A DNA stretch of 64,000 bases, taken from positions 2,790,001-2,854,000 of the forward strand of contig ML978123.1 of NCBI GenBank assembly GCA_010015805.1. Direction: 5' to 3'. Of this stretch, positions 1 to 64,000 are shown one piece after another; the first letter of the stretch is position 1; every line of letters begins with the position of its first letter. This stretch comes from Rhizodiscina lignyota (taxonomy: Eukaryota > Ascomycota > Dothideomycetes > Aulographales > Rhizodiscinaceae). The notes below the pieces were generated by a model. That model saw only the letters and a list, made by a program, of their open reading frames with translations. It was not told where the DNA came from and made no database searches. The translations under genes and the position numbers were made by a program.

Positions 1-3000
1 ATGAGGAGATACCTTTGGCGGTCTTCCTGGATTTCGCCGTTGGTGCCACATCGGCATTGGAGATACTGCATCATCAATTCCGCCTCATACATGGAGAATT
101 GAGGGGGGACGCATTTCACTTTTGCAGGGAATCTGGTGCTGTCAAGATGATCAATTTCGGCTCCGGTTCACGATCGTTCGAGAACGGTTTGACGTCCGCT
201 GGATGGTCCTCGCTAAGTCGACAAGTAGACATCCAACACAAGCTGCAATTTGTCGCCCCAGAGCAAACTGGGCGGATGCCGGCCGAGCCAGACAGTCGAA
301 CAGACATCTATAGCTTAGGTGTTCTTTTCTATACTTTGTTGACGGGCGAGCCTGCATTCGATGGTCAGACGCCGTTCGATGTTATGCAGAATGTTCTTTC
401 GAAAAAGATCCCTTACATTTCATCTAAAAGAGTCGATATACCGGACGCTATCTCGAAAGTCATTCAGAAGATGACGCAGAAAAGTGTCGAAGAACGTTAC
501 TTCTCCCCTACCGGTGTCAAGCATGATTTGTTACAAATACAGAGGATGATATGCGACGGCGATTCCGATGAGCTAGACACGTTTCAAGTCGGAACTCAAG
601 ACGTCTCGTCCTTCTTCGTCCTGCCTTCGCAACTGGTAGGTCGCGACAAGGAACGTCAGACCTTGAAGAATATCATTGAAGCGGTTGCGAAGAAGACTAC
701 AACATCTCCTGCCAAAAAAGGATGGCTTGCCAGTCTTAGCTCAAATTCAAATTCGTCGCTCTCTGAATCAAAGATTGCAGAGAGTGGTCAATTGGATGAT
801 TTAATCTCTGACTCTACGAGTTCGACAGGCTCGCTAAGCCGAGCAAACGTGAACGGCACCACAGGACCTATCTTCTTAGAGGATGCTCGACAGCAAAATT
901 CTCAAGAAAGTGTCGGTGTTGTGAAGTCCGATGGGAGTTCGACCAATGGCTTGACCCGGGAACCGTCGATGGAGAGGCTCCACATGCATGGCAGCCGCGA
1001 TAGTCGTGGAAGCCGCACAAACACAGATAGAGGCTCAGCGAGCATCTTTTCAGGCCACGGACCCGCCTCCAACGAACCATCAATGCTACTTCGAAATGCA
1101 CACAAGCTGAAAAAGAGATCTCGCACTGAAGTTGTCATCATCCAAGGAGGTGCAGGCTATGGCAAGACATCCTTAGTGCAGAGCATCTGGCCGATTGCGC
1201 GAGCAGCAGGCGGATATGTAGCTACTGCAAAGTTCAACCAGGCGAGAAAAACTCCGTTCGACGTCGTTTTGAAGATCCTATCGTCATTGTTCAGACAAAT
1301 TTTCTCGGAAAGCGATCTCTCGACTCCCTACCATCAGTATATCCGGGCGAATGTTGGTCCTTTTTGGCACACACTGAGAAGCTATCTCGATCTTCCTGAG
1401 GGACTTCTTGGGCTGGGAACCAACCATGGATCGTCAACTCCGCACTCTCACACCTTGAGCTCGTCATCACTTCAGATAGCCGGCCCGCATGGCCCCAATG
1501 GGTCTCGTCGACAGTCTTCTCCGGCCATAGCCTGCGGCAGTATGGGGTAAGTTATATCTGAATGAGCTAGTTTCTCTCGAGCGTATGGATCCTACAACGG
1601 CGCCACTTTTCCGCGATAACGAGGAGCAAACCTCTCAAGGCAGACTGGGCAAGGTACGCCCGAACCTCAACTCATTATGAGCGTACAGGTCTTGTAACGG
1701 CGTCTCTTTCCGCGACAACGGAAAGCAGATCTGCCAAGGCAGGCCTGGAAAGCTGCTCCCTGGCAATCTCGAATGTACACTCACAGTATGCGGAAGCTTT
1801 TCGGAAGTACTAAAATCGACTGTAAAAGAGTGGCTCTGTAGACTGTTCGCTCGCGGGAAACTAGCTCCTTAAATACATGTTGGACTTTTGCTAACTTGCC
1901 GATGTTGTTTTAGACACACTGTGGCTGACTGGCTCAAAAAAGGGGGCTCCCAATCTTCTCAATTCAGGAATATGTTCATCGGCGTCCTCCGCATATTGTC
2001 CCTAACAAAGTTTCTGTGCATTTGCATCGACGATTTACAACTCGGCGATGACGAGAGCAGTGAGCTGGTGCAGCATATGGTTGCTGCTAAGTTACCTGTC
2101 CTCCTGATCTTAACCTACCGACCACAACATGAATTACCGAGGCCAATGAGATCTATCATTCATTCATCCACGAAGATAGAACTACGTCCATTTGACGAAC
2201 AAATGACCTCCGAGTACGTGAAAGCGACCTTACACAGGGATACGGAATATGTCTTGCCTCTGGTCGCAGTTATTCAAGAGAAGACTGGAGGTGTCCCTTT
2301 CTTTGTGCGTGAGATGCTCGACGTCTGTTATCGCAAAAACTGCATTTCTTTCGATTGGAAAGAATCTCAATGGATCTATGACCTGGACAAGGTGTTTTCC
2401 GAGTTTGTTGGGGACCAGTACGGTTCGCAAATCAACGGAGACCACTTCATCGCGAGGCGGCTGCAAGAACTTCCTGCACAGACGAAGATCTTCCTGGCCT
2501 GGGCTTCGCTCCTTGGAAACTCATTTAGCTTTTCTCTAATCACGACGCTCATGAGCGGAGATACTGTCATCCCGGTCACTGGCGTTACTCCTCCTACATC
2601 TCCTAGTCAAGATCCCCTCTCCGCCCTCCAGGGTGCGTTAGCAGCATGCCTTATCATGCCCGGTGCCGATGACGACACATTTCGATTCGCTCATGATCGT
2701 TATCTTTCTTCTGCTTCGCATTTAGCTACCAATGTTGAAGAGATGCATTACGCTATTGCAAAGGAGATGGTTGAAAAGTCAAGACAGGACAACTTTGTGC
2801 GATCGAAATCACTTTATCAGAGGAGTCGACACGTCTGTCTAGCGAGCAACCTCATCAAAGAGCGAGAGAACACTCGAACGCACTATCGAGATTTACTCTA
2901 CCAGTCGGGGATGGAAGCTTGTGATTCAGGCGCAAGATCAACTGCCCTTTTCTACTTCACCAATTGCCTCAATCTGCTCCAACCTGATCCGTGGGACGAC

Positions 3001-6000
3001 GAAAAGCCAGATGTCCGCTACCAAGAGACCTTGGCGTTATACACTCGCACTATTGAGTGCTACTCCTATTTAGCTCAATTCGAAGTTGCCTCTGGATTAC
3101 TCGAAGTCGTCTTCGCAAATGTCAAAGATGCTGTTGATCGGGCACCTGCTTGGATCCTGCACAGTCGTGTTCTGGCAATGAGAGGAGACTCGTACAATGC
3201 GTTCACCGCTCTGAAGCAGTGCCTGGCCGAACTTGGTTTTGTACTTAAGGATACCACTTGGGCGGAGTGTGATCAAGAGTTCCAGAACGTTCGGTCCATG
3301 ATTGAGGCGACTGATAGAGAAGAAATGCTCGGACAACCACTCAATCAAGACCCGCTGCTGCTCACGATCGGCCCTGTTCTTGTGGAGCTAGTTAGCTCGG
3401 CCTTCTGGACCGACAGCCTATTGTTTTTTCACGTGACTTTGAAGATGATTCGCTGTCACTTCAAGTTAGGTGCTTTTACCCAGATGGGGATTGGGTATAT
3501 GCATTTAGGAACAATTGCCGTCAGTCGATTCAACCTAGTGCAATTTGGTGTGAGCCTCGGAGAGCTTGCACTGAGCTTCTTTGACTTGTACAGTCAAGAC
3601 CAATACACCCTAGGGAGAGGTCTTACACTCCACGCCTTTTTCCTTGGGCATCTTGTGTCCCATCTTAAAGAGCAAATGCCCGTTCTCGAACGTGGGATGG
3701 AGGCTACGATCCTAGCAGGCGACAAGATATTGTCCCTTCTCAATATTGGCATTGCAGCTGCCTTCCGAATATGGACCGCGAACGATCTGTCGGAGATTGA
3801 AAATTTCACACTTGAAGCTCCCGCAGAATTTGAGAACTGGCATGAGGATTTACGTGGAGGTACTCTGCTGATCTCCGTGAGGCAGTACGTAAGAGCATTG
3901 CAGGGCAAGACCTACGCCACGGGAGGCCACGACGTACTTTCAGATGAAAGCCACTCTTCGCTAGACTATCTCGAATACATCGAAACCAAAGCCTCGAGTC
4001 CGAAACGGCCACGAACCATCTACCTCAGCTACATGCTCGTGGTTCAGTTCCGCTATGGCTTCATCCAGGAAGCAATAGAGACTGGCGAGAAGCTACTTCC
4101 AATGATGGACAGCATATGGTGTATGCGTTACTATTATAGTAATCTCTTCTATCTCTCTCTTAGTCATATTTCTGCTCTTTGGGAATCTGTGGATAAGTCG
4201 AAGAGAGAAGAGGTTACATCTCGCGTGCACGGTTGGATGGAAAAGATTCGAATTGCCGGCACTGTGAATGACGTGAATTACAAGGTTCTCCTTTTGACCC
4301 TTGAGGCTCAGTTGGCTGAATTGGATTGTGACCATGGCACGGCAATCAGGAAGTACGAAGAAGCCCTGGATCATTGCGATTTGCATGGGTTTGGCCTTGA
4401 CGAGGCGCTCGTCCTTGAGCTCTACGCAGAGAGTGTATGTCGCCGTGGAGCACACCGAGCAGCACGAAATCTACTGCGCAACTCCATTGCCGCGTATCGG
4501 AGGCTAAATGCTACTGGCAAGGCTCGACATGTGGAGGATAAATGGGAGTTTTTATTGAAAGCCCCAAGCACCACCACAGCCGAAGCCGCATGCCAAACGG
4601 AAATCATCGATACCACCATACAATACCACCTCCAGCAAAATGACGAAGAGGCCCAACGGCTAGTATCAGAATCTTCAGTCGACAGGACACAGGCGTGGCT
4701 TGGGCCAGGTACCAGCCCCTTCCAAAACAAGCGAGAAAACACAGCCGATACTCTGGATGGAGTGAGTCTGTCTGCAATGGGATTGGATATCGTAGACATG
4801 CAAACGATTATGAATGCCAATCGCTTGCTGTCTTCCACCTTGGAAGTCGAGCCGCTAACAAGGCATATGACGGAAGAAATACTTCAGTTGACAATGGCTG
4901 ATCTGGTTGCCATCGTCACTGAGCATGAACAGATTGGATGGTCGGTCGCAGCCGTTGGCGATCCCGAAGTCAAAACTTTTCCGGATGGCTTATCGCTCGA
5001 CAGCGTTGAGGACCAGGTCGCCAAGCAGATCACATATTACACTCTGCGTTTCAAAGAAGCAGTCTTTGTCCATAACTTGCTTGAGGATGAGAGGTTCTCT
5101 TCAGTCACCGATCAGTATTTGTCGCGAAACCCGGACGGGAAGTCTGTCATATGCCTTCCCATCACTCATGGAGAAAATCTCCTCGGCTCCGTATACCTTG
5201 AAGGCCCTCCGAATAGCCTCACAGCGAGACACCTAGCTGTCTTGAAGATGCTTGTCGGTCAAATCGGGGTGTCTCTTGCTAATGCACTGCTCTTCAAGCG
5301 ACTCGAGAGATACAGCGCCAGCAACAAGGCGATGCTTGAGGTTCAAAAGCGTTCGCTAGACCAAGCGCGGCAGGCTGAGCTCAAAGCAAAAGAGGCTGAA
5401 GCCAGCGCAATCCGAAATATGAAGTTGAAAGAGGAAGCTGCGAGGGCCAAGTCAATGTTTCTCGCGAACGTCTCGCACGAACTCCGGACGCCGTTAAATG
5501 GTGTGATTGGTATGAGTGAGCTTCTCAAGGCGACCAAGCTGAATCCGGAACAAGAAGGGTATGCAGACAGCATACGTGTTTGCGCCGATACCCTTCTCTC
5601 TCTTATCAACGACTTACTGGACTTCACCAAGCTCGAAGCTGGCAAGATGAAGCTCTTTTCAGTGCCACTTTCTCTCACCGAGACAATCACGGAGGTTGTG
5701 CGCGCACTCCAGTTTACCAGCAATGACCGCGGTCTCGAGACCATTGAGCAGCTTGAACTAAATCCGGACTTATATGTCATGGGTGATCCCGTTCGGCTTC
5801 ACCAGATCCTCATGAACCTGCTGTCAAACTCTTACAAATTCACATCGAAGGGGACTGTCACAGTCAAAGCTGTGGTTGATCATGAAGATGATCGTTCCAT
5901 TACGATCACCGTGAGCGTTGTCGATACTGGTATTGGTATTTCGGAGGAGCAGAGAAAGAAACTTTTCCTTCCATTCAGCCAAATCGAAAGTTCAAGCTCG

Positions 6001-7069
6001 AGAAGCTTTGGTGGCACCGGACTTGGTCTCAGCATTTGCAAGGCCATTGTGGAAGGTGAGTCTTTTCATTTTAAGTCAAAGCTTCCAGAGCAGCTTCAAG
6101 ATGCAAAGAATTGTACAAATGTACTGACTCACTCGTGATATTAGGTGTCATGGGTGGGAAAATAACACTTGAGAGCAGAGTAGGCTCTGGAACGACTGTG
6201 TCATTCACGCTTCGCTTCCAGAAGGTCACGAAATCCGATGTAGCGGACACGGAGAGGGCTTCAAGAGAGCCAGATCTCATGGGGCAATTCTCACAGCGCG
6301 ACGAGACTGGCTCTCCGGAAGTTGCTTCCGCAATGGACCTGTCGAAGATTCCACGGGATCAAATCCGAGTCTGTATAGCGGAAGGTATGAAACTCGATAG
6401 CTATATCAATTGGAAAAGACACTAACATCCTTGAAGACAATCTTATCAATCAGAGAATCGCTATCAGCTTTGTGAAGAAGCTTGGATTCAAATGCGAAGC
6501 TTTTGTGGATGGTCAAAAAGCTATCGATGCTTTGGAAAAGGCGTGCGCCGACGGATCGCCTTTCCACCTTGTGCTCATGGACGTCCAGATGCCGGTGCTT
6601 GATGGGTACGATGCAACTCGAGAGATTCGAAAGCACAATGATCCCAGAATTAGAGACATACTCATCATTGCCATGACTGCTTCGGCTATTCGGGGTGATC
6701 GGGAGAAGTGCTTGGAAGCAGGAATGTGAGTTTTACCTCACCCCACAGATCCTCTCTCAGGTCATATGTACTCGATGCTTATGTGCAAACAGGAACAATT
6801 ATTTGGCGAAACCTGTCAGGGCTGGAGTCTTACGAAATATGCTCGAGTCCTACCTTTCGCAAGAACCCAAGCCAATACCGGACCTGCAAGAGGAAGCAAA
6901 ACAGATGGTCAAAAATGCTCTCCAAGAAAACGGAGAGAAAGAGGAGACCAAGCTGACATCGGATGTAGTTGAGAAGGTGAAGCTTCATCATCAGCGAACG
7001 TCCACGGCACAGCTAAGGCCTGTCGAAGGTAATGGTGTTGCGGATGGTGAGGACCGGAATGGGAAGTGA
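1..7069 (+). CDS. Hybrid histidine kinase with N-terminal pseudokinase (Chk1/Mak2-like), 5' partial
   Basis: The gene runs in from the left edge. Exons are <1-1546, 1914-6055, 6145-6384, 6437-6725 and 6793-7069, and all joins keep frame. Domain order: end of a Ser/Thr kinase-like domain; a nucleotide-binding module with P-loop GGAGYGKTS (about 1150-1180) and Walker-B-like FLCICIDD (about 2015-2040); a long helical repeat region; a GAF domain (about 4850-5280); a coiled coil; HisKA with H-box [10 protein letters not shown] (His codon 5476-5478); HATPase with DTGIGIS and GGTGLGLS; and a receiver with phospho-acceptor Asp at 6580-6582 ([11 protein letters not shown]). This order matches fungal group X kinases such as Candida Chk1 and S. 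pombe Mak2/Mak3, which act through a His-to-Asp relay. The kinase-like part has HGELRGD where HRDLKPxN is expected and NFG instead of DFG, so it is probably catalytically dead. Intron 1 is 367 nt, unusually long, because it holds a repeat. Confidence 0.93.
1579..1870. repeat. Dispersed repeat inside intron 1 of the histidine kinase, with internal tandem copies
   Basis: Two imperfect copies of a 100-bp unit start at 1579 (GAGCGTATGG) and 1679 (GAGCGTACAG). Both continue with ACGGCG, CCGCGA and CAAGGCAG at matching offsets. The second copy runs on into sequence that also occurs at about 49343-49510, with shared blocks GGCAGGCC, CTCGA-ATG, GGAAGCTT, GTGGCTC and CTGTTC-C-CGC. It is therefore an interspersed repeat that landed in the intron. 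No coding capacity or terminal inverted repeat was seen. Confidence 0.6.
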
Positions 7070-9369
7070 TCATATTCATGTTTAAAGCTGCATATATGGC
7101 GTGCTGGGAAGGTACAGGTCTACCATTCTGGGTCACGATGCAACGATGTGGAGTATTTATGGGCGAGTGGACTTTTGCATATTTGCTCGCTGGTAGCATG
7201 GGCAATGTCTAGAGAGGATACAGGGCATAGCCAAATGTACATTTTACGTAGTTTATAGGATTCCTCGCAATGCAACCCGGTCGCAAACAGATGGGCAAGT
7301 TCTATGAGTATTCAGGATTTCCTTGATCATATTCAACTTGAGATATGTACAGTAATACAACCTCGTCAATTTTTTCGGTGCTCAGGTGGATAAAATAGTC
7401 ATGACGCGTACAACAAATATTTAGAGCTGCCTAGAGTATGTGATGACAAAATAGTAGCGCCAGGGAAACAATATGAAATTACGCAGGTCGAGCAATCGCT
7501 TTGAATAGATTCTACAGGTAGAGCCGAGTGCACAGTTGTTCTGAAATAACAGGATAAATCCGATACTTGATCTATGCCGAAGATGCCACGCGGGTGACAA
7601 AATAGTTGAGCCCGCTTATCCTAACTGAACGGCTGCAGTAAGAAGCTGTTTTATTCTTCAGAACGAGCGAGAGCGTCTCTAAAAGCTCGATTAAATATAT
7701 ACTACTCCGTAGAGCGTAGAAAACAATAACCTGTACTAACCAACGAGAATATGCACATAGGTATTGCAGCCACGACTCACCTATTTTGTCACCCGCTTTG
7801 ATGCCCAAGATGCCCTCTTCGCATAATGTCCGCATCTTGAATCACCCGTCACCTACCTAGTCAGTTGATGGTCGAGGCAGTAGTTAGAACGTTCTCAATT
7901 TGTTTCCCTGCATCTTGGCGTAGGATACCGGCTTTTGCCAAACCGGGCCTATGCCGCTTTCTAATCTTTCCCATTCCCCGGAAGGAGCCATTGATCGAAA
8001 AGTGATTTATGAACTCTCTGATTGGACTCGAGTCCGGCTGTCAGGTTGTTTCTCTTGATGCGTGCTGCAGGAACAAGGACAAGGTACAAGGGCGTTCCCC
8101 AGCCCTAACTTTGACCACTTTCAAGGGCCTTGGACAAGTGCTGATGGGATCCATGATCCATGAATGTGCTACTTCCTGCACCGCTGCAGGACGGGGACGC
8201 TGCCCGAACCCGAAACGGTCAAGCAGGAGGTAGCTGCATCAGACATGTTCGTGTGAGACCCGTTCTGATCAGGAGATAGTCGTGCAACTTTGACACTCTT
8301 GTCTGAGCGAGAGTAAATGTGGTGGCGGGTAGACACCTGTTCAGCACTTATCAGATACAAATATCCAAACAGCGTATCTAATTGAAGAAAATAAAACCAT
8401 ACTAGCCTTCAGAGATGGCCTCGGTCCATGTGGGAGAGAAACGGTGTTGTAGGCGCCGAGCTCAAGATTGCTGTCCCCGCCAAGGCATCGAGTTGGCTCA
8501 GACGCTCTGATCTGATTTTGATCTGATGTTGATCCCAGTGCGCATCTTGACTACTTTCGATTGGCGGAACGCACTTGATCTCCTCTGGGGTCTCTTCGCC
8601 TCTCGACGGACTACTGGGTGGACTGAGACAACTTGCACATCCTGATCTCCGCCCAATTCTGGTTTCCTGCTGCTGAATCTTAAAGCAGTATTGACCCCGT
8701 CTATGGCGTTTCTCCGGAGTTATTTCTACATTATTAGTATTACTGCATATGTGAAACATCGATCCAAAGGACTGATTAACCTAGGCGGGGTCGATGCATG
8801 GCATAGTCAATCTGATAAATCCCACCCTGGGGAAACACTAAGGTAGTCATGATAGTACAACTATATTATAAAGTCTTGGCACGTCTTGCATATCTGCTCA
8901 ACCGGACGTGGGGTATCTCTTGAAAACATTACTACATGCCTAACTAGAGTATTAGCCCTAGCGCGAGTTCCCATCCGACCGTGAGGTTGCCGCTCTTTAC
9001 AGTTCCATTGCTACAGTCCTTAGTAATCCCCTCATGGACTCGACGAACAGTGATTTCCCTCCCCTTCGAACTTTAGAACAGCCTTCATCGCTCCCATATG
9101 TCACGGAGGTTCGGACATTCCAATATGGGGAGAGAAGTTGTTCGACGCGTGAAAATTTAGAAATGTCGTCTGGGATTATGCAAGCCAGATGCCCTCCTCA
9201 AGTTCATGTGCATCAAGGTCATGAATATAGCAGTAGCCGCCACCGTTGTCAGGATCATCCCGCAAGAAGCCTGCTTTATTCAACTGGCCTCACAACCGTA
9301 GACACAGCTTGACATGTGCTCGCTAGTTCTCTCCGCTAATTGTAAGCGCTGCCGATTCCTGGGACACCC
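7070..9369. other. Intergenic, no convincing gene; contains one MITE
   Basis: This 2.3-kb gap lies between two convergent genes, the kinase (+) and the Zn2Cys6 regulator (-). The reading frames inside (for example 8409-8759 minus and 9034-9312 plus) have no recognisable motif, splice context or conserved composition. Apart from the MITE at 7588-7796 and a short TGATCTGAT-type direct repeat at about 8507-8535, nothing is supported. Confidence 0.6.
7588..7796. mobile_element. MITE-like element, copy A (GGGTGACAAA termini)
   Basis: The 16-bp terminal inverted repeats are perfect: GCGGGTGACAAAATAG at 7590-7605 and its reverse complement at 7781-7796. The interior has no ORF and shares long blocks with the element at 14361-14591 (for example TTTTATTCTTCAG and TCTCTAAAAGCTCGATTAAA). 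The flanks GAAGATGCC (7579-7587) and TTTGATGCC (7797-7805) match at 6 of 9 positions, so a 9-bp target duplication may have decayed. Size, long inverted repeats and 9-bp duplication fit a non-autonomous Mutator-like element. Confidence 0.82.
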
Positions 9370-11704
9370 TCATATCGGTGTCCGCTTCCGGACTGGAGTC
9401 TCCCTGGGTTCCCAAGCCGGTGGTCGTCGAGGCGCTTGTGCCAATAGAGAGCGTCTGCGTTGCTCTGCCTCTTGGATGATGTCTGCAGATAAGCGTATAC
9501 TCGGCGCAAGGTGTGAGTATCGGACGATTTCGTTAATCACATCGTAGATCATCGAATCGACCGTATGAGCGGGTGGTAGAAGAGCAGAGAGGGAAGGCGA
9601 CATTGTAGCGCCCATTATGAGTAGCGTCTGAGATACCATCCTTGAAGAAGCATTAGCTCCGCGGAACGAGGCCTTACATACCGAAGCGTGTACTTACGAG
9701 AGTGCTCCTTGCCAGAGATATGGGAGGTGACCAGCTTGATGAGCCTGGATGTTTTCCAATTGGCGAATGCACGCTTCAAGGCATTTTCTGCAGTTCTCCT
9801 GTACGGAAGGATCCTGAGCCGCGGATTCATCCTTCAAAACGGCGAGTATATACGGTCGATAGATAATAGTGCGGCATGCAAAGAATCGGAGTCGCAGGAC
9901 CGTTTGGACGGGGTCGGACAGCGGAACAAGAGTATGTGGAAATTGTATTGGTAGAGGAAGGCTGTCATACCACTGGTTCAGTTGAAAGTCGAGTTCTGCA
10001 ACGACAGCGTCCAAGGACGGAGGAATCCCAGAAGACGGTGTTGTCTTGGTGTAGAGCAAATGGCTTACTCGATTGAGTAGCCGACGTAAGGCAATCTCAG
10101 CAAGGAAGTACCAAAGATCGTCTTTGCCTACGGCCTCTTCTCCTTCGCCTTCAAAGCCTCCTGGCAGTCCCACGGATTCTTCAAACTGGACGATTCCCGA
10201 GTGTGGTAGGTCCAGCTCAGCAAGAAGGTCACTGACAAATGAGTGAGCAGAGATGAAGTCATTAATCTGATTGGCTACGTACCTCTCGAATAGCAGTGCA
10301 TTCCAATAGACGCGCTCACACAGCTCTTTCGAGTGTGCTGGTAGTCTCCCTGGAGCACTCAGTAGAAGTTGCAGCTTCATGCTCGCATTTGCCAGCAATG
10401 TCCAAGCTTCAAGGGGTCGGACTATGTAGAAGAGGTAAGCAGCTGCAAGTATGTAGCACTGTGCAGATATCATGTTGTTGCGTGCCATCAGGCTCGGCAG
10501 CAGTGACCATGCACTCGCGAAGAAATTGTACCCAGGTGGCCCAGCCTCAAGCGAACACTGTGTAATGCTAGGAGCGGAGCCAGCAGCGCCGAGCGCCAGA
10601 ACGAGCAGAGCAATGCAGCTTTCCGGGCCATCACGGAACTGCCGCGTAAGCGCTGTTCTATAGAATCCAGCCCAGTTGTACGGATTGACGCACGCATACC
10701 AGACATTAACGCGTTCGAAAAATGCTTGGACGTAAATCGCTGCGTTTGTGAGATCCAAAGGATATGCAGGAGTGTAATCGAGGCCCTCACGTGCCATCTC
10801 AACTTGGAGCAGAGTCTGCGGATCATATGGTTTTGATATCAGATCCCGTATTTTTGGCCATTGCAACAGATGAAAAGCTGGTGTGGTGTGTCTCTTCGGC
10901 ATGGTTGAGATATTGGATGGCTCTCGAGACCACGTGCCAAGTCCATTTACAGGAATCATGTCGATCAAGCCAGCACTGCTGGCGCGGCGCGCTCTCATCT
11001 CCGGTCTCGCAAACTGAGGCGTGTTGACCTCACTGCTCGCTGTTGGACTTCTAGCCGGAGGCGAATGGGCAATGAAACCAGCGCGAACGGGTTGAGTGAG
11101 CACATTGGTCTGCAGCAAGCCCTCGATGCGGGCCAGGTGCTCAAGGATAAGTTTGTCACCGGCATCGAGCTTTATTCCAGGCTCCCGGTAAACGCACTCT
11201 GCCTGGAGCTCAGTGCACAGTTTACATTTTGGGCGGTTACCGTCGCATCGCGACTTTCGCGATCGACATATCTCACACTGGAGGTGGGATTTAGCATGTG
11301 ACGAGCAGAATTTGCGTGAAACGTCTCACCGCAATAGTCGCCCTACGGCGAGGGTAATCGATCGTGTCGGTAGCAGAGCGCTTTCTCGAGTTTCCCGGCG
11401 TCTCTGTGCCAGCCGTCGGACCGTTGTGACGGGGCGGCGAGACGCCGTTGGATGCTTCTCGGTCAGTCGAAGACTGTGACATGGTGCGCGACCGTTTCGG
11501 CGGGCTGCCGTTCCTCACGGGGCCATCGTCGGCCAGCATACTCGACTTCCGCCGCAGTCGAGGAGTCGCGTCGAAGGAGTTCCTGGCGGCAGCTGGAGGA
11601 GGGGAAGTGTTGAAGTCGCGAGGAGCTCGGCGAAAATACGTAACGACGCGCGATGATACTCGATTCTCAAGGTTCCTTTCTGGGGAAAGCGGCACGGCCG
11701 CCAT
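9370..11704 (-). CDS. Zn2Cys6 fungal-specific transcription factor
   Basis: Three exons on the minus strand (11704-11330, 11277-9698, 9640-9370) join in frame to 741 aa. Introns are 52 and 57 nt with GTGAGA/CAG and GTAAGT/AAG boundaries. The first 125 residues are Ser/Pro/Arg-rich and disordered. The binuclear zinc cluster starts right after intron 1, with the spacing CEICRSRKSRCDGNRPKC, then a linker and short coiled coil (DKLILEHLARIEGLLQ). This is the usual Gal4-type DNA-binding and dimerisation arrangement. The middle section resembles the fungal transcription-factor middle homology region (FFERVNVWYACVNP). It should act in the nucleus as a sequence-specific regulator. The target is unknown and no metabolic cluster lies beside it. 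The upstream gap to the next gene is unusually long. Confidence 0.9.
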
Positions 11705-13753
11705 AACTGGGCGGGTGGCTTCTGCTTTTCTGCTTGCGGGGAACCGAACGACTTAAAAGGCGTCGCTCGAATCAGAGCGCCCCAACGCGCGTAGACTTGG
11801 CGGGAGAAACGCCATACAGTTCGGGCAGGGCAGCAAAGAATGGTTCAAGCCCTTCACGAGAGGCACACTGAGGCACGCTTGCACATCGTCGATTCGCCTT
11901 TAATGCACTGGCCGTGCAGCACTAGCGGGCCCGTCCATCGCCTTCCCGCGCGCCTCCCAGGGAGCAACTGCTCCTCTCGCGTCTCCTGGCCATCTAGACA
12001 TTTTGGGGAAAATTGAAGGCTCAATTATCCCATCTCGCTGCAACATTTGCCTGCAAATCCCAGCAACCCCGCTGTCGAGGGCAGATGACAATGTGGGCTT
12101 GCGTAGGCCAGATTCAGCCCGTCCAGGAAGGCATTCCTCTGCAGGGACTGCCAGGCGTCGCGTGGAGCCTGGCCCGGTCAGGAAGCTCGAAGCACTTGGG
12201 CAATCAGGGACTAGCTTGCGAGTGCTATTGTACGAGAAGCCGCAAACCCTCGTCCAAGGCCACGGCCCCCAGGCGGAGACGGCGGGTTGCAGGCTTTCGC
12301 GAAGATCACGACTGCGTTGGCTAAACGGGAGTGATAGACGAGAAAACGGCCAGGCAGTTTTGACTTTGGCGGGTGGAGGCGGGCGTGACCGTGGCGGCAA
12401 TCCTGCAGCAGGATGCAGATGAGCAGTGATGGGCAGACACAGTATGCTTGTTGAAGCTAGCGCATATCAACCCGTATTATTATTTGACCAAGGAGCGTAA
12501 GTCTCCGGCGGCGGTCAGCGCGCTTGCAGACCACCAAGGAGCGCTCGAACGATGCAGCAGCTCGGCGAGGCAGAAGAGCAAGAAGCGCCTTGGACGCAGA
12601 GGGAGATATAAAGTCGACCGGTGAAGCGACCGCTGCGGCAATCGCTAGCAAGATGACGACGAGATTGTCCTCAAGGGCCGTTTTTCAAGATCCTCCATTG
12701 AACATGCACTTAAATCCCCGGCCCCTTGGCCTCGGGAACGGCCTTTGAAGCAACGTGCGCGGGAAAGGCGGGGCGCGCCGCGCATGATCGCTACTGTGTG
12801 GCGGGGTGTCGTGTGTGCAAAAGTGCGCGCAGAAGGGACCGCTAGAAATATTGGTAGATGCAATGCGCGTCGGTAGGCGCTCGTATGACTTTGGAGAAGC
12901 CAACGGGTGCCATTCGTCCTCCTTTTTCGCGCACTCGCGCGAGTTCCGCCTCAGGTGATGGGCATTCGAGGCAGCAAGGCCTTTCGCAGATAAGTAAGCC
13001 GCGGTATCCTCGCCAATTCTTTATTGAGAAACATTATCGTGCTCGCATTGAGAAGCTTGCAGTGTGCTGCATGCGCATTCACTGTGAAGACGTGTACGTC
13101 GCATTGAACAGCTGTCGACCCTAACCCACTGAGGGACCATCGGACGCCCTGAATACGATAGCGAATCCACGAGACCGTTTTCTGCGGAAGCGAAGCGGCT
13201 ACCCGCAGCTTCTGGAGGTCATCTTCCTGCGAACGTCAACGTTGATCTGCCCTGCATGCAGCAAGACGCAGCCGTGATACATATGTATCACTGCCCGAGC
13301 GCCAGCCAACACAGCTAATGTTGTGATTCTGGCCCTCAATAAGACCTTTCCTGGCTCTTCACCTCGGCATCTGGGCCTCATTAAATGCAATGTTGACAGG
13401 AGTCAATTATCGTTGACTCGTACGATGAACACGATGTGGAGTTGACGGAAGATGAAAACGTGAATAGCTCGAGAGGTAAGATAGCAACCTGGCAGCAAAC
13501 ATGTCTACAGGTAGGTTGCAAGAAACCACTTGTGTAATAGACTTGCTTTAGATGAAAGAGCTGGTAAGACGTCAAGTATCTCATAACACTTGTGACGTGC
13601 GAATTCCACAGTCGTTCTTTCCAAATCCCAGCCACATCTACTCACCACGCCGCCTTCAAACTTTTTTTATCTACTTAACAACTGTTTCTCAAATTTCTGG
13701 GCTATCGTATATCCCTGCCGTGAATGATACCGTACGCGACCTAAACCGTCAAC
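11705..13753. other. Intergenic, about 2 kb, GC-rich, no supported gene
   Basis: This lies between two divergently transcribed genes, so it probably carries both promoters and a long 5' leader. Opposing open frames at 11900-12400 (minus) and 12003-12422 (plus) overlap each other, have biased low-complexity composition and show no motif. I see no repeat, tRNA or element in it. Confidence 0.5.
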
Positions 13754-14302
13754 ATGTCTGAAGAAAATATACAGCTGAATACGTCGAGCGACGCCTCCCA
13801 AAACCCCGCCCGAGGTGGTAAGGCCAAGGTGGAATCAATTGCGCGACCAAGAAGTCGCATGGTAAGCTGGAACAAATAGCCGGACTTGGAGCTCGCTGAC
13901 AAAATGTAGGCTGGCCCACTCCCGTCTTCAGACATTGCGGAGAATGTTCACCTCGAAGAGCCTCTAAGTGCCCGTGGCAATACTACGCCGTCACACGGTA
14001 CACCCACCAAAAACGCCAAGCCGACGGAGTCTCGAGACCTTTCCAAGCAATCTTCAGCCGATGTCGACCCCAAGCGTACGGACTCAGTTATTGGAAATCC
14101 ACCCAAGTCCGTCTCCACAGCTGTGTGCGGTGCCGTCAGGGACGTAGGCGCCGCAATTGTGAACACCGCATCAAAGGTCGGAGAGAAGGTTCAAACGATC
14201 GGGCCGTACGAGAGTCCAGCAAGTGTGGCACCGAGTGACGTGGATCCGTTGGCAATGGCTATGCTCGGAGCCGAGAAGGAGAAGGAGGATGCAACGTGGT
14301 GA
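13754..14302 (+). CDS. Small conserved-looking hypothetical protein, 166 aa
   Basis: Exon 1 runs from ATG 13754 to 13861 and exon 2 from 13910 to the TGA at 14300-14302. The 48-nt intron has GTAAGC and TAG boundaries and a CTGAC branch-like sequence. The join is in phase and leaves 166 codons without a stop. The N-terminal half is polar and rich in Ser/Pro/Lys. The C-terminal half has a probable amphipathic stretch (GAAIVNTASKVGEKVQTIGP) and a compact tail, DPLAMAMLGAEKEKEDATW. The family is not recognised. No signal peptide or membrane segment is seen. A MITE begins 58 nt after the stop. Confidence 0.65.
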
Positions 14303-14360
14303 GCAACGCAGAAATGAGAAAGGTTGAAAGGAGCACACCTCCCCGTCTCAATTAGCAGGC

Positions 14361-14591
14361 ACCCGGGTGACAAAATAGTTGAGTCCGCTTCAACTGAGGC
14401 TATAGTAAGAACAACAAGTTTTATTCTTCAGCACGAGTGAGAGCATCTCTAAAAGCTCGATTAAATATATACTAGAGCGTATTTATCTAAAACACGCAGC
14501 GTTAGTGTGTATAATCTATATTAACTAGCGACGGTATACATCCTCGCGGTTCGACACATTACAGCCATAACTCAACTTTTTTGTCACCCAC
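14361..14591. mobile_element. MITE-like element, copy B, with 9-bp target duplication
   Basis: The element begins ACCCGGGTGACAAAATAG and ends CTTTTTTGTCACCCAC, forming inverted termini. It is flanked by an exact 9-bp direct repeat, TTAGCAGGC, at 14352-14360 and 14592-14600. The interior matches the copy at 7588-7796 and lacks an ORF. An exact 9-bp duplication with long inverted termini points to Mutator-like transposition, and the intact duplication suggests this copy is younger than copy A. Confidence 0.85.
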
Positions 14592-14600
14592 TTAGCAGGC

Positions 14601-15373
14601 TTCGACATGGATGGGTTCATCTGAAATAGGCGACGTCCGCGAACGTGGGACCCGATCGGAAGAGTATAGATCGGGTACAGAGTACAGCGATAGTCAGGAG
14701 CGTAAGCTGGGGAGGTGTGCTGGGATGCCCGCATAAGATTCAACTTTGGCCAGCGTGAAACATGGAGCTTGTATATATTAGCAATAAGGGACGTATTGCA
14801 TATCCAAAGAGAGGGTGTTTATGCAGCACCCAGTGGTACCTTCCGTGTTGATGACGCCGCTGGCGTCATCAACACAGAGTGCATATGTCTATCAGCTTCG
14901 TCTCTCTTACATTTCTCTCTATTTCAATCAACTTGCCAAGAACACCCTCTGGACCTCCGTTGGTGAGTGCTTAACGTATCATGGATAGGAATACCTTGTT
15001 ACACAGATTCAGGCTCCATTCAATTCGAACGCCTTGATACATAACCCGTACCCTCTATTAAGAGGTCTGGCCCTGCCAGAAGGTACAGTTGCACTGACTA
15101 TTTGGGTCCGTATCAATATGGGAAGTTCAGCTACTTCAGGATCTATGTACTTTAGTCTACCAATCTCAACTTACACGCAGCGTATTCCTTGAAAGCACCT
15201 AGCGCCCTTCAACACGCTTCCGAAATTCACAGCACAAGCGCAACCGAAGGTGGAAGATAATAGCGCAGCCCAAAAGAGATATATCAAAAACACCATCACG
15301 ACGGGTGCACTGGCCAGCACTGCACTACAGAGGCGAGTCGCGACACACAACCGAGCATCTCGAAGGGGTTGTG
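14601..15373. other. Intergenic; holds one perfect palindrome
   Basis: No supported gene. The frame at 14715-14966 has no motif. The only structured sequence seen is the inverted repeat at 14845-14875. The stretch just before 15374 is probably the leader of the F-box-like gene. Confidence 0.5.
14845..14875. promoter_or_regulatory. Perfect 14-bp inverted repeat with TGACG/CGTCA half-sites
   Basis: The arms GTGTTGATGACGCC (14845-14858) and GGCGTCATCAACAC (14862-14875) are exact reverse complements around a GCT loop. Each arm includes a TGACG core of the kind bound by CREB/ATF-type bZIP factors. It may be a dimer binding site or a hairpin. It lies about 500 bp upstream of the F-box-like gene. 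Confidence 0.5.
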
Positions 15374-15958
15374 ATGGAACATATTGTCGACGAACATGTT
15401 TCACTTAGCAGGACATCAGAAACGGAGGCATCAGGCGAATACGTCGAAGGACACCCGCTAAACAACAAGAGACAATCCGGACCTCTCAAGCCAACAAGCA
15501 TCTCAGCACCGATACATGATCTGCCTCAAGAAATTCGCCAATATGTATTCGAACTGGCTCTGGAAGCGTCAACTCCACGACCGCGCATCTTCAGTAAGAA
15601 GTTCTCATGGGTGACGAGCTGGATGAACTTCCCGGAACGAAGAGAGTCGCTCGAGGAGGCCTGGGGACTAGCCGAGCGTACATTGGGGGGAAATACGCTG
15701 CGGTCCCTCGCGTCCGTCTGCCAACAGTGGCGAAGAGAGATGGAGTGGGTCTGCGCATGTCGCGTGCGCGAGACAGAGATGTGGAGCCGTACAGAATATT
15801 TCGAGATACTCGGACCAGAGACTGTGAACTGGTGGGTCACCAGAGGGGAGACTCAATGGGCAAAGAGGCTCCAGATTATACTCGCATATGAAGCGAAGAG
15901 GAGGACGACCAGGTATCGAGATCGGAACCAGGACCAACTGCCAGATGTCGTGGCTTAA
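15374..15958 (+). CDS. F-box-like / 'LPQEIRQYVFELAL' protein, 194 aa
   Basis: Single open frame. The first ATG is at 15374; the frame stays open upstream to about 15305 but only with a GTG, so 15374 is chosen. After a polar 50-residue lead comes HDLPQEIRQYVFELALEAS, the usual start of short fungal F-box-like proteins (LPxEIRxxIFxLAL). It is followed by a Trp/Arg-rich helical part with LASVCQQWRREM, typical of the second F-box helix. Such proteins may link Skp1 ubiquitin ligases to substrates, but many fungal members are uncharacterised. The gene ends 163 bp from the ALG1 stop, tail to tail. Confidence 0.65.
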   Translation: MEHIVDEHVSLSRTSETEASGEYVEGHPLNNKRQSGPLKPTSISAPIHDLPQEIRQYVFELALEASTPRPRIFSKKFSWVTSWMNFPERRESLEEAWGLAERTLGGNTLRSLASVCQQWRREMEWVCACRVRETEMWSRTEYFEILGPETVNWWVTRGETQWAKRLQIILAYEAKRRTTRYRDRNQDQLPDVVA

Positions 15959-16121
15959 GGTTGGCGAAAGCAGTATGTGACGACAGTTCAGATGCATTTT
16001 GCTCAATATGCAGGACGGCTCACGAGACATAACGCCTGGAGCGGAAGCTGCCTGCAATAGTGATGAGCCACATGCGTGGCCGTGATTGGGCGTTCTTGGA
16101 TAGTTGGATTGCGCAGACTAG

Positions 16122-17857
16122 TCAAGATCGGCCAAATTTGAAGAGCTTTCCTGCTACCTCATCCCACTCATCATCCCATCTTATAGCGCTTTCTTTCGAT
16201 GCTCCTTCACGTAGTTTTTGAAGCTGCTTTCCATCGCCCTCGAGAACCTCTTGCAGGAGCCTTGTCAGCTCCTCCGCACTTCCGAAACCCCTTCCATTTA
16301 TGCCCTCCCTGACAAGCTCCGGCCACGCCTCGAATTTTCCCCAACCCAGGACGGGCAACCCCGCGCCGAACATATCGACAACTTTCATTGGCAGGTCGAC
16401 TCCCGAACTGGACTTGTGAAGAGAAATGCCAATGTCTGCGGCACCCAGCAGAGACGCGTAGTCTTCTGTACTAAGCCATGCGGTTGAGATCAACATACGG
16501 TCAAGTTTCTTTTCCTGGTTGAGTGACTGAATCTTATCCAGGTAGTATTCTTTCTGGGGACCCTTTCCAGTTATGATGACTAAAAGATTCGGGAGGCTCT
16601 GTCGCTCACGCGCAGAAGACGAATATGCTTGTAGTGCATCGAGAAGGAGGCCAAAATCCTCGTCCGCAGTCCAGGATGTTGAGCTGACAATAAGCTTCCA
16701 ATGTCCAGATTGAATATCTTTCGCGTACTCTTTAGTTTCGGACAGTCGCTCTAAGACCGTTTTCCTCTGTTCGGCCGTCAGAGGCTGAAATTGGGAAGCT
16801 GGCCTGTCGTGGAGCGTGGTGGCTTTGATATTGAAAGTTGATTGGAGCATACGCGCCATAGCATTGGAAACCGTAAAGTGCGTATCCGCTCTCTGGGAGA
16901 AGCTTCGTTCGTAGAATTTCGAAATGCGTACGAATGGATGACGAGGCCCAAGTTTGAGAGCCAGGATAGAATAGCCAAAATTGTGCCAGTCGATAATTAG
17001 CTTTGTACAGCGAAAGAAACATATCCACTGAGCAATAGCTAGAGTGGGGATGGAGGGTGGATTCTAAGTTCCCATCAGCGTGCAAAGTCCGAATGTTTAG
17101 TGCATGCCAGGGAGAGCACTGAAAAGCGATGCAGTCATGAGGCCCAAAACTTTTCAGGGCTACGTTGTTTGGTAGTAGTTGCGAAAATGAATGATGATGT
17201 ATGGTGGGAATTGACACAGAAGCCAGGAGCGGGCTACATAACAGTCTTCACAGCCGGCTGTTCGAATGCGGATCTGGATTTAGCTTACCTGTACAAGCAT
17301 CCATTTGGCAGGTTTGGTGCCATAACCCAAGATATGATACAGTGTCCAGATTTGCCAAAGGATTTTGAGCGGTGCAGTGAAGAGGAAAAGTATTTTGCTA
17401 TTCGTCTGTAACGCTGACGGTGTTGGGACAAGAGGTACAATAGTAATGTTTTTATTCGATGAAACTTCGGGATGCAATTCAGATTCTGAGCCAGAAATGA
17501 GCGCTTGAATTGAAGAAAGTGACCATCCGTCCTACCGTGAAACCCAATCAGATCGACCTTTCCGCCATGTTTCGCGAAGCTAATAGCATGATATTGCATT
17601 CGTGGGCTCCGGCCAATGTCTCCAAGGACAACAACCTGTAGCGTCTTCTGTGGTTCCGGAGATCGAGATAATCTATCTCTCGTCTGATTTGCAAACTTCG
17701 CATCTTCGTCCGTCTCCCCTGCTTGAGGTCCTTGCGCTTTGACATGGGCAAATGGGTCGTATTGAGAGGGCGCGGTCCATAGGAAGAGGGTGACCAGCGT
17801 TGACAGCGCGAGAGCCACGCCCACAACCCAATTAACGATCTCCGCCGCGTCTGCCAT
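16122..17857 (-). CDS. ALG1: Chitobiosyldiphosphodolichol beta-mannosyltransferase (ALG1)
   Basis: Exons 17857-17536, 17485-17289 and 17063-16122 join in frame to 486 aa. Introns are 50 and 225 nt. The product adds the first mannose to GlcNAc2-PP-dolichol on the cytosolic face of the ER in N-glycan assembly. An N-terminal membrane anchor is visible ([17 protein letters not shown]). Family signatures follow in order: [36 protein letters not shown] across the second intron, [18 protein letters not shown], and the GT33 C-terminal region with [16 protein letters not shown] and [10 protein letters not shown]. Length and motif order are normal for the family. It is divergent from the zinc transporter gene, with 360 bp between the start codons. 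Confidence 0.96.
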
Positions 17858-18217
17858 ACTCAGTCGAGAGGAATAGAGAGGTCGATTGTGGCTGGAGGTG
17901 AGGTCAGAAAAGAGTTTGGCCGTCGCATACTTGGCATAGCTCGAGAGCCGCCAAAGCTAGCGACGCGTGAGTCCGTGCTGCAACCCCTGATCGATCTGGG
18001 AAATTCGATGAGCGCGGAAACGAATTGACGCAGAAGGCGCTCCATGGCATGGCTGTTCCGTACAAGCCTCCGACCCGCTGTATCCTGAACGCTTTTGCGG
18101 GGAGCGCTTTGAATCTCTTCAATTGTAAGTTCTTGCCCCGGCGCGCATCACGTCCTCACATACTAAGTTACACTGCTCATGGTAGCTTCCGCAGGATCAA
18201 GTGTCCTTCCCTCGTAG
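17858..18217. promoter_or_regulatory. Shared divergent promoter of ALG1 and the zinc transporter, with a likely 5'-UTR intron
   Basis: The 360 bp between the two start codons must hold both promoters. On the plus strand GTAAGT at 18125-18130, a TACTAAG branch-like site (18161-18167) and CCGCAG ending at 18194 form a convincing 70-nt intron in the leader of the transporter. The spliced leader then reaches ATG 18218. Confidence 0.5.
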
Positions 18218-21200
18218 ATGGCCACAGTTTTCTCAAGCCAGTTTCAGAATGGGCCGCGAACACAAGTCAAGCTTGGACGGAACGACCCTCACTCTCACCC
18301 ATCGTCTTTCCAATCACGTCCAAAAGAGTACGACTACACCTCACTCGACAGCGACATAAGCGCAAACTCTGCCAACGCACAAAACGGAGAGCACGATCCT
18401 ATATCCCAAAGACAAGCGGCGCAGCTGGGTGCTTTGAACGGCAGCTCAGAGGTTGGCAGACGCTCGTACGGATCAGTCAACGCGCAGATGGCGCGCCCCA
18501 AAGGACGACCTCGAGGCGAGTCGGATCTGGGTCGACCCTCAACCAAACTTGACACTACAACTTACGGTGTGAATGGATATGGCTTTCCGCCTGTGCCCGA
18601 GTCTGGTGGTGTTACACCAATTGGTTCACGGCAAGCTGCTCTTCGATGTGTATGAAATACTTGAGCTGACCTTGTTTTATAGGTCATCTTGGGCCGCTCT
18701 TCCAGAAGCCATGACCGGCCTTCTTATCCCCCTTCCCTACCTGCTCGCTTCCCTCGCGTACTCACCACTCTTTGACGCACATCGGCACGAGGATACCTAT
18801 CCAGGTTCACCATTCGAGGCCACAGCCAAGGACGCCACTCCGCACGCTCACAGGAGCTCGAGCTTGATCCAAACCTGCACGCTCAGCTCAGGGGCGCTAC
18901 TTCTGATTGGTATTTTGGCCAAGTTAAATCCTTCAGAACGAGTTCTTGACAGACGGAAAGCCAGCCTGGCTGCTGCAAGGGCGTCGAAGAAGAACCAGCG
19001 TAGCCTATTGCGCCTGGGATCTCTCACTGTGGTTGCTAGTCGCATCCTCCGTGTTTGTCTGCCTTTCTACGCAGCTTTGAATCTTGGGGGTATTAGAACA
19101 GCACTGTTCTTATTGATTGCTACCGCTTCCGGAATCCCGTGCGATGCCCCAGGGCTGGGGTTTGTGGTGTCCCTAAAAAGCACATGGCAAGCTCTGCAGC
19201 GAAGCCGATTCTGCTGCCTGGTCCTTCTTGCATACACAATTGTCGATGTGATCGGCCTTCAGTCGAGTCTTTCCTCAGCGGCATTAGTACAAGGATACTT
19301 GGCTCTAGGCACATCGATTCTCCTTCTTCCTCTGCCACTCCCCACAATAACCGGGCCTCGCACCGCATCCAGCTCTTCGACTTCTACTGCTCCTTCTACT
19401 CCGTGGGAGTCACCTGTCACGCCGAGGGTATTCAATCCAAATTCAACTTCACCGTTGATATCATCGGCTAGCGATGCCAATTTGACGATAATGTCGGGAA
19501 CGGTGCTCACTGCCCTTACAATACTCCTCTCAATGTTTCTCCAGATATCGCCGCCTATCTCCTTCAAAGCGATGATGGGATCGACCAGCTCCATGGCTTC
19601 ACTGGCGATTCTTATCTTTCTCTCCCAACCGATGTGGACCCGCAAAAATCGAGAGCTTGGTACAGCTCTAGGTTGCGGCATCGTCATCGCCTTTGGTCTC
19701 TTTGAATACTTTGATTGGAGACGTATTGCTGTTGCTGGGATTTTGTCAATCCTAGGCTTCGGCGCTGTGGTCTTGGATACTCGTTCACATCCACAATTCA
19801 AGAGGCCAGGTCTTGGAAAACAAAGAGCACATAGTTATCCCGCATCGGCCAATCATTCCTTTGTGACAACGTTTATATTACAGTTCCTATCCCCTGGGTC
19901 CATACTGTACAGTATCATGATGGAGAAGGACTCTAGGAGGATTGCTTATTTTGCATGGTTGGTAGGACCCGATTCTATCAGTTGATGTGATCACTAACGC
20001 GAAGAAACCTACAGTCTCAACCTGGCGTTTATGCTAGTTCAGTTCTTTTACGGCTTCGTGAGCGGCTCCCTTGGCCTTTTGACTGATAGCATTCATATGC
20101 TCTTCGATTGTGCAGGATTAGCAGTTGGCTTAGCTGCGGCGGTCATGAGTAAGTGGCCGCCATCCTTGAATTTTCCGTACGGTTATGGCAAAATAGACAC
20201 GTTGTCTGGTTTTGCCAACGGAATCTTCTTGATGTAAGTCAGAATGGATTTCCCGCTTGACAGCTCGATTTCATTAACAAAGATTACAGCCTCGTCAGCG
20301 TTGAAATCGTCTTCGACGCGGTTCACAGACTTCGTGAGGGTCACGAACTCCACCGTCTTAATGAGCTGCTCCTGGTCAGCATTCTCGGCTTTCTGGTCAA
20401 TATTGTCGGCCTCACAGCATTCGGACACGCTCACCATGGTCACGATCATGGCCACGGTCATTCCCACAGTCATACTGCCGATTCTCATGAAATCGACTTG
20501 GATTCCAATATCTCGCCGAAAACGCTCCTCGGCCCTCCAACGTCTTCATCGAGTCCTTCAAACCCCCTTTCTGCTAGCACGCTTTCTCCCCAAGCGCTTG
20601 CTCCACCACCTCACTCTCACCATGCTCACGAAAACGAAAACATGCAGGGCATCTTCCTGCATATCCTCGCTGATGCCCTCGGTTCTGTTTCAGTCATCAT
20701 CTCCACACTTCTCACTCAGTATACCGGCTGGCATGGCTGGGATCCATTAGCTTCTTGTCTCATTTCCATCCTCATATTTGCGAGCGCCGTACCACTGGTC
20801 AAAGGTGCAGGCATGAAACTCTTGCTCTTGTTGCCCGATGAGGTGGAGTACGCAATTCGTGCAACACTTGGGGAGCTGGGTGGCATGAGGGGTGTAGCAG
20901 GATATGGAGGATGTCGCTTTTGGATGGCCGAGACAGTGGGCGAAGAGCACAAACATTCTCATGATCACTCTCATTCCCACTCACACGATCATGGACACGG
21001 ACAGGGGATGGATGATTGCCATCATCACGATCACTCTCACGGACGTGGACATAGTCACGAGCACGGGCCAGAGCAGACTGTGCTTGGCGTAATCCATGTC
21101 ATTGCTTCTCGCTCTGCAGATATGGAGGATGTGCGCGAGCGCGTGGTGCAGCTCCTGAAAGGACGAGGGATGAACGTCGTTGTTCACGTAGATCGTGAGG

Positions 21201-21244
21201 GGGACGGATATTGCTGGTGTGGCGTTGGTTCAAGGACAGGCTAA
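18218..21244 (+). CDS. Msc2-like zinc transporter (cation diffusion facilitator)
   Basis: Exons 18218-18647, 18709-19957, 20015-20233 and 20290-21244 sum to 950 aa. The last three joins are well supported. The first (GTGTAT donor, AAG acceptor) was chosen because it is the one that keeps frame, so it is less certain. The N-terminus is disordered, followed by many hydrophobic segments. The CDF core has LTDSIHMLFDCAGLAVGL and, later, HILADALGSVSVI, the two HxxxD-type zinc sites. Long His-rich loops lie at about 20425-20480 and 20945-21070. Yeast Msc2 forms a complex with Zrg17 and loads zinc into the ER. The size and extra N-terminal membrane segments fit Msc2 rather than the vacuolar Zrc1 type. 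A C-terminal cytoplasmic domain ends in a Cys-containing tail. Confidence 0.9.
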
Positions 21245-21699
21245 ACTTTCTGCAACTTTCATTGTCCCTTGTTAGGGATTCATATTTGCATCTACATTCG
21301 GCTGGCGAGGGCAAGCATATAGACGATTGATGAATTTCCCTTTCATTACAGGGAGATTCTTGAGAATTTCCATTTGAGGAATGTATACATATATCTGATA
21401 ATGTGTTTATATCACTGGCCTACTTAACCATATTCTTCTCGATATGAAAATACCACTTGAGTCCTGAATGACAGTCGTGAAGTTTCTGAGTTCAAGCGTT
21501 TAACATCCGTCGATGCACGGACCATCAAACTTTGCGCAACACCAATTATCTGTTCTGACTCAAGCAATTCGTATTTTTGACTCACTTGTACCTTTTCTAC
21601 CGCACAATTCGAGTGTGAGGAATCCTCCTCTAAATTATAGACTTCTCTCAATCTCGAGCAAGGACCAAAAGCGCGACGGTCTGCGCTTCTCCAGTCGCA

Positions 21700-22997
21700 A
21701 TGGCAGACGACATGGCTGCGGCTGAGCGAATAGCTCTCATAAACAAGAACCTACAGGAAGTTTTGAACCCCGAGATAATAGAAGATATCATTGTTAAACA
21801 GAACCGATCGTTGGTCGTCTACTGGGGTATGTAGAATGCGCAAAACGGCCAAAACGGCTAAGGAGCACATGAACTAATTGAAGATGCTACTCAGGTACCG
21901 CAACAACAGGCCGACCACACTGTGGCTACTTCGTCCCTTGCCTCAAGATCGCTGAACTCCTCCGCGCCGGTTGCACCGTCAAAATCCTCCTCGCCGATGT
22001 ACACGGCTTCCTCGACAACCTGAAAGCCCCAATCGAGCTTGTAAAGTTCCGCGCCGAATACTACAAATATGTTATTACCTCACTGCTCAAGGCAGTCAAT
22101 GTCCCTATTGACAAGCTCGAGTTCGTATTGGGCAGCAGCTACCAGCTCACTTCGGAGTACACAATGGACTTGTTCAGACTGTCAACTGTGGTGACGGAGC
22201 ATGATGCGAAGAAGGCGGGCGCGGAGGTGGTGAAGCAGGTGGAGAACGCGACGCTGAGTGGGCTAATTTACCCGCTGATGCAGAGTCTGGATGAGGAGTA
22301 CTTGAAAGTGGATGCACAGTTCGGAGGCGTGGACCAGAGGAAGATATTTGCGCTGGCTAAGGAAGTCCTACCGAGGATTGGCTACAAAGAACGTGCGCAC
22401 CTGATGAACCCCATGGTACCTGGTTTACAAGGAGGAAAGATGTCGGCGAGCGATCCAGACAGCAAGATCGACCTACTGGACGAGCCGGATATCGTAAGGC
22501 GGAAGCTGAAAAAGGCATTTGCGCCGCCACTAGAAGTGGAGGGAAACGGCGTGCTGAGTTTCGTTGAATACGTCCTTCTACCAGCAGGTGTACTCAGACA
22601 TGGCAGTCCAAGGTTCAAAGTGGAGAGAAGGGAAGGCGAGCCCTTGGTGTACACAGACATCAAGAAGATGCAAGAGGATTACAAGGCTGACATTCTCTCA
22701 CCGCAACTCCTGAAACCGGCAGTCACATCAGCGCTCATCGAAATCCTGGAGCCAATATTAGAAGACTTCAAAAAATCGCCCGAGTGGCAAGATATTGAGA
22801 AGAAGGCCTACCCACCACCGCCAACTGACGAGAAGAAAAAGAAGAAGGAAAAGAAGGACAAGGGCTCCCGCTACCCTGGTGCTCCGAAACAGGTGGAAGC
22901 ACAGCCAGATGGAAGTGTTCATGGTAACGGCAGTGCCGAGGTGAACGTGGGCAAGGATGTGAAGGATGCCATGGAGAATTTGAGTGTGGCCAACTAG
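21700..22997 (+). CDS. TYS1: Tyrosyl-tRNA synthetase, cytosolic
   Basis: Exons 21700-21826 and 21895-22997 join in phase to 409 aa. The intron has GTATGT and CAG boundaries. Eukaryotic TyrRS signatures are present: GTATTGRPHCGYFVP (the HIGH-equivalent PHCGY), ADVHGFLDN, and GGKMSASD (KMSKS loop). The C-terminal tail is lysine-rich (DEKKKKKEKKDKG) and serves as an RNA-binding or low-complexity extension. It charges tRNA-Tyr in the cytosol. The length is close to yeast Tys1. It lies 455 bp downstream of the zinc transporter on the same strand and has no functional link to it that I can see. Confidence 0.96.
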
Positions 22998-23217
22998 TGA
23001 AGGGCAGCGCATTTCTGCTGTGGAGATTCCTTAGATGTGGTGTTCGTGATGTGGTTATCAATGTGCATCATGGCGGAGACGGCGTTCTCTTGGGCAGCAT
23101 TTCAGCGGCTCGCGCTACCTGGGCTGAAGACATGCCTGTTTGGCCTGCTTGATGGCCTTCTCAAGTTCACTTTTGCCAAGGCATAGATCGTAGAGATGAC
23201 CTCGAAGCCAATAGTAC

Positions 23218-23590
23218 TCAAACTGAATCCGATGGGAGCAACATCAAGAGAGCACTCCCATGAGACTCGTACGCATCTTGAACGAAGCAAACAACCTCTT
23301 CCTCGCCCTCGAATTCACTAATAGCTAAGCTGTCTAGCTGTGACCAACCACTCCCTTTACTCTCTTTCAACAGCTCGCGCAATGCATAGGAGGCTGTCAT
23401 GTCTTTAGCGACCCTTCCCGCCGCCCCATTAGATCTAAGTTCTAAATCCACAGCAAATCCAATAGTGTCCCTCTCCCCATCTCGACTGCAGTATCTGAGG
23501 CATAGTATCGATTTCTCCAGCTGTCTTTCTCCGCTGCTCAGACACTTATCCGTGGAATGTCGTTCGAGCTGCGCCAGGCTTCCTTCTACG
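23218..23590 (-). CDS. Possible coding exon, unknown protein (partial model)
   Basis: One minus-strand frame stays open for about 120 codons, ending at a stop at 23218-23220. It reads like protein: a helical stretch with SLAQLERHSTDKCLSSGE, then FEGEEEVVCFVQDAYESHG and the end LLMLLPSDSV. No ATG precedes it in frame. A GTAAGT just upstream on the same strand suggests an upstream exon, but I could not find an in-phase join of normal intron length. It could be the 3' exon of a small gene or chance. I do not recognise the family. Confidence 0.35.
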
Positions 23591-23599
23591 CGCGCACTG

Positions 23600-24342
23600 T
23601 GGTACTAAAAGCGTAGTACTTACCCCGAGCAATTCCTTTCCGACCAGGTAAGTACACAGCATCTGTCGCTACAGCAAGACCCCGTTTCGTCGGGCCAAGG
23701 CACCTAACCTAGATCTAGGGCCTATGTACCCAAACCTAGGTAGGTTAAGTGATTAAAGCTGGGTGATGTGCTCCGGCAAAATTATTTCCCTTCGTAACTA
23801 TTGACCCTCCGCATATGACGATCAACTTTCAACTTTCATGTCTATTGCACGGTCTTGTTAGGTAATTGTACCTCTCCACATCTCGGAGCAAAGAGATCCT
23901 ACATTAGAGCCTTCTATTTCGTATTGATCGATGGTTGTGCCCCTCAATTGGGAGATCAGCGTGGTTTCTTGCTCAGAAGCTGGATAAAGCCTCCGACCTC
24001 CTCACTCGCCAGAGCATCCCCGCAGCACGAAGACGAAGTATGTTCAGTTACGGCGCACGTTGCACTGAACAACCTACAATACCACCCTAGGATCAATGTT
24101 GCCATGCATTAGCAATACTTCCGATTTGAGGCGCTGCGGAGCAAGTCTGCCTGCCTCGTTTTAGCGATCAAGTAGGGTGTTATGAATCAGCCCATTGTTC
24201 CCAAGGAGTTCGTTTTCGTCTCATGCTCTTAACTTTTATATTCCCGATGGCCCACTTCTTTTATGATGACCTGTCTTTTCTTCTACAGGACAAATATCTG
24301 GTGGAGGCCGAGTAGCAGCTTCCTCAAAAGACTGGTTGCAAG
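23600..24342. other. Intergenic with CCTAGG-type palindromic motifs
   Basis: This holds the probable GH79 promoter. At 23702-23746 there are nested palindromes (AACCTAGATCTAGG and AACCTAGGTAGGTT). No gene is supported; the plus frame at 23855-24112 has no motif. Confidence 0.45.
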
Positions 24343-25878
24343 ATGGTCTGGATTCTGAGTGCCATCACGCTTCTCCTGGCATCTGTTGTTTCGGCGGACA
24401 GCAGTTCCATATCGATCCCAGCCAAAAGTTCTCCACCAGCATCTGCTTCCACAGTTCTTGCTCGCAATTTCCTTTCCTTTTCTGTGGAGTTTGCATTTTG
24501 GGCAGACTTTGCGGGAAATAAGTCTCATCCGAACGAGTTCTCGAACAATCTCTTTGCCAACCTCCGTGCAGAATCGGGGGGCGAGCCAATTATCAGAATC
24601 GGAGGCAACACGCAAGACCATGTCACATATGTTGCGGATCAAGAGCAGGGTATCATTAACATTTTCAACTACGCGTACAATCTTGACCAGCCCCAGAATT
24701 CGTCGATCGGTCCTAAGTTTTGGGAATCATTCAACACTCTAGACGGCCTGCAATACATATTTGGGCTGAATTTCTACAAGAATGATTCGACGTATGCTGA
24801 AAACCTCCGCAATGAGGTTAGCCAAAGCATAAAGCAGATTCCAGCCGACAAATTACACCTCTTCGAGATTGGTAACGAGAACGATTACGGCGCCCTGAGC
24901 GGTTTCAGACCACCAGACTGGACACAGTACGACTACGTCTCAGAGTGGCACAATCGCTCACGGCTCCTTGAAATGGTAAATGAAAAGCGTCTCCGCTTCT
25001 TTGCACCATCGTTCTGCTGCTTCAACATCTCGACAAATTACTCCTTCTTCTCACCTCGTACGGTCTGGAACTCCAGCTTTGGGTACGATCGAGACAGATG
25101 GATCAATGAGGTATCTCAACACGGGTATATCTCCTCAACATCCCTTCCAAATACGTTACAAGGCACTTTGATGAACCACACGGGTGTGGAAGTCGGCATT
25201 GCTAATTTCATTTCCCTCAATGACTTCCATCGTGCCAACGGCCGAACCTTCACCATTGGCGAGACGAACAGTATTTCCGGTCAGGGTGCTTTTAACGTTT
25301 CCGATGTCTTTGGAGCCGCGTTGTGGGAGATTGACTACAGTCTGCTAATCGCAGCGAACAACATCTCGAGGATTCATCTGCATCAGGGAACCTCTTATCG
25401 TTACGGTTCTTGGCAGCCCATTGAAGTAAACGGGACTGGGCCACTCACGAAACCTGCGTACTATGGGAACGTATTTGTGGCGAGGTTTTTGGGCAACTCG
25501 GGGGACACGCAGATCGCAAACTTTCCGCTTGAAGGAGAGCACAACGTGGCGTATGCGGCGTACGATGGTGGAAAGCTGGCTAGACTTGCCTTCCTCAATA
25601 TGCTGGAGTACAACGGAACGAGTCAAGGCACGCGGCCAACGACTTGCTTCTCGTTTGAGGCACCGAAGGGATGCGGTAGTGCGAAGTTGACTAGGTTGAC
25701 GGCACCGATGGCTACGAGCAACGATACGATCACGTTTGGTGGCTACGCGTATGACTACAAGTATGCTAAAGGCAAGCCGGTGAAGCTGTTTGAGGCGAAC
25801 GAGAGGATCTCCCCACAGAAGGGAGCGTTCAATGTGGAAGTTGGGGCCAGTGAAGCAGTCATTATCAGTCTGGATTGA
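24343..25878 (+). CDS. Secreted GH79-family glycosidase (beta-glucuronidase/heparanase-like)
   Basis: An intronless frame of 511 aa from ATG 24343. Residues 1-18 form a clear signal peptide (WILSAITLLLASVVSA). The TIM-barrel part has FSVEFAFWADFAG, PIIRIGGNTQDH, the acid/base region EIGNENDYG and the nucleophile region TIGETNSISGQG. These are the paired glutamates expected for clan A enzymes of family 79. The C-terminal beta-domain ends IISLD. There are several N-glycosylation sites (for example NSS, NDS, NRS, NYS). Family members cut glucuronic or 4-O-methyl-glucuronic acid from arabinogalactan or proteoglycans. The exact substrate cannot be read from sequence. It probably acts outside the cell. 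Confidence 0.9.
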   Translation: MVWILSAITLLLASVVSADSSSISIPAKSSPPASASTVLARNFLSFSVEFAFWADFAGNKSHPNEFSNNLFANLRAESGGEPIIRIGGNTQDHVTYVADQEQGIINIFNYAYNLDQPQNSSIGPKFWESFNTLDGLQYIFGLNFYKNDSTYAENLRNEVSQSIKQIPADKLHLFEIGNENDYGALSGFRPPDWTQYDYVSEWHNRSRLLEMVNEKRLRFFAPSFCCFNISTNYSFFSPRTVWNSSFGYDRDRWINEVSQHGYISSTSLPNTLQGTLMNHTGVEVGIANFISLNDFHRANGRTFTIGETNSISGQGAFNVSDVFGAALWEIDYSLLIAANNISRIHLHQGTSYRYGSWQPIEVNGTGPLTKPAYYGNVFVARFLGNSGDTQIANFPLEGEHNVAYAAYDGGKLARLAFLNMLEYNGTSQGTRPTTCFSFEAPKGCGSAKLTRLTAPMATSNDTITFGGYAYDYKYAKGKPVKLFEANERISPQKGAFNVEVGASEAVIISLD

Positions 25879-26355
25879 TCCTCTTTGAGCAAGGTCACTC
25901 TTGACGCCTCGGCCATAGTCTCAATATCGAGTCAAGTTTAAGTGCACATAGCTAATTGCGGCCATCTAATTGTTTTACATTAGGAGTGTGATGAAGGTGG
26001 CTCCCGCTGTGCTTAAACGACCAGTTGAGCCACAGTTCGATCGAATATGTAAATAATCTAATGCTCGCAAAACTTCACCCAGGTGTATTCCAATGGCATC
26101 TCTAGAACATAGGACCCCAAAAGTACAAATTGTATAGAGTATTAAATTCAGATCAGTTCTTTAGAAACTCCTCTCCTATCCCTTTCAGGGGTACATCTCG
26201 TCCCGAGGTCCACTGACCATCAACCATTCTATTTCACATTCGGCAGTCTTCGGCTCTAATGAGAACTTCTACCATTACACTCTACGCAATGATGTAGTCA
26301 ATCTAATTTCATACGTCCTTTGGACGTCTTCTTAGTATCTCTTCAACCCTCCGCC
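25879..26355. other. Intergenic, no feature seen
   Basis: 477 bp between two plus-strand genes. It holds the 3' end of the GH79 transcript and the promoter of the thioesterase. AT-rich, with no repeat or ORF of note. Confidence 0.5.
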
Positions 26356-26955
26356 ATGGAACCAAGAACCATCCCCAAAGGCGTCCCTGCGGAGACTCTC
26401 GACCACTTCTCCACGAACTCGCTGGCGTCGCCTACTCTAAAAGACCCAGCCTTCGAGATCCACCCCATGTCCCGCGCCATTACCCACAATGGCCGTGGTC
26501 ATACTCTCACGGGCGGGACATGGAACACGGCGGACACAATCGCCCACCTATTATCCTTCTACCGTCCGTCGCCGTCACCCACAGACCCTACCGGCAGCGA
26601 ACAACACCGCGCAGAAGTGCGGCGCTTCTACACCTTCGGCGGTGGGTTGAATGCACATCCCGATCTGCTGCACGGCGGCGTGATCGCGACCATCTTAGAC
26701 AGCACGATGGGAAATGTCATCGGATTTGCGGTGCCCGAAGCGAGAAGAAGTGGGATGTTCACGGTGCAGTTGAACGTCACATATGAGAAGCCTGTGCGGA
26801 CACCTGGGACTGTGATGGTTAGAGCATGGGTGAAGACTATACAGGATGGTGGGAGGAAGGTGTGGGTTGAGGGCGTTGTCGAGGGCGAAGGAGTGAGACA
26901 TGCGAGAGCAGAGGGAATGTGGTTGAGGGCGAAGGGGAAGGACAATAAGCTGTGA
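26356..26955 (+). CDS. Hotdog-fold thioesterase (PaaI/4HBT-like)
   Basis: A single exon of 199 aa. The ATG at 26356 sits in GCCATGG and is preferred over an upstream in-frame TTG. The hotdog signature is HPDLLHGGVIATILDSTMG, with the HGG turn and the acidic residue on the central helix, then the beta-strand pair FTVQLNVTYEKPVRTPGTVMVRAWV. Such enzymes hydrolyse acyl-CoA thioesters. The length suits the fungal 4HBT group with an N-terminal extension of about 100 residues. The substrate is unknown. There is no targeting peptide that I can be sure of. Confidence 0.85.
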   Translation: MEPRTIPKGVPAETLDHFSTNSLASPTLKDPAFEIHPMSRAITHNGRGHTLTGGTWNTADTIAHLLSFYRPSPSPTDPTGSEQHRAEVRRFYTFGGGLNAHPDLLHGGVIATILDSTMGNVIGFAVPEARRSGMFTVQLNVTYEKPVRTPGTVMVRAWVKTIQDGGRKVWVEGVVEGEGVRHARAEGMWLRAKGKDNKL

Positions 26956-27773
26956 AGAAAAGACGGCGATATTGTTAAAATCAGACTGCGTTGTTACATC
27001 TCGGCGACGAAAGTACGACTGCTCATATGCTCCAAAGTCCATTGTGGGACTCGGTGGCTCCGTGCTTGGACGACATGAGTGGACGGATCGAGACGCAAAT
27101 TTTCGGTTGAGCCAGCTTTAAAGCTGCGTCTATTGCTTTCTTTGGACATGGCAATACCGTAGAAAGAAGCTGGAACGGAGATTATGCAGCAAGGTGTCCT
27201 CAGAGGTCAAGAGATGCGAAATGAGAAGAAACTAAATAGCCAAATGTCCCACCCAGGGTTTAAAGCAAGAATGGGATGAGATATTGGGGCCACGGCATGG
27301 CCTTTGGCTGCTTGAGCATCTGGTCACAGCTACAACTGACATACTTGTAGTATAGTTTTTTGGTATCACTTGTATTTGTAGTGCTCTTCTTATCGTACAT
27401 CCCGGTACCCCATGCTGTCCATTTCCAAATCTAGGTACTGGTGCTCGGCTCACTATCAGCGAGGCCAAACATTTTCATGTTAGTGAGAAGTTGTAAAGTG
27501 AAAGGAATGTGGTATCTTTTTTTAACAAAGGAAGAGAAGTAAACGGCCAGGAGCGCCATTGACGTCCGTCCGCTATGCCGTCATTCAGACATTATGTATG
27601 CTCGCCCACCTATTCAAACCCCGCCGAGTCCCACCAAGAAAAAAAAGAAGGAGAGAGCCATCCGTAACGCCCTGCGCAGTGATATAAGACGCCAAGCGCT
27701 GATGCAGAGTGAGCAAGCTAGCCGACGTTGCTAATGCTGCTGCTGTATGTGCATATACGTGTTCTTCCCAGGT
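26956..27773. other. Intergenic, convergent gene ends, nothing seen
   Basis: 818 bp between the thioesterase (+) and histidine kinase 2 (-). It should hold both 3' ends. A purine-rich A-tract (AAGAAAAAAAAGAAGG) lies near 27638. No gene, repeat or element is supported. Confidence 0.5.
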
Positions 27774-30700
27774 TCATCTCAGTGTGCGTTTGCTCATTTC
27801 GTCTTTCAGTCTCATGAATGGCGGCGCCTTCCCCGGGACCTCAGGATCGAGAAACGCGGTCATGGCCTCGCTAAGCTCCTTGAAGTCAACAGGCTTCGTG
27901 ACATATGAGTTGAATCCAGCCTCGACACACTTCGCATATACGTCCCCCAGCACGTTCGCCGAGAGAGCGATTATGGGGAGGCGCTGGTAGTGGTGCTTCC
28001 GCTCCCACTTGCGAATGTCCTTGCATGTCTGGTAGCCGTCTTTATTCGGCATGTGGAGGTCACACTATGTATCTGTTAGAGATAGACCGCAAAGGTCCTT
28101 AATGGAAGGGTAAATTGAACACTCACGAGTATGATGGAATAAGTTCCTGCTGGACTCCCAAACACCTTGTCGGTGCATTGCACCCCATCCATCACTGCGT
28201 CAACCTCTAGCCCTGCTTTTCCTAAGAACTTCAACAAGACCATTTGATTCGTCTTGTTATCCTCAACCAGAAGAACTTTTATTCCCTTCTCACCTAGCCT
28301 TCTCTTCATCTCATCGAACACGTGTTTCTGGCTAACAGCAACCGCTTGCGCACCCTCCAGACTCCTGTCAGTGCTCATTTCCCGCTCCTTCTGAGGGTCG
28401 AATATGACCGCGAACTTCGAAGGCTTTAGCGGCTTGAACACGTAACGCAAGCGCTTTTCTCGCTGCAGCTCGTCGTAGTTGTACTTCGGTGCTAATTCTG
28501 CTACCGCACGCTTCTGAGCCAGGTCTGTTATGACGACTAATTGCGTGTTGCTCTGAACTGTTGATAGTGGTAGTGCTGGATCATCGTCCTTCCCGGGTAG
28601 CCTGAATAGCAGATCCATGAACTGAACGACCTGGTTTGGTACGTGCACAGAAAGCACAACGTGCGTGAACAGGACAGGATCGGCACCAGAGAGCATCTCA
28701 AGAGCCTCTTCGTGGTTTTCACGCGCGGTGATGTTGTGCGGGGTAGTCTTAGGCATGGTCATCTCGATATGCTTGACTGTGGCTTCGCGGCTCCACTGGA
28801 GTGGGCAAACAACCAAGATTGAGAACAACGGCGGTGGCACAGGTGATAGACTGGACAGCGGAGATACCGTCTGCCGCGAAGGTGGTTCAGATAAAGTGCC
28901 TGGTGGACGTAAAGTCTCGTCTGTGTCCGCGGAATTATCTGATCCTTTGGACTGGGACTCATAAGAGTCCATTCGTTCCCCCGGCATGCGTAATGGCATT
29001 GTTGTCCCTTCCCCTTGGACGGACAGAGCCTCCGGCAGGTACGAAGAAACTGATGACCTTTCGGAATGACTGCTCGTCTTTCCAGATCGTGTCGATGGCG
29101 CAGAGCTTCCAGAAGAAACAGATGTATGTCTATCAGCTCCAGGCGAATAGCTATAGCTTCCTGGAGACTCGGTCATCTCCTTCGCATGTGTAGCTAAGGT
29201 TTGTCTTAGCAGACTTTGCGGCGTTGGCGACATCAATGCAGGCGTAGTTGCTACACTTGCGGGCCTGGTAACAGGAGCAACAAGCCCTGGAGTCGGTGGA
29301 GGCAAAGGAGGTCGGTCTTCCTCTGACGGCAAGCTAAATTTGATGGTAAACGTGAAGTTCGAGCCTTTTCCTGGCACACTGCTCGCTTTCATCCTACCGC
29401 CATGTAGCTCAACCAATTGCATCGATATGGCAAGACCTAAGCCGGTACCGCCGTGCTGTCGCGTACTGCTTCCATCGATCTGGCTGAAGCGCTTGAACAA
29501 ATACTCCGCCTCCTTCTCTGTGAAGCCACTCCCTGTATCAATGACCTCAAACTGGACAAGTGCTTCAGTCTGAGATGAGGCTGCGCCTTCACCATCAATA
29601 CGCTGACACCGTACAAAGACCTCGCCAGCATTGGTGAATTTGATTGCATTCCCGATGACGTTGAGCAAAACCTGGCGGATGCGGAACCTGTCGCCCTTGA
29701 CCATCGGTGGCACATTTTCCTCAACTACATAGTTGAGATCCAAGCCTTTGTCGATCGCCATCGCCGATGTAAGGTCATTGACTTCTTCGATCAGGCTCCG
29801 GACATGCAACCAGTCCATGTTGAGATTGATCATACCCGCCTCGACCTTTGAAAGGTCCAGAATGTCATTGATCAAATCCCTCAATCCTTCAGTAGAGCTA
29901 CGAATAATGCTGACGTGCTCCATCTGCTCGGAGGTCAAGTTGCTGTCAATGAGGAAGTTCACCATTCCAGTGATCCCGTTTAGTGGCGTGCGAATCTCGT
30001 GGCTCATATTGCTCAGGAACCTGCTCTTCGCATCCATTGTTTCCTTCAAGGTCTGTTCGAGTAGCTTGTGGTCGTTGATGTCTGTGCATGTTCCGTACCA
30101 AGTTTCATCGTCTGCATCGCTCTGGAGCACCGGATCGGACAGTAAGACGCGAACCAAATGCCACCGATATTTTCCGTCCTTAGACCTGAGTCTAACTTCG
30201 GTGGAATACGACGGACGGCCCTCGGCGTCTCTAGAGACCTTCAAAATCCCTGTGCTTGCCAACTTGGACAGCTTCGCCTGGGGCAAGCTAGATGTGTCGA
30301 CTTCTTGCTGTTCATCCATTCCATTGGGACTTGTCACTGTCTGTGTATCACTACTTCCCTCGTCGCTCGAGCCCTCCTTGGAAGAGCCCTCCCTTCCGCT
30401 TTCCCGTCTAGACATATTTGGCGTCGAGGTCTCTGTTGGCATACTGACCGGGACCTCTCCAGGCTGGCCGTCTTCATCGAAGCTCGGTAGCCTACACTTC
30501 TCCAGATCGTCCGGATGCACGTGCTCGGTGAAGCCAAGGCCACGTGCTTGCTCTTCGCTCTGTCCGCTGTAATTCACCCACTGACTATTGCAGAAGGTCA
30601 CACCATGCTTCCTGCCCACCGCAAACACAATCTGCGGGCTGCTATTTGCTAGCGCACGGTACTTTGCCTCGCTCGCTGCCGTCTCCTGCTGCCTCGCTGC

Positions 30701-33700
30701 GTTCATTTCTGCGATATGTTGCTCATGGAAGTCCATGTTCGTGCCAATCCAGTGCACAATGTTCTGTCGCTTGTCCTTAAGCGGGACAGCCCGAACGTAG
30801 AACCAACGATACTGTCCGTCGAATCTTTGCAGGCGGACTTTGTGACTCAATTGTGAACCTGTGCGTAAGCTTCGCTTCCATAGTTCTATGTGTTCTTTCA
30901 GATCATCTGCATGAATGCTGCGCCAAGGGTCCTGCATGATCTGGCGAGAGTCCTGACCTCGGTAGACCAGATACTTTGAGTTAACCCAGGTGATGGAGCC
31001 ATCCGAAGGCGCCGCCATGAAGACTTGCACAGGAAGTGAATCGATAATGAGGCGAAGAAGACGCTCAGATGGCGGGAGCATGTCGGATGCGTCACCAAGG
31101 GAGGGGCTGCGCATATTGCTTTGCTCTGACGCGTCGCTGTGACGATGGATTGGTATTGGCGCGGTGGAGGCTGGAAGTGTGTTGAAGGATGCCGTAAAGT
31201 CAGCACCAAAAGAATGCAGCTTGGTGTGCTGTTTGCGTTCTGCAGACTGAGGAGCTAATCGTATGGCAGACTTTCTAGGGGAGGTCAGGTCCGCCAAGCG
31301 AGGTGGTGGCGGGCTTCCGCTCCCTTTTCGAGATGCATAAAACGCTGCGGCTTTAACTTCAGTAGACGGTCTGCTAGCAAATGCCTCGTTCGTTGGGGTC
31401 GCAGCGTTTACGTCATCTGTCGGCGACATTGGTCCTGGTCTCTGTGCCGTGAAACGCTGTTCAAGTCTTGGAGAGATTTTCCCAGCCTGTGCTTGCCTTT
31501 GCTTCTGCGCTAAGCCGGAGCCACTTTCAGAACGCGTGAGGGATGATCGTTTCTTTGCGTCAAAGTAACTGTCCACAGAATCTGACCCCGGTAGGTGAGC
31601 AGGTGTATTTGTGACAGAGTTACTGAACACGCTTCTGGGGTCCCAGCCAGGCGTGCCGCCTAGCGAACCTCCAGGGCTTGGACGTGACTGCGCCGAATAG
31701 TCCGATGGGCTGGTTATACTACCAGATACAGAGGCATTGATATCATCAATGTCGATGCGCAACAGGTCTTCCAAACTTTCAGGCTCACTAGGGAGCGGTG
31801 CGAATCCAACGCGCTGGTTTGAAGTGAAGCGTCGATGACGTATGCTAACAGCTTGGTTAAACGTGTTGGTGTAGGCGTTCGCGTTACTATATGTTGTTGC
31901 CAGATGTGGTGCGAGGAGCTTGAGAGACTGTGTGAGGTTCTGCGGATACGGGACTGTCTGGGAAAGGAAGGACACGATGGCTATTGGGGCGCGACGTTCC
32001 ATCTGTAGCGTAGTGTCCGTTGTGTCTGAGCGGTGTTTGCGCCCACCTATAGGTGAATCTCTCCTCTCAAGGGGGGGTAAAATGTGAGACAGCAACGGAT
32101 GGATGAGAGGTACGTGGGTGATAGTACTTGCTCGATCCACGCCGATGGCTTCCACCTGACCAAACTGTGCGTAATTTTGCGGCGTAGTCTCTGTTGGATT
32201 GAAGGACTCCTCCTCAGCATTGGAAGTTGTGAAAAAGGGGTTGTGCTCCGGATCATTTTGAACAGCTGGAGATGGCGCTGGCGACTGCGCCCATGGCGAG
32301 GCAGGGAATTGCTCGTATTCTTCATACGTGGTTGGATTTTTGGCGCGCGAGAAATAATCTCCTTGTGATTTTCCGGCCTTGAGCATCCGACTACCTGACT
32401 TCTTGTCATCGCTTGCGCCATGCTTTCTCATTTGAGGCTTCTCATTTTCAGATTCGGACGGCTCCGCTGACGGAGCTTTCGATGAATTGGTGGTATAGTC
32501 TCGCGTCAGAGTCACCAGTTTTGCCCTCTCCAACACTTTGTTAACACCAGCACTATCCAGCAAAGGATCGATCTCAGTGTCCAAAGCCCGAAGGGCAGGA
32601 AATACGGCTTCACGGAGGCTCGGCTCTGGCTTGTCGGCAACTTCTGAAAACTCTTGGTCACTGGGGGATTGACTTATAAGCTGCCGTAAAGGATGGGGAG
32701 CAGTGAGAGGATTCGTAGGAGACGAGTCCCATTCTCTTTTATCAGCTTTGGAAGGCGTCTGTGGTGCGTGGCTAACCGTGCGCGATGGCCCACGAGGTCG
32801 GGTGGCTCGACCGCCCGAAGGTTGTTCTAACGGTGTTGAAAAATCCTTTCTGTCACGCTCGAAACCGGCGTACGAATGTCGAGCAACAAGGTTGGGTCGT
32901 GCGGACGGAGTAGACTTCAAATGCGAAGTGAATGGTTTCTCAGAGTCGTCCTTTTTGCGCAAGGGCAAGTCATGCTGCGCTGTCCGTGGCTTCTCCATTG
33001 GTGCCTCGGGAGAAACGTTGTCCTCGCCGCAGGCATTGTACGTAGCTTTCTGGCCCCATGGCACGTTTTCCAACTCTGTGCTGTCTGCAGGAACAGCCAA
33101 AGTCGCCCTCTCTGCTCCATACCAGTCCCGCAGAACGTTCACGACCACAGCCCACCATGCATCTAATCCAGGCTCCGAGTTCAGAGCTAAACAGATATCG
33201 TAGAGACTGGGTGTAGGATATTGCTCGTCTCCACTACCCTGATCTGATGCTTTGCCACCGCCGGGCAGGAAAGTAGCTGCCGAGGCGGCCGGTGTGCTTG
33301 GCCCAGAAACGCTGTGCTCCTGTGGCGTCGATACGTCTCTAACATTCATAGAGGACACTGTAGGTGACAGATTTGTAAAAGGTTGGTGAAAGTTTGAGGA
33401 CCACGTGCGTGGCGTGCCAGGAACATACGGGAAGGGATATGACGGGGTGCGGAGCGCAGCAATTCCAGGTGTCGGCGGCATGCTGCCCCTAATTGTCCTT
33501 GCAGAGGACTCTGTCGACTCTGTCGATGCTGTCTTGGCACCTGCGGTCAACGGACTCGCGAAACTATCCTCGAGCGTTGGCGATATGCCCGGTGGCGGCT
33601 CCTCTTTTATTGGAGATATCCTTCTCGACGCAATACTTCCACCTGGACTCGTTGCCTGCCTGCCGCCAGTCTTCCCTTGTTTTGATCGTTGTTGAGAGAG

Positions 33701-34090
33701 TAAAACCGCTTCCCTTAATCTCTCCAGTCTCAGCTCTTCCGCGGACGGCTTCTGGCTGCCATCGGGTCTCCGATCTCTCACGCCGTCGCCACCCAGTGCG
33801 CCTTCCTCGTGCTCTTCCAAACTGTTCTGGTCCGAATCGGCGCCGCTATCGTCCCGTGCCATCTCTGTCTGGACATGTCCGGATCCTCGATTGGGTTGAA
33901 GTGAGGGTCTAGTACTGTCATAACGAGTGGGAGTGTCCGATCGGGGTTGTTGTTCTGTGGCCGATCGCTCCGCGGCGTCGGGTGCCTTTTCACTCGTGTG
34001 CACGCCTGATTTCTCTGCGTCGCGAGTCTGCCGGACGGCGGGCGATTGGTTCTGTGAAGGTGAGGGCGATGGTGGTAGTTGCGCTCTCAT
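27774..34090 (-). CDS. Hybrid histidine kinase with PAS domains, 2084 aa
   Basis: Exon 1 is 34090-28127 and exon 2 is 28064-27774. The 62-nt intron (GTGAGT, TAG) is in phase 0. The first ~1000 residues are mostly disordered and Ser/Pro-rich, with one possible GAF-like segment (LDAWWAVVVNVLRDWYGAER, about residue 300). Then come PAS 1 (about 1010-1125, DSLPVQVFMAAPSDGSITWV), PAS 2 (about 1137-1330, interrupted by an acidic Ser-rich insert), HisKA with SHEIRTPLNG (His1364), HATPase with VLLNVIGNAIKFT and GGTGLGLA, and a receiver (VLLVEDNKTNQ) whose phospho-acceptor Asp1990 lies just after the intron in CDLHMPNKDG. All catalytic boxes look intact. There are no membrane segments, so it is probably a cytosolic sensor feeding the Ypd1-type relay. 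I do not assign a Catlett group. Confidence 0.95.
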
Positions 34091-35463
34091 GTCGTGGTCA
34101 AATCCCCCTGCGCTCGTCTCCTCTTAGGCACATGAATACCACACACGAGTGTCGTATACGATCGCACGAACAGACCAAACGAACGATGACCGCATGAGCT
34201 ATGCAAACGCCTTGGCGGTATAGCAATGTAGGTGTAGCATTAAAAGTCTGGGTCTGAGTGCGGCTCTGTCCTGAGCCGTGCTGGCAGGACGGCGGTCGGC
34301 TGACGGTACGTATGATGACGTCGAAGGCGAGGCGAGGGAGAAGAGGACGGGACTTGCGTGCGCTCGCAGGGTCTGTGGAGCATGAAAACTCCAACTTTGA
34401 CGACAATGGAACAGAGGCTCTTGGGCAGCGCAATAGGTATACCCGAGAGCGTGTCCGGCTATGCAGAGCTTCAGGGCGGGCAAGTTTGAGGTTGTGTGCG
34501 CGTGGAGGGAGAAAAGTTGGGGCGTGCTTCAAGCGGCTCACACAGCAACGCAAGGTTTGTTTTGCAGGCGCGATGCGTGCGCCACAACCAGCAAATCGCT
34601 AGGCACTGTGGTTGTTTCGTCTGGGAATTGGCTTGACTCGGTGCTGCTCGCTGGCACTTGCGTTGCGGAGTTGCAAACGCCAGGCGTGATGCGTTCCTCG
34701 TTCCCATTCGACCAGCGCTGCCCCTTGATCGCAGCTGCGCCTATGACGTAGCCTATCTTTCCGCGCTAAGCCCGACTCGGCATTCGCCGCGGTGTCCACA
34801 GCCCGCACGTCCAGTGCTCAGAGCAGTGGCACCGACCCGCCCTGCGGTACAACCATGCCCCCTTGTGCACCTACGTTATGCTCACTCTCGTTCCCAGTAC
34901 CCTTAATCCTCCCCCGCCACGCTGTATAAGATTCAACGTACGGACCGCTGTGCTCCTGATGACTGCCGAAGCCTCGCGCAATGCAGATTATCCGACCCTG
35001 CAGAGCCACCCCCAGCACGCCTTTGCCGGATTTGCACGAGCGTCAGGGGGCTCGCACTCGCTCTGCTGTACATGAAGCTACCATGCTGGAGGTAGTATCC
35101 TTAGCCTAATCGAGGAGGCGTTCCACAAATCATCTATTTAATTATTCACTAATTCGCCCCACGGCAGAACATCCTCGAGGGTCTCCATCTCCGTCGAGAG
35201 CTTGAAATGGTGATGACAATAAGACTGCAAGTGCATTGCTCCTAGACTATCGAAGAGTAGGTACTATTGGAAGCACTCAATCGATTCTATGTGGATTGAA
35301 AAAGTCCAGCCAATTCTTTGTCGACTAAGCACGTTTCTTCTCTACCACGTTGGCTGCGAGTTTTCCTTTTTGCGACTGAGCGACTTTGAAGACTTCTGCT
35401 ATTTCCTTCATGCTTGTGGCGATGCAATCTGCAACTTCCGCGTGAGTTTCTGTACACAAGTTG
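34091..35463. other. Intergenic, 1.4 kb, no supported gene
   Basis: Upstream of histidine kinase 2 and downstream of the EBP-like gene, both on the minus strand, so it holds the kinase promoter and probably a long leader. Frames such as 34098-34553 (minus) are Arg/Cys/Ser-rich without motifs and overlap open frames on the other strand. Confidence 0.5.
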
Positions 35464-36087
35464 TTATTTCATCTTAGACTTACACGCTGGAATGATGATC
35501 CAGAAAGCATTCATGCCCATAAAGTAGCCCCAGAAATACAAGGCTTCCGGCCGCGAATACTCCACACTCTTTTCCGCGTGCTCCACTAGCACCGTAGCGA
35601 AATACAAAAGGTCGCCATAGAACTGCCCCACGCTCACGAGCATTTGCAGTGGATGCCTCCACGGGCTGTTTATAAGAATGAACCATGCCTCTACAAGGCA
35701 GAGTGGGCCCCAAGCGAAAGCCGTCACGGTCTCCATGCTCACAATGAAACTATCACCGGTCATGTACCGCGAGTCACACTTGGAATACTCTTTCCATCCT
35801 TGGCCAAGGTAATCGGTCAGAGTGGGCATGCGGGTGTGGTTGACAGAGAAGTAGCCTTCGATGATCAAGTGGATGAAGCCCGACAGCACGAACCAGATTA
35901 ACAAAGCCTGATCACGCCGAGAGAGATGTGGGTTCAGAGATTGGTTGAGCTGTCGAGTGAGGGTGAAAAGAGTAACGAGACAGCCGCCGAAGACGCCAAA
36001 AATGGCAGACATGGACCAGTCGTTGGCAATGTATCCGGTGAGCGAGGTGCCCAAAGGATAGAAGGGGTGGTGAGGAACGGAGTCCAT
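35464..36087 (-). CDS. EBP-family (EXPERA) sterol delta8-isomerase-like protein
   Basis: A single exon of 207 aa starting at ATG 36087; the frame extends to 36141 only through a TTG. Four to five hydrophobic segments are visible. The family hallmarks are the His and Glu in GFIHLIIEGYF, WKEYSKCDSRYMTGD after the second segment, and FAWGPLCLVEAWFILINSPWRH. Emopamil-binding-protein relatives isomerise the sterol C8 double bond in the ER membrane. Most ascomycetes use the unrelated Erg2 for that step, so this may be an additional or differently specialised isomerase. It is divergent from hymA, with 673 bp between starts. Confidence 0.85.
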   Translation of the reverse strand: MDSVPHHPFYPLGTSLTGYIANDWSMSAIFGVFGGCLVTLFTLTRQLNQSLNPHLSRRDQALLIWFVLSGFIHLIIEGYFSVNHTRMPTLTDYLGQGWKEYSKCDSRYMTGDSFIVSMETVTAFAWGPLCLVEAWFILINSPWRHPLQMLVSVGQFYGDLLYFATVLVEHAEKSVEYSRPEALYFWGYFMGMNAFWIIIPACKSKMK

Positions 36088-36760
36088 GATTATTGTGTCC
36101 AAGATGTACCAACAGAATCTAGAGGCAATGGAGAGAGACAAGCGGACTTTGTGGTTCAGAGAGACGTGGGAAATATCATCTCAATGGTGAGACGGAGTGG
36201 AATTTGATACATAAGTAGAGTACAGGCTCGGAAGCGGAAAGTCGCTCTGCTGCATGTCCCCTGCATCGTACGAGCATACCTGCATGCATCGTAACGGCAG
36301 ATCGGACACATTTACTACATCATTTTCATCTTTAATTAATATCTATCCAAGTGCCTTAAAGGCCTGTATGACACCTCGGAAAATCCTCGTATCCTCGCGT
36401 TATATCAGGAACACGATGCTTTGCTTCCGTGTGCAACGACAACCGAACGCTGTTGCCCGGAACAGGGGTACCCACGCCTCGTCGCGGGGCAGCCCTGGCC
36501 GCTCATTGGAGCGCGGACTCTCACAACATCGACAACCTCAGCTTCAAGCTCTCAGGGACAACTCATCTCTCAGTGTTGCGATGAAACCCGGCGTGCCTCT
36601 CACGCTCGATTTGGACGCGAGAGGCGCTTTCCACACCTTGTCCTCCTCCTCCCACAGCTCTTAGCTTCACATTTTCCACCTCGACTCTCCTGCGACAGTC
36701 TTGTCCCTCGTCGAACAGGATAGAGCGCACCTCTGTACCTGAGACCAGCCGAGCGTCAAG
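36088..36760. promoter_or_regulatory. Shared divergent promoter of the EBP-like gene and hymA
   Basis: 673 bp between two start codons facing away from each other. A minus-strand frame inside hymA's leader has no motif. A pyrimidine-rich tract precedes the hymA start (about 36640-36720), common in fungal promoters. No specific operator is claimed. Confidence 0.4.
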
Positions 36761-38150
36761 ATGGCGTTCCTTTTCCGCAATAAGACCAACTCTCCTCCAC
36801 AACTGGCAAAGCATTTGAGCGAGTCTTTGCAAAAGCTGCTAGCAGAGGAGCAGCCTTCACAAAAGGTTCAACTGCACCTTGCTGATCATCCCGTCCGTCA
36901 AGATGGTCTGACTGATAGCTACAGGCTAACGAATTGTGCGCCAATTATCTATCTCAGATGAAGATATTGATGCAAGGGACACCAGGTTGGTTATAAATGA
37001 TCCATGCTTCTCGACTAGATACTTACTTTATTTCAGAAATACAAGTCGAGCCGGAGCAAGTCTTCCAGTGTATCCAAGCGCTTGTACAAGAAAACCTCAT
37101 CCGTACTCTCGCCAGAAACATCCACCGCCTCCCTTTCGAAGCGCGTAAAGACACTCAGTTCATCTTCGGCACCGCCTTCCGCTACAAGCACCCTGGCAGC
37201 GTCACACCAGAGCCTGATGTCCTCCGCTTCATCCTGGAGCAACAACCCGATGTAATAATTGCTCTCTGCAATGGGTATATGCATCGCGAGAGTGCGTCGC
37301 CATGCGGAAGCATACTTCGGGAAGCTCTTAAGCACGAGGCGGTCGCTCATCTGATATTGTACGATGGACAAGCAGAGGACGAGCGCATGCTGAATCTAAG
37401 TTCCGAGGTGACGAGTGAGCCAGCAAAGAGGAACGGAGTGTTCTGGAGATTCTTTGATTGGATTGATAAGAGCGCATTCGAAATAAGTTCAGATGCGTTC
37501 AATACCTTCAGAGTAGGCGCATGTCCGGACGTGGCCCTTTGCAGAGAACTGACACACATAGGATATCCTCACGAAGCATAGAGACCTCGTTCTGGAATTT
37601 CTCGACTTGAACTTTGATGACTTTTTCCGGACATACCATTACAAACTCATCGCATCTGACAACTATGTTACTAAGCGCCAGTCTATCAAGCTGCTCGGAG
37701 AAATTCTACTCGAGCGCGCCTACTACAAGATCATGTCGCGCTATGTCGCCGAACCTGAGCACCTCAAGATCATCATGAATCTCATGCGCGACAAGGCGGG
37801 AATGATCAAGTTCGAATCGTTTCACGTGTTTAAAGTAAGCCGGATTTCTTCATCTTATCCCTTCTCTTGATTAAATTGATATTTGGCATCATCTTACCAC
37901 GTTATAGATCTTCGTTGCGAATCCAAAAAAGTCTGTTGGAGTCCAAAAGATCCTGATACTCAACCGCCAGGCGCTCTTGAAGTATCTAACTACCTTTTGC
38001 GAGGACAAGAACGAGGACGTCCAGTTTACGGATGAGAAAGGATACCTGATACAACAACTGCGAAATATGCCAGAGCGGCCGGTACCGCCTCCCACGCCGG
38101 CACCTTCGGCAGCCCCAGCAGCTCCCGCTCCTCAGGCTGTCCAAAGATGA
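36761..38150 (+). CDS. hymA: HymA/Mo25-like scaffold protein
   Basis: Five exons (36761-36865, 36925-36985, 37037-37512, 37562-37834, 37908-38150) join in phase to 385 aa. The first donor is a weak GTTCAA, but the join restores the family sequence SQMKILMQGT. Mo25 signatures run the full length: ENLIRTLARNIHRLPFEARK, NGVFWRFFDWIDKSAFEI, DAFNTFRDILTKHRDLV, NYVTKRQSIKLLGEILLER, MIKFESFHVFKIFVANPKKS and LRNMPERP. Mo25 proteins are helical-repeat scaffolds that activate GCK/STE20-type kinases in the morphogenesis (RAM/MOR) pathway. Aspergillus hymA is needed for conidiophore development. The C-terminus ends in a Pro/Ala-rich tail. Confidence 0.96.
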
Positions 38151-38439
38151 GGCGAGTGGATTTCATCTTGCATATGGAGCATGGGAGTTTGAAGAAGGGC
38201 TCCAACGAAAGCATGAGTCGGCGTTATAGCTCTCAATGGTGAGGCTTGATTACACATATGATTACACAGCGATTGCAGCATACTTTGTCGACTCTTAGCA
38301 ATTTCAATATGGAAGACACGAGAATCAAGAGGGTTTCAAAAATACCCATTACCCCTGGATATATGCCACATCTCTTCTCAAGTTCCAACGTTGATTTCGC
38401 TCTTTTCATTGCCTTGCTTCTCGTCATAGACTCGTCCGC

Positions 38440-39320
38440 TCCTTATCTCTTCTCAAGGATGACGAAGTAGCTGACTGCCGGGCAAGCTGTAACGCCAAAA
38501 GGCGACCAGTTCTTTCACTTCAAGATACACAAGACGATTCCTGAAAGCTCAATTATACGTCCTTTGGAGTATATATCTCCAACTTGTACGGGCAGATTGA
38601 GTCTTCCTTTCGTGTAGTACACTTCTCCGGTTCCCAAGTTGCGTGTAGCCGTCGAACTTCAACTCGATTTTAAGTAGGTGCTCAAATTGTTACTTACACA
38701 CATAGATCGAATATTGCTCCGTGTCTTATCCCTTCTCGAGGACGACAGAACCCTTGGCCACCAGCCAAGCTGTAATGCCCAAGGTCGAGCAGTTCCTGCA
38801 CTTCAAGGCACGTGATAGTATATCTGAAAGCTTGGTCATACGTTCTTTAGAGTGCATAGCTTCAACTTGTACATGCAAGTTGAGTATTGCTTTGGTTCAA
38901 TACACTTATCAGACTCTCAGCTTGCGTGTGGTTGTCGAGCTTCAATTCGGTTGTATGCAGGCGTTCAAGTTACACTATACACACATGTCGAGTATTACAT
39001 TCATTTAATACGCTTCTCCGATTCCTAGCTTGCCTGTAGGCGTCGAGCTTCAATTCGACTTTATGCAGGTACTCAACTTATTACTTACACACATAGATCG
39101 AGTATAGCCACGTTGTCTTTCTTGAGCGAGCTCTCCATTGGTCCACAGGTTTCTGCCTTGTCGGTGCGCAGCTCTCAATCCATCTCGGACATATGGAGAC
39201 ACAGAATAGCTGGTCGTCGGGCAAACTGTAATGGCAAAGGATGAGCAATTATTGTACTTCAAGGTACGCGAGACTATCTCTGAAAGCCCAGTTACATGTT
39301 CTTCGGAGTAGCTGTACAAA
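38440..39320. repeat. Degenerate tandem array, ~283-bp unit
   Basis: Two unit types alternate. One starts CTCAAGGATGACGAAG (38452) and CTCGAGGACGACAG (38735), then in both copies reads CAAGCTGTAA, CACTTCAAG and CTGAAAGC; a third, poorer copy is near 39200-39310. The other holds ACACTT-TC, TTGCGTGT, GTCGA-CTTCAA-TCG and ACACACA near 38617, 38901 and 39005. The spacing gives a period of 281-284 bp. The first unit matches the end of the MITE at 46219-46506 in the opposite orientation, so the array probably grew from such an element. Confidence 0.6.
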
Positions 39321-39442
39321 TAGTACACCGATGAAAGATCTGTATGCTTTGTTGGTTGCACAGGCTACACGCTGTTGCTGTGCAGTGTCTCGGAAACTAC
39401 GGCCAACTCTTTTGGCACTCTCGAGCTCTTATATAATCCCAA

Positions 39443-39712
39443 TTAACTGAAGGAGGACTGTAATGATGAGTTTTGGTCGTAAAAGCGAATGAGAGCACCT
39501 CCGAAAGCTCCGTTTAATATGTTCCACACAGTATGTAGTAACAAGGTGCAGTTTCTGCGTGTGTGGCCTGTATTGACTGACGAGTTTGTACATCCATCAT
39601 ACAGGCAGTCCCGTATGCTGTAGGTATTAGTTGTTTGGCCCCCTGACCGGATATAGCGCCAACATGTCTGCCTCGGTGCTCGTTCTCCTGAGGGTGACAA
39701 ATAGCTATCCTT
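39443..39712. mobile_element. Degenerate MITE relative of copies A and B
   Basis: Blocks such as GAGAGCACCTCCGAAAGCTC and TTTAATAT align with the interior of the elements at 7588 and 14361. A GGGTGACAAATAG terminus occurs at about 39693-39705, but its orientation does not pair cleanly with the left end, so this may be two overlapping remnants. No ORF. Confidence 0.45.
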
Positions 39713-39962
39713 GATGAAAGTCAGAAGTGTGTAGTGTAAATAGGGACATACTCTCCAAGCGAAATGCGTGGCTTACTACAAGTTCAGTGTAATGTACACC
39801 AGCTGTTGTTTGTTAAGATTGCATGACTTCACTAAGCAAAAGTGGTCTTAATAAAAGAGTATACGTCTCAGCGGTTGGACGGACAAAGAGAAATAAACAT
39901 TTCTACGTAAGGGTATCATGCTGCACCGAATCCTCAGCCGGCCTCTCCTCGATCGGTTCCCT

Positions 39963-40033
39963 GTGGGATATCCACCGATCGAGGGCTTCCAGCCAATAAA
40001 GGCTGATCTCCACTCAATCAATGGATATCCCAC
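39963..40033. repeat. 12-bp perfect inverted repeat
   Basis: GTGGGATATCCA (39963-39974) and TGGATATCCCAC (40022-40033) are exact reverse complements separated by 47 nt. The direct repeat CTTCCAGCC occurs inside the spacer and again just after the second arm. It sits about 100 bp beyond the stop of the basic protein gene and may be a folded 3' element or a remnant end of a small transposon. Confidence 0.45.
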
Positions 40034-40089
40034 ATATGTAGAACCGACGAAGAGCTTCCAGCCGAGTATTCGGTGCCAAACTTTTGTAA

Positions 40090-40126
40090 AAAGCAAACAA
40101 ACAAACAAAACAAAACAAAACAAACG
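40090..40126. repeat. (CAAA)n/(CAAAA)n microsatellite
   Basis: Alternating CAAA and CAAAA units directly abut the stop codon of the minus-strand basic protein gene, so the transcript has a TTTG/TTTTG-rich start to its 3' UTR. Confidence 0.7.
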
Positions 40127-40127
40127 C

Positions 40128-41045
40128 TCAATCGTCCCCAACCACGCGCCAACCCACCGCCACACGATATCCGTTGTCCGTCGGAATCGCGGCGCGTGCA
40201 TTCCGACCCAAAGTCTCCTTCACCGGGCACTTCTTGCTGCCCTTCTTCTTCTTCTCTCCGCCGCCGGGAACCTCCCCCTTCTCCATCTTCTCCGCCTCCG
40301 CCAACTCTCCAACCGCCAGGTTCTCCTCCTCCCCCTTGCCAAACACCACGTCCTTGCCGGTGATGGCCTTGATGAGGTCGCTCTTGAGAGAGCTCTCCAT
40401 CGGCCCTCGAATCTCCGCGCGATCGGCCTTCAGCCCCTTGAGAGCGCCCACCACGGCTTTCTCGGACTTGTGGACCTTGAGCTCGAGGGCATCAAGGTCG
40501 ATGTCTTTCTTGTCGCGACCGCGGGCGAACTTGTGGAGTTCCCTGTTCAGAGGCACCGTACTCGGACGGCCCTCCTCCACAGGCAACTCCGAGGCTGAGA
40601 CCGGGTTGATGAGGACGTGGTTGTTCCTCGTGAACAGGTAGCGACCTGTCACCGCAATTCGGACTTCCTTGAGTGGCATGCGAGCCATGATTCCGAGCGA
40701 AACGGTCAAGGAGTCGTCGATTTCGTCGGTGAGCTGCTCCTCCTGCAGCTCGAGGAACACCTTGCGGATGTTCGGGAGGTACTTCTTCCTCCACGCCTTC
40801 ATCGCCGTAAGCTTGCGAAGCTTACACGGGCCATCTGCTCCAGCGACGTGGAGCGTGTCGGCAGGCGCGGCTGCCGGCAGCTCGACCTTCTTGCGCTTCG
40901 TTGCTCTTGGGGGTGGAGCGGGTGCCGGTGCGACGGCGGGATCTTCTCTCTTCCGCTTGCGAGCGGCCTCAGGTGCTGGGTGGTCAAGCTTCTTTCGCTT
41001 GGCTGCCCCTGCAGCTGGTGCTGGTGCTGCTCGCTTTGCTGGCAT
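40128..41045 (-). CDS. Basic, lysine-rich putative nuclear protein, 305 aa
   Basis: Single exon from ATG 41045 (the frame is open further upstream only through simple-sequence leader). The first 60 residues carry three repeats of an Ala/Pro spacer with a basic cluster: AAKRKKLDHPAPE, RKRKREDP and ATKRKKVELP. Each is a likely nuclear localisation signal. The middle part is a mixed helical/strand region (LTDEIDDSLTVSLGIMARMP) and the C-terminus is Lys/Glu/Gly-rich (GGGEKKKKGSKKC). I do not recognise the family. The high GC of this gene contrasts with the AT-rich repeats on both sides. It could be a lineage-specific chromatin-associated protein. Confidence 0.6.
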   Translation of the reverse strand: MPAKRAAPAPAAGAAKRKKLDHPAPEAARKRKREDPAVAPAPAPPPRATKRKKVELPAAAPADTLHVAGADGPCKLRKLTAMKAWRKKYLPNIRKVFLELQEEQLTDEIDDSLTVSLGIMARMPLKEVRIAVTGRYLFTRNNHVLINPVSASELPVEEGRPSTVPLNRELHKFARGRDKKDIDLDALELKVHKSEKAVVGALKGLKADRAEIRGPMESSLKSDLIKAITGKDVVFGKGEEENLAVGELAEAEKMEKGEVPGGGEKKKKGSKKCPVKETLGRNARAAIPTDNGYRVAVGWRVVGDD

Positions 41046-41056
41046 TTTGATGATGC

Positions 41057-41125
41057 CGGTGGTGGTGGTGGTGGTGGTGGTGTGTGTGAGAGAGGGTGAG
41101 AGAGTGAGAGAGAGAAAGAGGGTGA
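41057..41125. repeat. (GGT)n-(GT)n-(GA)n compound microsatellite in the leader of the basic protein gene
   Basis: Runs of GGT, then GTGTGT, then GAGAGA lie 12-80 bp upstream of ATG 41045. On the coding strand this is a CT/AC/ACC-rich leader. Confidence 0.75.
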
Positions 41126-41403
41126 GGTTGAAGGTTGAGGGTTGGTGGTGGAGGTTGGGTGTTGTGAGCTTGGAAGAATTCAAATGTGCGTCGAGGGTGG
41201 TGAAGTAAACAATGAGCGGCATCTGCCTTCGCTTACCTGCGAACTCGGAACTCAATAGCGGGTGTTGGCTATTCAATGTGTTACAGTTAAGCGAACACGG
41301 AAACGCGGGAAGAGCCGCTGAGCGCGGTCAGGGAGTGGATGTGTTATTGTTGTGGTAGAATAGGGGAATCGATCCTCAGCACTTGTTCGCGTTAAGGACG
41401 ATG

Positions 41404-41678
41404 AGATTACAACGAAAATACAACTGGTACTCAGGTTATGCTGGCTTTCCGTGAGCTGAGCTTGCTACCGCACCAGGATCGATGTTCAGCGCTTGCACGC
41501 CTTCCGGATGGCCAGCTTGCTACTACAGCAGGATCGATGTTCAGCGTCTGATCGCCCTCCGGAGGACCAGCTTTCGACGACAACGAAACCGATGCTCAAG
41601 GCTAACGCGCTCTTACAAAACGGAGCTTCCAACAATAATAAAATCAATGCTCAGCGCACACGCACTTCCAGGGAGATG
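41404..41678. repeat. 55-bp minisatellite, five units
   Basis: Units start at 41404, 41459, 41514, 41569 and 41624, an exact 55-bp period. Units 2 and 3 share AGCTTGCTAC, CAGGATCGATGTTCAGCG and TCCGGA. Units 4 and 5 keep AGCTT, the ATGCTCA core and the same spacing but have diverged. A weaker unit may precede at 41349. Confidence 0.75.
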
Positions 41679-41679
41679 A

Positions 41680-44050
41680 GATTCTGACATAAATAAAATG
41701 TACGATCTTCCAGTATCACCAGTTGTAACGTCACCGGTCGCGCGAGTGTGGTTTCGATCCCAGTCAATACAAGCCTTCAGGTCATTGCTCAATGGCGCCA
41801 GCGAGCCGAAACAGACTTCTCTTTCTGGTGCAACTATGTGATCCAAGCGGATTGAATAGAGATTCGATGAGAAGGTGACTCTGATGGGAGATCGAAGTAT
41901 GTTCTGCATTTCGTCCTAAAAAGCTCCGTTTGCCGGACAATGTCAGGAGGCGTCTCCACGAAGAGAGCCAATACGAGAGACATCATTGATTTAAAACTCA
42001 ATGAGAGAGTGATAGTAGAGTGATAGAAGCTTTAACAGCGTCTCAGTCTATAGAAAGAGCGGTCGTCTGGGTTTAGACATGCGAAGTTGCGTCTGAGAGA
42101 AGGACGAATAGACTGTTTGTACTCTAGGTGTCCATAGCAATGCATAAAAGAATATCGTCTTTAAGATATGGTGAATCAAAAGCCAGCAATAAAATTATCC
42201 CGCAATATGTAGCAAATTTGCAGTTGCATGCTTCACATGGCCGGATCTGAAGTCGATGGACGGGACGGCAGAAGCCGACCCTCAGCGTAAGAAGTCTTGG
42301 GGCTGAAATCTGTAGATGCTGGGCCTGGTAAGAATGGGCGACCGCCTTATCAAGATATTGAAATTAAATTCGAGTGGTATTCTCTTGCATTTTGTATTCA
42401 AATTCCAGAGAAACATGTGTGACAGCTGTGCGAGAGCCGTCAGTTCCGATTTCGTTGGGGTGCCCCCCTTTTTCGCAGGGATATAGCGTTGAGACCTCGC
42501 TCCGCTTTGACAAATATATACATTAATCAAATTTCAGTCGCCAACAATTTGGGCGTGTGGTTTAGGTAAAACCTCTGATACCTTTATTATTCGACCAACA
42601 AATTAATTCTCTACAGTGGTATAATACGTAAAAAACCCTGTTCAATCCTCGAGTTCAGCAAAATCTAACCTCAAAACAGCTCTTTAGCATAGAGGTGGTG
42701 TAAGTTTGCGCTCTAATCATGTCTAGTAATTTATTACTAACCATACTTACAGCCTGGGTGTATGTTCCCTTATCAATCCGATCATTTCAACTTCTAATAA
42801 TATCAACAGTCGATTCCCAGCACGTCCATCACATTTTTTTTTGACAAATTTTTTCCCTCACTACTCTTGCTTTATTTTACTAGAGTCGTCACCAAAGCTA
42901 TGAAGTGAGATATAATTCTAATTAAGGTCACTATGGTGACCAACTTTTGATCCTCGGCTGCATGTAGCAGCTTAATTTTCAACTTTCATATGCGTGGAGA
43001 GGCCGCTGATATCGATACAGAGAGCTGAATGGAGATTTATCATTCAAGCAGGCCTACTTCTAATCCCATTTTTGTTTATATACCTTATGTGCACACGGCC
43101 TCGGATGCAAAGGAGTTTGATTCAATGTCACGTGGCGTTGCTTAGTACCAATTATGTGCCACATCCAACACTTGCGATCCTGACCTCCATCAACCCGCCA
43201 CCAACTTTTCGCATCCAGAATGGGAACAAGCGCTTTGCGTTAAGTTACCGATTTCGTCATACAGCAATAGCGGCCTGTTCAACTCCGATCTCTCGCTGTT
43301 AAACCAATTCCAAGCACCTTTTTGAGCATGATCGACACGCCAACTCCGTCGCGCCTTGAACGCCACGCTTGCGTTGTGTTTCCTCAGATCCCCCAAATCC
43401 ACCAAGAAAAATTCGAAACTCCAAATTTCAATGTTGACATACATAGTGTACACAAGCAGTCCCAGCTCCAACGAATAGTGTCCCACGGAAAGGAGACAGT
43501 CAAACAAGTGCGAAATGGTGAGGGCTCATCTTAGCTTCCCCGCTGCTCGAGCGGGTACTAGTCTCCGGCACCGTGCGTGAAATCGCTAGAGGTGATGAGG
43601 TTTTGCCGGAGTAGTAAGTCGGTAGGTTGAGGTGGTGTATGATTGCTGTTGTGGCGTCTTGAAAATTCAAGCCCAGATGCTTTCTATCACGTGAGTTTAA
43701 TATCGATAAGAAATAGGGCTGTGTTCGCTTGGCAGGACTAGCAGGGTTGGACGTTGAGAAGGGGCTGGGGCTGGGGTTCATTACCTCAGCAACTTTCAGT
43801 TCCTCCTTCTTGACACGTTCCTGACGTCCACAACGCGTTTCGACGACCGTCACATCGCCGCCCCGTTCCTCGCCCTTCCCTCGATCTGTTAACCGCTATG
43901 AAGCTGATACGTTCTGGCGACGACTCTGAAACTTGCTCGTTTGCGTCGTTTGTGTCATTTGCTAAGGGACAGTGCCAGAGAAGAGCGCGGCGGCGGGGCG
44001 ATGGCAGTACTATATGGTCGAACAGGAAGAGACGTTCATATCTGGTCAAG
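41680..44050. other. AT-rich intergenic DNA, no convincing gene
   Basis: Between the minisatellites. Poly-T tracts at about 42834-42853 and frequent TpA steps suggest decayed repeat sequence. Minus-strand frames at 43190-43507 and 43500-43853 (117 aa, Ser/Pro-rich start) have no motif and no neighbour support. Confidence 0.45.
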
Positions 44051-44055
44051 AGACG

Positions 44056-44279
44056 GATGAAGCCAGACTCTGGAGCAGGAGGTTCTGAATGCTCGAGTCG
44101 GAAGCAGGATGTTCTGAATGCTTGAATCCGATGCAGAAGATTCTGGTGGATACCGGGTTCCGGAGCAGGATGTTCTGAACGCTTGAATCCAGAGCAGGAG
44201 AACAGGAAGGCTCTGATCGAATCCAGAATCTGGAGCAAGAGAGCAAGAGGGTTCTGATCGAATCCAGAATCCAGAGCAA
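44056..44279. repeat. ~30-bp minisatellite
   Basis: Recurring GGAGCAGGA-GTTCTGAA-GCTTGAATCC blocks, about seven degenerate copies, with the last units reading TCTGATCGAATCCAGAATC twice. It falls in an open minus-strand frame only because the unit is free of stops. I do not call a protein. Confidence 0.65.
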
Positions 44280-44289
44280 TTAGAAGCAA

Positions 44290-45010
44290 AGTCGGTAGCC
44301 TTTTTTTTTCCTTTTTCCCTTTTTCTTCTTTCTTTTTAAATAAAATATTTTCGAGAAAGTGATGGTTGCACTAAATCCCAGTTAGGCATTAACGGAAGGA
44401 AAGTCTTCCATCAGTAGCTCTTAGGCCTTTAGATACTCACTTACATTTAACACTCAGAGCTCTCCTTCTCCTTCTTCTTCTGAGGCTTTAGAGGGGCTAT
44501 ATTGACATGGCCATTAGATATGAATTCAACTCGTACCGACTACGAAGCAACCGGGCTGAAGTAGAAAACTCAAGTTGTGATACGACAAACTGAAAATTAA
44601 ACTCTCGAAAAGTGATCCTATTACGAAAAGCTTATTTTATTCTTCCTCCTTCTATTCCTTTCCCTTCTCTTCGTCCTCCTTCTCCGCCCCCGCCTTCTAC
44701 TTTTCCTTCTTAGCTACGAAGGAGCTAGTTTCCTACAAGTGAATAGTATAGAGAGCTACTCTATTATAGTTACCTTTAGCACTTCTAAGAAGCTTCTATA
44801 TATTAGTAAGTTTGTATTCGAGGTTATTTAGAAGTAGTTTATTAAGCCTGTCTTAGAAGATTTACTTCTTATTATCCCGGAAAAAAGATACTATTATAAG
44901 TCTTATACCCTTACTAGACACGAGGTCCTTCGTATCGTCCCTACCCACTTAGCTATATAGGAGACTGTCGGCGGAGCGTGCGTCGGCGTAGCAGTAGTAG
45001 TAGCAGGGAT
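44290..45010. repeat. TpA-rich, CpA-poor tract, probable RIP-mutated repeat relic
   Basis: After a poly-pyrimidine run at 44302-44340 the sequence becomes rich in TA steps and poor in CA/TG (for example ATATATTAGTAAG, ATTATAAGTCTTATA), most clearly between 44740 and 44960. That skew is the footprint of repeat-induced point mutation (CpA to TpA). The original element cannot be identified. The tract is bounded on the right by a short GTAGTAGTAG repeat. Confidence 0.5.
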
Positions 45011-45129
45011 TATAGGCGATTGTTAGGGGAAATGGAGCTCTAGTATACGTAAACATTCACTATGCTAATTCATATATAATTGACCAAGACTTATATAACG
45101 GACGACATTACGTCGCTCGCTTACTTACT

Positions 45130-45261
45130 AACATTAGGAATTGGGCAGAGGTCGCTATGGAAGATTTCCAATGAAGCTGTATTATTCAGAGACACAAGAT
45201 AGTGCTGTGGATTCTTAGATTCCCCAAGTCTCCTCTACAGCTTACTCACATTCACACCGAG
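45130..45261. repeat. Left copy of ~132-bp direct repeat flanking the GIY-YIG locus
   Basis: Starts AACATTAGGAATTGGGCAGA and ends ATTCACACCGAG. The matching copy is at 49584-49716 in the same orientation, about 84% identical by eye. Most differences are C/T or G/A transitions. Confidence 0.7.
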
Positions 45262-45534
45262 ACGTGTCTTGCCGGCTTAACGCAATGCTTCCTACACGGT
45301 ACAGCAGATTCTGTGGCCGACGTGGCTCGCCATTCACTTCGGCCTTCCGGGCCAGCGATGAGGCATCTAGCAGTCTGACAGCATTCCTGATCTCTATTTA
45401 TTCTGAAGTCTCCCTGGGAGGCTTGCTGTGCTTTCCTATTTCCTCTGCATCTTCCAGACGTGTTAGCTTTCTCCTGGAACTCTGAAATCTCGTTCATCAG
45501 CATCTTTGTCCTTCGGACTTTCTGATTCCCTATC

Positions 45535-48183
45535 ATGTCGACCACTACTGGTGGGCAGAGCACTGGGTCTGGGCCTCAATACCCGATTTCCTCGACATGC
45601 AGAATGAATGCAAGTCGCAAACTCCTAGCCGTCAAGCCGCAACAGGAGGTCACTCTTCATACAGGAGAAGTCGTGGTCGTGAAGACTGTCCAGAAGCTGG
45701 GCAAGGACACCGTCTATGGTGTCCGATTTGTACGACCGCACGTGAGGGGTCCGCAAGTGTGGGATGTCGTCCTCAAGCCCGATGAAATCACCCTCAGCGG
45801 CAAACGATTGGGAATCGACCTCCAAGTAACAGTCGAGGATGATGCCAGGTCTGCATTAGCACAATTGCAAATCTCAACCCAATTCAGCGCCCTCGGGAAC
45901 AGCAAACTCGGCCGAGCAGTCACAGGCGTGCTGAATGCCATCCAAGCAGGCTCCCAAGGTATACTCGACTTCCTTCCACAATCCTGGTATACGCACGCAG
46001 CACACGCTGGCGTGGCTGGGGCTAACCTTGACAACATTGCGAGCCAATTCCTCAGAGGGGTGGATCAGGCTGGACTGACACAGGTTCTGAATCAAGATAA
46101 CTTCACATGGGTAGACTTGTGCAAGAATGGAAGAGAGATCAATGCAGTCAAGGAGGAGGGCAATAAGGGCATCTACCTACGTTTCTACTTCAACGACAAG
46201 GTAAGTATCCGCTATATCCTCGAGGGTGACAAAAATATCGGCCGCATCTTCAAGACAATGGACAGCCGTGATGTACAGCCTCTACGTATAATCGAATACA
46301 ACATCCACACACATGTGGGCTGAGTCTCCACTCGCTCTACAACCGGTAAAGCATACAATTTTTTAATGGTACGTTGTTGTTACATACGCTCTCAAGGACA
46401 TCGAACTAAGCTTTCAGAGACAGTCCCGCTTATCTTGAAGTGCAAAACCTGCTTGGCATTTGGCGTTACAGCTTGCTAGGCAGACAGATAATTTGTCACC
46501 CTCGAGCCGCGCAGCGCGCCTGCGTGCTCGGCAGCAAAGCCCTGGCACGAATTTTGCTGACAGTTTGTGTCATCACCAGAACGATAAAGCTCTCACATAT
46601 GTTGGCGCAACCAACAATTTCTCTCGGCGATGGAAGCAACATGAAGACTGCCTCAGGGACAAAAATGACCACTCCAATCACTATCGAAAAGCGCGCCCGA
46701 GAAATGACCGCCACTCTATCGTCCTTTGTCGACTTGACGACCTCAAAGATCACGGGACGGACGCGACATTGCGTCACATATTCGAACAGCTTGCCCTGAT
46801 GCTACTGCAGTCCTACGACCCAGCTGTGTTAGCTATGAAAGACCGGCCAGAGGAGACTTCTGTCGACGATAACAACCCAATGGTGTCCATCATGAATGTT
46901 ATTGACGATAAGACAACAGCAGAAGCTTTTGATGAAACTGCAAAACAAGCCGCGATGAAGTCGCAATGGGTCGGCGGTTGCTACCGAAGCAGCTTCAAAG
47001 GCGTGGGGCTGAACTGGGCCAGCCCTCTCTCGGATCAGCTGAACTACGAGAAGACGATTTGGGTAAAACAGCAGCAACACATCGATGGGCTAGGCTTGGC
47101 TACGACATATCGACGAGGCTCTCCGTTTAGAGTGACACAACAGCAGGACGGGAACCAGTTGCTGTTGTTCCGCATGTCAAACGGTGGACGTACCATGGGG
47201 TGCACAGCTGGCCCGACAAAAGATGGCGTTCCTCCGGCTGGAACAATGGTCCAAGTTGTATGGGAAGTCGCTCCAGAAGGAGTGATTCATCCATATTCCT
47301 ATGCACGTCTACCCGCAGTGGGTGCATTCGAAGACTGGAAGCGTGCTATGTCTCTGGCTATTCGGCTCGAATGGAAGGACCTGGAGTCGGGATCCTGGCA
47401 GTATTACTACTGTCAGCGAACAAATGTTCTGGAACTGGAGAGACTAGATGCCCCTCACAAGAACAGGCATGGGGCATTGATTGGATACATGATCGCCACT
47501 GGAGTTCTTCGATTCCTCGAGCGCAGAGTACTGCCCGGAAACCCCCGAGCCGACGACTATGTTTTTGGACTTGCGCGAGTGAAAGAGGCTAAATACGATT
47601 TCTACAAGCAGACACTTACATTCTCCGCTGATCTACCTGCGTCTACGCAACTATGGAACAACAACCGACGGTCTCTGAATGACATCGTTAACGACATGAA
47701 GGCTCGGGGTCTCATGAACGTGAATGTACCGTTTGGCCAACAAACTGGCATGGTTGCTGGCCGCGCTCCAGGTAAGTACATGTTGCTCCTCTTTTGACAA
47801 TGGATATTGCTTCGCCGGTACTGACATATTTTCTCAGGTCAAGGTGGCCAAAAAAGACTCAAATGCGATACATGTTACCTTTCTCCGACTCAGCCACGAC
47901 CAGAGTGTAAGAAGTATGAGCAACCGGGGTTCAAGAATTGTATCAGGTATTTGATCACCGTCAGCGCATTCGCAAACACTAGAGACACTGGAGGCTCACG
48001 CAAAATAGATGTCAAGAGCTGTATGGTCGCCCATGCAGCTGGACTAGCAATTCTCTAATTGATGAGAATGGCGATAACGACTCTAAGGCCCGATATGCCG
48101 CACTCATATACCAGCCCATGATGTCCTCGTCTATTGGAGGCATGGAGGACCCCAACATTCAGATTTGGTCACCGCTTGCATGA
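45535..48183 (+). CDS. GIY-YIG nuclease-domain protein with C-terminal six-Cys motif, 713 aa
   Basis: Exons 45535-46200, 46580-47771, 47838-47946 and 48009-48183 join in phase without a stop (713 aa). All introns are GT-AG (379, 66 and 62 nt). Residues about 40-90 look like a small beta-barrel (VTLHTGEVVVVKTVQKLG). The nuclease core is split by intron 1: KGIYLRFYFNDK is joined to NDKALTYVGATNNFSRRWKQ. This gives the two catalytic tyrosines (GIY, YVG), the conserved Arg and, downstream, a Glu in IFEQLALMLL. A middle region of ~300 residues is unrecognised. The last exons encode CDTCYLSPTQPRPECKK...CIRCQELYGRPCSW, a C-x2-C-x10-C-x10-C-x2-C-x7-C pattern likely to bind zinc. Slx1 has a GIY-YIG plus a Cys-rich domain but is much shorter and ordered differently. 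It sits in a repeat island between direct repeats. Confidence 0.75.
46219..46506. mobile_element. MITE-like element inside intron 1 of the GIY-YIG gene
   Basis: The 15-bp termini are exact inverted repeats: CTCGAGGGTGACAAA (46219-46233) and TTTGTCACCCTCGAG (46492-46506). The element fills most of the 379-nt intron and leaves the GTAAGT donor and CAG acceptor outside it. The inner parts match the element at 48199-48443 (GGCCGCA-CTTTCAAGACA) and, reversed, the array at 38440-39320. No ORF. No clear target duplication. Confidence 0.78.
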
Positions 48184-48198
48184 ATATGTGGTAGTGTG

Positions 48199-48443
48199 GC
48201 AAGATGGTGACAAGTATTTTGGCCGCAGCTTTCAAGACACTGAACAGCATCAGTGTATAGCCTCTAGAGATCACATAGGGTACGGGATTTTCAACAGTTT
48301 GCTATTTATCAATGCACTCCAGAGAAGATATAACTGACCCTTCAGAGATAGTTTCGATTGCCCTGAGGTGTAAGAGCTATTAACCCTTGGGTGTTACGGC
48401 CTGGAGGCCCTGGCCAGCGACCAACTATTTCGTCACTCTCGAG
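48199..48443. mobile_element. Second MITE-like copy just after the GIY-YIG gene stop
   Basis: Begins with AAGATGGTGACAAG and ends CTATTTCGTCACTCTCGAG. The inner blocks TTTTGGCCGCAG, TTCAAGACACTGAACAGC and TATAGCCTCTA align with the intron copy in the same orientation. It starts about 16 nt after the TGA at 48181-48183. More diverged than the intron copy. Confidence 0.62.
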
Positions 48444-48889
48444 TGACCACTCAAAGCAGCGCGTATCCTATGTTTTTCCCCCCTTAATTGTTCGATATGA
48501 ACACTGTTTTTTGCATGAAATGTACTCTCTCACTCTCTGGTTTCTGGGCTTGTTAGAAATCAATCTTCTGTCGCTCCTTTACGGTATGATGTTCCGATTT
48601 GTTTCATGGGTTTCTCATTACAAAGGATTTACGACCAAAATGCATCAATATGCAATGGGTACAGATGAAAACATAGTATCAAGTATATCAATAAAACCTG
48701 TTGATGTGTTATCAAGTCAATTGCCGAACGTCTTTACTTCTTGGAACCGAACTGGATTGCCTGAGTTGGAGCGAGCCCGGACCATGCGCCATTTCACCAA
48801 CGAGGTCCAACAGTAACAGTTGAACAGGCGAAGTTGCATAACGGTAGCGGGCCTTACTGCTGAGAGAGTCTTAACACAAAGCTAGTAAT

Positions 48890-48960
48890 CATAACAGGCT
48901 TAAAGCATATTAAGTGCGATGCATGTTACGCTTGGTAGCGCCAATCATCTGTACTGCATA
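48890..48960 (+). pseudogene. Decayed copy of the six-Cys exon of the GIY-YIG gene
   Basis: The stretch AAGTGCGATGCATGTTACGC near 48914 aligns with the start of the Cys exon (AAATGCGATACATGTTACCT near 47863), including the preceding GGC/AAAG context. It would encode KCDACYA, followed by an in-frame stop, so it is not functional. It suggests an earlier duplication of this gene or its C-terminal domain. Confidence 0.45.
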
Positions 48961-49342
48961 GAGGTCCCCACCACACGAAATCCAATCTGTCAATCAGAAT
49001 GCCGGTCTAATGCTCTGTCTATAAGTGGATGTATATATAGCGTCAGTGGTCAAGTTTGCAATTCTAAATGAATCTTATCGTAAATTAGAGTTGTGTCTAA
49101 TCGCCCTTCGGTAGCTCCTCTGCAGAAGCATCCTTGCGGGCAAACATGACTATCCGTTCGGAGTAGACTAGGGGACACGAGGTGCGACCAACAAATGCAC
49201 GACTGATATTCCCCGACGTTACGAGAGATCAAACATCGGATCGATGTAGCTTTTGTCGCCTCTAGCGCGTTGGCAGTAAGCATGCCCATTCGTCTTTAGC
49301 TAGTATCCGGCGAGCAAACGACACCAATAACGTCGCCCTTTT

Positions 49343-49510
49343 CCTGTAATAACGAGAAGCAAATCTTCTAAGGCAGGCCAGATAAGCCACTCCCCGACAG
49401 CCTCGATTCTCGAATGCAACTTCACACCGCTTAAAGGAAGCTTGTTACATAGAAGTGCCGGGCAAATTTAAATAGGGTGGCTCCGCAGAACTGTTCACCC
49501 GCTGGAACCG
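49343..49510. repeat. Second copy of the dispersed repeat found in kinase intron 1
   Basis: Shares GGCAGGCC, CTCCC, CTCGA, GGAAGCTT, GTGGCTCCG and CTGTTCACCCGC in the same order and spacing with 1730-1865. Identity is roughly 65-70% by eye. Confidence 0.55.
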
Positions 49511-49583
49511 AGGTCATTGGTAGAGTTCACCCATCCATCATTCGAACCTGACGATTCGCGTGGTCCCAGTCTTCGAAGCCGCC

Positions 49584-49716
49584 AACGTTAGGAAGTGGAC
49601 AGAGGCCGCTATGGAAGATTTCAAATGAAGTTATATCATTCAGAAAATACAGGATAGTGCTATAGATTCTTAGATTCCCGAAACTCTCATCTACTGCTTA
49701 CTTACATTCACACCGA
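49584..49716. repeat. Right copy of the ~132-bp direct repeat
   Basis: AACGTTAGGAAGTGGACAGA at the left end and ATTCACACCGAG at the right end correspond to 45130-45261. This copy has A or T at several sites where the left copy has G or C, as expected if it was hit by RIP. Confidence 0.7.
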
Positions 49717-50052
49717 GCTTCTCGGCGGTGGTATGTAACAAAGCCTTCATTGCCATCCCCCGCTCAAACGCCGACATTATCTGTACTTACTGTAGAGACT
49801 GCACAACCAATTTAACATAGCTTGCATGCTGACCGCTATCTCACTCACTTTACGGGCTGGTCCACATTGCTCCGAACGGCCTTATAATTCAGTTTACGCC
49901 AAACAGAAGAGATTGATATTTTGGTCGGACTTGGGCTGTCTCAGAGAAACATCCTTACGGAGCACCAGAATCTTCAAATAAGGCCATTTTCTTACAGGAT
50001 TAATGATATGATTTGCTACAAACGCATACACTGTATTCATATAGTCTATTCA

Positions 50053-51746
50053 TCAGTCGCCACCACTGATCTTCATCAACCATGCATTGCGGGACACCGC
50101 ACCTCTAATCCTCTTTCCAAAGACATACATGGGAATCGTAAGCGCTGAAATTGCCAAGTTCAAAATCGCAAGAGTCGTAAAGACTTTGACGGGGCCAGCC
50201 CGTACAAACCACGTCGGGACGAACATCTGACCGAAGAAGTTGAACACAGCCCTGAACAAGCTGGTCGTAACAAACGCCTCAGTCGAGCTCCTCTGCTGCG
50301 TGTCGAAGATGTAGTTGTAGCTAGCAGTAGCGGCAAATGGAGAGCCAGCACTAACTAGCAAGCTAAGCCCAACCAGCTTCACAACAGACGAACCGGCTGC
50401 AAATGCCGGACCGAGCAACCAGAAGCCCACGGTTGAGAGGATGACGGCCGGGATCATGAGCAGCAGACGGAATTCGGGCTCATAGATGCCACCGTTCCTC
50501 CGCGCCATGAACTTGATGAGCCAGTCGCTCAAGAGGCCCGCAACCACGGAGGAAATGAATCCGACACCGCTTCCGGGGAGTGTTATATACGCAAGCTGGT
50601 CCGGAGGGAGGCTGTAAGGCGGATAAGCGAGGACCTCCAGACTGACGGTGCCCAATATCGTGACCCATGTTGAGAAGGCACCGTAAACGATTGTACAAAA
50701 CACGACGGACGGGAACAAGACGAGCGGGAATGGCTGAACGAGTGCCAAGAAGAAGCTTCGGTCCGTCAATCGACCTTGGAAAATTCTAAGTTGCTCCCAT
50801 GTGGTTTTTGAGCGCTCCGTAGGGTGCAGTGGAGTCGTTGATTGTGCCGATTCTGAGTTCGTAGTCGTTGTTTCGACACTTCGTTCCTTTTCAAGATCCG
50901 AGGTCGAACCCGACGATTGCGATTGATTGTCCTTTATGGCCTTAGAAGCAGGTCTAGTGTAAGTCGTCTCGAAGACAAAGAAGTAGATCAGGACCATGAT
51001 CGGGGCCCAAACAGCGAAGCTAATAATGAAGGTGTAATTGACACCCAGGCGACTAATGATGTTTCCAGATATAATATGACTGAGCGGAATTAGTGCCAGA
51101 ACGGCATATACAGAAAGAAGAAGTACCTTGCATCAGTTCCAATCACACCCACCATAGAGGCGAGCGCAAAAAGAGTCCCTCGTTCATGGACAAACGTCAT
51201 GTCTGAGACCACCGGTGCTATGAGAAGCTCGACAGGCGCCGATGCGAAACCACTGAATATCAGCACTACCTGATAGTACGGCAAGCTATTCGCAAAGTAT
51301 CCCGCGAGCATCGTAAAGAAGATGACAATGCTTGCAATCACAAATTGCACTCGCTTGCCCCATACCGCCGCGGTCGCTGAAGCAACGAAGAGCCCGATAA
51401 CCTGCGCGGCGATAGTGGGCGGGCTCAAATCCCTCACAATGGTTGCAAAATCCGTTCCGAACTGGACTGCGAGGATCTGGAGGCCTGTGTTGAGCATTTG
51501 ATTGATGCCCACGATCGCAATGGCGGCCACAAGCATAATCAAGAAGATGGTGCCTTTTCTTGTGTATGACCAGTTCAAGGGATCGTTGATCGAGTCGGAA
51601 GGTTGGGGTTGCAGGATGGTTTGTCCTTTTCGTTTGAGATGTTGAAGTTCTGCAGATTCGACATCCTGCGTCGACTCTTTGGAGCCCAGTGGAACAGTCC
51701 CTGAGGGACGAGGTGTTCGTCTATCCTCCAATATTCCCCAGCCCAT
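50053..51746 (-). CDS. MFS transporter, DHA1-like
   Basis: Exons 51746-51127 and 51079-50053 join in phase (548 aa). The intron is 47 nt, GTACTT to CAG. The N-terminal lead GWGILEDRRTPRPSGTVPL followed by DPLNWSYTRKG is typical of fungal DHA1 drug:proton antiporters. About twelve hydrophobic segments follow, with a central cytosolic loop of about 70 polar residues (SQSSGSTSDLEKERS) between segments 6 and 7. After the splice, SHIISGNIISRLGVNYTFII matches the usual end of the first half. It is probably a plasma-membrane exporter. The substrate is unknown. It borders the repeat island on its 3' side. Confidence 0.92.
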
Positions 51747-53065
51747 GTTGAGGATGCACGATTATTTAGACGATTATTTAGACAATTAAAGATTTTGCGT
51801 TTCTCAGAACCAGCTGGAAGGGAATAAAAATCGTGATAAGGATTCGTTTCTTCGTTAAGGACAGTCGGTCATTCTAGATTTGTAGGGTAAGGTCGACTAG
51901 AAAGCACCTTTTTCGATTGATCGCCATTTGGAGAGGCTCCTTTGAAGCATGAATCTAGAGACTTATAAGGCCAACATTGGAACGGCGTCTCCTAGCCTGA
52001 ATCGTGCGAACCAACTTGGTACCCTGGCTTCCTCCGTTCATTCGAAGTCGGTGTCGTGCAAATCGACACCTAAATGAACATAGGGCCGAGATCTGCACGG
52101 TACACTCAGGGGTTGCGGCTCAGTAATCCCTGGAGACCAGGAGTCATAGCCACAATTGCGAGGAGCTCAGCCGCAGCTGCGAAATCGCTAGCAATGAACT
52201 TTTGCAACATCGAGGCAGACAGGCTGTGCTTATGTATCAATGAGTAGTTGCTCCAGGAGCAGCCCTGGCGGTTGAGTGGTTGGTCCTCGCCCCTTTGCAT
52301 GGACTAAGGGACCCTAAAGATTTCGTAGTTTTCCTACCGCAAGCAATTAGATCCTTCAAGGTGTTGATCCCACGCCAAGCACGGGGATGGGTTGGTCGTG
52401 GGTTGGTGCGCCTGCGTCAATGGCTTGGTCAATGCAAAATGACGTCCGGAAATTGTTGGGTCACAACCTCAGTTCCAAGGTTCACAGTGAACCACCATCC
52501 ATTGCGTAGACTGTAGAAGGGATGAGAGACTGCATATGTGGTAAAGGTACAGGTGTGTCACAGCCATCTATTCTATCGTATGTGATGCGCAAGCTCTCTC
52601 TTCGAGTATCCTACTTGCAAGGGCGGGTCTCTAGTGAGATTCGTTTGGACGGAGAAATTCCGCTCTTACTACTGGTACTGCGTGCCGTCTGTCAAATTCT
52701 CTTCTATATCTCTAGCCATACTCATACTGAAAAGAAGTATTGCAATATAATAATACATATGCTCTCTTTAACTCCTTTAAGCGAACAATGCCTCTGTAGC
52801 AGGCTCCGGAGGGGTGCGCAAATCCTGTCATCCTGAAGGGTACTCCGTATTCAAGTTGCATTTCGAAACTTCACCAACGACCATTACCGATTCAGAGCAA
52901 TCCTTGTTGAGTGGATATAGTCCATAATTTCAAGAATTTCGTCTGTCATATCGGTTAAGTCGTGGCCTAGTTAATGCTCTGCTCCTTGAAGCTGATGAGC
53001 TTACATGGTCTTATCATCTTCCCCATTGTGTTGCCAGGCTTATACACGCAGATGTTCCTTTCGAT
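51747..53065. other. Intergenic, no supported gene
   Basis: Upstream of the MFS gene. The plus frames at 52280-52516 and 52522-52836 have no motif. No repeat was matched to other parts of the window. Confidence 0.45.
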
Positions 53066-53500
53066 ATAGACTTAGTATTTATTCTTGAAGTCACCAGAGA
53101 TGTCGGTGCGGTTAACGATGGTGTACTTGACCTCGACAAGGATCGCTACGGAGGTGGTAGGGGTCGCATTGGTGGGATTGTTCAGATTTGGTTCCTATTT
53201 GAATTCTGAGTGACGGTTGACTAGACCCGTCCCGATGCCAAAACTCTTTGTCTCGGGTGTTAAGAGGACCCGCTGTCCCCACTGCATGTTGTTGTTGCTG
53301 TACATTTTACTCGTATTGATCGTTGCAGAGGCAGGGTCATCTTCACATCCGCTTTCTATTTCATACCATCGTAGTCGTCGGTGTAGCCAACTCGCCCGTA
53401 TCCAGGTCTTGCTATTTCTCTTCGAAATTTCGGTTCATCAAAGATAGATATCGACGTAGCGCATGCAAAGATCTCATTAACGCTAGATCTCTATTCAGCT
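53066..53500 (-). pseudogene. Broken capsid-like fossil (CRESS-DNA-virus type suspected)
   Basis: Minus-strand translation gives short protein-like segments in nearby frames. They include a C-terminal piece with TPETKSFGIGTG and SVAILVEVKYTIVNR, which resembles the end of small-virus jelly-roll capsids. The reading is broken in about three or more places, so it is a fossil and not a gene. The family assignment is an inference from general character only. An old nuclear insertion is the simplest reading. Confidence 0.3.
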
Positions 53501-53625
53501 GGCCGGGATGATTATATGAAGAGGTCCGATATGAAGCTCTGTAATGTCAGCAGATGGAGCTATTCATTTTTTACCTTTGCTTCTTGCAACAATTCTCGTG
53601 CCACACCTACCGCCTCAGCGATTGC

Positions 53626-53964
53626 TCAATGGATGATTTGCTGTACACGATGATACGCAGTTTCCTGCTCGTTGAATACATGATCGACTGCCATTCGCTT
53701 TGCCGTATGGGTTGCTTCGTCATTTGCTGTCTCGACAGGTAAGTGGGCTATGGCGTAATGAGTTTCGAGAATGAAATTCTGACCAGTACGTGCCTACAAC
53801 ACAGGACGAACACGATTGAAGAAGGCGGTGCGGCTAACCTTACTTACCTTGGATATAGCGCACGCCTCACGGAAGAGAGCAAAGCACGAAGAAAAAAATT
53901 TCGCAAACGGTACAAGGCCTAAAGAAGAAGGTACTGAGACAAAGGTCGAAAACATGCTGATCAT
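53626..53964 (-). CDS. Possible small spliced gene, 94 aa, unknown
   Basis: The candidate exons 53964-53848 and 53793-53626 join in phase 0. The intron (54 nt) has a strong GTAAGTAAGG donor and a TTGTAG acceptor. The first exon is hydrophobic (FSTFVSVPSSLGLVPFAKFF), perhaps a membrane segment or weak signal. The second is charged and helical (NDEATHTAKRMAVDHVFNE). No family is recognised. The opposite strand also has a long open frame here (53816-54286), so the call is tentative. It is next to the capsid-like fossil. Confidence 0.28.
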
Positions 53965-54289
53965 GAGTTCGCGCAAAGGGATTGAACGGACTCCACGGGT
54001 AATCCAACGCAACCTACACACTCACACTCTCTGCCATATTCAACGTGCGGACCACAATCTAATCGAACTTGCGCGGATAGGGTGGGCTTCCGCGAAGGTA
54101 CCTTACAGAGACTGCCCTGCGATCTGCACCGGCCTCCACAGTCGCGTTTGCTCGAGACCACTACCGTTTCACCGATATGAACACAACGCTATCGGGACTG
54201 GTTGGCGTACGGAGTACGATAGGCAGACTTCATTAATCTCGGCACTCTTCGCTTTAGTCCTCAAGAATCTCGACTTGGGGACATAGCTA

Positions 54290-55372
54290 CAGTCGAACAA
54301 CATAATGTTGGTGGACCGATCACAAAGACAGACACCCACCTTAGGTTGCACGCATATGCTCACTCGCCATCTCGCAGGTAATGGTACGTTAGGGTGGCAC
54401 CGAAGAACCGAACGCCACGCTCTTTATCCTTCTCTACTTGCGACATCGATCGTAAAGGGAGGTAGAAATGCAGATTGTCCGTTATCATCTGCAGGCTGGC
54501 CTCCACTTTAGGGTTTTATACAAGCAAGCAAGCAAGGACCGAGGATCCGCCCCTGCACGCACGCACCGCCGGCCGCTAACGAAACTGGTTGGCCGTTCGG
54601 TCGCCGCAAAGGCCCCCAAGTTCTGGGTGGACACACCTAAAACCTAGGTGGCGTAGCCTTCGGAGTCGGTTGATCTCCGCCCGCAACAAAACTCCCATCA
54701 CAATTAGCTCCGGAGCACCTTTCTCCAATCGCCAGCGTACCGTTTCCATGCTAACCATTTCCATGCCAAGGTACGGAGAAGCTGACACTGTCGAGCGAGA
54801 GCGTGTTCCGAGCAAACAATGGCTCAATCGTCAATCATTATGCACGCGACACGATCTGCGTTGGGGATCCCGATCATGCGCGCTATCTGGCGCTCCTCTC
54901 GGCAGCACAACCAGGGCTTTTGCAGACGCGAACGCTTTCTGGAAGGCGAATTCACGACGGATTGCACTATCGTACGGTGCTTCCCCACCACTATCTCTTG
55001 CCGACGACACAGAAGGCAGGTACTCTCGCGTTCCTAATTATCCAATTTACTTTGCCATCCAAAGAGGGGTGCAGCTTGCGACCTACTCTTGCGAGCAGGA
55101 TGGCGTCACTTCTTGATACTACTCTTCATGCAACTATGGAGCTTTCATACATACGTCGGCCTCGCCGACCCCCCGGGTGGCCCAAAAGTCCTTCAGATTT
55201 CTAGTTCTCTCGTCACCGCGCTGAAACTTTTCTTCCTCTGTGCTGCCAGCATGAGCTTCTGAACGCCGGAGAAGCTATCAAATAAACATCTTCCGTCAGT
55301 GTCGCGCGAGGGCTTAGTCGAATATTCGAACTAGCCACGACGAGGTGTGCCGTCAGAAGAATACCATCCACC
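54290..55372. other. Intergenic, upstream of the S28 peptidase, nothing supported
   Basis: Overlapping plus frames at 54589-55116 and 54803-55204 contradict each other and have no motif. A CAAGCAAGCAAG run lies at about 54521-54535 and an AACCTAGG motif near 54641. Confidence 0.45.
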
Positions 55373-57130
55373 ATGAAGGCCACTATTTTCGCGTACCTGG
55401 CTGCTTGGGCGGTTCTAGCGTCTGCTCAACTTGACCGAAACATATGGCAGAGTCCACATCAGCGCGGTTCACACTGGCATGGCATGTGGCATCTTGCCGC
55501 AGACGAGCAGACCGTAACGGGCGTCGGCAATACTACCTTCTTACAGCTTATTGATCATAATAATCCTAGCCTTGGAACTTTTGAGCAATTCTATATGTAC
55601 GATACGACATATTACAAGGGTCCTGGCTCTCCGATAGTTTTGTTCACTCCGGGCGAAGTCAACGCGTCGGCTTACACAACTTACCTCAATACGAATCGCA
55701 CTACTGGTGTTGTGGCAAAGGAGATCGGAGCCGCTACAATCGTACTCGAACATCGCTATTGGGGCACGTCTACGCCATATACCGAGTTTACGACTGAGAA
55801 TTTGAAGTACTTGACGCTAGATAATGCTATTCACGATCTCACATACTTCGCCAAGAATGCGAAGCTGCCTTTCGATCACCGCAGCGCCAGCAATGCTCAG
55901 AACACTCCATGGGTCTTGATAGGAGGTTCTTACTCCGGGGCTCTCTCTGCTTGGGTTGAAAGTGTTGATCCTGGCACATTTTGGGCGTACCATGCTTCCA
56001 GCGCGCCGACAGAGGCGGTCTCTGATTACTGGGGTTACTTCCTACCAGTGCAAGAAGGCATGCCTAAGAATTGCAGCAAGGATGTCAATCTTGTGATAGA
56101 GCATATGGACAATGTTCTCAAGACAGGCACGGTTAGTAGCCCGTAATGCAACGAAAAATCGAACCCTTACTGACGCGGTCATGAATAGGCAGAAGAGATT
56201 CATAACCTAAAAGCAATGTTCGGCTTGGAATCGGTTGAGCACAATGATGACTTCATGGCCGCTTTGGAATGGGCGCCATGGCTCTGGCAGGACAATCAGT
56301 TCTACACTACGGCCGGCTTCTACATCTGGTGCGACTACATCGAGAATTCTGTCAATCAGACTGATCCTTCCAAGCTTCCCGGAGAGGAAGGTGTCGGGTT
56401 GGAAAAAGCACTGGAAGGATATGCCAAATGGGGCAAAGATTTTTATTTCCCTGATTTCTGTCAGGAGACATACGGCTATTTTGGAGGTGGGCTGAACACT
56501 GAGTGCTTCAACACGTACAACAAGAGCAACCCCATCTTTACGGACATTACGCCTAGCAACACGGCCGACAGACAATGGGTGTGGATGACTTGCAATGAGC
56601 CCTTTGGTTACTGGCAAGATGGAGCACCGGAAGGCCGTTCGACGCTCGTTTCGAGACTGGTTAACGCAGAATACTGGATCCGCCAATGCGATCTATACTT
56701 CCCTCCTGGTCCAGACGGTAAGTTTCGTCTAGTGCGGATCAGATTTCAAGTTGAGCTAATCAGTTACTCTACGTACACAGGAGAAACATTCGGTATTAAT
56801 AAAGGCAAGACTGAAGCGGATGTCAACAAGTACACTGGCGGATGGGACATCACAAAATCAACCCGCCTCCAGTACACGAACGGAGGCTTCGACCCATGGC
56901 GAGAGGCAACTGTAAGCTCAGAATTGAGGCCGGGCGGCCCGTTACAGAGTACCGAGCAGGTACCAGTGCATTGGGTTCCGGGTGGATTCCACACAAGCGA
57001 CCTGGTTACAATGAATGGAGTTGTGAACGCTAGTTGCAAGGCGGTAATTGATGCGGAAGTTGCGCAGCTTGTCAAGTGGGTGAACGAGTGGCCAAAGAAA
57101 TATCGTGGAAGACGAGCACGTAGGAATTGA
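55373..57130 (+). CDS. Secreted serine carboxypeptidase, family S28
   Basis: Exons 55373-56131, 56189-56717 and 56781-57130 sum to 545 aa. The introns are 57 and 63 nt. A signal peptide covers about residues 1-18 (IFAYLAAWAVLASA). The S28 signatures are FTPGEVNAS, ATIVLEHRYWGTSTPY, the nucleophile box GGSYSGALSAW (Ser codon near 55936), YTNGGFDPWREAT (Asp) and VPGGFHTSDLV (His). The family cleaves after proline and includes human PRCP, DPP7 and Aspergillus acid prolyl peptidases. Many N-glycosylation sites are visible. It is the first of three plus-strand hydrolase/oxidase genes. Confidence 0.95.
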
Positions 57131-57833
57131 TTCGATGTTCGCGTATCAGCGGTAGAGTCGTGGAGATAGAGCCTTTGTATGTAGAATTGATTCTCAAACA
57201 TCGGTTCGCACCTCTTGGCAGACAATTTCCGCACACTGAAATTGATGATCTCAAATTATCCGCGGTCTCCCGGAAGAGCCAAATCGACAAGTTCAATCCA
57301 TGTTCGCACATCGGTGTACTCCCCGTCGATTTCCTTGTTTGCATCATAGGGCAAGGGTACCACGTGGCACCTCCACCAAAACTTTTCCGCACCTCAAACC
57401 CAAATTTCAACAATCTCCAACTGAAACCATCCGGAGCCCCGTGGCGCATCTCTACCCCTCTGACAAGCTCCCGCGCGTCCCTTGGCTGGCTGCACCGTAT
57501 ATCCCCGCACTTTATGCTAAAAGCTTGATTTGAAATTCCGAGCAAATGAGCAAGCCTACTCCGTACTCCGTGTACACAACGTCACCCTCCAGTTAGAAAA
57601 ATGTATGTTGATGGAAGGAGTAGTATTCCAAAGGAATGGTAACCGTACGCTCATCCTAACCTCTTCATCTGCTTCAATGTCTTTCATTTGAACTTCTGTT
57701 CCTCCTGATTTGGAGCGCTATTGTTTAAACTTCCTTTGAAGCTCTCTATCGTGATCTGATCAGCTTTGTAAACAATTGCCCTTGCGGGGTACGGCATCTT
57801 TATCCTTTTAATTTCCCCTCACGCCCAGTCTTT
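57131..57833. other. Intergenic, promoter region of the carboxylesterase
   Basis: 700 bp between two plus-strand genes. A TATA box and pyrimidine stretches lie at its right end. The frame at 57127-57528 has no motif. Confidence 0.45.
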
Positions 57834-57840
57834 TATATAA
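57834..57840 (+). promoter_or_regulatory. TATA box of the carboxylesterase gene
   Basis: TATATAA lies 76 nt upstream of ATG 57916, with no other ATG-led frame between them except a short one at 57852 (ATGGCGCTTC). Spacing is normal for a TATA-driven inducible fungal gene. Confidence 0.5.
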
Positions 57841-57915
57841 GTCTTCTAGTCATGGCGCTTCTCAAGGCAAGGGTCCCCGTTGAGCGTCCTTATTCTGAGA
57901 CAGCTCACCGTCGCC

Positions 57916-59848
57916 ATGCTGCTCTCCTTCCGGCTTCTCGCTGCCTGCTTCCTTTCTAGGACACTTGCCAGTCCAATTGCTCCATATGGTGAAAATCTGG
58001 TTGTGGATTTAGGTTATGGCCGCTTTCAAGGAGTGAAGAACGAGACCGCCGGGTACCAACCCTCTCGACATTCGTTTCTGTTGTTGCTAACTTTCTCTAA
58101 GTGTAACCACGTGGTTCGGGATTCGATATGCAGCACCTCCGACTGGCTCGAAACGATGGCAACCTCCGCAAGATATCGAGTCGACTCACTATTATACTCC
58201 CGGAAAGGTTGTCGATGCGACCCACCAAGGCCCAATTTGCGTTCAAGGAACTCCAGCTTGGCAACTTAATAATACCAGTAACGTGACGACACCAGTTGGA
58301 GCCGAGGACTGCCTCCTGTTAGATGTTCTTGTACCGGCGAACCCAACTTCCCCAAAGTTGGCGGTTATTGCGCAAATACACGGTGGAGGCTACACCGAAG
58401 GAAACTCGGAAACCTACCCCGGCTATGCTCTTGTGAACGCTTCACGTGGCAACGTCATATATGCTACGCTTCAATACCGCCTTGGTGCTTACGGCTTTCT
58501 CTCTTCTGACGAGATAAAGCAGAATGGAGCACCTAATGCGGGACTGCTCGATCAGAGAGCGGCATTGTACTGGATCCAGCGCCATATCGGATCATTCGGA
58601 GGGGACCCTGAGAAAGTCACTATTTATGGTGGCTCAGCTGGAGGAGGCTCCGTTATGGACCAGATGATCCTGTATGGGGGCGCGGCAGACCCTCCGTTCC
58701 GTGCAGCGATAGCAGGTTTGGCGTTTGATTTCTGAAGCGGCAAATAACTTCGCTTATCCATCTTTAGAACGCCCATGGTGGCAACCATATCACGACGACG
58801 CCGCCCTCGAGAGACAATATGACGAACTTTTACAGGCTTCAGACTGTCATGATCTGCAATGCCTACGCTCGTTGCCTGCGGATGAGTTAGCGCTTGCAAC
58901 TCAGACTTCATACATTCTGGGTTACACGGCGAAGAATTACGGCTACGGAGATTTCTATTACGGGCCAACTGTAGATGGGACAGTCGTCCGCGATTTGCCT
59001 TCGAATGAGTATAAGCAAGGCCATTTTACCAAGGTATGAGAATGACTGGCAAGCGCGGCTTCGTGCAGTCACTCGCTTAAGTCTCGGTCGGGTCGCTAAA
59101 GTTTCACTGCAGGTCCCTTTGATAACTGATCGTGAAGGTTTTGAAGGTATTCCCCACATCTTAATTTGTTTCTGAAACAAGAATATATTTATTGGAATAT
59201 TGACTGTCTGCAGGATATACTTTCAGCAATCTGTCAGAGAGCACCGCAGCGGAAGAGACGGCCGATCTCGAATCGCTGTTCCCAGGTTGGACCCCATCAT
59301 TCCTGAAGCGCCTCTATTCGCTCTATCCGCGGTCCGACTTCAATTCAACCTTCTTCCAGCGTCAGACAATCTTTGGCGATTTTATCATCTCTTGCCCGAC
59401 GTATTATATGGCAACTGCGGTATCCGATTACAAGCCAACTTACAAGATGATATTCGACGCCGGAACGGAGATGCACGGCGCGACACAACCATACCTTCTT
59501 GCATTTGGATACGGCAGTATGTGCTCCAAATGATCCTCACGCCTTTTGGTCTTCCCTTGATGTTTCGAGAATACACGCGCTAACTTATGACCAGACGTCA
59601 CTGGCCAAAATGGGACCCTTGCTCATATCATGAAAGACTACTATGTTTCGTTTGTCACCCACCTCGATCCAAATGTCGTCTCGTACTCCGGAACGCCAAA
59701 ACCGGCTTGGCCGAGTTATCAATCTGGTAATGGAGAATCGTTCGAGGTCATGTTTGTGAATTACACAATGATGGGGGCGACAGAAGACTTTGATGAGGGT
59801 CCGCGATGCGACTTCTGGCATAGTGAGAGTTACATTACGAGGAACTGA
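57916..59848 (+). CDS. Secreted type-B carboxylesterase/lipase
   Basis: Six exons (57916-58052, 58102-58715, 58768-59033, 59113-59146, 59214-59516, 59595-59848) join in phase to 535 aa. One exon is only 34 nt. Signal peptide: LLSFRLLAACFLSRTLAS. Family signatures: GVTTWFGIRYAAPPTGSKRW, EDCLLLDV, oxyanion loop HGGGYTEG, nucleophile elbow YGGSAGGGS, the helper glutamate region LITDREGFEGYTF and the catalytic His region EMHGATQPYLLAFGYG. The C-terminal RCDFWHS is typical of fungal members. It should hydrolyse ester bonds of lipids or xenobiotics outside the cell. Confidence 0.94.
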
Positions 59849-60236
59849 TATGTCGTAGTCAAATAAGCATTACTAAAATCATCTCGCGCATTTGCTGTAT
59901 TTGGTGCTTGGTGTTTCGATTTGGATTCTTCACATTCGACATGATTTGGAATCTCGTTTCACCGAACACAAGGTTTTTTGATGTCTTCATCTTTATAATG
60001 TGTCGATGCCATTTTTTCAGATTGACTCATACAGCTTTTGATTTTACATGAAAAGCTAGCTGCTATTCATTACGGCCCTTGTCATTTGTTACAGCAAACC
60101 CCGTTTCGAATCCAATTGTGTTTGGATCAAGGGATATCTGAATTGATTGAACAGACAGCGATTTGCAAACTTCAAACATATTTCTGGAAAGCCTTGTCTA
60201 TTTCACAAAAAGTCGATATTAAAGCGTTACCAGAAG
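59849..60236. other. Intergenic, promoter of the FAD oxidase gene
   Basis: 388 bp, AT-rich. The frame that leads into the FAD gene is open back to 60147, but the best start is the ATG at 60237. Nothing else is seen. Confidence 0.45.
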
Positions 60237-61910
60237 ATGCCGGATCTATCGTTTACCGGCCCAGGCGAAGTTCACGCCCCATATTTAGACGTCGATCAAA
60301 TCGAGAAAGCGTTGAAAGAGCATGGGTCCTGTGTAAGCAGCATACAGCTCGCATCTGTTCACGTATATTCGCCACTAATGTAAAGTAGATTGACACACTC
60401 TCACATTTCCTTCCCGGAAAGGTCTTCACGAAGAATAAGCCGAGCTACAATGAGTACCTTGACACATTCTGGTTGGGACCTGCAAGGGAGATCTTTCCGC
60501 GATGCGTCGTCATTCCATCAAATACATCAGACGTGTCCAAGGCCATATCGGTTCTCAGCTCAGCATTAAAGTTAGGTATTGATTGCAAATTCGCAATCAG
60601 ATCTGGCAATGCTGCCGCTTTTGCGAACCTTTCGAATATCGATGACGGCATTGTCATCTGGCTCAAAGATCTTAAAGAGCTTGATCTGGCGGAAGACCGA
60701 TCAGTCATCCGCGTTGGTCCGGGCAATAGCGCTGGAGATGTGTACGGGAAGCTTGACCCAATGGATTTGACAGCAGTGCTGGGTCTCCACTCAATGTTGG
60801 GAGTTTCTGGCCTCGTGCTTGGAGGTCCGTCCTGTAAACTTTCCTGAAATAACTCTTGGAGATGCTAAATATCGGCAACAGGCGGATGGTCGTCCATCCT
60901 GAGTCCTCAATATGGGTTAGCATGTGACAATGTTTTGAATTTCGAGGTATTTCCAACACCGCAACATCGTTTGTCCCGCTAAATTAGCCCAGGTCGTCCT
61001 CTCATCCGGAGCAGTGGTTAACGTAAACGCAACTTCGAATCCAGATCTCTTCCGAGCTCTCAAAGGCGGAGCGAGCAATTTCGGTATTGTGACGCGCTTC
61101 GATCTGGCAGTGATCAAGTTGGGGTCATTCTCAGGAGGGCAGATCTTCGCAGATCTCTCGAAACGCCAGGAGATTTTCAGGTTTGCCGAAAATTACATGA
61201 AGGCCGATGACTATACTCCTCAAGCGTCGATGATTATGAATCTCGGATACATGGCGGGAATGGGATGGGGCATGTTCTACTTCCCGACATATATTGGACC
61301 TGAAGAGAACCCCTCCATCCTCGCTCCAGTACTCAAGATGAACGACGTGAAGAGCACATTTCGAGTCTCCCATACACGAGAATTTACCGACCAGCTAGAT
61401 CAGATGATACCTCCTGGCCTCCGTTCCACGGTCAGTACATTCACTTTCAGCCTTAACGCAGAGTTCATGGAAGTTTACTTCCAAATGGCCAAGGAGATGG
61501 TGGATGAACTCAAGGATATTTTCCCCGGATTTGCTGCGGCCGTCGCGTTCCATCCATTTCCAAAACAAGCGTTCAGTCAGAGCAAAAAGTCGGGCGGAAA
61601 TTCGCTCGGCCTCTCCGAAGAAGACGGCGATATTTGCAAAACGTTCGCATATATGATGTGGGACAGCGCCAAGGACGATGAAAAGGTCAAGGCCGCCATG
61701 AAGGACTTGATTGAACGCGGAAAGACAGAGGCGGTGAGGAGGGGCCTCCTCAAAGACTATGTGCCAATTAGCTACGCGGCTCCATGGCAAGATGTTTTTG
61801 GAGGCTACGGCAAAGAGAATCTGGAAGCGATGAGACAGGCCAGCAAAAAGTATGATCCATTACAGCTCTTCCAGTTAGCTGTTCCAGGAGGTTGGAAGCT
61901 CTCGAAGTAG
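60237..61910 (+). CDS. FAD-linked oxidoreductase (PCMH/BBE-like)
   Basis: Exons 60237-60332, 60389-60824, 60882-60946 and 60993-61910 sum to 504 aa. The FAD-binding segments are FPRCVVIPSNTSDVSKAISV, then AIRSGNAAAFANLSNIDDGI, where most relatives have RSGGH, and GLACDNVLNFEVV, then LFRALKGGASNFGIVTRFDL. The His that usually links covalently to FAD is missing, so the cofactor may be held non-covalently or through another residue. There is no clear signal peptide, whereas many family members are secreted. The C-terminal substrate domain ends YDPLQLFQLAVPGGWKLSK, the usual family tail. Such enzymes often tailor secondary metabolites or oxidise sugars. The substrate is unknown. Confidence 0.92.
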
Positions 61911-62630
61911 ATGGTCACAACGCGGGGAGACAAGAGATAATCTCCTACATTACACAATGTCATCATTGAACAGCACAAGGCATGCTTTCTTGACAAAGAC
62001 AGTTTCACTACTCTATCAATCGGAAGGATCTTGAGCTGAGGCGTGCTCCGTACAAGGTTTCGGGTGCCAAGAAATGAATCATACTGGCTCATCGCCGAAC
62101 TCATGAAGCTCATTGGGCGACAAAAGGGCAGTTGCAGAAACTCGAAAGAATTGGGGTACACCAAATGCGGGGCTTTCGAATACAGCCATAGTGATTCATT
62201 TCGTGTCATCCTGAATAAAACCATAATAGTGCAGTGCGTGTAGATGAAGATAAGAAGTAGCCGTATACAATGAAGACCGAGAAATAACAATGAAAATTAC
62301 CCTTCATGCCGAACATGAATCCATCTATGCATGACTTCCGAAGACTTTCACAATATGCAGAAGCTCCTGGTTGATGGAAACTGTGGCCGGTACGTCGCAC
62401 TGTTCGTCGAGGATACACTCAGACGGGACGAGAACTATTTTGCCGAGATGAGGCAGACCATGCTGAACAATCATGTCTGCCACTGAACTACCATTGTCGA
62501 CATCGCCTGAAATGTCTCTTGAACAAGCCTGCTTTTGGCGCAGTAAAAGGGAATTCGATCAGAAGCTAACTTGTAATATATCAAAGCGGCATGGCCGATC
62601 AAACCGAAGCAGACATAAAACAAAGCAATG
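61911..62630. other. Intergenic, convergent gene ends
   Basis: 720 bp between the FAD oxidase (+) and the bZIP gene (-) stops. No supported gene. The short frames have no motif. Confidence 0.5.
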
Positions 62631-63623
62631 TCACCGATCCTCCCCATTCTTTCGCTCCAACATTTTCCTCAACATCTCCACCTCGGCCTCCCTCTTCGCA
62701 AGCTCGAGCCTTAACTGATCCTTCTCTTTTGTTACGCTTCGCACCTCTTCTTCGAGTTCTTCGATACGATCGATGCGTTTCTGGCGGTACTTCTTGGCTG
62801 CGATATTGTTTCGATGACGCTTCAGAGTCAAAGCATCTGATGGCTTGGAATGCTGCATAGAAGATGAACCAGTCGTACTTTGAGGGCTTGCGGGACTGGG
62901 TCGCGACATAAGACCTTGTGGTGAGGCGTTTTCAAAAGAGAGTGGCTCTGGCAGGAGTGTCCCTTCTCCTTCGAAAGAGAAGGCGCCCTGAGCTACTCCA
63001 CTAGGAGTCGTAGACACATAGACGGAGTTGTCGGTATTATAGAGTTGGTTTATATCTTTAAGCTGTCAGTGCGGTGAAGTCTGGGGTGTAATTGGGTTGA
63101 AATACCATATGGCGAATCTAAGTCGAATGAAATAGGATCTCCCAGAGCGGTTTCGTACGCCCCAGACGTAGTATCGACATGAGTAAAGTCGGAGAAAGAA
63201 GTAAAGTTTAAGATGTTGCTGGAGGGTAAAGTGCAGTCCCCAAATGAAAGAGCCGAATTTTGATTCTGAATGACTGGATTGAAGCTAGACAGCTCCGCCG
63301 GTGCGAAGAAAGACAGATGAGAAGTTGTAGACGGGTAGAGACAGGTACTGCCACTACCATGCTGAAGCGCATTGGTGTGGGCAGAAGTAGGCGACAGAGG
63401 CCTGTCGGACGGTGCATCCTGCTGATGATCCTGCGGCTCCCATGTTTGCAGTGTTTGGGCGCCTCGAGTTCACGCCCGAGGCCGGACGACAAATATCAAG
63501 ATTTAGGAAGAAGTCAAACCTGTCAAGTTGGCTGAGGTTGATACCTGAGGTTTCTACGAGAGACGAATGTACCCTTTTATGGTGGACGTCTGGGGCTGTG
63601 GCTTCTCGTTGCGGTATCTTCAT
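62631..63623 (-). CDS. bZIP transcription factor, Gcn4-like
   Basis: Exons 63623-63545, 63462-63106 and 63055-62631 join in phase to 286 aa. The 50-nt second intron is firm (GTATTT to AAG). The first join (82 nt, GAG acceptor) is less certain but supplies the only in-frame ATG. The middle is acidic and Ser/Thr/Phe-rich (ILNFTSFSDFTHVDTTSGAY), probably an activation region. The basic region LKRHRNNIAAKKYRQKR with the NxxAAxKYR core is followed by heptad leucines (IEELEEEV, LRLELAKREAEVEMLRKML). It resembles the Gcn4/cpc-1 group. It could regulate the neighbouring hydrolase/oxidase genes, but that is inference. Confidence 0.88.
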
Positions 63624-64000
63624 GCGGCTTGCGGTGACTCATTCCAGGAGGTCCCACATCTCGACACGCTTGGAGTCTAGCGCGAACGATATTTTCTTAG
63701 GTATGCCTCACGGTGCCATCGTAGGTAGGACACCCTTCAACCCTCGTCGATGTTCGCTACTACTAAGAGACGCGTTCGAACCCCACATGCAATGTGCAGG
63801 CATACTGCTGTAAAATTGATTTTCCGTAGGTACGTGTTTGGCTCTGCGTGACAACTGGCTTGAGATCGATAGCAGCACATCTAACAAGATGCTCGAAGAT
63901 GCAACATTCGAATTGTATTGATCCATATATATCTCTTTCAAATGTCGTCCTGGAACTCAAGCTATCAATCATAGTCGTGGTTTCTTTCTCAGTAAGCCGG
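63624..64000. other. Upstream region of the bZIP gene, to the window edge
   Basis: This presumably holds the bZIP promoter. The minus frames at 63708-63972 are open but have no motif and could belong to a feature continuing past the window. A tRNA-like B-box (GTTCGAACCCC near 63777) has no matching A-box. Confidence 0.4.

What the first reader, a model, noticed from the sequence alone, without database searches (positions are those of the whole stretch)
45535..48183. Large GIY-YIG nuclease-like protein with a C-terminal six-Cys motif, not matching a named family
The spliced model rebuilds a complete GIY...YVG core with the conserved Arg and Glu. An N-terminal barrel-like segment comes before it, and a 300-residue unknown domain plus a C-x2-C-x10-C-x10-C-x2-C-x7-C zinc-type motif come after. 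The architecture differs from Slx1, UvrC and mitochondrial homing enzymes. The gene is intact over 713 codons although it sits in decayed repeats, which suggests selection or recent arrival. It may be a selfish nuclease or a domesticated transposon/genome-defence nuclease.
Basis: partly seen in the sequence, partly recalled or inferred. Interest (0 to 1): 0.85.

Follow-up and report, generated by a model that had tools for sequence, protein, structure and literature searches.

The report
Fungal GIY-YIG nuclease gene, transposon-bearing intron
An apparently intact nuclear gene of a probable filamentous fungus encodes a likely DNA-cutting enzyme of the GIY-YIG type attached to unfamiliar domains, and its first intron carries a small transposon-like repeat; it is a real but probably modest novelty whose job in the cell is unknown.

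Summary
Exons 45535-46200, 46580-47771, 47838-47946 and 48009-48183 give one 713-codon frame with a GIY-YIG domain just above Pfam's cut-off (23.9 against 22.6 bits). No other domain reached a cut-off. Intron 1 has a GTAAGT donor, CTGAC 17 nt before the acceptor end, and CAG. The six-Cys motif is less sure: it needs intron 3, whose splice signals are weak.

Relatives lie 15 nt after the stop codon, at 38.4-39.4 kb, and at 7.6 and 14.4 kb. I found no transposase domain and no terminal repeats bounding the gene, so the repeats look like insertions around a host gene.

Best reading: a nuclear-encoded GIY-YIG DNA endonuclease with an atypical Zn-cluster-like C-terminus; its role (genome defence, repair or selfish) is open. 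No relative was found, but no fungal genome could be searched, so orphan status is untested. The most novel reading left open: a TIR element created intron 1, whose splice flanks carry a 7-of-9 duplication. Interest 0.4.

The parts
45535..46200 (+). exon 1: ATG, N-terminal region without a recognised domain, ends with GIY and NDK
   Evidence: no Pfam family at its cut-off (10); best coding score in its own frame (36)
46201..46579 (+). intron 1 (379 nt, GTAAGT...CTGAC...CAG)
   Evidence: the frame closes at 46321-46323 if it is not spliced
46219..46506 (-). MITE-like element inside intron 1, perfect 15-bp terminal inverted repeats CTCGAGGGTGACAAA
   Evidence: found by a profile built from four other copies, E 1.3e-30 and 7.7e-8
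46192..46200 (+). AACGACAAG, left half of a 7-of-9 duplication at the splice flanks
   Evidence: 6 of 3,630 donor/acceptor-like pairs reach 7 of 9
46580..46588 (+). AACGATAAA, right half of that duplication; protein reads NDKNDK
46580..47771 (+). exon 2: YVG, Arg and Glu candidate, then about 300 residues without a known domain
47772..47837 (+). intron 2 (66 nt, GTAAGT...CTGAC...CAG)
47838..47946 (+). exon 3: first four Cys of the motif; its own frame is not the best-scoring one
47947..48008 (+). intron 3 (62 nt, GTATTT...TAG; weak signals)
48009..48183 (+). exon 4: last two Cys and stop codon
48199..48443 (-). second MITE-like copy, 15 nt after the stop codon
45130..45261 (+). direct repeat (134 alignment columns) in the 5' region; other copy 49584-49717, 85% identical

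Best explanation
A nuclear gene of a probable filamentous ascomycete encodes a 713-residue GIY-YIG endonuclease. The GIY-YIG core (about residues 210-300) would cut or nick DNA with one metal-dependent active site built from the two Tyr, Arg239 and Glu291. The C-terminal six-Cys segment, a zinc-cluster-like knot, and the middle domain would bring it to its DNA target. The gene is an ordinary three-intron host gene in a repeat-bearing stretch between conserved genes; MITE-like elements have landed in its first intron and just beyond its stop codon without breaking the frame. Shown: frame, splice signals, GIY-YIG match, repeat family. Inferred: catalysis, zinc, DNA targeting. Role: I think a fast-evolving accessory nuclease (genome defence or repair) more likely than a mobile element, but this last step is weakly supported.
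For: Intact 713-codon frame and GIY-YIG match. Arg aligned to the Arg of I-TevI that is mutated in 1ln0. A PHROGs homing-endonuclease family matched at E 1.5e-4. Consensus splice signals for introns 1 and 2. Coding score 0.150 bits/codon, within the range of 11 reference frames of the window, 0.128-0.265, which trained the score. Exons 1 and 2 look unlike RIP-mutated DNA: TpA/ApT 0.53 and 0.60, against 1.10 and 1.23 at 38.4-39.8 and 44.0-45.1 kb (12 stretches examined). Cys clustering. Sub-threshold hint of zinc in the C-terminal segment: DksA/TraR zinc-finger model, E 0.024, 15 bits against a cut-off of 96.
Against: The Pfam score is only 1.3 bits above the cut-off and covers 34 of 78 model columns. 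The I-TevI match has E 0.061, and an unrelated protease inhibitor follows at E 0.1. The GIY-to-YVG spacing is 14, and with 11 the Pfam match extends over GIY, so the domain as encoded is slightly off the norm. A motif-E Asn was not identified. Intron 3, and so two of the six Cys, is uncertain. No relatives, so no test of selection. Structure models are useless.
Confidence: 0.6

Rival explanations
1. The gene belongs to a selfish element: a nuclear homing-type or transposon nuclease whose copies decayed around it.
For: The core's best matches are homing endonucleases; the 5'-region repeat recurs at 49584-49717; two short downstream stretches resemble the protein: GLKHIKCDACY at 48897-48929 (0 of 200 shuffles as good) and LPNVGGFEDWDHA at 49595-49557 (1 of 200), out of 12 frames compared.
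Against: No terminal repeats with target duplication bound the gene; no transposase or RT domain in the protein or the neighbouring ORFs scanned; the two fragments are only 11 and 13 residues, with tblastn E 2.2 and 0.99 over the window, where three places without any link to the gene score E 0.34, 0.75 and 0.75; four DNA-level comparisons of the downstream flank did not exceed 60 shuffles each. One of two upstream comparisons did (minus strand, 51.5 against a maximum of 46.5), but it pairs mostly 5' non-coding sequence with the upstream flank.
Confidence: 0.2
2. A conserved host DNA-repair nuclease, a diverged Slx1- or ANKLE1-like enzyme.
For: Eukaryotic nuclear GIY-YIG families exist: Slx1, and COG3680 with ankyrin and LEM domains (PMC1564403, passages); one fungal paper lists an slx1 orthologue as a housekeeping gene (PMC5635595, passage). 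That ANKLE1 belongs to COG3680 is recalled.
Against: No RING, ankyrin or LEM match in the 713-aa protein up to E 10 (exon 1 alone gives a zf-RING_12 hit of 15 bits, cut-off 25); no Slx1 chain among the 6 PDB sequences matched up to E 10.
Confidence: 0.1
3. A pseudogene or chimera: exon 1 and exon 2 are unrelated fragments and the join is fortuitous.
For: A repeat separates them; weak intron 3 and exon 3; GIY-to-YVG spacing of 14.
Against: The join restores a GIY...YVG hairpin in frame with consensus donor, branch site and acceptor; exons 1 and 2 score as coding.
Confidence: 0.1

Closest known systems
I-TevI and homing endonucleases of the GIY-YIG superfamily (PF01541; phrog_7168)
   Same: YVG to H stretch aligned, including the Arg that is mutated in 1ln0
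   Different: No NUMOD or other homing-enzyme DNA-binding domain found; the gene has spliceosomal-type introns; no Rfam match, so no group I intron, in the window at gathering thresholds
Slx1
   Same: eukaryotic nuclear GIY-YIG enzyme with a C-terminal Cys motif
   Different: Slx1 has a RING finger (PMC1564403 table, passages); here C-x2-C-x10-C-x10-C-x2-C-x7-C, no RING match in the whole protein or the C-terminal segment
Penelope-like retroelement endonuclease
   Same: GIY-YIG domain in a eukaryotic nuclear genome
   Different: No reverse transcriptase in the protein
Fungal Zn(2)-Cys(6) binuclear cluster (PF00172)
   Same: second half C-x2-C-x7-C, and six Cys spanning 36 residues
   Different: first half C-x2-C-x10-C instead of C-x2-C-x6-C (canonical spacing recalled); no PF00172 match, while a true one elsewhere in this window scores 34.8 bits
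Introners / introner-like elements
   Same: intron made largely of a repeat with copies elsewhere; duplication at the splice flanks; Gozashti et al. describe an introner that adds codons, partly through its target duplication (PMC9860276, passages)
   Different: The inverted ends lie 18 and 73 nt inside the splice sites; the other copies seen here are not known to be introns; the same paper reports ascomycete introners as having no TIRs or TSDs

Membership tests
GIY-YIG superfamily (PF01541) | profile score above the curated cut-off | tested here: met
   23.9 bits against 22.6, E 5.3e-5
GIY-YIG superfamily (PF01541) | GIY and YIG boxes, central Arg | tested here: met
   GIY 212, YVG 229, Arg aligned to I-TevI; the Pfam match to the encoded protein starts after GIY
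GIY-YIG superfamily (PF01541) | C-terminal catalytic Glu | tested here: inconclusive
   E291 present in FEQL but aligned by no tool
Slx1 | C-terminal RING finger | tested here: not met
   no RING match in the 713-aa protein or the C-terminal segment; one sub-threshold zf-RING_12 hit in exon 1 alone (15 bits, cut-off 25)
UvrC | UvrC C-terminal domains | tested here: not met
   only PF01541 found in the 713-aa protein
Penelope-like elements | reverse transcriptase fused to GIY-YIG | tested here: not met
   no RT domain
Homing endonuclease in a group I intron | lies in a group I intron, with NUMOD-type DNA-binding modules | tested here: not met
   no Rfam match in the window at gathering thresholds; no such Pfam match; NCBIfam group I intron endonuclease only 11.7 bits, cut-off 56.05
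Zn(2)-Cys(6) cluster (PF00172) | profile match | tested here: not met
   0 families for the 94-aa C-terminal segment; positive control met in the same window
MITE | short element, terminal inverted repeats, several copies | tested here: met
   lengths 213-288 for the five copies examined
MITE | target-site duplication | tested here: inconclusive
   exact 9-bp duplication at 1 of 5 copies (14360-14594, boundary shift of up to 8 nt allowed), partial at 7587-7799; none clear at the other three, the intron copy included
Introner | same element forms introns in several genes, and orthologues lack the intron | not testable with these tools
   no genome held

The most novel reading that the evidence does not exclude
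Intron 1 was created by insertion of a TIR-bearing DNA element into the GIY-YIG exon, duplicating 9 bp (AACGACAAG / AACGATAAA) and adding an NDK tripeptide to the hairpin loop of the nuclease. This would be intron gain by a cut-and-paste element in an ascomycete, where introners have been reported to lack TIRs and TSDs (PMC9860276, passages), inside a GIY-YIG family of new architecture.
Probability: 0.12. Interest if true: 0.75.

Novelty: new variant of a known kind. Interest (0 to 1): 0.4.

Why it matters
If fungal homologues confirm it, this is a nuclear GIY-YIG nuclease with partner domains unlike the families in the superfamily table whose passages I saw (PMC1564403). In the fungal papers I opened, the GIY-YIG genes named are mitochondrial homing enzymes (5 papers) or Slx1 (1 paper). 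The intron gives a clear test of transposon-driven intron gain: an orthologue without intron 1 should read one NDK, not two.

Tried and rejected
Structure prediction of exon 1 and exon 2 as single sequences gave mean pLDDT 34.7 and 31.7, so no fold search was run. Relatives: exon 2 in viral contigs, 10 pattern matches, 0 relatives; in genome contigs, 16, 0; exon 1 in viral contigs, 8, 0; in genome contigs, 80, 0. tblastn of exon 2 gave 35 phage records, best E 6, and 5 plasmid records, best E 3. PADLOC: 0 of 2 proteins matched. NCBIfam: 2 of 3 proteins had hits, both far below their cut-offs.

Considered and rejected: that the gene lies between the terminal repeats of one element. The alignment of the 85% direct repeat stops at both ends and one copy sits 273 nt upstream of the ATG; the inverted pair 44818-44885 / 49339-49406 is only 72% complementary. 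Not taken as the leading reading: that the whole 379-nt intron is one element. A profile from four other copies ends at 46218 and 46507 (envelopes), which favours a MITE nested in an older intron of about 91 nt. Short similarities outside the inverted ends were not consistent enough to use. As single-stranded DNA the intron folds on its inverted ends, z -2.74, which the inverted repeat alone explains.

Spacing test: with one NDK removed, Pfam rises from 26.4 to 27.8 bits and the match then includes GIY; phrog_3312 rises from 15.7 to 20.2 bits but phrog_7168 falls from 22.3 to 19.9. The result is mixed.

Literature: ten searches, seen as listings cut at 10 to 20 papers. Passages only were read in PMC4226871, PMC4469406, PMC5722872, PMC3192844 and PMC7014384 (mitochondrial GIY-YIG), PMC5635595 (Slx1), PMC9860276, PMC1564403, PMC10799480 (no GIY) and PMC4457414. 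No paper on such a nuclear fungal protein stood in the listings I saw; subscription journals are mostly not held.

Full report
What was checked. The finding proposes a four-exon gene at 45535-48183. Joining 45535-46200, 46580-47771, 47838-47946 and 48009-48183 gives 2,142 nt, 713 codons and a stop, without an internal stop. Of four acceptors tried for intron 3, those before 48009 and 48039 stay in frame; only the first completes the six-Cys motif. The long open frame in exon 2 is not chance: about 0.0007 open frames of 397 codons are expected over 128,000 starts.

Splice signals. Introns 1 and 2 both begin GTAAGT, have CTGAC 17 and 11 nt before the acceptor end, and end in CAG. Intron 3 begins GTATTT, ends in TAG and has no consensus branch site near the acceptor. 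Reading through intron 3 is open for 36 more codons with a coding score per codon similar to exon 4 (4.3 bits over 36 codons against 8.1 over 57). Exons 1, 2 and 4 score best in their own frame of six, exon 3 does not. So introns 1 and 2 are well supported by sequence, intron 3 only moderately, and with it the fifth and sixth Cys.

What the protein is. Pfam finds one family in the 713 residues, PF01541 GIY-YIG, at 23.9 bits against a cut-off of 22.6. The N-terminal 222 residues, the 297-residue middle part and the C-terminal 94 residues have no match at a cut-off; NCBIfam gives only sub-threshold hits, a group I intron endonuclease model for exon 2 (11.7 bits, cut-off 56.05) and a DksA/TraR zinc-finger model for the C-terminal segment (15 bits, cut-off 96); PADLOC gives none for the two exons submitted. 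In the Protein Data Bank sequences the best match of the GIY-YIG segment is I-TevI, E 0.061, followed by an unrelated protease inhibitor at E 0.1; the I-TevI alignment places the query Arg on the position that differs between 1mk0 (Arg) and 1ln0 (Ala); that this is catalytic Arg27 is recalled. PHROGs gives a homing-endonuclease family at E 1.5e-4. The conserved Glu is probably E291, by position only.

The Cys segment. C-x2-C-x10-C-x10-C-x2-C-x7-C lies at residues 629-665. Its second half is like a fungal Zn(2)-Cys(6) cluster, but the first spacing is 10 rather than 6 (canonical value recalled) and Pfam's model does not match it, although that model works on a true cluster at 9694-11322 in the same window. 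I treat it as zinc-cluster-like, not as a member.

The repeat in intron 1. The intron contains a perfect 15-bp inverted repeat, 46219-46233 and 46492-46506. A profile built from four other copies (48196-48449, 38452-38600, 38735-38900, 39190-39426) finds the intron copy at E 1.3e-30 and 7.7e-8, and weaker members at 14365-14590 (E 2.5e-8) and 7590-7697 (E 1.9e-4); these three were not in the profile. Matches to the 15-bp end with at most 3 mismatches number 11 in the window, two of them the intron copy itself from which the pattern was taken, and 0 in the reversed window; at 4 mismatches the reversed window has 11. The copy at 14360-14594 is flanked by an exact 9-bp duplication, TTAGCAGGC, with a boundary shift of a few bases; the one at 7587-7799 by a partial one; the other three examined, the intron copy included, by none that is clear. 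Nine base pairs would suit a Mutator-like element (recalled). This MITE-like family explains why intron 1 is 379 nt long while the others are 66 and 62, and part of why the gene looks embedded in decayed repeats.

Was the intron made by the element? The last nine exon-1 bases and the first nine exon-2 bases match at 7 of 9, giving NDKNDK in the protein; 6 of 3,630 donor/acceptor-like pairs in the window reach that. Removing one NDK extends the Pfam match to include GIY and raises it by 1.4 bits, but the PHROGs scores move in both directions. Against it, the element ends lie 18 and 73 nt inside the splice sites and the profile match stops there. A MITE nested in an older intron is more likely. 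A published survey describes an introner that adds codons, partly through its target duplication, and reports ascomycete introners as having no TIRs or TSDs (PMC9860276, passages), so a confirmed case here would be notable.

Surroundings. Conserved genes lie on both sides. To the left: two histidine kinases, a class I tRNA synthetase, a cation efflux protein, a glycosyl transferase and a Zn(2)-Cys(6) protein, and a Mo25-like protein at 36997-37578. To the right: an MFS-like frame at 51090-51758 (31.1 bits, just under its cut-off of 33.4), a peptidase S28, a carboxylesterase, an FAD-binding protein and a bZIP protein; the frame 60939-61907 had no match at E 1e-5 and neither had 50053-51129. Between 41330 and 50050 there are 21 ORFs of 85 aa or more; 14 were scanned whole or in part, the other 7 overlap the gene, and GIY-YIG is the only Pfam match at a cut-off. 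A direct repeat of about 134 bp at 45130-45261 recurs at 49584-49717 (85%). Two stretches of 11 and 13 codons downstream resemble the protein and may be remains of a second copy, but three unlinked places in the window score better by tblastn (E 0.34, 0.75, 0.75 against 0.99 and 2.2) and the downstream DNA comparisons gave no support. Exons 1 and 2 show no RIP-like signal; of 12 stretches examined, 44.0-45.1 kb shows it on both indices and 38.4-39.8 kb on TpA/ApT (1.10; other index 1.04), while the intron and 48184-48500 are intermediate (0.92 and 0.96).

Limits. No genome is held for this window. Copy number, orthology and selection could therefore not be tested.

Verdict. A real, apparently intact gene for a GIY-YIG nuclease with unassigned partner domains. 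Known fold, architecture outside the families I could test, function unproven; the transposon-bearing intron is an addition to the finding. Interest 0.4.

Noticed in passing
window 38442-39426 and 39687-39701: Cluster of three MITE-like copies, partly in tandem, plus one further inverted-end match, on the 3' side of a Mo25-like frame.
   Followed up: partly
window 14360-14594: Cleanest MITE-like copy: 235 bp with inverted ends and an exact 9-bp flanking duplication TTAGCAGGC.
   Followed up: partly
window 48897-48929 (+) and 49557-49595 (-): Short stretches resembling the gene's Cys segment (GLKHIKCDACY) and middle domain (LPNVGGFEDWDHA); possible remains of a second copy, weak.
   Followed up: partly
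window 45130-45261 and 49584-49717: Direct repeat, 85% identical, one copy in the gene's 5' region.
   Followed up: partly
window 1707-1870 and 44719-44883: Another dispersed repeat, inverted, 69% identical.
   Followed up: no
window 44040-44266: Imperfect tandem repeat with spacings of 29 to 41 nt.
   Followed up: no
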